Positions 1-38,122 of a DNA stretch of 38,122 bases are shown here, one piece after another. The position numbers were made by a program, and so were the translations under genes. The notes under the pieces are model-generated. The model ran no database searches. It was not told where the DNA came from and saw nothing but the letters and a program-made list of their open reading frames with translations. Source of the stretch: Elusimicrobia bacterium RIFOXYB2_FULL_49_7 (lineage in GTDB: Bacteria; Fibrobacterota; OXYB2-FULL-49-7); the NCBI GenBank assembly GCA_001800515.1, contig MGVN01000115.1:28980-67101 (forward strand). The letters are read 5' to 3'. The number at the start of each line of letters is the position of its first letter. Position 1 is the first letter of the stretch.

Positions 1-1
1 C

Positions 2-3000
2 ACACCCTTTTCCCTTTTCCCGGTTTCCAACGCCACCTTAAGCCCCACACAGTATCTCCATTGGCGGGCAACCGACGGCGACTCTCTGGGCCTGACCCCG
101 GATACCCTGCATTACACGGTAGTGGTCGACAACAATGCGGACTTCTCCAGTCCCATCGGCACCACCGTCAACATCACAGCCGACAGTATCCGTATTGATC
201 AACTCACTAATCACAATAGCATGCTGGACAATGTGCAATATTATTGGAAGGTAGCAGCCACGGACAACCACGAACTCCAGGGCATTTTTACCTCGGGCAA
301 TGAATCGTTCTGGTTCAACAGTGTCAATAACCCGCCTCCGACACCCTCATCGCTCCGACCCCTCGCGGGCGGCACAGTCCATCCTTCGGACAGCCTGAAA
401 TGGACCGCAGGATTGGATGCGGATCCTTTCGATACCACCACTTTTGTCATTGAAATAAGTCTTACTTCAAATTTCAGCATCCTCCTCTCATCGGACACGA
501 CTCGCTCCTCTTTTGTGATCCTGAACCGTTTGCCGAATTATCGTCTTTTGCAAGACAACACCATCCTTTACTGGCGGGTGCATGGCATTGATCAATCGGA
601 CGTCAGTTCGGGCTTGGCGGGCGGAGCATTGCAGACTTTAACCTATCGATCCACTGCTCCGGCTCTACCGGTTGCTTGGTCTCCACCGAACAATGCCATT
701 TTCTATCCTTCGGAGCAGCTCTCTTGGACCGCCAGTATTGATGCGGACGCCGGATTGGAAGATACTCTATATTATGTGCTGGCATTAAGTTTGGTTTCTG
801 ATTTCAGTACTTTGTTGTCAACAGACACCTCCGTAGACACCTTCCGAACCATTGAGGAACTCGACGGTTATTCCCTTTTTCCGAACAACGCACAATATTA
901 CTGGCGCATGCGCACCGTAGACAACCACCGCACTCAAAGCGCCTGGAGCAACGGATTCAACTTCATCCTGAACAAATCCAATCAGCGCCCGCCGGAACCG
1001 GTTATCCTTTCTCCGGTAGATACGGCCGTGGCAGACTCCTCTTCCCGGTTTGTCTGGCACCGGTCAATTGATGCGGACCCGGGCAACACCGTTACCTATT
1101 CCTTACTCATCGGATCCGATTCTCTTTTGTCGGACACCCTTGTCCAAGTCCAAAACCTTGCGGACACGGCCTTTACCCTGGACAGCCTTCTGCACATCAA
1201 CCTGCGCATGGCCACCCTGACCGATGATCACTTCTACTACTGGGCCGTGGCAGCCAAAGACAATCATCAGGCCCTTTCCTCTTTCAGTGCAATCGGTTAC
1301 TTTTTCGCCAATCTGGCCAATGATACGCCTGCAGTTCCCGTTTCCTTGCAACCCTCCTTCGGCGCGTTGGTCTTTCCAACCGAATACCTGCGCTGGTATG
1401 CCGGTATTTCGGATGAATTTCGCGACACGTCACGATATATCATCCAAATGGCACGCGATTCGCTTTTCACAGACCTGTTGATTGTAGGCGATACGGTAAC
1501 AGCAGATACGGCGGTCCGATTGTCCTCTCTGACCCATTTCGGAGCTCTGCCCAATGAGGTCTATCTTTTCTGGCGGGTAGCAGCCGTTGATCAAGCCGGA
1601 CTGACTCACGGTTTTTCCGCTGATGCTAAAATTTTCTTCAGTCTGTCCAATACGGCACCCTCGATCCCCTTAAATCCGCTCCCCAGCGACTCCTCGGTCA
1701 CGGTTTATCCCTCCGGTGAGTTCACCTGGACTGCCAGCACGGACCCGGACCATGATTCCATTGAGTATGAAGTCTGGATCAGCAGCACCCCCTTTAACGA
1801 TACCACGGACAGCCTGTCCGTGACCGCACGTATCCGGGGGATCAACGATTCCCGCGTGGTATTGAACACCTTTTCCATCGGGTATGAACAGCTTCGACAC
1901 CATGACGCCTACTATTGGCGCGTACGGGCCTATGACGAACATTTCACCTCGTCAAACTGGTCCCTCCTGAAGTCCTTCCGTTTTGCTTCCACCCCCCCTA
2001 CTCTTGTATCTGTTGTTTTTCCGCAGGATAGTACCACACTCAAGATTTCCGATTCCATTGGATGGTCATCTTCATCGGATGCGGATGCGGGTCCATTGGA
2101 CTCTCTACGTTATGAAATCACGGTGGACAATGAAGATGACTTCCTGTCACCGGCTTCCGTGGATACCTTGGTGTCGGACACCGTCGTCACCTTACGCGAC
2201 CTGCGCGGAGTGGATAGTCTGCAAAACGACGTTTATTATTTCTGGCGGGTACGCGCTCTGGACGTTCACGGTGCAGCCGGTGATTATTCCGGAAGCGGTC
2301 TTTTCTTTTTCAACCGCACCAATACACGACCCGATCAGCCGAACACATTGTATCCTTCCTCATCCGTTCCGATCCTATCGTATCGTGCCTTCCAAACCCT
2401 TCGATGGATTGGAACGGATCCGGACAAGGACGACATCCTTTCCTTCCGCGTGGAAATCTCAAGGGACAGCACCTTTGGAACCCTCGTGCTGGCAGCCAAT
2501 GGTTGGGACACTTCGGCGATCCGATTATCCGATTTCGCTCATTTTGCGCAGCGATTAATTGACGATTCGCTCTATTTCTGGCGGGTACGCGCTCAAGACC
2601 AACAGGGTGTGGTATCCGGTTCTTCGCTTCCGGGACGGTTCATTTATGATGCCGTGGATGACCAGGCTTCTTCGCCCGTCATTGTCACGCCCGCCATTGG
2701 CGGATATATGGTCTCCGCTTCGAGCTTGTCCTGGAAAAACAGCACGGACGCCGACGACACGCTGATCATTTACAGAGTAAGCGTGTCGTCCGACTCCCTT
2801 TTCACCCGGATGGTAGCGGAAAACAGCGCTGTTTCCAAAAGCTCGGATTCCATCACCTCCCTCCTTCTCTCCGCATTGTCCGGAAGCGACACCTTGACTG
2901 AAGGTCACCTTTATTACTGGTGCGTGGTCCCTTATAGTATGACGGATAGCGGCTGGGTAGCCGGAGAACCTTCCTCCACCATGAAATTTTGGGTGGGCCG

Positions 3001-3970
3001 TTCCGCCATTTTCTATGATCCCCGAGTCGCTTCCCTGTCCGTGGTCACCCCAACAGGGCTCACCGACACGGCCAATATCATCCGATCTCTGGGTCATGAT
3101 CTGGTCATTGCCTTTGCGGACAGTACCGTCACCCGACCCGTGTGCGTTGAAATCACCCGTATTCCCGTTCAGGGTTCCCTGGGCGGCGCTTATCTTGAAC
3201 TATCGGACTCAGCGAATCGCGCCATTCAGAAGAAAGTCATCGACGCGGATCGGTATGTCCTCGGAGATAAACACATGGTGCGCGTAGGCGAGCCGGTTTT
3301 CTCCATTCGCGCCTTTGATCTGGATCATCCGGACCGGGCCGCCACCCTTGAAAAATCGGTACTTCTGCAATTCGCCTGTCATGACACTAATCAGGACGGT
3401 TATGCGGACCAAACCCCGCAAGGTGTTCGTATCCCGCTATCCGCATTCTCCATTTTCCGGCTGAATGAAAAAACCGGCCGTTGGGAACCCGTTTCTTCAA
3501 GCCGGGACAGCTCCACCGAATCGCAAAGCACGCCACTGATGAAAGCATTTCGACAGAAACAAATCGTGTCCGACCCACGTGTTGTCCGCGCCCTGACTCC
3601 CCATTTCAGTATTTATACGGTCATGGCCTATCAACAGGCTCAAAAACCGTTCGAGGACTTCAAGGTCTTTCCCAGCCCCTTTCTCCTCTCATCTAACGGA
3701 AATCCGGTCACTCTTCAATATTATCTGAGCGAAGAGGCCGATATCCTGATTCAGATTTACAGCAAGACCGGCGGGCTGGTTTTTGAAAAGCGCATTAAAA
3801 AAGGCGCTGTCGGCGGCCGTGCCAATACGGTGCCTACCGAGATTCACTGGAACGGCCGCAATCAGGCCGGCCGTTTGGTCGGCAACGGCGTCTATATCGT
3901 TAAAGTCATCGCAAAACCTTCAAGCGGGGGTGAATACACCTCGACTCAGTATTTAGGAGTGGTCAAATGA
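2..3970 (+). CDS. Giant secreted FN3-like repeat protein with FlgD-like C-terminal domain (5' truncated)
   Basis: The reading frame is open from base 2, so the gene starts before the window; the GTG at 122 is an internal codon. The visible part (about 1320 residues) has nine modules of roughly 105 residues. Each ends in a strand like YYWRVRAxD and begins with an acidic motif such as SIDADPG or STDPDHD. After the modules come a beta-rich region containing DTNQDGYAD, which resembles a calcium-binding loop, and a last segment of about 100 residues. That segment (VFPSPFLLS, then IHWNGRNQAGRLVGNGVYIV) fits the FlgD-Ig/CHU-type C-terminal fold seen on secreted FCB proteins. It is probably a surface or extracellular adhesin-like scaffold; the ligand is unknown. 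Its stop overlaps the next start as ATGA, so it is cotranscribed with the PorV-TPR gene. The repeat architecture is secure, the role is not. Confidence 0.85.
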   Translation, partial: TPFSLFPVSNATLSPTQYLHWRATDGDSLGLTPDTLHYTVVVDNNADFSSPIGTTVNITADSIRIDQLTNHNSMLDNVQYYWKVAATDNHELQGIFTSGNESFWFNSVNNPPPTPSSLRPLAGGTVHPSDSLKWTAGLDADPFDTTTFVIEISLTSNFSILLSSDTTRSSFVILNRLPNYRLLQDNTILYWRVHGIDQSDVSSGLAGGALQTLTYRSTAPALPVAWSPPNNAIFYPSEQLSWTASIDADAGLEDTLYYVLALSLVSDFSTLLSTDTSVDTFRTIEELDGYSLFPNNAQYYWRMRTVDNHRTQSAWSNGFNFILNKSNQRPPEPVILSPVDTAVADSSSRFVWHRSIDADPGNTVTYSLLIGSDSLLSDTLVQVQNLADTAFTLDSLLHINLRMATLTDDHFYYWAVAAKDNHQALSSFSAIGYFFANLANDTPAVPVSLQPSFGALVFPTEYLRWYAGISDEFRDTSRYIIQMARDSLFTDLLIVGDTVTADTAVRLSSLTHFGALPNEVYLFWRVAAVDQAGLTHGFSADAKIFFSLSNTAPSIPLNPLPSDSSVTVYPSGEFTWTASTDPDHDSIEYEVWISSTPFNDTTDSLSVTARIRGINDSRVVLNTFSIGYEQLRHHDAYYWRVRAYDEHFTSSNWSLLKSFRFASTPPTLVSVVFPQDSTTLKISDSIGWSSSSDADAGPLDSLRYEITVDNEDDFLSPASVDTLVSDTVVTLRDLRGVDSLQNDVYYFWRVRALDVHGAAGDYSGSGLFFFNRTNTRPDQPNTLYPSSSVPILSYRAFQTLRWIGTDPDKDDILSFRVEISRDSTFGTLVLAANGWDTSAIRLSDFAHFAQRLIDDSLYFWRVRAQDQQGVVSGSSLPGRFIYDAVDDQASSPVIVTPAIGGYMVSASSLSWKNSTDADDTLIIYRVSVSSDSLFTRMVAENSAVSKSSDSITSLLLSALSGSDTLTEGHLYYWCVVPYSMTDSGWVAGEPSSTMKFWVGRSAIFYDPRVASLSVVTPTGLTDTANIIRSLGHDLVIAFADSTVTRPVCVEITRIPVQGSLGGAYLELSDSANRAIQKKVIDADRYVLGDKHMVRVGEPVFSIRAFDLDHPDRAATLEKSVLLQFACHDTNQDGYADQTPQGVRIPLSAFSIFRLNEKTGRWEPVSSSRDSSTESQSTPLMKAFRQKQIVSDPRVVRALTPHFSIYTVMAYQQAQKPFEDFKVFPSPFLLSSNGNPVTLQYYLSEEADILIQIYSKTGGLVFEKRIKKGAVGGRANTVPTEIHWNGRNQAGRLVGNGVYIVKVIAKPSSGGEYTSTQYLGVVK

Positions 3971-6255
3971 ACATGAAACCATTGACAATCATCTTAGGCG
4001 TCGCTCTGGCACTACAGCTCGCGCAAGCCCAAGACTATGGGCTGCCCGGAGACTACCTCTTGGAATTATATCCCAGCGCCCGAGCCTTGGCCATGGGGGG
4101 AGGATCGGTTGCCGCCTGCGACAATTCAGACGCGCTTTTCCTGAATCCGGGCGCGCTCGGCCAATTGACATACTCGGAATTCGCCGCACTTTACCAGCGA
4201 ATGTTCGAGGGTCTGCATTATTACACCTCCGCTTTTGCTTATCCCATGGGACGCATGGGCGTCCTGGGTATGGGAGTCATCGGCACCACTTCTCCCGAGA
4301 TTCCGGAAATTGACAGTTGGGGAATCAAACACGGCACCTACCGCACCGGCGACAACAGCGTTCTGCTTTCCTATGGCCGGAAATTAGGCCGGTTCGGAAG
4401 CGTGGGCGGTTCCCTAAAAATGGCCACCCAGACCGTGGACACTTATTCCGGTATGGGCGTCGGGTTTGATGTGGGCGGGGTCTGCCTTCCCTTACCCTGG
4501 CTGTCGCTCGGAGCGGCCCTATTCAATCTCGGCGGACCCACGCTTCGCCTGAATAAGACGGACGAATCCTTTACCACGGCCTTTCGTTCCGGTGCGGCCC
4601 TACATCTTATGAAGGAGAGATTGACGCTCTACGGAGACATCGATATTCTGGATCTCTTGGCAACACAGGATGACTATTCCGGAACCGCTTCTTATCCGAT
4701 CCGGTGGCGAAGCGGAGTCACGTTTTCTCCCTTCCCTTACCTGGCCCTGTCGGCTGGTGTGAACGACCGCATGATAACCGGCGGACTCGGCTTCACGGTA
4801 CGTAACATTTCAGCGGACTACGGACTGGGCTATCACCGGGATGGAAGTGATCTTAATCTGGGTTTTACTCACGCCTTTTCCCTCCGCTTTCCCTTCGGCA
4901 AACCGGTTCCGCAAATCGAGGAGGATCTGGCTCAAAAAACCCGTGAGGTGGAAAGCCGCCGCAACCTCCAGGAAGGCCAACAGCTTTATATCCGGGGTTT
5001 TCACGGAGAGGCACGGAAACTCATCAGCACCTATGTCTCCGCCCATCCGGAGGATAAAAATGCCGCCGCCCTTTTGGCCGAAGTCGAAGGAAAACTGGCT
5101 TCCGGTGAAGTGGACCATCTGGTCACGAGTGCGGAAAAGGAGATGGGCAAACGTAATTATGCGGAGGCAGACAATCTGCTTTCGCAGGCCATCAGCCTAT
5201 TGCCGTCCCATGAGAAAGCAAACCAACTCAAACAGAAGCTCCTTATGCTTTCCGGAAACGCGGAACGGGTGGAACATATCAAATCCCTTTACGCGAAAAA
5301 TAAATATGAGGAAATGGCTAAGGAGCTTGATGTCGTTCTTTCTCTTGATTCAACCGATGCAGGAGCACTGGAATACCGGTCCAAAATCTCGGCTTTCCTG
5401 AACCAGCGCGAAGCGGACAAACATTACAATGCGGCTTCCAAGTGCTATTATGAAGAGAAGAATACGGAAAAAGCGAATACCGAACTCCAACAGGCGCTGG
5501 CCCTGAAACCGGATCATAAAGAAGCGCTTGTCCTCTATGAAAAAATCAGCGGCGAAGTCAAAGCACTCTACCTGAAAAAGGTCGGACAAATGGTGGATGC
5601 CAAAGGTCTTTCTGTGGACAATCAGGATCTGAAGAAACTGATTCAACTCGACGTGCAGGATCGGTTGGTGAATACACGCAAGCTCCTGGATGCCGGCCAA
5701 ATCGCCCCGGCCCTGGCAGAGGTGGACGCCATCCTACGCGAAAATCCGGACAATACGGAAGCCAAGACACTGAAGGCCAAGGGCTTGGCGTTCCAGGAAG
5801 CGGACAAGGCAATGATGCTCTACAATGAAGCCTTGAAACTTCTGAATGACAACAAATTGGCTGATGCGGAAGCCAAAGCTGCGGAAGCGCTGCAACATGA
5901 CGCCGGGAACCAAAAGGCCAAAGGGTTACTGGATGACATCCGTCTGAAACAGCGACGCGAGAATCTGGATGCCGCAGAAAAGAAAATGGCAAGCGGCAAA
6001 CGTGAAGATTTGGAAAGTGCGCGCAAAATGGTTGAGGATTACATCGCTGTGGACAGTGAAAATGAACGTGCACAAAAACTCCTGAAGGATATTCAAACCG
6101 ATCTTTACGTGTCGGACGCCAACCTGCTGATCGATAAAGGAGAATATGAAAAGGCGGACCAGATGATTCAGAAAGCGCTGCAGGCTAATCCGGATAATAA
6201 AAAAGCACAAGACGCCTTTAAAAATCTTCGGGAGGCCATGGATGCCCTGCAATAA
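3967..6255 (+). CDS. PorV/PorQ-like outer-membrane barrel fused to TPR repeats
   Basis: The 762-residue product starts with a signal peptide (cleavage likely after AQAQ, residue 22). Residues 35-64 match the PorV/PorQ (UPF0164) N-terminal pattern: YPSARALAMGGGSVA, then a DALFLNPG motif. A glycine- and aromatic-rich beta-strand region continues to about residue 315. From about 330 to the end it becomes helical TPR-like repeats (AEADNLLSQAI, NTELQQALALKPDHKEAL, EYEKADQMIQKALQANPDN). PorV proteins act with the type IX secretion system at the outer membrane and usually end after the barrel, near 330-400 residues, so the long TPR tail is an unusual fusion. It would face the periplasm and could bind partner proteins. 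The start overlaps the upstream stop by 4 bases. Barrel assignment is by pattern only. Confidence 0.8.
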   Translation: MNMKPLTIILGVALALQLAQAQDYGLPGDYLLELYPSARALAMGGGSVAACDNSDALFLNPGALGQLTYSEFAALYQRMFEGLHYYTSAFAYPMGRMGVLGMGVIGTTSPEIPEIDSWGIKHGTYRTGDNSVLLSYGRKLGRFGSVGGSLKMATQTVDTYSGMGVGFDVGGVCLPLPWLSLGAALFNLGGPTLRLNKTDESFTTAFRSGAALHLMKERLTLYGDIDILDLLATQDDYSGTASYPIRWRSGVTFSPFPYLALSAGVNDRMITGGLGFTVRNISADYGLGYHRDGSDLNLGFTHAFSLRFPFGKPVPQIEEDLAQKTREVESRRNLQEGQQLYIRGFHGEARKLISTYVSAHPEDKNAAALLAEVEGKLASGEVDHLVTSAEKEMGKRNYAEADNLLSQAISLLPSHEKANQLKQKLLMLSGNAERVEHIKSLYAKNKYEEMAKELDVVLSLDSTDAGALEYRSKISAFLNQREADKHYNAASKCYYEEKNTEKANTELQQALALKPDHKEALVLYEKISGEVKALYLKKVGQMVDAKGLSVDNQDLKKLIQLDVQDRLVNTRKLLDAGQIAPALAEVDAILRENPDNTEAKTLKAKGLAFQEADKAMMLYNEALKLLNDNKLADAEAKAAEALQHDAGNQKAKGLLDDIRLKQRRENLDAAEKKMASGKREDLESARKMVEDYIAVDSENERAQKLLKDIQTDLYVSDANLLIDKGEYEKADQMIQKALQANPDNKKAQDAFKNLREAMDALQ

Positions 6256-6769
6256 GCGACACCTCATTCGTCACCCCTTTTTCCTTGCTTTAGCGACATG
6301 GCTCTTAGGGGTCATCCTCCCGGCGATTGCACAACCGGACGACATAAATGATTTCGTTAAAAGCACTTTTTGGCCCAATGATTCCGTCTCGGTGGTTGAA
6401 AACAACACGGTCGAAATTCTGCGGGATGTCAGTGACGCCTACCTGGCCACACGCCCCACGACAGGCAACGGTTTTTTTCAGAATTTCGTCCTGCTTCATG
6501 CTTTTTCCACCCTGTCCGGCCCGCAAACCAAGCTGCTTTTCGACCGTTTTCCGGAAATCACCAAGGTTCGTCTGGTTCTTTTATTCCGAAAACCGGGCAT
6601 GGCCGTTCCTGTTGTTGCAGCCAAGGTACGCATCAATCGAGCCACCTTTGATTCCGCCCCCTTTCTAACCACGGTGACACTGAAACAAAAGTCGCCCGAA
6701 TCTTTTCTAACCAAAGCAAAATCCGTATTTGATGCAGTCTGGATGAATGACATTCTGAAAAACGAATAA
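6242..6769 (+). CDS. Small secreted protein of unknown function
   Basis: This 175-residue protein has an N-terminal signal peptide (HPFFLALATWLLGVILPAIAQ, cleavage near residue 30) and no lipobox cysteine. The mature part, about 145 residues, mixes helix and strand and has no motif I recognise. The ATG lies inside the end of the TPR gene (14-base overlap) behind a GGGAGG ribosome site, which supports this start. It is the third gene of the operon, between the PorV-TPR and the first STAS membrane protein, so a periplasmic partner is plausible but unproven. Confidence 0.75.
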   Translation: MPCNKRHLIRHPFFLALATWLLGVILPAIAQPDDINDFVKSTFWPNDSVSVVENNTVEILRDVSDAYLATRPTTGNGFFQNFVLLHAFSTLSGPQTKLLFDRFPEITKVRLVLLFRKPGMAVPVVAAKVRINRATFDSAPFLTTVTLKQKSPESFLTKAKSVFDAVWMNDILKNE

Positions 6770-6780
6770 AGGTAAACCCG

Positions 6781-7734
6781 ATGAACTTTAAAATCGAACA
6801 AAAAGAACAATACCTCTTGATCCGGTTTTCCGTTGAAGACGAACCGGCGCAGCCGCTGTCCATTGCGCTGACCCCCTTTCTGAACAAGGCCAATCTCTTT
6901 ACGGCTTTTGACTTCTCGACCGTCCGAAAACTGGATCTCAAATCCCTGAGTCTTCTGGAACCGGCGTTGCAAGCAGTCTGGAAAACAGGCCGCAAAGCGG
7001 CCCTCTGTGGAGCGGACCCATCCATGCTCAAGGTGCTCGACGCGGCCGGTCTGCTTCTGAACACCGTAACGTTTCCGGACATCGCCTCTCTGGAGAAAAG
7101 TTTGGCCGACTTTCTCAAAAAATCGCAGCCGACACAAAAAGAAAAGCCTTCGCCCTATGATGAACGCCTACAGACGAAACCTCATGATTGGAAGAATAAC
7201 CTGTCCCTTGCACCCCATATCCAGACCCTCGCTCTCTGCCTTCTCCTGGTTCTTCTCATAGGCGGTTTCCTGAAAACCCGTTCACTGCAACATCAGCTTG
7301 ATACGGTAACCATTGCCCTTTCGCATGTCCGTACGGTTTCCGATTCGCTTCGGCTGAAAGAGCAGAACCAGTCGGCCGAAGAGGCCATTCTCCGGGAATT
7401 GGAACTCGCAACCGCCTCTTCTTCCTCGGCAGAAAGCACCCCTTCCACGGTCGGCATGGAAACGGCCGAATACGACGCAGCCAGTCGCGCGGTCCGTTAT
7501 GCAGGAAAAGATTTCCTTCAGGCCCAGGAACAATATCGGGCAACCCACGGAAATTATGCGGCCGATGCAAAGGCCCTTTCCTTTCAACCCTCTGATCCGA
7601 ATATCCGATTGGAATCCGTATCCCTCTCAGCAGATAAAGAAACCGCTTCCATCATCCTCTCTACCCGGACTCCTCACGGACGTCTGTTAAAGTGGAATAT
7701 CGACACCCATCATCGATGGAAAGCCATACCCTGA
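6781..7734 (+). CDS. STAS domain - transmembrane - coiled-coil protein with pilin-like tail
   Basis: The 317-residue product begins with a STAS-like fold (about residues 1-115; the strand AFDFSTVRKLDLKSLSLLEPAL sits where STAS proteins carry DxSxxxxIDSSG). A charged linker follows, then one membrane helix at about 147-168. A coiled coil and a Ser/Ala-rich linker come next. The C-terminal domain from about 240 (FLQAQEQYRATHGNYA) resembles the helix-to-sheet join of type II/IV pseudopilins. With no signal peptide, the STAS part should be cytoplasmic and the tail periplasmic. The usual phosphorylatable serine is not conserved. The gene is 11 bases downstream of its neighbour with an AAAGG ribosome site. 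The layout parallels the gene at 10593, suggesting paralogues. The STAS call is moderately sure and the pilin-like call is weak. Confidence 0.7.
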   Translation: MNFKIEQKEQYLLIRFSVEDEPAQPLSIALTPFLNKANLFTAFDFSTVRKLDLKSLSLLEPALQAVWKTGRKAALCGADPSMLKVLDAAGLLLNTVTFPDIASLEKSLADFLKKSQPTQKEKPSPYDERLQTKPHDWKNNLSLAPHIQTLALCLLLVLLIGGFLKTRSLQHQLDTVTIALSHVRTVSDSLRLKEQNQSAEEAILRELELATASSSSAESTPSTVGMETAEYDAASRAVRYAGKDFLQAQEQYRATHGNYAADAKALSFQPSDPNIRLESVSLSADKETASIILSTRTPHGRLLKWNIDTHHRWKAIP

Positions 7735-7756
7735 CAGAACAGCAAGGAGCATAAGT

Positions 7757-9112
7757 ATGCAAAATTTTTTATCAGTCTTCATCCCCGTGTTTGCGGTCTT
7801 AATCGGCTTTTCACCGGCCATCAGCCAAAATGATTTGGAGGATATGTACCTTCGAAAAGCAGTGAAAGAATTCGTGGCCAAGCAATATGATGAGGCCGTT
7901 ACGGATCTGGAACAGGTATTAACCGTCAACAAAAGCAACGCAAAAGCAAAAAAACTGCTTTCAAAATGTCTGGAGCGCAAGGCAACCAGTTGTTTGGCTC
8001 AAAATCAGCTGTCCGAAGCGGATCGTCTGATTAAACAAGCTCTGTCCTACGATCCTCAAAATGCGGACGCCATACGGGACCTGGAACAATTAAACAGCTT
8101 GGCCCAGCTGGTAAAGCCCGCACCAACGGCAGCCCCTCAGGGAGGTGCATCAACGGTCGCCTCGCAACCCTCCCTTTCCGGCTATCCGACAACAACAGGC
8201 CCATCCATGCCGCAGCAGATTGTCATTTCCACCCCTGCCGCAGCGGCCGACACCCACCAAACACGGGTCATTTCAGCCCTGCTTCAGAATTTCAACAAAC
8301 AGCAGGACATCATGTCCCAGCAAGTGACCGCGAGCAGCAAAATGATGATGAAAACGGAAGACGATAAGGAAAAGTATCTTCAAGCCCTGGTCCAAAGCGC
8401 TAATCAAAAAAGCGACCTGCTGAAAAATTTCATGGTCATCGGCGGCGGCATTCTCTTGGTTGTCATTCTGATCATTGTGGGTATCTTTTTCTTTGTGTTC
8501 CACAAATTCTCAAGGTCCGCAGAACTTCGGACTCTCCAGGCCACGGACACCATTGCTGCACTCTTATCCGCCCCGGGCGCATCTCAGGGTGGAGGCCATC
8601 CCCTGCTCATCGGCGCGCCTCGGCCGGGCCAGTCCTCGTCTGAAGGCATCCGAACCGTGACCATGGAAGAGCTCAGCACCAAGGATCCCGTCCAACGGGC
8701 ACAGGCCGTGGAAGCGGTGGCTGCGGAAATAATCGAACCGGCAAAAAACCAGCGCATGGAAAAAATCAAGCGGCTCGAGGAACTTCTCAAGGACGACAAC
8801 AACCGGGTGCGCGCCAATGCAGCCAAGGCACTCTATGAGATAGACAAAGAAGCCTCCCTCAATACCCTCCGAGAAATGCTTGAAAGCGAGAGCAAACGGA
8901 TGCGGGCCAGCGCAGTCTGGGCTTTGGGAGAGATTGGAGCCGAGGAATCCTTGGACTTGATTACGGGTGTCAATCACGAAGATGATGAAATCGTGAAATA
9001 CAATACCAAAGTGGCCCTGGAAAAAATACGAAACCTGAACCGCTTCCATATCAGCAAAGAACAACTCGATAAGTTGGATGAAAAATTGGCCCAATATGCG
9101 GACATGGCATAA
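7757..9112 (+). CDS. TPR - transmembrane - HEAT-repeat protein
   Basis: This 451-residue protein has a signal peptide or N-terminal anchor (residues 1-24). Two or three TPR-like units follow (about 28-115: KAVKEFVAKQYDEAVTDLEQ, QLSEADRLIKQALSYDPQN). A Pro/Ala/Gln-rich linker and a polar region lead to a strong membrane helix at about 225-247. The C-terminal part (about 333-430) contains HEAT-type helices (VRANAAKALYEI, MRASAVWALGEIGAEESL). Topology would put TPRs outside and HEAT repeats in the cytoplasm, so it could bridge the periplasmic TPRs of the PorV fusion and the cytoplasmic DnaJ/STAS/GrpE proteins. A good AAGGAG site precedes the ATG. Both repeat families bind proteins, and no catalytic motif is seen. 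Confidence 0.8.
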   Translation: MQNFLSVFIPVFAVLIGFSPAISQNDLEDMYLRKAVKEFVAKQYDEAVTDLEQVLTVNKSNAKAKKLLSKCLERKATSCLAQNQLSEADRLIKQALSYDPQNADAIRDLEQLNSLAQLVKPAPTAAPQGGASTVASQPSLSGYPTTTGPSMPQQIVISTPAAAADTHQTRVISALLQNFNKQQDIMSQQVTASSKMMMKTEDDKEKYLQALVQSANQKSDLLKNFMVIGGGILLVVILIIVGIFFFVFHKFSRSAELRTLQATDTIAALLSAPGASQGGGHPLLIGAPRPGQSSSEGIRTVTMEELSTKDPVQRAQAVEAVAAEIIEPAKNQRMEKIKRLEELLKDDNNRVRANAAKALYEIDKEASLNTLREMLESESKRMRASAVWALGEIGAEESLDLITGVNHEDDEIVKYNTKVALEKIRNLNRFHISKEQLDKLDEKLAQYADMA

Positions 9113-9136
9113 ATCCTTCTTGAAAGCGGTGATAAA

Positions 9137-10591
9137 ATGACTTTTTATGAAGTTTTAGGCGTTCCAGAAAACGCCACGGACAGTGACATCAAGTCCGCTT
9201 ACCATAAACTGGCCATCAAATGGCACCCGGATAAAAACCGGGAACGTCCTGATGCAGCGGAAAAGTTTAAGGAAGTCACCCGCGCCTATGAAACTTTGCG
9301 GGACAGTGAACGCCGTAAGAAATACGATATCGAAAGAACGGCGCCCCCCCCTCCCACCGCGGGTTCCCGACACCCTTTCGGCCAGCGCGACAACGGAGAA
9401 TCCCGATCCTATGATCTGGCCGACGCCTTGCGCATCTTCATGATGAATATGCGCGGCGATACCGGCTTACGAGAGTCCTTTTCACGCGACACGACCGCTT
9501 TTGAACCGAGTCAGGGCGCTAATATCCAAATCCACATAACACTGGAACTGTCGGAAATCGCGGCCGGTTGCCAAAAGACCATTAAAATTACCCATAAAAA
9601 GAAATGCGCTTCCTGTTCAGGGAAGGGGGTTACCTCGGAAAAAGCGGTACTGCTCCCTTGTCGACAATGCAACGGACACGGTATCGTACGCGTGGTCGGC
9701 CGGGCGGACACGATTCAATGTACGGCCTGTTCCGGATCCGGTAAAGAACTGAAAGATCCCTGTCCCACCTGTTCCGGCACCGGCCAAACAAAAGGTGAAT
9801 CATCCATTAATGTCAAGTTTCCAAAAGGCATCGCAGCCGGTAATTATCTGATCTTAAGCGGCCTGGGGGATGCAGGTCTCCGGGGTGGAAAAACAGGTGA
9901 TCTTCTTATCTTCATCGACGAAAAGGAGAACAACCGCTTCAAACGCCGCGGCATCCATCTCGAAACAGATACGGAAGTGCCGGTCCTGACCGTCATTTTG
10001 GGCGGCAAAGCATCCGTCACCACACTGGATGGAGAGCTTCGGCTCTTTCCGGTCAACCCCGGCACTCAGCCGGAATCCCTTTACAGTATCAAAGGACAGG
10101 GACTGCCCCAATATAACGGGCCCGACATGGGAGATTTGTTTGTGCGTCTGCACGTCCGCATACCGGAACACCTTTCCGCAGAGGAAAGGCGGACCTACGA
10201 AATCATTGCATCCGGTTCGCTGACCGCTGCAAAGACAACCCCCTCATCGGATAATCTGAACAATACGCCCTTAATCCGACAAACGGAAAAAGGGTGGATG
10301 CTCTTTATTGCAGACAAGGAATTTCCCCATGATTTTTTCCAGCAGCCCGAAGTATTCGAACTGCTGGAAAAACAAAATACCACCATCGGACTCGATCTCC
10401 GCGCCGTCGTCATGATCGACAGCCTTGCCATCGGAAAGCTGATCCGGGCATTGAAACAGACGAAAAAGAACAACACAGATTTCTTTCTTTTCGGCATCCA
10501 GAAATCGATTCGGGAAATTCTCAAGGAAACCAATCTCCTTTCATTATTCAAAATAACGGACCAGGAAGAAAGCTTGACTCAGGTGTCCTGA
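9137..10591 (+). CDS. DnaJ-type co-chaperone with C-terminal STAS domain
   Basis: The 484-residue product has an N-terminal J domain (1-65) with HPD at residues 30-32. It has a reduced linker rather than a long Gly/Phe region, and four intact zinc-binding CxxCxGxG repeats ([32 protein letters not shown]). The DnaJ substrate-binding domains follow to about residue 355. Ordinary DnaJ ends near 370-380. Here about 100 more residues form a STAS-like domain ([19 protein letters not shown]). J proteins stimulate the ATPase of DnaK-type Hsp70 and deliver clients, while STAS domains act as protein switches. The usual second serine of the STAS DSSG motif is leucine here. It sits one base upstream of another STAS gene and just before a GrpE-like gene, but no dnaK is visible. 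The J and zinc parts are certain and the STAS part very likely. Confidence 0.93.
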
Positions 10592-10592
10592 T

Positions 10593-11282
10593 ATGTCACA
10601 TAACATCATCCGCATCCTCAAAGAGGACAACATGTCTTCGCTCAAATCCCTCTACGGCGAGGTGGAGCGGTTCATCGCCGGGCCCAAGAAGAATGCCGGT
10701 TTTGATTTATCTCAACTCTCCATTCTTCGTAGCGAACAAATCGGCGTACTTGTCAAGGCCGTTCGTGGGGCGGAAAATAAACATGGACGGATCATCGTCT
10801 TAGCCTCAAATCATGCTCTATTGGAGATTTTGCGGGCCATTGATTTGGACAAAAAGGCCGTCATCGTACAGAATGCTCAAGCTTTTAAGGCCGCACTTGA
10901 AGAGCAAGACCCTTGCACCCCGTCCTCTTCCTTTGTTCCATCCGCCACACAGATCAAACCCGGATCGATAAAATCAACGGACCCTGTTGCCCCGCTTCAT
11001 TCGACATCCGTACCGTCCACGGATAAAAGAGCCCGCCTGGGTCTGTTCGTTATTTCCGGTCTCCTGCTGCTGTTTCTCTTGACCGCCCTTCTCATTTTCT
11101 TTCTTCAATATCGTGCCAACGCCGTCATTACCCAACAAACCCTGGAAACCAAGACGCGCTTGGAATGTCAAGTCGACAGCCTTTCCTTGATCATCAATCA
11201 ATACCGGGAAGAGGAAAAGCTGTTGAAAGAAATCGGCCTGGATGGCCGGACAAAGGGAGCCTCCCATGACGGAAAAAAGTGA
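10593..11282 (+). CDS. STAS domain - transmembrane protein
   Basis: The protein has 229 residues. Residues 5-105 look like a STAS fold: an initial strand NIIRILKE, then FDLSQLSILRSEQIGVLVKAV at the usual switch loop, then GRIIVLASNHALLEILRAIDL. The phosphorylatable serine pair of SpoIIAA-like proteins is absent. A Ser/Pro-rich linker leads to one membrane helix at about 148-170 and a short coiled coil (TKTRLECQVDSLSLIINQY). The STAS part should be cytoplasmic. An in-frame ATG at 10632 has a better AGAGG ribosome site, but it would remove the first STAS strand, so I kept 10593. The gene follows the DnaJ-STAS gene with a one-base gap and overlaps the GrpE-like start by 17 bases. It is probably a paralogue of the gene at 6781. 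Confidence 0.75.
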   Translation: MSHNIIRILKEDNMSSLKSLYGEVERFIAGPKKNAGFDLSQLSILRSEQIGVLVKAVRGAENKHGRIIVLASNHALLEILRAIDLDKKAVIVQNAQAFKAALEEQDPCTPSSSFVPSATQIKPGSIKSTDPVAPLHSTSVPSTDKRARLGLFVISGLLLLFLLTALLIFFLQYRANAVITQQTLETKTRLECQVDSLSLIINQYREEEKLLKEIGLDGRTKGASHDGKK

Positions 11283-11757
11283 TCTGACCCTACAGGACAT
11301 CGACTGGAAAAACCTGTATGATATTCTGACCGAACGCTATGAAGGCCTGGAAAATACTTTCTTGGAAAGCCGACATGGTCATCAGCGCTCCCTTAAGGAA
11401 GAACGTACTAAAATAAAAAAGCAGCTTATCGGCCGAATGTGTTTGATCGCAGACAATGTAGCGCACCTTAAGACCTCCGTCGAAGCAGGTCATGACCTGA
11501 ACCGTGTGGCAGAAGGCATCCGACTAATTGAACGGGAGTTTTTGGAATTTCTGAAAAATGAAGAAGTGACTCTTATCGTCTCTCAGCCCCGCGATAAATT
11601 CAATCCTTTTGAACATGATGCCTTTGATATGGAAGCTTCCAGCGATATACCGGAAGGTTACATTGTACGTGAAATTCAAAAAGGATATAAAATCGAAGGC
11701 ATATTGCTCCGCCCCGCCCGGGTAATCGTTTCCTCCGGCGCACCCAAATCGGCATAG
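11266..11757 (+). CDS. GrpE-like nucleotide exchange factor
   Basis: The chosen ATG at 11266 gives 163 residues and has AGGGAG upstream; an in-frame ATG at 11242 would add only eight residues. The C-terminal half carries GrpE hallmarks: a FNPFEHDAF segment matching the family's FDPxxHEA, then IVREIQKGYKIEGILLRPARVIV matching its GY-x5-LRPAxV signature. The N-terminal half is a charged helix, as expected for the GrpE dimer. GrpE releases ADP from DnaK. This copy differs from housekeeping GrpE (divergent N-terminus, EGILL for the usual DRVLR), and its neighbours are DnaJ-STAS and STAS-membrane genes. It may serve a specialised Hsp70 outside the window. It is the last gene of the operon. Confidence 0.85.
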   Translation: MTEKSDLTLQDIDWKNLYDILTERYEGLENTFLESRHGHQRSLKEERTKIKKQLIGRMCLIADNVAHLKTSVEAGHDLNRVAEGIRLIEREFLEFLKNEEVTLIVSQPRDKFNPFEHDAFDMEASSDIPEGYIVREIQKGYKIEGILLRPARVIVSSGAPKSA

Positions 11758-11984
11758 CCGTATTGAATCAAAGTTCTCATTCACCCGGTTGGAGCGGGTC
11801 TGCTCCAGACTGGGAGTCACGAATAATCCAACATTTCGGCCATCCAGCCAATGAGCCCAAGCCAAGGAGAGGCTTCGACTCTCATCCTGTCGTTTTCCAT
11901 CCAGATAATACCGTTTAGTCAATCTGCCTTCCAGAACAAAGCGGTCGTTCGCCAACATGCTTTTTAAGCGGAGCCCACGTTCCT
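11750..11984 (-). pseudogene. Possible remnant of an outer-membrane barrel gene
   Basis: The 404 bases between the GrpE-like gene and the histidine kinase hold no clear gene. On the minus strand, one frame open from 11982 downwards reads as alternating polar/hydrophobic strands (RFVLEGRLTKRYYLDGKRQD, then LSLAWAHWLDGRNVGLFV). This is reminiscent of the last strands of a barrel. It is preceded by an in-frame stop and runs antisense into the GrpE-like gene, so it cannot be a full gene. A short plus-strand frame (11957-12148, charged and helical) overlaps it and has no ribosome site. I read this stretch as decayed or recombined coding sequence, with low certainty about strand and family. Confidence 0.3.
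11784..11814 (+). terminator. Stable stem-loop after the DnaJ/GrpE operon
   Basis: A 12-base-pair stem with one bulged G (CCCGGTTGGAGC pairing with GCTCCAGACTGGG across the loop GGGTCT) starts 27 bases after the GrpE-like stop. No U-tract follows, so it is not a classical intrinsic terminator. It may protect the 3' end or mark a factor-dependent stop. Confidence 0.3.
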
Positions 11985-12161
11985 ACAATGCGGTCCGAGA
12001 CCGTAAGGAAACGGTTGAGGCAGACGATACGCTGGAAGATACGCGTCAGGAAAAGACGCTGGAAAAATTAATCGCCGTGGAAGAAGGAGAACGACTACAA
12101 GAAGCGATGGGCCGCTTCCGGCTGTCCGGAATGGCGAGGTCGGCATAAAGGGAAATAAGAA

Positions 12162-13526
12162 TCATGAGATTGGCAGGGTGAACCAAAACGTGGTTCCCCG
12201 GCCCACGGTTGAATCAATCCATATTCTTCCGCCATGTTTCTCCACGATTTTTTTGCAGACAGCCAGGCCAATCCCTGTCCCTTCGTATTCTTCCCGCGTA
12301 TGCAAACGCTGGAAAATCTGGAACACTCTCTCCTGATGTGCAGAGGCAATACCAATCCCATTGTCTTGAATCCCGAAAATATAATTGGTCTCGTCACGTT
12401 TCACGAGAATATGAATCTCGGGCGTCTTGTCCTTGCAGAATTTTAAGGCATTTCCAATAAGATTCTGAAACAACTGGATGAGTTGACCTTCATTGGCCAT
12501 AATCGTTGGGAGAGAATCCGATATAATCTTGGCCTGTTTGTCTTGAATGGCGATTTCAAGATTTTTCATCGCTTTATTGAGGACCGTTTCGCATTGTATT
12601 GCCGTAAAAGGCATGTGACCTGCCCCAATCCTCGAATAGGTAAGCAAATCCGTGATCAGGTTCTGCATTCGAGTCGCTCCGTCCACGGCAAAAGCGATGA
12701 ATTCATTGGCATCGGAATCAAGTTTGTCTTTATAACGTTTTTCTAACAATTGAAGATAACTCGCAACCATCCGAAGTGGTTCGCGTAAGTCATGAGAGGC
12801 GACATAGGCAAATTGCTCTAATTCGGTGTTCGATTGTTTCAGTTTAATCTCGATCCGGTTCTTTTCGGCAATCTCTTTCATAAGGTTGTTTTCGGCCTTT
12901 TCAACCCGCTCAAGCTCTTTTTTGATGGCTATCGTAATATTATATTCATTTAAACGGGCGGAATTAAAACTTCTGACCAGTCCATAGGATATCGCCAACA
13001 TGGAATAAAAGTGTATGATTATACGAATATGATCTTTGTCAACAGTATCCCGGAATGTTAAAATGATACCCGTTAATGCGACGGCAATAATGAACGTGTT
13101 TATGTTCAACAGCTTTTTGGTCGGCAGTAAAAAGAAAAAAGAGAGAACAACAGCCATATAGTAACCGATGACATACGAAGAACTCAAATTCATGAAGAAT
13201 GAAAGAATGACAACCGGACAAATAAGAGCCAATAAGCAGCAGCTGGTTACCCAATGATACGCCTTGCTGAAAGTGTTGTCCTTCAATAAAAACCTGGCAA
13301 TAAAGGAGCCAAACAACAGGACGCTTGCGGTCCCCAATCTTATTTTCAGAAATAACGCTCTTACGTCGGGAGGGTCCGTGAATGTCAGCGAAATATAAAA
13401 AAAAGCACCGATGATGATAACAACAAATAAAGATTTTCGTGCCCTGGAGAATACAAACGCGTCATAGCTGTCAAGATTCTGCTTTGCGGGTGTTTCCAAT
13501 ATAACACCGGTCTTTTTGCGTTCCAT
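12162..13526 (-). CDS. Membrane-bound sensor histidine kinase
   Basis: The 454-residue product has six predicted membrane helices in the first 200 residues. A coiled coil follows (about 205-240), then a HisKA domain with phospho-acceptor His245 in ASHDLREPLRMVASY. The HATPase_c domain carries the N box NLIGNALKF (near 355), G1 DNGIGIA (near 388) and G2 GTGIGLAVC (near 416). All catalytic motifs are intact. The H-box type (ASHDLREPLR) is that of phytochrome- and hybrid-type kinases. No receiver domain or response-regulator gene is visible, so its output partner is elsewhere. The start is only 10 bases downstream of a secreted propeller protein, suggesting cotranscription and perhaps a shared signal. 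The ribosome site is weak. Confidence 0.93.
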   Translation of the reverse strand: MERKKTGVILETPAKQNLDSYDAFVFSRARKSLFVVIIIGAFFYISLTFTDPPDVRALFLKIRLGTASVLLFGSFIARFLLKDNTFSKAYHWVTSCCLLALICPVVILSFFMNLSSSYVIGYYMAVVLSFFFLLPTKKLLNINTFIIAVALTGIILTFRDTVDKDHIRIIIHFYSMLAISYGLVRSFNSARLNEYNITIAIKKELERVEKAENNLMKEIAEKNRIEIKLKQSNTELEQFAYVASHDLREPLRMVASYLQLLEKRYKDKLDSDANEFIAFAVDGATRMQNLITDLLTYSRIGAGHMPFTAIQCETVLNKAMKNLEIAIQDKQAKIISDSLPTIMANEGQLIQLFQNLIGNALKFCKDKTPEIHILVKRDETNYIFGIQDNGIGIASAHQERVFQIFQRLHTREEYEGTGIGLAVCKKIVEKHGGRIWIDSTVGRGTTFWFTLPIS

Positions 13527-13536
13527 ACCAGATGCC

Positions 13537-15813
13537 CTACAGCGTGAAATGCGGTTGAAATCGGCTCAATCCTTTATCGGTCGCAAACCAAAGCACGCCC
13601 GCCCTATCTTCCGTAGCACATAACACCCTATTGGAAGCCAGTCCGGAATTCGTCATGGTATACGTTTTCCACTGTCCCGCCTTATTTAAGCAGGATACGC
13701 CATTAGAAGTGGAACACCAAACGAAACCATTATGGCTGACAAACACATCCCATACTCGATAGCTCGCCAACTGCTTCTTATCCTGAGTATAAGATTGCCA
13801 ATGACTATCTTTGAGTACGGATAAACCGCCTTGGGGTGACACTCCGGAATGGGTTGTCGCAAAAAAGATCCTATTCTCCTTATCCACAAACAGTCGGCGG
13901 ACAAAATCATCGGCCAGACCGCTGTTAGCCTTATTCCATACCTGCCAACGATTGTTGTCGAAAACAGCAACCCCTTTTCCGGGTGTAGAAAAAAGAATTC
14001 GTCCTAACCGATCCTCTGCAAGATCAATACCCAAAACGCATCCCTCAATGTTCGGGGGAGCAAAATGTTCCCAGTGATTGCCGTTATCCTGACTACGGCT
14101 GATTTTATTGCTTCTCCCGCTATAAGAAACCCAGATATCGTCTTTTGCGGTAATCATCACCTGGTTAACCTCACGGCTTAACAGACCATGCTCGGTACGT
14201 AAAAGACGTATGGAGTCATTCGGCGAAATGATTGTTAAACCCCGAAAATGGCTGAGATAAACATTGTTCTTATGATCAAAAGCGATGTCCAGGATGGCAT
14301 CGCCTATTTGTTGCGGATAATCATCCCGGGTAAATGTTTTCCACGTATTATCTTTGATTCGCACTGCCCCATATTGAGTGCCCACCCAGATCTCATTATC
14401 GTTCCGGACTTTTACACACACTATTTTATTGCTGGGCAGGGTTGAATTAATCGTAGTGAAAGTTGTCCATCCCTCATTATCCGCCGTCCGTTCTTGTAGA
14501 GCGATACAATCAGGCAATGTGGCCTTGTAGCCATCGGGCGTCACCAATGTCAAATCATAACATCCCTGTTTCAGATTGTCGGGCAGAGAGAGGGATAGGC
14601 GGGTGTCGTATAACCATTTCGACCCTTTTATCAACTGACCGCCGATATAAATCTTATCGTCATTTCCAAAACATCTGCCGATCATCGTGCATTCCGCGGC
14701 TTCGCCCTCTCGAATATGAACAGGGTAAACACCGGTCATTACCGGAATAGACTCTTCTTTATGCATCTGGAAAGGGGTAAGCCAATAGCTGTAATCTGTG
14801 GCAAACGACCAGGTATGACCTATTTTCTTATAGGCAAGATGATAATCACGGAGGGCTCTCTTTTTCTGCCCGGTGACATCACAATGATTGTGCGTTTGTC
14901 CTCGATACCATTGGCCTTTTTCCGGATAATAACTTTCAATACTATCCGGACGGATTATCTTGAAAGGCATTGTTTGGGCAACCTTTCCGTTTTTATCAAT
15001 TACTAATGCTCGAATAAATCGGGCGGATGCCGGATAAATCGTACTGTCGGATTTATTTAACAGATAATCGCTCTTCACCACATTTTTATCGCATTTGACA
15101 CAATGATTGTTCCCTCTTTTCACACTCACCGTCGCAGAAGCATCAAATCCCCATTGGCCGCTTTTTAACCACCGCACCTCTGACTCTTGCGACAAAACCA
15201 GGGAGATACGTTTTCCGGTTACTGTTATTTCCGCAATGGAAGGACCGTTCGAAGTATAAAAAGCCCCTTCATTCAATGCTTTTTTAAGATCCTTTTCCGT
15301 AAAATCCAAAAGCCTTGCCGTCACAAAAGAAAGACCTATTTTATCTTGTTCGATGCTATGGGAATCATCCGCCCCATAGCCCCATAAATAGGGTCGTCCG
15401 TTATCATGGCAAATCGTTAGTAAACTGTCCCATAATGCTTCGCATTTTAAACTATTGCCTCCGTGGCTTATCTCAATCCCTGCAAGGTATTGTAAGGCCG
15501 CAATCTCTTTCGCGGCATGAAAAGGCATGCCCATCGGATGTGCTAAAATACAAATCCCGCCTTTGTTATCATCAACATAACTATGAAAAGAGTTGTTGAC
15601 CCAATTTAAATGCTCCTGCGGAGATTGAATGCAACTGTTCGGATTTTCGCTCGTTACAAAAAGAGAAATGAGATGGCAGGGCCAGCTGATTTGGTCATCC
15701 AAAAACCTGGAATCCGTTTCGTATCCTCTACAAATTAATTCACGACCGACACCAACACTATTCTGTGCGGGCAGGAATATTATCAATGATAATAGGAACA
15801 GCATTGCCTTCAT
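13537..15813 (-). CDS. Secreted PHP-like / TIG / beta-propeller protein
   Basis: The protein has 758 residues and a signal peptide (1-18). Residues 25-230 resemble the later part of a PHP phosphoesterase fold: ILAHP (His92) and GADDSHS (Asp150, His152). The N-terminal HxH metal motif expected before it is missing. Around 297-340, a second stretch (QTHNHCDVTG, then FATDYSYW) looks like exactly that missing N-terminal motif and stops without the later ones. A short Ig/TIG-like domain follows (about 375-430). Six propeller blades of the two-component-regulator type come next (NEIWVGTQYGAVRI, GVLWFATDKGLSRF). It is probably periplasmic or extracellular. Such propellers are usually fused to histidine kinases; here the kinase is the next gene. 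A GGAAGGTGG ribosome site supports the start. Enzymatic activity is doubtful. Confidence 0.8.
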   Translation of the reverse strand: MKAMLFLLSLIIFLPAQNSVGVGRELICRGYETDSRFLDDQISWPCHLISLFVTSENPNSCIQSPQEHLNWVNNSFHSYVDDNKGGICILAHPMGMPFHAAKEIAALQYLAGIEISHGGNSLKCEALWDSLLTICHDNGRPYLWGYGADDSHSIEQDKIGLSFVTARLLDFTEKDLKKALNEGAFYTSNGPSIAEITVTGKRISLVLSQESEVRWLKSGQWGFDASATVSVKRGNNHCVKCDKNVVKSDYLLNKSDSTIYPASARFIRALVIDKNGKVAQTMPFKIIRPDSIESYYPEKGQWYRGQTHNHCDVTGQKKRALRDYHLAYKKIGHTWSFATDYSYWLTPFQMHKEESIPVMTGVYPVHIREGEAAECTMIGRCFGNDDKIYIGGQLIKGSKWLYDTRLSLSLPDNLKQGCYDLTLVTPDGYKATLPDCIALQERTADNEGWTTFTTINSTLPSNKIVCVKVRNDNEIWVGTQYGAVRIKDNTWKTFTRDDYPQQIGDAILDIAFDHKNNVYLSHFRGLTIISPNDSIRLLRTEHGLLSREVNQVMITAKDDIWVSYSGRSNKISRSQDNGNHWEHFAPPNIEGCVLGIDLAEDRLGRILFSTPGKGVAVFDNNRWQVWNKANSGLADDFVRRLFVDKENRIFFATTHSGVSPQGGLSVLKDSHWQSYTQDKKQLASYRVWDVFVSHNGFVWCSTSNGVSCLNKAGQWKTYTMTNSGLASNRVLCATEDRAGVLWFATDKGLSRFQPHFTL

Positions 15814-16022
15814 TGAACAACCACCTTCCGATCAGGTTGATATTGAACAGACAAGAAGAATTTAAAATCTTGCCTTGTGTATCAATAAAATAGGCAAACA
15901 CTATTCTTAAATCAAGCCAAAGATCTCAGTCCGGCTCACTCCGGATCGTAGTAATCGTTCTTTTAACCCAAACCCGGCGATCAAAATAAATGGGGAAAGG
16001 CTTAGTCGTCGCACATTGCGTC

Positions 16023-19000
16023 TTATTTCATCAGTACCAACCGTCTGGCATTGACATATCCCATCGCTTCCATTCTGTAAATATAGGTCCCGGCACCTAA
16101 AAGTTGCCCGATACTGTTTTGGCCATTGAATTGAGTATAATGATATCCGGCAGCGAAACGGCCGTCAACGAGCGTGATCACCCAACGTCCTCGGATATCA
16201 TAAACATTAATTTTAATGCTTTGCATAGAAGCCGACCGGGAACCTGCGCCATTTTTATTTTTAGCGGGAACAGCGAACATAATCCGGGTCGTAGGATTAA
16301 ACGGGTTGGGTTGGGCATTTCCTAACATAAAGGATTCGGGAATTTCTCGAAGCAATGCCGCTTCAGCGGATGTACTTTGGACCTCAAAGAAATTCGCCGA
16401 CGACCATGGACTGGTGCCCGCGGCATTGGTGGCATTGACCCGCCAGTAGTAAATAACATTTCCCGTCAGACCGCTTACCGTTTGGAATGTTGTGTCAATA
16501 CCGTTCTCATCGTACACGATCGAAACAGAAGAAAAGAGGGAGTCTTTCGATATCTGCAAGGTATAGGTGGTCGCATTTTCTACCGGATCCCATGATAATG
16601 TGATGGTCAGCGAACCGCCGGCGGTTTCCGATAATGTCGGCGCAACGGGAGTGGTGACAATGGTCGTGAACCGGTTAACGGCCGACCAGTAACTGGTGCC
16701 GCCGGCATTGGTTGTCTTGACCCGCCAGAAATAACGCGTATTGTTTTTTAATCCGGAAAGGGCGATGAAATTGGCGCTGAGCGTATTCATCGACGACGTC
16801 ACGAATGTCGAGTCCGTGGAAACCTGGACGGAATAGGATAATGCCGTTGCCTCTGCACTCCACTTAAGGGTAAGGATGACAGGAATCTCCGTTGCATTGT
16901 CCACGGGCGACAACAGCGTCGGCGGAGCACTGATGGTGGTGAACCTGCTCATTGCGGACCAGATGCTTGTCCCAGTCGCATTCGTGGCATTGACACGCCA
17001 GTAATAAACCATACCCGCTGATAGGGTGGTAATGGTATAGGCCGTATAACTCAGCCCACTCTGATTGAAGACAACTCCCGATTGAAAAGCGGAATCTGTG
17101 GAAACTTGCAAACAGTAAGAGGTGGCATTCTGGACCGTATCCCATTGAAACGTGACTGATTGTGTTACCGAATTAATCGGGGAAATAACGACCGGCGCAG
17201 CAGTGGCGGTACGGAAACTGTTGGCCGCAGACCATTCACTTGTACCGCCTGCATTCGTGGCATTGACGCGCCAGTAATACGTGGTGGAATAGAGAAGACC
17301 GGTGACGGTCTGATTGGCAACGGACAGCCCGGTTTGGCCGTATACCACCGAGACGGCAAAGGTGGAATCCGAAGAAACCTGAATCCCATAGGAAGTAGCG
17401 GTTGCAACCGTGTTCCAGGACAACTTGAGAGAGGTCGTTTGGTTGGTCGCATTATTGGACGGCGAGACCGGTGTCGGGGCGGATATCCGGGTAGTAAAGG
17501 CGTATTTGGAAGACCAATTTCCCGTACCGTTTAAATTGGTTGCACACACGCGCCAATAATAAGTCTTATTGTTGGCCAAACCGCTGATATTCTGCTCCAA
17601 AACCGTCAGGCCGCTTAAATTCACCATCACCGAGGTTAAAAAAACGGTGTCCGTTGCGACCTGCAAAGAATAAGCGGTAGCAGACTCTGCCGGGTTCCAT
17701 TTGAGGGTCAGTAAGAGGGGTTGGTTCAGGGCATTGTTGACCGGCGAAACCGGAACCGGCGCAGCGGGCAGAGTGGTAAAATGAAACGCAACCGACCATT
17801 CGCCGGTTCCCCCGGCGTTGGCGGCGTTGACACGCCAATAATAGGTCGTATTGGCCGACAATCCGCTCAAAGTCAGATAGGCTGTCGTTAGTCCGACTTG
17901 CCCGTAAGTCATCGGTCCGGTGAACGTGGAATCCTGTGAAATCTGAACACCATATGACGTTGCGGTCGGAACCGTATTCCATGACAACTTTAGCGAAACG
18001 GCTTGATTGACGGAAGAATTAACAGGCAATGCAGGTATCGGGCTGCCGATAACGGTCGTAAAATTATGCACGGATGACCAGTTTCCCGTTCCATTCGGAT
18101 TGGTCGCACTGACTCGCCAATAGTATTTGGTATTATTGGCGATACCGGAGAGTGTTTGAGAAAGGCCGGTCAGGCCGGCCTGACTATAAAAGATCGTTTT
18201 GGCAAAAGTCGAATCCGTGGAAACCTGCAAATGATACGATGTCGCAGCCGATACAGCACCCCACTCCAGTTCAAGTGCAAGAGGCTGTCCCAAAACGCCG
18301 TTCAGCGGACGATTGAGTTCGGGACTTCCTATCATGGTCATGAACCGATATGGGGTAGACCACGAACTGGTGCCGTTGGCATTCGAAGCATTGACACGCC
18401 AAAAATAAACCCTATTATTCAACAAACCCGTAATAGTCTGGGCAATTGACGTCAATCCATTCTGATTATAGACATACGTTCCTGAAAAAATGGAGTCTAC
18501 TGAAACCTGAAGAGAATAACTGGTAGCGGAAGAGCTCGTCATCCAGCTGAGCATTGGTGAAAGAGATTGGTTGACCGTGTTATTGGCTGGAATGGAAAGC
18601 GTGGGAACGGCAGGGGGAACCAACGTCACCGTGGTAAACCGATTGAAATCAGACCAATGGCTTATTCCACCTGCATTAGTTGCATTGACGCGCCAGTAAT
18701 AAACCGTGTTGTTCGATAAACCGCTGAGAGCCTGGTAGAGCAAGGTCAGACCGCTGAAATTGCAGACAAAGCCGGTAGCAAAAGTCGAATCCGTAGAGAC
18801 CTGCAAACCATAAGAGGTGGCGGAAGTTGAGGCATACCATTTCAGGGAAAGGGAGACGGCCTGGCCGATTGCACTATTCAGCGGAGAAGCAAGTACGGGT
18901 GCAGCCGGAGGGGCGATGAGGGTCGTCAGTTTATAAGCTGTCGACCAAGCGCTGGCCCCACCGGTATTGGAAGCGCTGACCCGCCAGTAATAGACGGTGT

Positions 19001-22000
19001 TGTTGGAAAGTCCCTCTACGGCTTGGGACGTGGAGGCAATTCCACTCTGGTTGTAAACATAAGTCGTCAAAGTGGACACCGTGGAGACTTGCAGGGTATA
19101 AGAAGAAGCAGCGGAAACCGTATTCCAAGAAAAGGTAAGTGTTGTCGGCTGCGCAGTCGCTCCTGTCGCAGGCGAAACAAGGGAAGGAGCGGCAAGAACA
19201 GTGGAAAAATGGAAGATGTCGGACCAAACACTGGTTCCCCCGGCATTGGTGGCATTGACACGCCAAAAATAAGAAGTACTGTTGGCTAATGCCGAAATGG
19301 TTTGAGACGAAGTCGTCAGCCCGTTTTGATTATAGGTCATGGAAGTGGAAAAGGTGGAATCCGTGGAGACTTGCAATCCGTAAGAAGTTGCGGAAGTAAC
19401 GGTGTTCCATTTCAGGGTGAGGGAGACGGCTTGATTGGTCGACTTATCAAGAGGCGAAATCGGAACCGGGGCGGCCAGAAGTGTGGTAAGACGATATCGA
19501 GCGGACCAGTCGCTGGCACCGCCGGGATTGATGGCTTTAACACGCCAGTAATAGATCGTATTGTTGCTGAGACCGCTGATCCTCTGAGCCGTATCCGTCA
19601 AACCGCTTTGGTTGAAAAACAGCGAGACAGAAAAGGTGGAATCCGTGGAAACCTGCAGAGCATAGGACGAAGCGGTCGCAACGGCATTCCATTGCAGATC
19701 GAGAGAAACCGCTTGTCCGAGCGCGCCATTCCCCGGCGCAACAAGCGAGGGCGCCTTGAGAATAGTGGTAAATCCGTTGACAACAGACCAAGATCCCGTA
19801 CCGGCGGAATTGGTCGCGCTGACCCGCCAATAGTAGAGAGTGGTATAAGATAGTCCGCTCACGGTCTGAGAGGTAGCAGTCAATCCGCTTTGGTTGCATA
19901 TCATCGAACCGGCAAATGTGGAATCTGTGGAGACCTGCAGGGTATACGCCGTCGCCGTAGAAACAACGTTCCAGGACAGGGACGGAGAAACGGATTGATT
20001 GGTCGCCTGATTATAAGGCGATATCAAAATGGGCGCCTGGGGAAGCGCAATAATAGTCGTGAAGGTGTTCTTTGTCGACCATGCGCTGACACTTGTTGCA
20101 TTGCCCGCATTCACCCGCCAGTAATACGTCGTATTATTGGAAAGGTTCATCGACAGCGTATGCGACGGGGCCGTCAATCCCGTTCGGCTGTAAACAATGG
20201 AAGCGGAAAAGGTTGAATCATTGCTGATTTGAAGGGAATACACGGTGGCAAAGGAAACCGTATTCCAGGACAAGGTGGGGGCTATCGCCAGACCGGTCGC
20301 ACCCGTCGAGGGGAAAGAAAGTGTTGGGGCGGCAAGAACGGTGGAGAAGGAATAAACCGAAGACCATTTCCCCGTACCGGCAATGTTGCTGGCGCTGACC
20401 CGCCAATAATATGTGGTATAATGGGTCAGTCCGCTTAACGCATAGGTGGTCGCCGTGAGTCCGCTTTGATTAGAAACAACACCGCTTGAAAACAACGAAT
20501 CCGTAGAGACCTGAAGGGAATAAGAAACGGCCGTCGCAACACTGTTCCAGGAAAGCGACAAGGAACAGCCCAGGTCGTTGGTCCTGTCGGAAGGCGAAGA
20601 TAGAATGGGGCTATCGGGAACAGCCACTATCGTGGTGAAACGACTGTGACGGGACCAATGGCTGGTACCGCCGCTATTAGAGGCATTGATACGCCAATAA
20701 TATGTTTTGTTGTTTGCAAGACCGTTAACGGTTTGCGACGTGTTCGTCAATCCGAGCTGACTGTAAACAATCGAATTGGAAAACGAAGAATCCGTGGAGA
20801 CCTGCAACCCATAGCTGTCGGCCGTAGCAACGGCATTCCAGGATAAGTTCAATGTCGTAGCCTGGTGGATTGCTCCATCGGTCGGCGAAGCGGGGGTGGG
20901 CGAAAGCAGTGTCGTGATGAATTGATTTTTGACGCTCCAAGCGCTGGTACCGCCGTTGTTGGAGGCATTGACACGCCAAAAGTAAACCGTATTGTTCGTC
21001 AAGCCGGTCACGACCTGCGATGAAAGAGTTAAGCCCGTCTTGCTGAAGGCAATGGAACTTGAAAAAGTCGAATCGGTTGAAACCTGGACGGAATAAGAGG
21101 TGGCGGAAGTAACGGAGCTCCAGGACAATGTTAAAGAATCATCCTGATTGGTTGATTTATCAGCCGGAATGAAATAGGAAGGCGCAACCGGCGGCAATGG
21201 ACTTCTCCATACCCCACTGTTCGTGCCGATGAATAGGTATCCGCCGGTCGCGGTCATGGACAAAACGGAATAACTGGAGGAGAGACCGCTGTTGACGGCA
21301 GACCAGGATGTTCCATTATTGTGATAAACGGCGCCGACCAAGCCGATGAAGACATCCGCTGTCATTGCGGACATCGATAAAATACTGGCACTACTGGAAA
21401 GGCCGCTGTTCAAAGCGGTCCAATTATTTCCATCGTCATTAGAATAATAAACACCGCCGCCATTGGTTCCGGCATAAATGGTTGAACCGAGGGCCGTTAA
21501 CCCGTTCACAATGACATTGCCGGGCAGACCGGTGCAAGCCGCACTCCAGGTAGCACCGTCATCGCTTGAACGGTAGATTCCGCTCTCCACGCCGATGAAA
21601 ACGGTCGTACCGGAAATGGTAATGGCATTGATGGTTTGATTCACGGGCAGACCCGTACTGGAAGCGGTCCAGGTGCCTCCCTCATCCGCCGAGGTGTAGA
21701 TTCCTTTTGCATACGTTCCGGCAATGAGATGGGATGCCATGACTGAAAGAACGGTCACGGTCGCATTGCTCGGCAAGCCGTTGTTGGCACTTAACCACGT
21801 TGTCCCGTTATCTTTGGAGAGATAGACGCCTTTTCCATATGTACCGGCATAAAGATTGGCGTTATAGGGCAAAAGGGCATAAACCGTGGTATTGTCCGGC
21901 AAGCCGTCGGAAATCTCGGTCCAGGTGGAACCATTGTCCGAGGACAAATAGACCCCGGCCGAATAGAGTCCCGCATAAAGATTGCTGCCGTTAGCGGCAA

Positions 22001-22154
22001 GCGCCAGGATATTATTTCCGGTGGGACAGTTTGTTTGTATCCATGCGCCATAAACATTTAATGTCATGACAAGTGCCATTACCGGACACATCATCCAACA
22101 TAAGGGATGCCATGATTGCAATAGCGATCGGCGGATTTTTGTCGAGTGGGCCAT
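16023..22154 (-). CDS. Giant secreted protein: Asp-box propeller, 17 FN3 modules, T9SS-like sorting domain
   Basis: The product has about 2043 residues. After a signal peptide, six or seven Asp-box/BNR units (SSDNGSTWTEI, SKDNGTTWLSA, SNDDGNNWTAL; to about residue 315) form a likely propeller. Seventeen FN3-type modules follow, each with a conserved strand like YYWRVNATNAGGTS-WS and an ATSYxLQVSTDSTF segment. The C-terminus (about 100 residues, NAQPNPFNPTTRI to GAGTYIYRMEA) fits the Por/T9SS type A sorting domain, so the protein is probably exported by T9SS and attached to or shed from the surface. The GAGGAGG site at 22161-22167 places the start at the ATG at 22154 rather than the upstream TTG at 22169. 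The gene stands alone and is divergent from the glycerate kinase gene. Adhesion or glycan binding is likely by architecture only. Confidence 0.92.
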   Translation of the reverse strand: MAHSTKIRRSLLQSWHPLCWMMCPVMALVMTLNVYGAWIQTNCPTGNNILALAANGSNLYAGLYSAGVYLSSDNGSTWTEISDGLPDNTTVYALLPYNANLYAGTYGKGVYLSKDNGTTWLSANNGLPSNATVTVLSVMASHLIAGTYAKGIYTSADEGGTWTASSTGLPVNQTINAITISGTTVFIGVESGIYRSSDDGATWSAACTGLPGNVIVNGLTALGSTIYAGTNGGGVYYSNDDGNNWTALNSGLSSSASILSMSAMTADVFIGLVGAVYHNNGTSWSAVNSGLSSSYSVLSMTATGGYLFIGTNSGVWRSPLPPVAPSYFIPADKSTNQDDSLTLSWSSVTSATSYSVQVSTDSTFSSSIAFSKTGLTLSSQVVTGLTNNTVYFWRVNASNNGGTSAWSVKNQFITTLLSPTPASPTDGAIHQATTLNLSWNAVATADSYGLQVSTDSSFSNSIVYSQLGLTNTSQTVNGLANNKTYYWRINASNSGGTSHWSRHSRFTTIVAVPDSPILSSPSDRTNDLGCSLSLSWNSVATAVSYSLQVSTDSLFSSGVVSNQSGLTATTYALSGLTHYTTYYWRVSASNIAGTGKWSSVYSFSTVLAAPTLSFPSTGATGLAIAPTLSWNTVSFATVYSLQISNDSTFSASIVYSRTGLTAPSHTLSMNLSNNTTYYWRVNAGNATSVSAWSTKNTFTTIIALPQAPILISPYNQATNQSVSPSLSWNVVSTATAYTLQVSTDSTFAGSMICNQSGLTATSQTVSGLSYTTLYYWRVSATNSAGTGSWSVVNGFTTILKAPSLVAPGNGALGQAVSLDLQWNAVATASSYALQVSTDSTFSVSLFFNQSGLTDTAQRISGLSNNTIYYWRVKAINPGGASDWSARYRLTTLLAAPVPISPLDKSTNQAVSLTLKWNTVTSATSYGLQVSTDSTFSTSMTYNQNGLTTSSQTISALANSTSYFWRVNATNAGGTSVWSDIFHFSTVLAAPSLVSPATGATAQPTTLTFSWNTVSAASSYTLQVSTVSTLTTYVYNQSGIASTSQAVEGLSNNTVYYWRVSASNTGGASAWSTAYKLTTLIAPPAAPVLASPLNSAIGQAVSLSLKWYASTSATSYGLQVSTDSTFATGFVCNFSGLTLLYQALSGLSNNTVYYWRVNATNAGGISHWSDFNRFTTVTLVPPAVPTLSIPANNTVNQSLSPMLSWMTSSSATSYSLQVSVDSIFSGTYVYNQNGLTSIAQTITGLLNNRVYFWRVNASNANGTSSWSTPYRFMTMIGSPELNRPLNGVLGQPLALELEWGAVSAATSYHLQVSTDSTFAKTIFYSQAGLTGLSQTLSGIANNTKYYWRVSATNPNGTGNWSSVHNFTTVIGSPIPALPVNSSVNQAVSLKLSWNTVPTATSYGVQISQDSTFTGPMTYGQVGLTTAYLTLSGLSANTTYYWRVNAANAGGTGEWSVAFHFTTLPAAPVPVSPVNNALNQPLLLTLKWNPAESATAYSLQVATDTVFLTSVMVNLSGLTVLEQNISGLANNKTYYWRVCATNLNGTGNWSSKYAFTTRISAPTPVSPSNNATNQTTSLKLSWNTVATATSYGIQVSSDSTFAVSVVYGQTGLSVANQTVTGLLYSTTYYWRVNATNAGGTSEWSAANSFRTATAAPVVISPINSVTQSVTFQWDTVQNATSYCLQVSTDSAFQSGVVFNQSGLSYTAYTITTLSAGMVYYWRVNATNATGTSIWSAMSRFTTISAPPTLLSPVDNATEIPVILTLKWSAEATALSYSVQVSTDSTFVTSSMNTLSANFIALSGLKNNTRYFWRVKTTNAGGTSYWSAVNRFTTIVTTPVAPTLSETAGGSLTITLSWDPVENATTYTLQISKDSLFSSVSIVYDENGIDTTFQTVSGLTGNVIYYWRVNATNAAGTSPWSSANFFEVQSTSAEAALLREIPESFMLGNAQPNPFNPTTRIMFAVPAKNKNGAGSRSASMQSIKINVYDIRGRWVITLVDGRFAAGYHYTQFNGQNSIGQLLGAGTYIYRMEAMGYVNARRLVLMK
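16385..21195 (-). repeat. 17 tandem FN3-coding repeats
   Basis: About 4.8 kb of the giant gene is a tandem array of modules averaging about 283 bases. Each encodes a diverged copy of one FN3-type unit. The best conserved DNA blocks encode the YYWRV strand and the QVSTDSTF strand. No two neighbouring units looked identical by eye, which argues for old duplications rather than recent expansion. Such arrays are prone to copy-number change and assembly collapse. Confidence 0.85.
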
Positions 22155-22160
22155 GAATTT

Positions 22161-22167
22161 CCTCCTC
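22161..22167 (-). promoter_or_regulatory. Ribosome binding site fixing the start of the giant FN3 gene
   Basis: GAGGAGG on the minus strand lies six bases before the ATG at 22154. A longer reading from the TTG at 22169 would start at or inside this site, so the ATG is preferred. Confidence 0.8.
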
Positions 22168-22364
22168 AATGAATGTGACTTCTCATTAAAGAAGGACTTC
22201 CCTGTCCCCGGTATCCGTCAACACACTCCGTTCCATCCGTGCGTTCGGCGATACCTTTATCGGTAATCATAATATCGGAAGCCGAAAAAATTGCTTATAT
22301 TTTGCTTATGGACCGGCAAAATTTGGTCTCTCATCCGCTTCGTATTAAATTATTTTCTTGTTTA

Positions 22365-23513
22365 ATGACTCGTCCCTTCACCGTTCTGATCGCCTTCGAT
22401 TCCTTTAAGGAATCCATGTCCTCTCTTGAAGCGGCTCATGCCTTTACAACAGGTTTTAAGAAAGGATTTCCAACAGCACGCCTCCTGGTATTTCCCATTT
22501 CAGACGGCGGAGAGGGTTTTACCCGCGCGTTTCTCGGCCATCGGGGAGAACGGATCGCGGTTCGAGTTCATGATCCTCTTTTTCGCCCCATTACGGCTGC
22601 TTTCGGCCTTTTATCGGATCCCAAACGGGCAATAGTGGAATGCGCAGCCGCTTCCGGTCTGGAAAGGCTGGCCGTTTCCGAACGCAATCCCCTTAACACC
22701 ACTTCATATGGCACCGGCGAACTTATCCGGCATGCCCTGAACCGTCATATCCCGGAAATCATCATCGGTCTCGGCGGCAGTGCCACCAACGACGGCGGAA
22801 CCGGACTGGCCCAGGCGCTGGGCATTCGTTTTCTGGACAAAAAAGGGGTGCTTATGCCTGCACCCATTCGAGGCAAAGACCTCTCTCATATTGGTACGAT
22901 ATCCATGGACAGTGTTGATAAACGGCTGGCCCGATGCACGCTTATTGCGGCAAGCGATGTCCGCAACCCGATGACCGGTTCGCAGGGTGCGTCTGCGATT
23001 TTCGGTCCTCAAAAGGGGGCCACGCCTGTCATGGTCCGTGAACTGGACAACGGCTTGCGTCATTTGGCCAAACTTATTCATCGGGATTTGGGGAGAAAAG
23101 TGGAAAAACAACCGGGGAGCGGTGCTGCCGGCGGTTTGGGCGGCGGCTTGTCCGCCTTTTTCGGTGCGAAGCAAGTATCGGGTATCCGTTTCCTTCTGGA
23201 ACACAACGGTTTTTCAGCGGCATTGGCAAAAGCGAATCTCGTGGTAACCGGCGAAGGACGGTTGGACGGGCAAAGTCTTCAGGGAAAAGCGGTAGTGGGT
23301 GTGGCCCGTTACTGTTTGAATACGGGCGTACCTTGTATTGCACTCTGTGGCAGCATAGAGCCTTCGGATAAACGTCTTTACAAGACAGGATTGACGGCGG
23401 CTTTTTCCATTCTGCCCGGATTAACAAACCTCCCCTCGGCCCTGATCAAAGGAAAGACACATCTACACCAAACAGGTGAAAATCTCGCCCGTTTATTAAG
23501 GAAAATAACATGA
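22365..23513 (+). CDS. Glycerate kinase
   Basis: This 382-residue protein has the glycerate kinase type 1 (GlxK/GarK) pattern: LIAFDSFKESMSS at the N-terminus, SDGGEGF, GLGGSATNDGGTGLAQALG near residue 130, GAAGGLGGGLSAF and VTGEGRLDGQSLQGKAVVGVA. The family transfers phosphate from ATP to D-glycerate, giving phosphoglycerate for central metabolism. The frame is open further upstream (ATG at 22308, earlier starts to 22239). The ATG at 22365 gives the family's usual length and N-terminus, though no clear ribosome site precedes it. The stop overlaps the next start as ATGA, so it heads the operon up to 27135. Confidence 0.93.
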   Translation: MTRPFTVLIAFDSFKESMSSLEAAHAFTTGFKKGFPTARLLVFPISDGGEGFTRAFLGHRGERIAVRVHDPLFRPITAAFGLLSDPKRAIVECAAASGLERLAVSERNPLNTTSYGTGELIRHALNRHIPEIIIGLGGSATNDGGTGLAQALGIRFLDKKGVLMPAPIRGKDLSHIGTISMDSVDKRLARCTLIAASDVRNPMTGSQGASAIFGPQKGATPVMVRELDNGLRHLAKLIHRDLGRKVEKQPGSGAAGGLGGGLSAFFGAKQVSGIRFLLEHNGFSAALAKANLVVTGEGRLDGQSLQGKAVVGVARYCLNTGVPCIALCGSIEPSDKRLYKTGLTAAFSILPGLTNLPSALIKGKTHLHQTGENLARLLRKIT

Positions 23514-24127
23514 TCAAAACCGCACTCTTCCTCTGTTTGTCGCTGCTATTGGGCGGCTGTGCGTCGGACCTCAAGCTGTCGGCCTTTGACGCCTCCGTCA
23601 AGAATAAGCCTATTTCGCAGGTCGTGCTTTTACAGCTGCCCGGCTCCTCCTATCCCATGCACCACAATATTGTAGCCGTTAAAACGTATGATTTCCCCAC
23701 CCTTTGCATCAACGCCTTGGAAAAGGTGGTGCAATCCAAGCGAAAGGGTTGGAAACTGATTCCACCGTCCACGGCCGTTGCAGCGGATCCCGAGATCAGC
23801 CGTCTTATTCCGCTCGATCAACAGGCTCAACGGGATCTGCCGCCGGAGGTGAAAGAAGAGATGAAAAAAGACGGGGCGTTGCTTGAAACATGCCATTTCA
23901 TGGCCATCGAAGCCATCAGCGTCAAGGATGTCGGCACTCCACAGGCGCCGGGCCTGTTGGTGGTCGGCGTCTGTCTGCAGATATGGGACTTTCAGGAGGG
24001 CAAATTGGTCTATCGCGCCCGCAATACCACACGCCCCATCAATTACGTGGAAAAAGATTTTACGGACAAAGCGGACGACGCCCTGTTTGATCTTTTCCGG
24101 GAACTCCTTTCACCTCTGCCCCAATAA
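23510..24127 (+). CDS. Lipoprotein of unknown function
   Basis: The 205-residue product has a lipoprotein signal peptide with lipobox LLGGC (Cys near residue 17). The rest is a soluble alpha/beta domain containing VVLLQLPGSSYPMHHNIVAV and a C-terminal DKADDALFDLFRELLSPLP helix. Its size and position resemble the second lipoprotein at 25051, and both have a strand of similar type (VVLLQLP, IVVFPLL) after the anchor. They may be distant relatives with an envelope-stress or assembly role, but I do not recognise a named family. It overlaps the glycerate kinase stop by 4 bases, and the fmt gene starts 4 bases after its stop. Confidence 0.8.
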   Translation: MIKTALFLCLSLLLGGCASDLKLSAFDASVKNKPISQVVLLQLPGSSYPMHHNIVAVKTYDFPTLCINALEKVVQSKRKGWKLIPPSTAVAADPEISRLIPLDQQAQRDLPPEVKEEMKKDGALLETCHFMAIEAISVKDVGTPQAPGLLVVGVCLQIWDFQEGKLVYRARNTTRPINYVEKDFTDKADDALFDLFRELLSPLPQ

Positions 24128-24131
24128 ACGG

Positions 24132-25073
24132 ATGGAAAAAAAACGATTGCGTCTGCTCTTTATGGGAACCCCGGAATTTGCGGTGGAAAGCCTGCTTGCT
24201 CTGTCGAAAAGTAATCATGACATCATTCGTGTCATTTCCGCGCCCGACAAACCGCGCGGTCGCGGCCAACATCTCTCTCCCACACCGGTCAAGGCGGAAG
24301 CACTCCGTTTAGGATTACCGGTTCTAACCCCGCCGGATTTGAAGGACCCCGCCTTTTTTGATGAGATTTCAGCGCTGAAACCTGATCTGTGCGTCATTGT
24401 GGCTTTCCGTATTCTTCCCCTGTCGCTGGTCAACCTGCCGCGGTTTGGGACCATCAATCTCCATGGATCGCTCTTGCCCGCCTACCGCGGGGCCGCCCCC
24501 ATTCAGTGGGCCGTGGCTTGCGGGGAAAAGGAAACCGGGGTCACGGTCTTTTTCTTGAACCGGGTGATAGATGGCGGCGAAATCATCCGCTCGGACAAGA
24601 TCGCCATCGGCCAGGATGAAACGGCGGGCGAACTCTATGAACGGCTGAAAATCCTGGGTGCCTCGACCCTTTGTGCGGCAGTAAACGATATCGCTTCCGG
24701 ACAGGCGACACCTCACCATCAGGATGAAAGCCGTGTTTCGCAGGCGCCCAAACTGAAAAAGGAACATGGGAAAATTGACTTGTCAAGACCGGCCCGGGAA
24801 GTGTATAATTTGATCCGAGGCATGACACCCATACCCGGAGCCTGGCTGAGACATGATCATCGGACGATTCAAGTGGTTCGGGCCGTTCTGCTTTGCGAGA
24901 CGGGTAAGGGAGAACCGGGCCGGGTTGTCAAGACCGGTCCTGAGGGTTTGGATATCCAAACCGGATGCGGTATTTTGCGTCTTCTCTCCGTCAAGCCCGA
25001 AAGCCGCGGTCCTATGACGGCAGCCGACTTTTGCAACGGATTTCGAATCCATGAAAACAGCCGTTTCAACTGA
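24132..25073 (+). CDS. fmt: Methionyl-tRNA formyltransferase
   Basis: The 313-residue product has the length and motifs of Fmt. LRLLFMGTPEFAVESLLAL forms the N-terminal Rossmann start. INLHGSLLPAYRGAAPIQWA is the formyl-tetrahydrofolate/catalytic segment. ETGVTVFFLNRVIDGGEII and a C-terminal OB-like tRNA-binding domain (residues about 205-313) follow. It formylates Met-tRNAfMet for translation initiation. The catalytic Asn, His and Asp region is present (IN-H-SLLP and the downstream D). The ATG at 24132 is chosen because Fmt proteins start just before this Rossmann strand; the frame is open further upstream inside the lipoprotein gene. The peptide deformylase gene def, its frequent neighbour, is not here. 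Two lipoprotein genes flank it, the second overlapping its end by 23 bases. Confidence 0.96.
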   Translation: MEKKRLRLLFMGTPEFAVESLLALSKSNHDIIRVISAPDKPRGRGQHLSPTPVKAEALRLGLPVLTPPDLKDPAFFDEISALKPDLCVIVAFRILPLSLVNLPRFGTINLHGSLLPAYRGAAPIQWAVACGEKETGVTVFFLNRVIDGGEIIRSDKIAIGQDETAGELYERLKILGASTLCAAVNDIASGQATPHHQDESRVSQAPKLKKEHGKIDLSRPAREVYNLIRGMTPIPGAWLRHDHRTIQVVRAVLLCETGKGEPGRVVKTGPEGLDIQTGCGILRLLSVKPESRGPMTAADFCNGFRIHENSRFN

Positions 25074-25737
25074 TTACCGCCGGTTTCTCTCTCCGGTTGT
25101 ATTGCTTACGGCCCTGATGATATGGACGGGGTGCGCACCCGTCATCCAAAGTAATTTCAAAATCCGATACCGGGGCGAATCCCTGCCTCTCTTTTTCGAA
25201 CCCGGTGCGCGTATTGTCGTTTTTCCCCTGCTCACCACGGAACAGCAAACATTCAATCCCGGCATGACCTCCGCGGCCATTGAGGCGCAGCTCCGCCTGG
25301 ACCAACGCCACCTGCCGATTATTCCGTTTGAAAGTCTTCAGAATGCGGTCATGGACAAGGGGATTCAGGACGTTTTCTTGTCCGCCTGCAACGACTTTTA
25401 TCGCAATGGTCAGGTGGCGGGCAAGGATTTGAAGGCACTTCGGGAAAGTATCGCTCCGCTTCGGCCGAAATTCTTTCTTTTTCTGCGGATTGAGCGCATG
25501 CAGGCTTACCGTGACGCCTCACGCACCCACAAGCGGCAGATTTTTCTGTCCGGCTCCCTTTTTGCGGTGGAGGGGGAGACCGAGGCCCTCCGTTTCACCT
25601 GCGCCACGCTGGGGGAAGGCCGCTCCCATCCGGTTCCGTTAAAGGATTTGGTGGCGGATAACGTCCGGATCCTGATCCGTTCCCTACCGAGCGATTTGTC
25701 CAGAAGTATGGAACTCGAAAAGGAGAAGGAGTGGTGA
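25051..25737 (+). CDS. Lipoprotein of unknown function
   Basis: The 228-residue product has a signal sequence and a lipobox ending in WTGC (Cys near 28). The mature domain has a strand-rich start (ARIVVFPLLTTEQQTF), then helices and a repeated strand (KFFLFLRIERMQAYRDA). This is the type of mixed fold seen in envelope lipoproteins whose genes often start with 'xIVVFPL'. No catalytic motif is seen. It begins 23 bases before the end of fmt and is followed by the small gene at 25739. Function is unknown. Confidence 0.8.
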   Translation: MKTAVSTDYRRFLSPVVLLTALMIWTGCAPVIQSNFKIRYRGESLPLFFEPGARIVVFPLLTTEQQTFNPGMTSAAIEAQLRLDQRHLPIIPFESLQNAVMDKGIQDVFLSACNDFYRNGQVAGKDLKALRESIAPLRPKFFLFLRIERMQAYRDASRTHKRQIFLSGSLFAVEGETEALRFTCATLGEGRSHPVPLKDLVADNVRILIRSLPSDLSRSMELEKEKEW

Positions 25738-25738
25738 T

Positions 25739-25927
25739 ATGCGGGAACGGGTTGAACGAACCGTGGAGTTGGGCTTCCTGAAGAATGAAAAGAAAGTGGT
25801 GGATGACATGGAGCGGCTGACCGATGACATGAAAAGTAAGGGCTTTTCATTCATTCACAGCGAAACGGATCCCAACCTGAACCATGTCACATTGATTTTC
25901 GAACGGGAGATTTTTCCGGACGAATGA
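25739..25927 (+). CDS. Small protein of unknown function (62 residues)
   Basis: A short hydrophilic protein with a helical N-terminal half (ERVERTVELGFLKNEKKVVDDMERL) and a C-terminal strand pair (FSFIHSETD, HVTLIFERE). AAGGAG at the end of the upstream gene places the ATG one base after that gene's stop. Position, ribosome site and amino-acid content support a real gene; no family is recognised. Confidence 0.6.
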   Translation: MRERVERTVELGFLKNEKKVVDDMERLTDDMKSKGFSFIHSETDPNLNHVTLIFEREIFPDE

Positions 25928-26016
25928 AACTTGTCGCTGCGCTGATCATTAGTTTATTTTAATCACATAATATAGCCTGACGCAGACTTTAAAAACGTGT
26001 TGCAAAAGGAACCGAT

Positions 26017-26355
26017 ATGAAATTCACCGTTTCCGACAAAGGTAAGTTCAAGGTCATCACGATCGAAGGCGATTTGCTCATCAACAAACGTTATGAGGAA
26101 ATCAATAAGACCGTGCTCAAGCTGATCAAAGAAGGTTTCCACCACTTTGTTTTCGACCTGGAAAAGCTCTCCCTCATCGACAGCAGCGGGATCTCCGTTT
26201 TTATCAACTGTCTCTGTGATGTGCAGGAAAACAACGGCTCTATTTTCATGATTATTCCGGACGCCAATGTGCGTGAGGTCATTGAGCTGGTCGGTTTGAA
26301 TCGTCTCATCAAAACCTACACGAATTTCAAAGAATTCGAAACAGAACATCCGTAA
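26017..26355 (+). CDS. STAS-domain anti-sigma factor antagonist-like protein
   Basis: The 112-residue protein is a single STAS domain of the SpoIIAA/RsbV type. The central motif FDLEKLSLIDSSGISVFIN includes the IDSSG loop whose serine is phosphorylated by the partner kinase. The length matches the family. Such proteins bind an anti-sigma factor/serine kinase and free a sigma factor when unphosphorylated. No kinase (RsbW/SpoIIAB type) or sigma gene is next to it. The intact serine contrasts with the three altered STAS domains at 6781, 9137 and 10593. An AAAGGA site precedes the ATG, and 89 bases separate it from the previous gene, so it could have its own promoter. Confidence 0.92.
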   Translation: MKFTVSDKGKFKVITIEGDLLINKRYEEINKTVLKLIKEGFHHFVFDLEKLSLIDSSGISVFINCLCDVQENNGSIFMIIPDANVREVIELVGLNRLIKTYTNFKEFETEHP

Positions 26356-26360
26356 AAGGT

Positions 26361-26780
26361 ATGAAGGCCGGTTTTCTTTTTCTGCTCATCGCGCTTCTCA
26401 CCACAGGCTGTTCCTCTTCACTGAAGGCAGTCATTACGGACGTCAACGGTCTGCAGAATGAATTGGAGAAGGTCTCCCTTGTCCGGGGAAACCGGCTTGA
26501 TGTGCGCGAAGGACCGGCGTTACGACGTATTCCGCTCAAGAAAGTCAATCTCGTCCGAATCTTTGCCGAGGAAACCGCTACGTTTCAGGATCAACTGTAT
26601 TATCAGGTCGAGGTCTGGTTTCTGGACGGCAGCAAAATACAGTCTTACGCCATGCCGAACGGTCTGGCCTCCAATTCTTACGTACGTATAGACAATTTTC
26701 TTTCCGGCGTCAACAACCGCATTCCCTATCGGATTCCGCTGAAGGACATCCGCCAGATACGCTTTATTCCAAAGGAATAA
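26361..26780 (+). CDS. Small lipoprotein of unknown function
   Basis: The 139-residue product has a lipobox LLTTGC (Cys near residue 17). The mature part looks all-beta, with a repeated element: RRIPLKKVNLVRIF near residue 55 and RIPLKDIRQIRFIP at the end. This suggests a small barrel made of two related halves. The gene is five bases after the STAS gene and four before the zinc-ribbon gene. Confidence 0.8.
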   Translation: MKAGFLFLLIALLTTGCSSSLKAVITDVNGLQNELEKVSLVRGNRLDVREGPALRRIPLKKVNLVRIFAEETATFQDQLYYQVEVWFLDGSKIQSYAMPNGLASNSYVRIDNFLSGVNNRIPYRIPLKDIRQIRFIPKE

Positions 26781-26784
26781 ACGA

Positions 26785-27135
26785 ATGATTTGCCCTGCCT
26801 GCGGCACCGAATACCGTGAAGGCTTCGACGTCTGCACGGACTGTCATGTCCCCCTCATCCCGGTAATGGATTGGGGTACGGACGACAAGAAGAAGGAGAC
26901 GGGCAAACCGGTATGTGTGTTACGCACCGGTGACCAGACCGTACTCGCGGTGGCCAAATCCTTGCTTGACGGGACCGACATATCTTACTTTGTCAAGAAT
27001 GAGGCGGTACAGGATCTTTTCGGCCTCGGTCGACTCGGGACGGGCTACAACCCCCTTGTCGGTCCCATGGAAATCTGGGTGCCCGAAGAAAATGAATTTG
27101 AAGCGCGGGAGATTTTGACGGATCTGACCGAATGA
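26785..27135 (+). CDS. Zinc-ribbon DUF2007-like protein
   Basis: The 116-residue protein starts with a four-cysteine zinc ribbon (CPACGTEYREGFDVCTDCHVP: Cys at 3, 6, 17 and 20). A DUF2007-like domain follows (about 45-116: VCVLRTGDQTVLAVAKSLLD, then MEIWVPEENEFEAREIL). Members of this family are annotated as putative signal-transducing proteins and are small PII-like ferredoxin folds; the ligand is unknown. The AAAGGA ribosome site overlaps the end of the lipoprotein gene. It is the last gene before a convergent minus-strand operon. Confidence 0.85.
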   Translation: MICPACGTEYREGFDVCTDCHVPLIPVMDWGTDDKKKETGKPVCVLRTGDQTVLAVAKSLLDGTDISYFVKNEAVQDLFGLGRLGTGYNPLVGPMEIWVPEENEFEAREILTDLTE

Positions 27136-27170
27136 TGGGATTATCGCCCCATCGCAATGTTCTATCCCAA

Positions 27171-27929
27171 TCATTCCGATATTTCAATCATTCCCAATTT
27201 ATCCTCCGGAACCCACCCGGACAATCCGTTCTCCAGACTCCCCAACACCCAGGTGCCGATGCGGCGCTCTACCTTGAAGACCGCGCCTTCATGTACGGAA
27301 AAAAGAATTTGCCCGCCGTCCGGCTCGTTGCGCACATCCGCCCGGGGGGAAAGAAGCACGGCCCGCTTCTCGTGTCGATCACGCTGTATCTTGACAAAAA
27401 GTGAAACCGCGCAAAGGGCCAATAGCCCGGAAAACAAGACGGCGAAAAAGAGGCTTCTGCTCCGACGTTCAGGTCTGGCAAAAAGAAAGAGAATAAACAA
27501 GCCGCAGGTCAGGAAAAGGAGCGAGAGAAAGAACGTTTCCTGGGCACGGAGACTGACAAAATCATGAAGGAAAAGAACCACACGGTAGACAAAAACGGGG
27601 CGGACCGGAATGATTTTATCTTTTCGGGCAGCGTAGGAAAAACGTAGATTGTCAAGAATGTCCGGATCCGAAGGATTGAGTTTCCGAGCGATTTCATAAT
27701 TCAAAATGGCCAGTCCCAATTCCTTTTTTCGGAAATGGGCGTTTCCTTTGTTGTAATAAACACGCGAATCGTGGCGGCCCAACGAGAGTACCTTGTCATA
27801 ACAGACCAGGGCCGAGTCATAGCGGCCTTTTTCATAGAAACGGTTTCCCTGATTGAAAAAATCGGCGGCCAAATCCTCTCCGAAAAGCAGGGCCGTAGAA
27901 AAAAGCAGCAAAAACAGGAGACGCATCAT
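27171..27929 (-). CDS. batE: BatE-like TPR / membrane / SH3 protein
   Basis: Starting at the ATG that overlaps the batD stop (ATGA, 27926-27929) gives 252 residues; the open frame further upstream is antisense noise over batD. Order: a signal peptide; two or three TPR units (DFFNQGNRFYEKGRYDSALVCYDKVL, NYEIARKLNPSDPD; residues 22-100); two membrane helices (about 125-175); and a C-terminal SH3-like domain (ADVRNEPDGG, LSGWVPEDKLGMI). This is the layout of BatE in the Bacteroides aerotolerance (bat) cluster. It follows batD, as in known clusters, but MoxR and the vWA-domain BatA/BatB are absent here. Confidence 0.85.
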   Translation of the reverse strand: MMRLLFLLLFSTALLFGEDLAADFFNQGNRFYEKGRYDSALVCYDKVLSLGRHDSRVYYNKGNAHFRKKELGLAILNYEIARKLNPSDPDILDNLRFSYAARKDKIIPVRPVFVYRVVLFLHDFVSLRAQETFFLSLLFLTCGLFILFLFARPERRSRSLFFAVLFSGLLALCAVSLFVKIQRDRHEKRAVLLSPRADVRNEPDGGQILFSVHEGAVFKVERRIGTWVLGSLENGLSGWVPEDKLGMIEISE

Positions 27930-29749
27930 GAGAGTTTCTCCTCCAAATGGGAGAGTGCTGTTTCGGCGCGGGTCAAATCCGCTTTGCGATCCGATGTTTC
28001 CACCGGCAGGCTGCTGAAACGGTGAAGATCGCAGCTCTCCAGCAAACGCACCAGCTCCTGGACCGTCTCTTCCACGGCCCCCTTGTCGCGTAGCGCGGAT
28101 TCGAAAAGCGTCACGGTCATGCCCGCGGCCGAGAGATTCAGTTTGTCCGCCACATATTCGATCAGCGCTTTGTACAAAGCCGCGTAAAACCGATCGGGCG
28201 GGGCGGTCAGGTTTTGTTCCGCCTCTTTCAGACGCTTCAGCGCCTTTTTGCGCGCCCGCTTCAATCGCGCATAACCGGTATCCGATGCCATACGCCATTG
28301 ATAGCGACGAAAGAGGAACGACAGCAGCAGCAGCATGGGCGGCAGTGCAACTCCGACCCAATAAACCGGGGAATCGTAGCGAGGACGGGATCCCTCCGCG
28401 AGACGGGAGGCATCGGTTTTGATATAGCGGATATCGCTGGAAAGAAGTTTGATTTCCTCTCCCCCAATCGACGAGTAAACCTTGTTCTCGGTTCCGGGCC
28501 GCACGGCCTTGCCCTCTTTGACATTGAGGGTCAGTGTCGTGGAAAGGGAATCATAGCGTCCCTTGGCGGTATTGAAGAAATAAAGCGTCACCGGACCGAC
28601 ATCGCACTTTCCTTCGGATTTCGGAATCAGCACATACCGGAAGGTCTTGGTCACGGACAGGACACCGCTTTTTATCTGTACGTCCGCGGAGATCTCCGGA
28701 TCAAAGGCTTCAAAAAGATGGAGATTGCGGATATCCACACTGTTAATGCTCTTTTCATTACCCGAACCGTTCACAACCACCTTCAGATTGAAGGCCTCGC
28801 CCGCCTTAACCTCTTCTTTGTCCAATGAAGCCGTCATCTTAAACGATCCCACGGCACCGGTGAAACCGGCAGGCTTACCCGCTTCCGGCAGATCGCGCAC
28901 ACGAAGCGTGACCGGATTGCTGTACCGGGTCTTTTTTCGCGTATTGCCCTGATCAAAGAAATTATCGAACGCCCCGCCGAAAAAAGCATCGTCAAAGGGG
29001 GAATTGCGACGGCGGGCACGCTGTTCCATGACGATATATTCCAGGGGAATGGAGGGGACCTTCACTTCGCCCGACAGGGTGGGAAAAACAATGAAGCGCA
29101 TCGAATAGACCGAATAAGCCTCTCCGCCGATAGTCTCGTTGCGCTGTTCGAATTTATCCTGCAGGGGTTTGATCCAAAAGAACTTCTTGAGTTCCTTATC
29201 GACGTCCGGGCTGCCGATATTGCGGATGGAAGCGTTTTGTTTGACGCGAATAGCGGCAACGAGCACCACCTGCTCATTCAGATACAAGTCGCGTTTACTG
29301 AAGGAGAGGTCGAAAGAGAGATTATGGTTTTCCGGCCCCTCTTTGAGCACAGAAACCGATGTTTCTCCGATCTGTCGCACAAAATCATTGTAACCGAAAC
29401 GGCAGCCGGGCAACTTGAGGTCCCCTGCCTTGAGCGGCTTAAAGGTGAATTGGAAAGTATACGTTTCAACCGACGTACGCGTCATGCGGCCGTTAATGAT
29501 ACTGACGTTCTGGGAGCTGCTTTTCTGTCGGTTCTTATTGCTGAGCGTGAAATCCGCGGAGGAGGAAAATTCCGGATACGCCGGTTCTTCTTTGAGATTT
29601 TCCCCGGAAAACTGAACCGTGATTGTGATGTCTTCACCCAGGGTTATCTGATTACGATCCAACCCGGCTTGAAAATCATAGCCTGCGAAAAGCAGGGAAA
29701 CAGTTCCTAACACCCAGCATAAAAGCCGGCTATTCAACTGACGCACCAT
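27926..29749 (-). CDS. batD: BatD-like envelope protein
   Basis: The 607-residue protein has a signal peptide (cleavage near residue 22). Ig-like beta domains cover about 25-435; the first starts DRNQITLGEDITITVQFSG, typical of the BatD (oxygen tolerance) family. One membrane helix lies near 450-470 (VYWVGVALPPMLLLLSFLF). A cytoplasmic helical tail follows (KALKRLKEAEQNL, then YIADKL-type segments). BatD works with vWA-domain proteins in the inner membrane and has been linked to aerotolerance and envelope integrity. It overlaps batE by 4 bases and follows the DUF4321 gene by 9 bases. Confidence 0.9.
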   Translation of the reverse strand: MVRQLNSRLLCWVLGTVSLLFAGYDFQAGLDRNQITLGEDITITVQFSGENLKEEPAYPEFSSSADFTLSNKNRQKSSSQNVSIINGRMTRTSVETYTFQFTFKPLKAGDLKLPGCRFGYNDFVRQIGETSVSVLKEGPENHNLSFDLSFSKRDLYLNEQVVLVAAIRVKQNASIRNIGSPDVDKELKKFFWIKPLQDKFEQRNETIGGEAYSVYSMRFIVFPTLSGEVKVPSIPLEYIVMEQRARRRNSPFDDAFFGGAFDNFFDQGNTRKKTRYSNPVTLRVRDLPEAGKPAGFTGAVGSFKMTASLDKEEVKAGEAFNLKVVVNGSGNEKSINSVDIRNLHLFEAFDPEISADVQIKSGVLSVTKTFRYVLIPKSEGKCDVGPVTLYFFNTAKGRYDSLSTTLTLNVKEGKAVRPGTENKVYSSIGGEEIKLLSSDIRYIKTDASRLAEGSRPRYDSPVYWVGVALPPMLLLLSFLFRRYQWRMASDTGYARLKRARKKALKRLKEAEQNLTAPPDRFYAALYKALIEYVADKLNLSAAGMTVTLFESALRDKGAVEETVQELVRLLESCDLHRFSSLPVETSDRKADLTRAETALSHLEEKLS

Positions 29750-29758
29750 GGAGAAAAT

Positions 29759-30037
29759 CTACTTATACCAACGAAAAAAGTAAATACTCACCGCCATCCC
29801 TACCAGGCTGATAATGTTAAACGTGAATTGGAGACCCAATTTCAAACGGATGACACACAAATCAATCAGAAACGGACCGCTATCGGAGAAGCCGAAACTG
29901 GGAGAATAGGAACCCAATAAGAAGCTCTTGGGCGTGCTGTCAGGCAGGAGTCCGCCGATGGCTTGGCCCAAAATCGCACCCAGGACCATGCCGAGCAAAA
30001 CCACAAAGACCAGCCAGGAAAGCGGTTTTTCTTTCAT
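29759..30037 (-). CDS. DUF4321-like small membrane protein
   Basis: The 92-residue protein has two membrane helices (WLVFVVLLGMVLGAILGQAIG at 9-29 and FNIISLVGMAVSIYFF near the C-terminus) joined by a loop with FGFSDSGPFLIDL. The shape fits the DUF4321 family of unknown function. A GGAG site lies before the ATG. It sits five bases after purQ, in line with the batD-batE genes. Confidence 0.75.
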   Translation of the reverse strand: MKEKPLSWLVFVVLLGMVLGAILGQAIGGLLPDSTPKSFLLGSYSPSFGFSDSGPFLIDLCVIRLKLGLQFTFNIISLVGMAVSIYFFRWYK

Positions 30038-30041
30038 TGAA

Positions 30042-30734
30042 TCAACTCCCGCATACGTTCTCCATCATGGATTGAAAAAGGGCCAACCCGTCCGAATTGG
30101 ACAGAATCCGCTCGCTGCACCGTTCCGGATGCGGCATCATCCCCAGGGTGCGGCCGTTAAAACTCAAAATACCGGCGATATTATTACGCGATCCGTTGGG
30201 ATTCACTTCTTCCACTACCCGGCCGTCCAAAGCGGAATAACGGAAAACCACCCGGCCTTCGCCTTCAATGCGTTCAAGCAATTCATCGTCTGCAAAGTAA
30301 TTGCCTTCGTTGTGGGCAATGGGAATTTTAATGACTTTAGTCGGTACGCGGTTGGTGAACAAGGTATCCGAACGCTCCACCTTCAGGTACACGTCTTTAC
30401 AGATGAATTTCAGGGAACGATTGCGAAGCAGGGCGCCGGGGAGGAGTCCCGCTTCGGTCAGTACCTGGAAACCATTGCCCACGCCGATGACCGGACCGCC
30501 GTTTTTTGAAAAGCGGCTCACCTCTTCCATAATAGGAGAGAAACGGGCAATGGCGCCGCAACGGAGGTAATCGCCGTAGGAGAAGCCACCGGGCAAAATG
30601 ACTGCGTCGCTATCCTGGAGATCTCGATCCTGGTGCCAAAGATAGCTTGCCTCGGCCCCAAGGACATGACGAACCATGTGATAACAATCATGATCACCGT
30701 TGCTGCCCGGAAAGGTGATGATACCGAACTTCAT
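30042..30734 (-). CDS. purQ: PurQ: FGAM synthase glutaminase subunit, catalytic Cys replaced by Gly
   Basis: The 230-residue protein aligns along its length with class I glutamine amidotransferase PurQ: FPGSNGDHD, LPGGFSYGDYLRCGAIARFSP, GNGFQVLTEAGLLPGAL, GMMPHPER. The family uses a Cys-His-Glu triad to make ammonia from glutamine for PurL. His202 and Glu204 are present, but position 86, the nucleophile in the family's GVCNGFQ motif, is Gly (codon GGC at 30477-30479). The SNC cysteine near residue 13 is also Gly. The frame is otherwise intact, so this looks like a folded but glutaminase-dead subunit, or a sequencing or strain-level change. purS overlaps its start by 4 bases; purL is not in the window. 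Confidence 0.93.
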   Translation of the reverse strand: MKFGIITFPGSNGDHDCYHMVRHVLGAEASYLWHQDRDLQDSDAVILPGGFSYGDYLRCGAIARFSPIMEEVSRFSKNGGPVIGVGNGFQVLTEAGLLPGALLRNRSLKFICKDVYLKVERSDTLFTNRVPTKVIKIPIAHNEGNYFADDELLERIEGEGRVVFRYSALDGRVVEEVNPNGSRNNIAGILSFNGRTLGMMPHPERCSERILSNSDGLALFQSMMENVCGS

Positions 30735-30982
30735 TTGAGCGCTTCCAACTCATAGGTATATTTTTCGATGACCGGATTGGAGAGAAGGCGATCACACATT
30801 TCGTCCACTTCTTTTTCCGCGTCCTTACGCTCCGGGCGGTCGATATCAAGCTCGAGATACTTGCCCATGCGGACATTGTGGATACCGTTATAACCCATGG
30901 ATTCAAGAGCCGTTCTGATGGTCGCGCCCTGCGGATCCATGACGCTCTTTTTCAGCGTCACGTGGATTTTAGCACGGTACAT
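30731..30982 (-). CDS. purS: PurS: FGAM synthase small subunit
   Basis: The 83-residue protein matches PurS: RAKIHVTLKKSVMDPQGATI at the start, LESMGYNGIHNVRMGKYLEL in the middle and a CDRLLSNPVIEKYTYEL end. PurS bridges PurQ and PurL in the phosphoribosylformylglycinamidine synthase complex (purine step 4). An AGGA site precedes the ATG. It overlaps purQ by 4 bases and follows pssA by 4 bases. Confidence 0.94.
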   Translation of the reverse strand: MYRAKIHVTLKKSVMDPQGATIRTALESMGYNGIHNVRMGKYLELDIDRPERKDAEKEVDEMCDRLLSNPVIEKYTYELEALK

Positions 30983-30986
30983 GGTG

Positions 30987-31793
30987 TTATTCCTGTTCCA
31001 ACCGGACTTCCGGCGCCGTTTTTCCCTTGGTTTTCAAAAAGGCGATAAGCGCCCGACCCAGATGATAAAGAATATAAAAGACGCTGATGAAAAAGAAAGC
31101 GGTGCCTGCATCGTCCTTCCACAGATAGCCGATGATAAGATAGAGGACAATGAACAGATGGATGATCGAACGGAACCAGTGTTTCAGTATATCGTTGAAA
31201 AAGAAATTCTTCGTTACACTGTATTCCACAAGGGAGACCATCAGGCAGGAAACAAGCAGAGTATAGAATACCGTGACACGGGTCTTGAATTCGTCGGACA
31301 GGGAGAGCCCGTAGATATTTTCCAGGGCATAGAAGAAAAGGAAAAGACCCATGATGGCACTCGCTGCCGCAGGGATGGGAAGTCCGTAGAAACATTTCTT
31401 GGCACCCGTGGTCGCCGTGGTGTTGAAGCGGGCAAGACGAATGGCACCGCAGAGGAGAAAAATGATGGGGACCAGGTAATAGGCCGGGCTATCGGCCACA
31501 CGCTCCGCAAAGGCCTGTTTGAAGAGCACTACGGATGCCGCGGTACCGAAAGTAATGACATCTGCAATGGAGTCAAACTGGATGCCGAACTCACTGCTGG
31601 AACGGGTGAGCCGCGCCACCTTGCCGTCCAGACCGTCGAAGATGCCGGCAAAAATGATAAGCCAGCAGGAAAGTGTATAGTAGCCGTTGTTGTCACGGCC
31701 GATGATGACGAAAAAAATGGCGAACAAACCGGCCAGAATGCTGACGCCGGTGATGGTGCCGGGAAGGACGATGCGATATTTCGACACGTCCAT
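30987..31793 (-). CDS. pssA: CDP-diacylglycerol-serine O-phosphatidyltransferase
   Basis: The 268-residue membrane protein has the CDP-alcohol phosphatidyltransferase signature at residues 53-78 (Asp53, Asp56, Ala60-Arg61, Gly70, Asp74, Asp78), matching DGx2ARx8Gx3Dx3D. It has about six to eight membrane helices. It joins CDP-diacylglycerol and serine to make phosphatidylserine in the inner membrane. The adjacent upstream psd decarboxylates that product, which supports a PssA assignment over the related PgsA. The length is at the upper end for the short bacterial type. An AAAGGGA site precedes the ATG. Confidence 0.92.
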   Translation of the reverse strand: MDVSKYRIVLPGTITGVSILAGLFAIFFVIIGRDNNGYYTLSCWLIIFAGIFDGLDGKVARLTRSSSEFGIQFDSIADVITFGTAASVVLFKQAFAERVADSPAYYLVPIIFLLCGAIRLARFNTTATTGAKKCFYGLPIPAAASAIMGLFLFFYALENIYGLSLSDEFKTRVTVFYTLLVSCLMVSLVEYSVTKNFFFNDILKHWFRSIIHLFIVLYLIIGYLWKDDAGTAFFFISVFYILYHLGRALIAFLKTKGKTAPEVRLEQE

Positions 31794-31805
31794 GGTTGTC
31801 CCTTT

Positions 31806-32444
31806 CTATAAGAGTTGGGCGATGATGGAAGTTCCGCCCTGCACCTTGTCTCCCACCTTGACCTTGATGTCAGCGGACAGGGGCATGAGCAGGTCGGTCC
31901 GGGAACCGAAACGGATAAGGCCTAAACGGTCACCGCGTTGATATGTTATGCCCTCTTTGGCTTTGCAGATGACCCGCCGGGCAATAAAGCCGGCAATTTG
32001 TTTGACTAAAATCTTATAGGTTCCGCATCGGATGCCAACATGAGACTGTTCGTTGTCAAGCGAGGCTTTATGATTCCATGCGGCCAGGAACTTACCGGGA
32101 TAATACTTAACCAGTTCCACAGTACCGGCAGCGGGAATGCGGTTAACATGAACATTGAAGACATTCAGGAAGATGGAGACCTGCCGGACCCGTCCACCGC
32201 AATAAGGATCGTCGATTTCCGTGATGAGACAGACCTTGCCGTCCGCAGGGGAAACCAAAAGTCCCGGCGCCTGGGGTATGGTGCGTTCCGGGTCCCGGAA
32301 AAAGAAGGCGCAGAAAGCGGTCAGCACGCCGAAAAAACAGAGCAAGGCAAATAACAGGTTGGAACCGCTTCGGGCAAAAAGCAAGCCGAAAGCAATAACC
32401 ACAACCAACAGGGGCAGGACGATAGGTAATCCTTCTTTAGCCAT
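31806..32444 (-). CDS. psd: Phosphatidylserine decarboxylase (short type)
   Basis: The 212-residue protein has two N-terminal membrane helices (8-48) and FFRDPERTIP. A conserved SPADGKV motif (residues 65-71) and FLNVFNVHVNRIPAAG follow. The self-cleavage site IRFGSRTD has Gly180-Ser181, where the pyruvoyl cofactor forms. It converts phosphatidylserine to phosphatidylethanolamine. It is transcribed just before pssA (12-base gap), the classical pair. The ribosome site is weak; the start is set by the first membrane helix. Confidence 0.94.
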   Translation of the reverse strand: MAKEGLPIVLPLLVVVIAFGLLFARSGSNLLFALLCFFGVLTAFCAFFFRDPERTIPQAPGLLVSPADGKVCLITEIDDPYCGGRVRQVSIFLNVFNVHVNRIPAAGTVELVKYYPGKFLAAWNHKASLDNEQSHVGIRCGTYKILVKQIAGFIARRVICKAKEGITYQRGDRLGLIRFGSRTDLLMPLSADIKVKVGDKVQGGTSIIAQLL

Positions 32445-32598
32445 AAGAAGAGGTAAAATATTGAAATCGGCGGCAGGGTATCAAGGAAATTGAAACAATC
32501 CATTTAAGTTTTCATATTATTTTACGATAAATTTTCAATAAACCTGGCTTCCTCTATCCGTAAGAAGGTATATTTGAAAGCTGTATTTATGAAACGGT

Positions 32599-32747
32599 TA
32601 GGCCCTCAACTCCTATTTTGCTTTTCAGCCCACCCCCTGGACAAAAGAGATGCCAGGAGCGGAGGGGGAAGGAGTGACAAGGGCCTACAATCCCATCCAA
32701 GCGTCTGCAAAATCGGAACGCACTCTAACAGAGTGCGTTTTTTGTTT
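32599..32747 (+). ncRNA. Candidate structured RNA ending in an intrinsic terminator
   Basis: The 335-base gap between psd and the zinc-ribbon gene holds a nested fold. TAGGCCCT at 32599-32606 pairs exactly with AGGGCCTA at 32680-32687. ACTCCT (32609-32614) pairs with AGGAGT (32670-32675). A short CCTGG (32636-32640) / CCAGG (32653-32657) stem pairs in the middle, beside C-run/G-run pairing. A terminator follows about 30 bases later. There is no SRP-RNA GGAAGGxAGCAGCC element and no tmRNA or RNase P signature. It could be a small RNA or a leader/attenuator of the following genes. A TTGAAA at 32490 with CATATT 17 bases on is a possible promoter. I could not assign a family. Confidence 0.5.
32717..32747 (+). 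terminator. Intrinsic terminator
   Basis: Nine-base-pair perfect stem AACGCACTC / GAGTGCGTT with loop TAACA, then a T-rich tract (TTTTGTTT). It lies 33 bases before the GTG of the next gene, so it either ends a separate small RNA or works as an attenuator ahead of that gene. Confidence 0.85.
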
Positions 32748-32779
32748 ATAGACCCAATGACCTACTAAAGGAGGCCGCC

Positions 32780-34971
<2,192 letters not shown>

Positions 34972-35571
34972 CTAAAATCGATGTAAGGCTTGTAAACCGA
35001 CTCTGCCGTACGCAGGATCCACGGTCAGCGCGTAGCGGATTGCCGGTTCCGAACGGCATGCCATCAGATGATTGTTGTACCGCTTGGCTCCGCGGTACGC
35101 GTCAATCACTCCAAAAACCCAGCACCCCACCATGGCGGTGGCGGATATGCCGAGAACGACCTTTTCATCGGTTGGCAGCCCCTTCACATCTTTGTCCGCC
35201 TTAGCCGCATAAAATTCGCGGTATTTTCCGGTCCAACGGCCCAGTTTGTCGTATTCCTCAACATAAATCGTATCCGTGTTCTGCGCCTCCCATCGGGAAA
35301 CCATGTACTGCGTGACAAAAAGGCCGGTATAAAAACCGATACCTGTGATCATACCGCGGACATATTCTTTATTGTAAATCTGACCCGACCCCGGTAGGGT
35401 GGCCGCAAAAAAAGCGGACGCCAGCGGATCCTTGGGAATGGCATCATAATCGTATCGGGCCACATTGGGTTTCAGCAGAAGCGGCGCATCCGGTGCAACC
35501 GGCTCCTCGGCGAATAAGGTAAAAGCCGTGACCATCAGGCTAAACATTAAGAGCGAGAGAGAGTATTTCAT
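34972..35571 (-). CDS. DUF5683-like membrane protein
   Basis: The start at 35571 has a strong GGAAGGAGA site and gives 199 residues; the open frame further upstream is not needed. After a signal peptide (SLLMFSLMVTAFTLFA) comes the family's LASAFFAATLPGSGQIYNKEYVRGMITG motif region with paired hydrophobic segments, and another membrane segment near KVVLGISATAMVGCWVFGVIDAY. DUF5683-type proteins are common in the FCB group and of unknown function. It is convergent with guaB. Confidence 0.8.
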   Translation of the reverse strand: MKYSLSLLMFSLMVTAFTLFAEEPVAPDAPLLLKPNVARYDYDAIPKDPLASAFFAATLPGSGQIYNKEYVRGMITGIGFYTGLFVTQYMVSRWEAQNTDTIYVEEYDKLGRWTGKYREFYAAKADKDVKGLPTDEKVVLGISATAMVGCWVFGVIDAYRGAKRYNNHLMACRSEPAIRYALTVDPAYGRVGLQALHRF

Positions 35572-35594
35572 GCGGTCTCCTTCCAACAAGGAAA

Positions 35595-35622
35595 CCCCCA
35601 GGATACACTGGGGGCTCTTTTT
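35595..35622 (+). terminator. Hairpin with U-tract, plus strand
   Basis: CCCCCAG / CTGGGGG with loop GATACA, followed on the plus strand by CTCTTTTT. The better U-tract is in the guaB direction, although guaB ends 620 bases earlier. Read on the minus strand it lies between the lipoprotein gene and the DUF5683-like gene, just upstream of the latter's ribosome site, with only a weak U-tract. Confidence 0.65.
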
Positions 35623-35641
35623 GTCGACTAATGGTAAAGGT

Positions 35642-36664
35642 TCAATTTGTTTCGTTGCCGATTTCTTCTCCATCTTCATTATAATAGATTACCTGACTGA
35701 CGCCGGTCTTGTCGTTCGATGTAAAGGTCACCAGCACCGGACCCGTGGGACTGTTTTTACGGATATCTCCGGCACGGTCATAGTTCGGATAGAAATGGAG
35801 CGTAAAATAGAGGGAGTCTCCTGTTTCGCCCCAAGGGTAAGTGAAAGTCATGACACCTTCATTGTCTTCATAGCGCAAATAGGGAAGATCGGTGTTGACG
35901 CTGTTCTTATGGAGAATCTGCAATCTAAAATCAAAAGGGCGTGCCGCTTCCGAATTGTCCTTGCCCGTATGCGCATCCAGAAAATGGCCTTCGCCGAACT
36001 GGATATGGTTAACATCATCCAGAGAATCCAACGTAAAGAAAGCGGTATCTCCCTGACCGACATCCAAAGAGGCGCTGATGTTTTTGCCCCATGCTTCCGT
36101 ATAGCCGGGTTTGATGGTGGATGGAATCTGGAGATTGCCCTCACTGAAATTAATCGTCACCCGAACCGTGCAGATTTCACTCTTCCAGGTCTTGATTTCC
36201 CGCCCCACAAACTTGTAGGAATATATGTCGGTAATCAGACCCGGATTAAATGTGGTTAGCCCCGAATAAATGCCGTTGTATTTAAAAGCCACTTCCCCAC
36301 GACCGGTAGAGAGTTTTGCAGGTTCGTTCTCATCCGGCTTTTCATTCACCACTTCAAAGTAAATGAGCGTATCACCATGGCTTGTTTCAATACCACTGGA
36401 GATAATCCACGGTTCTGCGGCCTGAGTGCTAAATCCTTTTGCCAACCGTTTGGCAGCTGCAGTGCCGGTAGCAACTGCATTCTTGGAACCTTCCTTGCCA
36501 TTTTCTTCTTCATGAATAGCAGACGGTTTGCCTAAGGCTTTGCCGATTTTTGCAAAGATGCTTAAGCCGCCGGCTGCGCCTGGGCCAAAAGGATTTTTTC
36601 CGCAACTCATCAGAAAGAGCCCGAGAAGCGCTACTGTCACTACATCTCTTTGGATGGTATTCAT
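35642..36664 (-). CDS. Lipoprotein of unknown function
   Basis: The 340-residue product has a lipoprotein signal peptide with lipobox LFLMSC (Cys near 21) and a low-complexity Gly/Ala/Lys linker. A beta-rich body follows (IISSGIETSHGDTLIYFEVV, VRVTINFSEGNLQIPSTIK, DSLYFTLHFYPNYD). It is probably at the outer membrane. GGAGG precedes the ATG. No family is recognised. The leader upstream contains a long hairpin. Confidence 0.8.
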   Translation of the reverse strand: MNTIQRDVVTVALLGLFLMSCGKNPFGPGAAGGLSIFAKIGKALGKPSAIHEEENGKEGSKNAVATGTAAAKRLAKGFSTQAAEPWIISSGIETSHGDTLIYFEVVNEKPDENEPAKLSTGRGEVAFKYNGIYSGLTTFNPGLITDIYSYKFVGREIKTWKSEICTVRVTINFSEGNLQIPSTIKPGYTEAWGKNISASLDVGQGDTAFFTLDSLDDVNHIQFGEGHFLDAHTGKDNSEAARPFDFRLQILHKNSVNTDLPYLRYEDNEGVMTFTYPWGETGDSLYFTLHFYPNYDRAGDIRKNSPTGPVLVTFTSNDKTGVSQVIYYNEDGEEIGNETN

Positions 36665-36688
36665 ACTTTTCCTCCTGCTTTAGGTTTA

Positions 36689-36745
36689 GACTCTGTGTTG
36701 CCAACATATACGTTTTTTGCGAAGATGTTGGCGACTGACAGAGTC
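36689..36745 (-). promoter_or_regulatory. Long hairpin in the leader of the lipoprotein gene
   Basis: Two aligned perfect stems, GACTCTGT/ACAGAGTC (36689-36696 with 36738-36745) and GCCAACAT/ATGTTGGC (36700-36707 with 36725-36732), form one interrupted hairpin with a 17-base loop. It ends about 13 bases upstream of the GGAGG ribosome site of the gene at 36664. A smaller CCGGC/GCCGG hairpin lies just further upstream. It could stabilise the mRNA or control translation. I recognise no riboswitch class. Confidence 0.6.
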
Positions 36746-36838
36746 TTATCCGGCTATGCCGGGTTAGAAAAGATAAAACAAAGAGAATGCCCAATGCCGT
36801 AACTCATTTTCCGACAATGATTCATCAGATCATTCACT

Positions 36839-36872
36839 GAAAAAAAGTTCTTTTTAGTATCGCTTTTGATAC
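36839..36872 (-). terminator. Weak terminator candidate after the outer-membrane gene
   Basis: On the minus strand, GTATC/GATAC (36868-36872 with 36857-36861) forms a five-base-pair hairpin about 30 bases after the stop at 36904. The T-run (seven Ts) starts about ten bases beyond the stem. The stem is short and the T-run distant, so support is weak. Confidence 0.3.
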
Positions 36873-36903
36873 GCATTTCTTCTTCCTTTTTCCATTTTTG
36901 ACA

Positions 36904-37725
36904 CTAAAAATTCCATCCCACACCTATCATGGGTAGGATTATGCCTGAAAAAGAATAATGGTTGGCCAGATTCAAATCCACACGCAGATGTTTTCCGGAA
37001 TAGTGGCAACCATAGAAAAGCCAGGAATACATTTCACGACCGGTATTATAAAAATCGAGTTTATCTTTATCAAAGGCGAATTGAAGAATCTTCAGCGGCA
37101 ACCGCTCGGTATTGGTCATATAATATTCCACGCTAAAAAACCATTTTTCAGAAATGGCATATTGATAACCCGGAACAAGATAATAGGTCGTGCCGGTTAT
37201 TTCTTTTCCTTTGGAATCCTTACGATCGCGGAAGGAAAGCGAGGTCATCAGATTGAAGAGATGGTTTTCCTTGAAGCCATAACCTTGAGTGACAAAAAGC
37301 ATAAAGGAGCTGTCCCGAATGCGCATAATTGAATCACCGTCCGCCACAAAAGCAAAGGGCGCTTTAAAGTATTTCATGCCCAAAGCGGCTTTGTAATCTC
37401 CTCCGAAAAGGTCAAAATGAATGGGGCGCGACTTCAGGGTCAAGGTGTAAAAATAATCCTTCATCTTGCCGTTCTCGCCTACCTTCAGGTTGCCGAATCC
37501 GGCCCGCAAGAAATCCACCATGACCCAATTATATATATTGAAATATCCTTCCCAGCAGAAAAAGTCGGTTGTTCGGATTCCCCCATGCCATTTTCGACCG
37601 ATTTCCGGAGTCTCCGAAAAAATAAGTTTGTTGCAAAAAGGCTTTTCATCCTCTTTTGAATGAAGCGGCGTTAACAGCATTAGCACCATCACCGACATGA
37701 GACCGATCCCTTTTCCCTTTTTCAT
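36904..37725 (-). CDS. Probable outer-membrane beta-barrel protein
   Basis: The start at 37725 has an AAAAGGAG site and gives 273 residues with a signal peptide (SVMVLMLLTPLHS). The mature part alternates polar and aromatic residues in amphipathic strands (WHGGIRTTDFFCWEGYFNIYNW, YYLVPGYQYAISEKWFFSVEYY) and ends in GVGWNF. The terminal Phe is the usual signal for barrel assembly. The general look recalls Tsx/OmpK- or DUF5020-type barrels, but this is not certain. It is monocistronic between two hairpins. Confidence 0.75.
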   Translation of the reverse strand: MKKGKGIGLMSVMVLMLLTPLHSKEDEKPFCNKLIFSETPEIGRKWHGGIRTTDFFCWEGYFNIYNWVMVDFLRAGFGNLKVGENGKMKDYFYTLTLKSRPIHFDLFGGDYKAALGMKYFKAPFAFVADGDSIMRIRDSSFMLFVTQGYGFKENHLFNLMTSLSFRDRKDSKGKEITGTTYYLVPGYQYAISEKWFFSVEYYMTNTERLPLKILQFAFDKDKLDFYNTGREMYSWLFYGCHYSGKHLRVDLNLANHYSFSGIILPMIGVGWNF

Positions 37726-37747
37726 TTCTTCTCCTTTTTTTAAGGGC

Positions 37748-37785
37748 ACACTTTTTGTTGTATCATTTCTGAGAACAAAAAGTGT
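37748..37785 (-). promoter_or_regulatory. Perfect 12-base inverted repeat in the leader of the barrel gene
   Basis: ACACTTTTTGTT (37748-37759) and AACAAAAAGTGT (37774-37785) are exact inverted repeats separated by 14 bases, directly upstream of the ribosome site and start at 37725. There is no U-tract on either side. It may be an mRNA leader hairpin or an operator for a dimeric regulator, between this gene and the divergent gene at 37888. Confidence 0.55.
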
Positions 37786-37887
37786 ACCAATGAAAAATAG
37801 GCGAAATCGGCTTGAAATTGCAAAAAAAGCGGTCAACTTACTTTTCAGAGTATCAAATTTGACAATAATGTATATTGATAATACACT

Positions 37888-38122
37888 ATGAATTTTATTT
37901 TTAGTCTGCTTCTGGCAGCCAGAAGCCTTACTTTTGTCACCACTCTTTTAGGCAACAATGAAAATGGTATCCGTTTTTCAGAACCGCTTTTTCTGATCCA
38001 TCAGGAAAGCGTGGCCCTTCATTGTCTGCTTCAGGATGGAATGACACCGGAGCTGCGCGACATTGTCCGAAGCGGGATTGTGGTGCCTCTTTATTTTTAT
38101 ATTGATTTGAAAAAAGAAGGGG
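37888..38122 (+). CDS. DUF4390-like exported protein (3' truncated)
   Basis: The frame is open from the ATG at 37888 to the window edge (78 residues). It starts with a short hydrophobic segment (FIFSLLLAARSLTFVTTLL) and continues with a strand-helix region, LQDGMTPELRDIVRSGIVVPLYFYIDL. This resembles the start of DUF4390-type proteins, where a 'sGl-vpl' turn follows a helix. A TTGACA at 37859 lies upstream, but no good ribosome site is seen, so the exact start is open. It is divergent from the barrel gene. Confidence 0.55.
   Translation, partial: MNFIFSLLLAARSLTFVTTLLGNNENGIRFSEPLFLIHQESVALHCLLQDGMTPELRDIVRSGIVVPLYFYIDLKKEG

What the first reader, a model, noticed from the sequence alone, without database searches (positions are those of the whole stretch)
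3967..11757. Envelope-linked J-domain/GrpE/STAS operon without a visible DnaK
Seven tightly spaced genes (gaps of at most 24 bases, several overlaps) combine a PorV-TPR fusion, a small secreted protein, two STAS-membrane proteins, a TPR-membrane-HEAT protein, a DnaJ-STAS fusion and a GrpE-like protein. DnaJ and GrpE are known to serve Hsp70, and TPR/HEAT repeats bind proteins. The inference is a trans-envelope machine in which a specialised Hsp70 cycle, read out through STAS switches, controls an outer-membrane or secretion module fed by the giant FN3-like protein. I know of no described system with this set.
Basis: partly seen in the sequence, partly recalled or inferred. Interest (0 to 1): 0.85.

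Follow-up and report, generated by a model that had tools for sequence, protein, structure and literature searches.

The report
Surface-protein operon with built-in Hsp70 helpers
Some bacteria of the Fibrobacterota carry an operon that joins a giant surface protein and proteins of both membranes to its own pair of helpers for the general folding machine Hsp70; the core of the set recurs in two distantly related genomes, which suggests an unrecognised way of building or controlling the cell surface.

Summary
Seven genes at 3967-11757, plus the giant FN3-like gene overlapping the first by 4 bases, form one tight run: PorV-TPR, small secreted protein, STAS-TM, TPR-TM-HEAT, DnaJ-STAS, STAS-TM, GrpE. 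Of 167 genomes of the phylum, two (G001, G044) hold relatives; both keep the order giant FN3 > PorV-TPR > TPR-TM-HEAT > J-protein. G001 also has STAS-TM and GrpE, abutting but inverted; G044 has neither there, and its J-protein has no Pfam-recognisable STAS. A fourth contig probably carries DnaJ-STAS with TPR-TM-HEAT.

The 'specialised Hsp70' is not supported: G001 and G044 each have one full-length Hsp70, in a grpE-dnaK-dnaJ run. The module most likely borrows it. The serine aligned with SpoIIAA Ser58 is kept in the STAS of DnaJ-STAS and the second STAS-TM, but not in the first STAS-TM or G044; no cognate kinase or phosphatase was found in the operon.

Best reading: a T9SS-linked surface-display module whose STAS-docked J-protein and second GrpE concentrate the DnaK cycle at the inner membrane. 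Linkage is shown; mechanism is inferred. No matching system turned up in the paper searches.

The parts
2..3970 (+). giant FN3/Ig-like protein, C-terminal 1322 aa (its start lies left of the window), FlgD-Ig-like C-terminus
   Evidence: Pfam Ig_Rha78A_N 5.2e-25, FlgD_ig 5.2e-4 below cut-off; 43% to the G001 and 30% to the G044 giant protein in the same place
3967..6255 (+). PorV/PorQ-like barrel fused to about 440 aa of TPR
   Evidence: NCBIfam PorV_fam 4.8e-21 over residues 32-309, below cut-off; TPR_19 4e-12; relatives in G001 (E 0) and G044 (2.0e-114)
6242..6769 (+). small protein with a hydrophobic, signal-like N-terminus, no known family
   Evidence: no tblastn counterpart in the G001 or G044 loci
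6781..7734 (+). STAS-like N-domain, one TM (about 146-164), C-terminal part of unknown fold
   Evidence: Pfam STAS 3.2e-4, below cut-off; TM; Leu at the Ser58-equivalent; no tblastn counterpart in the G001 or G044 loci
7757..9112 (+). hydrophobic N-terminus, TPR, one TM (about 230-248), HEAT repeats
   Evidence: family of 26 proteins, the window's own included, at E<=1e-10 in a database of 5.8 billion, 7994 candidates scored
9137..10591 (+). DnaJ (J domain with HPD, zinc fingers, DnaJ_C) fused to a C-terminal STAS domain
   Evidence: AF2 model matches DnaJ structures and, for STAS, TM1442 (1vc1_A E 1.6e-5, TMt 0.77)
10593..11282 (+). STAS-like N-domain, one TM (about 151-169), short C-terminal tail
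   Evidence: Pfam STAS_2 0.0077, below cut-off; TM; relative next to GrpE in G001 at 23%, E 3e-4
11266..11757 (+). second-type GrpE: C-terminal beta-domain signature kept, acidic N-terminus and AE[FLM][DE]N motif lost
   Evidence: Pfam GrpE 3.2e-25; alignment with 18 other GrpE proteins; G001 counterpart 33%, E 3.6e-21

Best explanation
The operon builds and serves a surface display apparatus. A giant FN3-like protein is exported by Sec and displayed by a PorV-like outer-membrane barrel whose TPR tail reaches into the periplasm. There it meets the periplasmic TPRs of g5, which crosses the inner membrane and presents HEAT repeats in the cytoplasm. DnaJ-STAS is held at that cytoplasmic face by its STAS domain, through STAS-TM partners and/or the HEAT platform. 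It recruits the ordinary DnaK, and the operon's own GrpE resets DnaK locally. The local Hsp70 cycle keeps the giant precursor export-competent, or assembles the inner-membrane platform. Shown: the genes, domains, order and conservation, and a single full-length Hsp70 in each of the two relatives. Inferred: topology, every protein contact, the client, and the direction of action.
For: Core order conserved in G001 and G044. The PorV-TPR and TPR-TM-HEAT searches hit the same 2 of 167 genomes and no others at the thresholds used (only the top 6 or 10 first-look candidates per genome were scored). P0002 (DnaJ-STAS) and P0156 (TPR-TM-HEAT) both list a longest contig of 41836 bases and are both named Fibrobacterota MAG proteins. 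HPD kept in 7 of 7 DnaJ-STAS-type rows. One full-length Hsp70 in each of G001 and G044, in a grpE-dnaK-dnaJ run. The G001 giant protein is a complete 2546 aa ORF whose N-terminus looks like a signal peptide by eye. PorV_fam is over cut-off in G001 (114.1 against 90). T9SS SprA is over cut-off in both relatives. The giant gene comes directly before PorV-TPR in 3 of 3 loci.
Against: GrpE and STAS-TM are missing at the G044 locus, and G044 has one GrpE match in all, so they are not needed everywhere. The G044 J-protein has lost two of four zinc-binding CXXC pairs and has no Pfam-recognisable STAS. A Sec-exported client would not normally need a J-protein of its own. A related giant protein in G167 has no such module. 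PorV and PorQ equivalog cut-offs are not met, and the TIGR04183 sorting signal was not reported. No contact between any two proteins has been tested.
Confidence: 0.4

Rival explanations
1. One reading: a trans-envelope signalling or force-transmitting machine in which phosphorylated STAS domains switch the Hsp70 cycle on and off, or the Hsp70 cycle sets the STAS state.
For: The SpoIIAA Ser58-equivalent is Ser in 6 of 7 DnaJ-STAS-type rows and in both g7-type rows; G001 and P0003 carry two STAS domains in tandem.
Against: The serine is not there in g4 or in G044; no SpoIIAB/RsbW kinase or PP2C phosphatase was hit in the operon; the Asp before the serine is not conserved among the DnaJ-STAS rows.
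Confidence: 0.2
2. A J-protein for assembling an adhesion or gliding apparatus, comparable in role to TopJ of the Mycoplasma terminal organelle: the giant protein is the adhesin and the Hsp70 cycle is needed to assemble or move the complex.
For: The N-terminus of the G001 giant protein matches AgmC_N, an adventurous gliding motility family (2.9e-36, 125.3 bits, below the cut-off of 275); a mutant of the TopJ orthologue in M. genitalium adheres but glides less (PMC4923136, passages read).
Against: No motor genes among the 28 window ORFs scanned; AgmC_N is also in G167 without the module; TopJ similarity is to the J domain.
Confidence: 0.15
3. A regulatory unit: the DnaJ-STAS and STAS-TM proteins act in sigma-factor partner switching, and Hsp70 changes expression of the surface protein in response to misfolding.
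For: STAS domains match anti-sigma-factor antagonists.
Against: No sigma factor, anti-sigma kinase or DNA-binding family was hit with confidence in the operon; two STAS proteins have a TM segment.
Confidence: 0.1
4. Unrelated neighbours in one operon by chance.
For: GrpE/STAS-TM inverted in G001 and absent at the G044 locus; g3 and g4 found in neither.
Against: The four-gene core keeps its order at 29-46% identity in three genomes, while PorV-TPR and TPR-TM-HEAT were found in only the same 2 of 167 genomes at the thresholds used.
Confidence: 0.05

Closest known systems
Type IX secretion system: PorV/PorQ proteins and the PorW/SprE TPR lipoprotein (PMC8754138, passages read)
   Same: PorV-like outer-membrane barrel; TPR protein linking outer-membrane and inner-membrane parts; giant secreted protein with an Ig-like C-terminus; SprA present in both relatives
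   Different: Barrel fused to a long TPR tail; an inner-membrane HEAT protein; J-protein, GrpE and STAS genes; SprA on other contigs than the operon; sorting-signal model TIGR04183 not reported; PorV and PorQ equivalog cut-offs not met
Housekeeping GrpE-DnaK-DnaJ
   Same: J domain with HPD, zinc fingers, DnaJ_C; GrpE beta-domain signature
   Different: No Hsp70 in the operon; STAS fused to DnaJ; separate branch from housekeeping DnaJ; GrpE lacks the AE[FLM][DE]N motif
TopJ, DnaJ-like protein of the Mycoplasma terminal organelle (PMC4923136, passages read)
   Same: J-protein tied to a surface apparatus
   Different: The match to the TopJ model is to the J domain; that TopJ lacks STAS, GrpE and PorV partners is recalled
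GAP1-N2 GTPase-centred conflict systems with HSP70 and GrpE (PMC7159879, passages read)
   Same: GrpE with FNIII, DnaJ and TPR domains in one neighbourhood
   Different: Those carry HSP70 and a GAP1-N2 GTPase; neither was hit here. Here the FN3-like protein is a giant surface-type protein and a PorV-like barrel is present
SpoIIAA/RsbV anti-sigma antagonists
   Same: STAS fold; Ser58-equivalent in g6 and g7
   Different: Fused to DnaJ or to a TM segment; no kinase, phosphatase or sigma factor hit in the operon
Myxococcus Agl/Glt gliding machinery (PMC3169522, passages read)
   Same: Trans-envelope set with TPR proteins; AgmC-like N-domain on the G001 giant protein
   Different: No motor genes among the 28 window ORFs scanned; the paper's text has 0 hits for DnaJ, DnaK and chaperone

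Membership tests
Hsp40/DnaJ | J domain with HPD motif | tested here: met
   HPD in 7 of 7 DnaJ-STAS-type rows; Pfam DnaJ 1e-26
Hsp40/DnaJ (housekeeping equivalog) | score over NCBIfam DnaJ_bact cut-off | tested here: not met
   TIGR02349 302.1 against 377.2 bits: a DnaJ-like paralogue, not the housekeeping equivalog
GrpE | Pfam GrpE over its cut-off | tested here: met
   89.1 against 25.8 bits; the 23 NCBIfam GrpE models listed are all below their cut-offs
Specialised Hsp70 system | an Hsp70 paralogue beside the standard DnaK | tested here: not met
   one full-length Hsp70 each in G001 and G044; the window's own genome is not held
PorV/PorQ family (NF033709) | score over 90 bits | tested here: inconclusive
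   window 75.7, G001 114.1, G044 81.1
T9SS PorV or PorQ (equivalogs) | score over the equivalog cut-off | tested here: not met
   PorQ 71.1, 59.8 and 43 against 220; PorV 34.6 against 250 in G001 and not listed for the others
Type IX secretion | SprA translocon in the genome | tested here: met
   over cut-off in both relatives, G001 with neighbouring pieces in the frame; cannot be tested for the window
Type IX secretion | cargo with a type A sorting domain (TIGR04183) | tested here: not met
   not reported for g1 or the two relatives; only weak FlgD_ig, CHU_C and PorU C-terminal hits
SpoIIAA-type STAS phosphoswitch | phosphoacceptor serine | tested here: inconclusive
   present in g6 and g7, absent in g4 and in the G044 J-protein; that Ser58 is the phosphoacceptor is recalled
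SpoIIAA-type STAS phosphoswitch | cognate kinase or phosphatase in the operon | tested here: not met
   Pfam scan of the eight genes
GAP1-N2 Hsp70 conflict system | HSP70 gene and GAP1-N2 GTPase in the neighbourhood | tested here: not met
   neither hit among 28 window ORFs scanned; whether Pfam has a GAP1-N2 model was not checked
AgmC gliding protein | NF047640 over 275 bits | tested here: not met
   G001 125.3 bits; the N-terminus of the window protein lies outside the window
Anti-phage defence (PADLOC) | specific model hits | tested here: not met
   one HEAT-repeat hit (6.8e-7) among 8 proteins

The most novel reading that the evidence does not exclude
A trans-envelope machine in which ATP turnover by the housekeeping DnaK, focused by a STAS-docked J-protein and a dedicated GrpE at the inner membrane, is coupled through HEAT, transmembrane and TPR links to a PorV-like barrel, and so powers or gates the assembly of a giant surface protein: a bacterial counterpart in logic to the mitochondrial J-protein/GrpE import motor (recalled), working outward and across two membranes.
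Probability: 0.15. Interest if true: 0.93.

Novelty: new variant of a known kind. Interest (0 to 1): 0.7.

Why it matters
Bacterial Hsp70 is usually treated as a general service with general co-chaperones. This operon ties a private J-protein and, in two of three loci, a private GrpE, with no private Hsp70 in the two relatives that could be checked, to one surface apparatus and to membrane proteins that could hold them in place. If right, it would show how a general ATPase can be borrowed for work at one spot of the envelope, and would make that testable with a handful of genes. It also defines two families without a name in the libraries searched, DnaJ-STAS and TPR-TM-HEAT, that serve as markers for the system.

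Tried and rejected
A first thought that the STAS types all lack the phosphoserine was wrong: alignment to SpoIIAA and TM1442 shows it kept in g6 and g7 and lost in g4, and it was corrected. A pilin-like reading of the g4 C-terminus was dropped: the AF2 model of the single sequence is poor (pLDDT 48.3) and Pfam gives STAS and one weak unknown family only. The G002 J-protein at C275 looks by eye like a CbpA-type gene in another context. An AgmC/gliding identity was not adopted (below cut-off; G167 has a giant protein of that kind without the module). Other phyla: 0 of 26 genomes at E<=1e-15 with A10; the tool notes that an empty answer there shows nothing. The genome-contig scan kept the best 80 of 184 relatives; in 79 of these 80 the DnaJ reading frame is 358-395 aa long, so without room for a STAS; the one longer frame (L034, 601 aa) runs through a stretch of N, an assembly gap. 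AgmC: none of the 15 papers listed, of 82, is about it by title and abstract. PMC12826045, which holds DnaJ, GrpE and STAS domain, is about indigoidine; its STAS mention is a reference title (passages read).

Limits: one search scored only 7996 candidates, crowded by ordinary DnaJ, so five DnaJ-STAS among the 120 listed (of 219) is an undercount; the G001 protein was not among the five. One search used E<=1e-60 and did not list the G044 J-protein of this cluster, which was found through its neighbours. In some searches only the top 6 or 10 candidates of the first look were scored in each genome. The tree used 68 rows: 7 DnaJ-STAS-type, 31 Fibrobacterota and 30 of the 80 loci; L128 is a long branch whose place is unsure. 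Completeness of the searched genomes is not given by the tool, and that the phylum is Fibrobacterota rests on the record title of L064 and recalled taxonomy. The PorV match in the PDB (E 0.0037, residues 3-87 only) is weak.
Full report
What is there. The seven ORFs are at the stated coordinates, and an eighth, the giant FN3-like gene ending at 3970, overlaps the first by 4 bases. Spacings are -4, -14, 11, 22, 24, 1 and -17 bases. All eight frames show coding-like codon usage, including g3, which has no family. Domain assignments are firm for the TPR part of g2 and for g5, g6 and g8; the barrel of g2 matches the PorV/PorQ family at 4.8e-21 but below its cut-off; the STAS domains of g4 and g7 are weak. 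The hydropathy script flags the N-terminus of g3 and g5 and one internal segment in g4, g5 and g7, and none in g1, g2, g6 and g8. The inside/outside assignments in this report are inferred from domain type, not measured. The consensus scan found 13 terminator-like sites (12.6 expected) and 14 promoter-like sites (7.2 expected, sd 2.7) in 3500-13000; I draw nothing from them.

Is it one unit elsewhere? Relatives of PorV-TPR (E<=1e-40) and of TPR-TM-HEAT (E<=1e-20) were each found in 2 of 167 genomes of the phylum, the same two, G001 and G044. In G001 (Chitinivibrionales bacterium PL23a_bin.29 by the title of L064), contig C33 reads giant FN3 (2546 aa), PorV-TPR, TPR-TM-HEAT and DnaJ-STAS-STAS on one strand, with 43, 43, 46 and 40% identity; abutting on the other strand are a STAS-TM gene (23%, E 3e-4) and GrpE (33%, E 3.6e-21). 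In G044 the order is giant FN3 (3136 aa), PorV-TPR, TPR-TM-HEAT and a J-protein, with 30, 29, 32 and 32% identity, and no GrpE or STAS-TM was found at the locus. The tblastn match of the G044 J-protein covers residues 2-357 of g6, not the STAS; Pfam finds no STAS in it. Its last 100 or so residues fall on the STAS columns in the multiple alignment, and calling them a degenerate STAS is my reading. It has also lost two of the four CXXC pairs. g3 and g4 have no tblastn counterpart in either locus. A fourth case is indirect: P0002 (DnaJ-STAS) and P0156 (TPR-TM-HEAT), both named as Fibrobacterota MAG proteins, both list a longest contig of 41836 bases.

How rare are the families? TPR-TM-HEAT: 26 proteins at E<=1e-10, the window's own included, in a database of 5.8 billion, 7994 candidates scored; two of them, P0177 and P0178, are distant (25%). 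DnaJ-STAS: five among the 120 listed of 219, an undercount. On a tree of 68 DnaJ rows the seven DnaJ-STAS-type rows form one side of a branch (support 100/98), apart from the housekeeping DnaJ of the same phylum and of others; G044's row is long and its place unsure.

Which Hsp70? G001 has one full-length Hsp70 (C123:67518-69305), between a GrpE (C123:66918) and its housekeeping dnaJ (C123:69548); its second PF00012 hit is a partial match in a 349 aa frame. G044 likewise has one (C45:13488-15272), between dnaJ (C45:12198) and its single GrpE match (C45:15422), and a partial match in a 353 aa frame. G001 has two GrpE matches, one in that run and one in this cluster. So in the relatives the private J-protein and GrpE have no private Hsp70, and the simplest inference is that they use the general one. 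Both operon-type GrpE proteins keep a C-terminal signature (F.P..H.A and GY.....LLRPA.V.VSSG) but lack the AE[FLM][DE]N motif seen in the 18 other GrpE rows compared; the J domain keeps HPD in 7 of 7 rows.

STAS. An AF2 model of DnaJ-STAS from five rows (mean pLDDT 64.3, pTM 0.34, 247 of 484 residues at 70 or more) matches DnaJ structures and, for its C-terminus, STAS protein TM1442; relative domain positions in that model are not reliable. The serine that aligns with SpoIIAA Ser58 (alignment; the number and its role as phosphoacceptor are recalled) is Ser in 6 of 7 DnaJ-STAS-type rows and in both g7-type rows, Leu in g4. No kinase or phosphatase of that pathway was hit in the operon. A phosphoswitch is therefore open, not shown; docking by STAS-STAS contact is as likely.

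Envelope side. PorV-family scores are 75.7, 114.1 and 81.1 bits against a cut-off of 90 for window, G001 and G044; the PorV and PorQ equivalog cut-offs are not met. A profile of the three reaches PorV of the Protein Data Bank at E 0.0037, over residues 3-87 only, which is weak. SprA is over cut-off in both relatives, on other contigs. The window and G044 giant proteins end in FlgD-Ig-like domains, below cut-off, with weak PorU C-terminal similarity and, in G044, CHU_C; no such hit was listed for G001. The G001 giant protein has an AgmC-like N-domain below cut-off; NF047640 matched 2 of 167 genomes, and the other, G167, has its giant protein without the module, so the module is not needed by every such protein.

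Mechanism. Taken together: a surface-type protein, an outer-membrane barrel with a periplasmic reach, an inner-membrane bridge, and a cytoplasmic co-chaperone pair that could be anchored at the membrane. The best-supported reading is a local Hsp70 cycle serving this apparatus. Whether it acts on the giant precursor, on the bridge, or in signalling cannot be told from sequence.

Literature. Searches with DnaJ, GrpE, STAS domain, Fibrobacter, PorV, HEAT repeat, type IX secretion and related words gave no description of this set (listings only, except that passages were read in PMC7159879 and PMC12826045). Passages were also read in PMC8754138, PMC4923136, PMC11205867 and PMC3169522. The library holds open-licence papers only.

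Verdict. The parts belong to known kinds and the combination is new in what I could search, hence 'new variant of a known kind', with a categorically new reading kept at 0.15.

Noticed in passing
window 16023-22169 (-): A second giant protein (2048 aa) of fn3/Ig repeats with a weak FlgD-Ig C-terminus, in the same window but without the co-chaperone module.
   Followed up: no
window 27171-29749 (-): BatD-like protein overlapping a TPR ORF with weak BatC similarity, suggesting a Bat-type cluster.
   Followed up: no
window 12162-15813 (-): Histidine kinase (12162-13526) and a two-component regulator propeller protein (13537-15813) just past the operon end. G001 also has what looks by eye like a sensor kinase near its cluster, at L117 2470-5772.
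   Followed up: partly
L143 from 10227, running into L144 (G167:C77): A 4195 aa giant protein with an AgmC-like N-domain and a C-terminus that by eye reads like a T9SS type A sorting signal, without PorV-TPR, HEAT or DnaJ matches on the contig.
   Followed up: partly
genomes: Several genomes besides G001 show two GrpE matches (for example G011, G019, G022, G030, G036, G085, G135, G144, G145); whether any has a system of its own was not checked.
   Followed up: no
P0177, P0178: Two more distant TPR-TM-HEAT proteins (25% identity) of unknown origin, which may belong to a related system in another phylum.
   Followed up: partly
window 16023-22169 (-), residues 771-807: An NCBIfam IS66 TnpA match over its cut-off inside FN3 repeats, probably a false call.
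   Followed up: no
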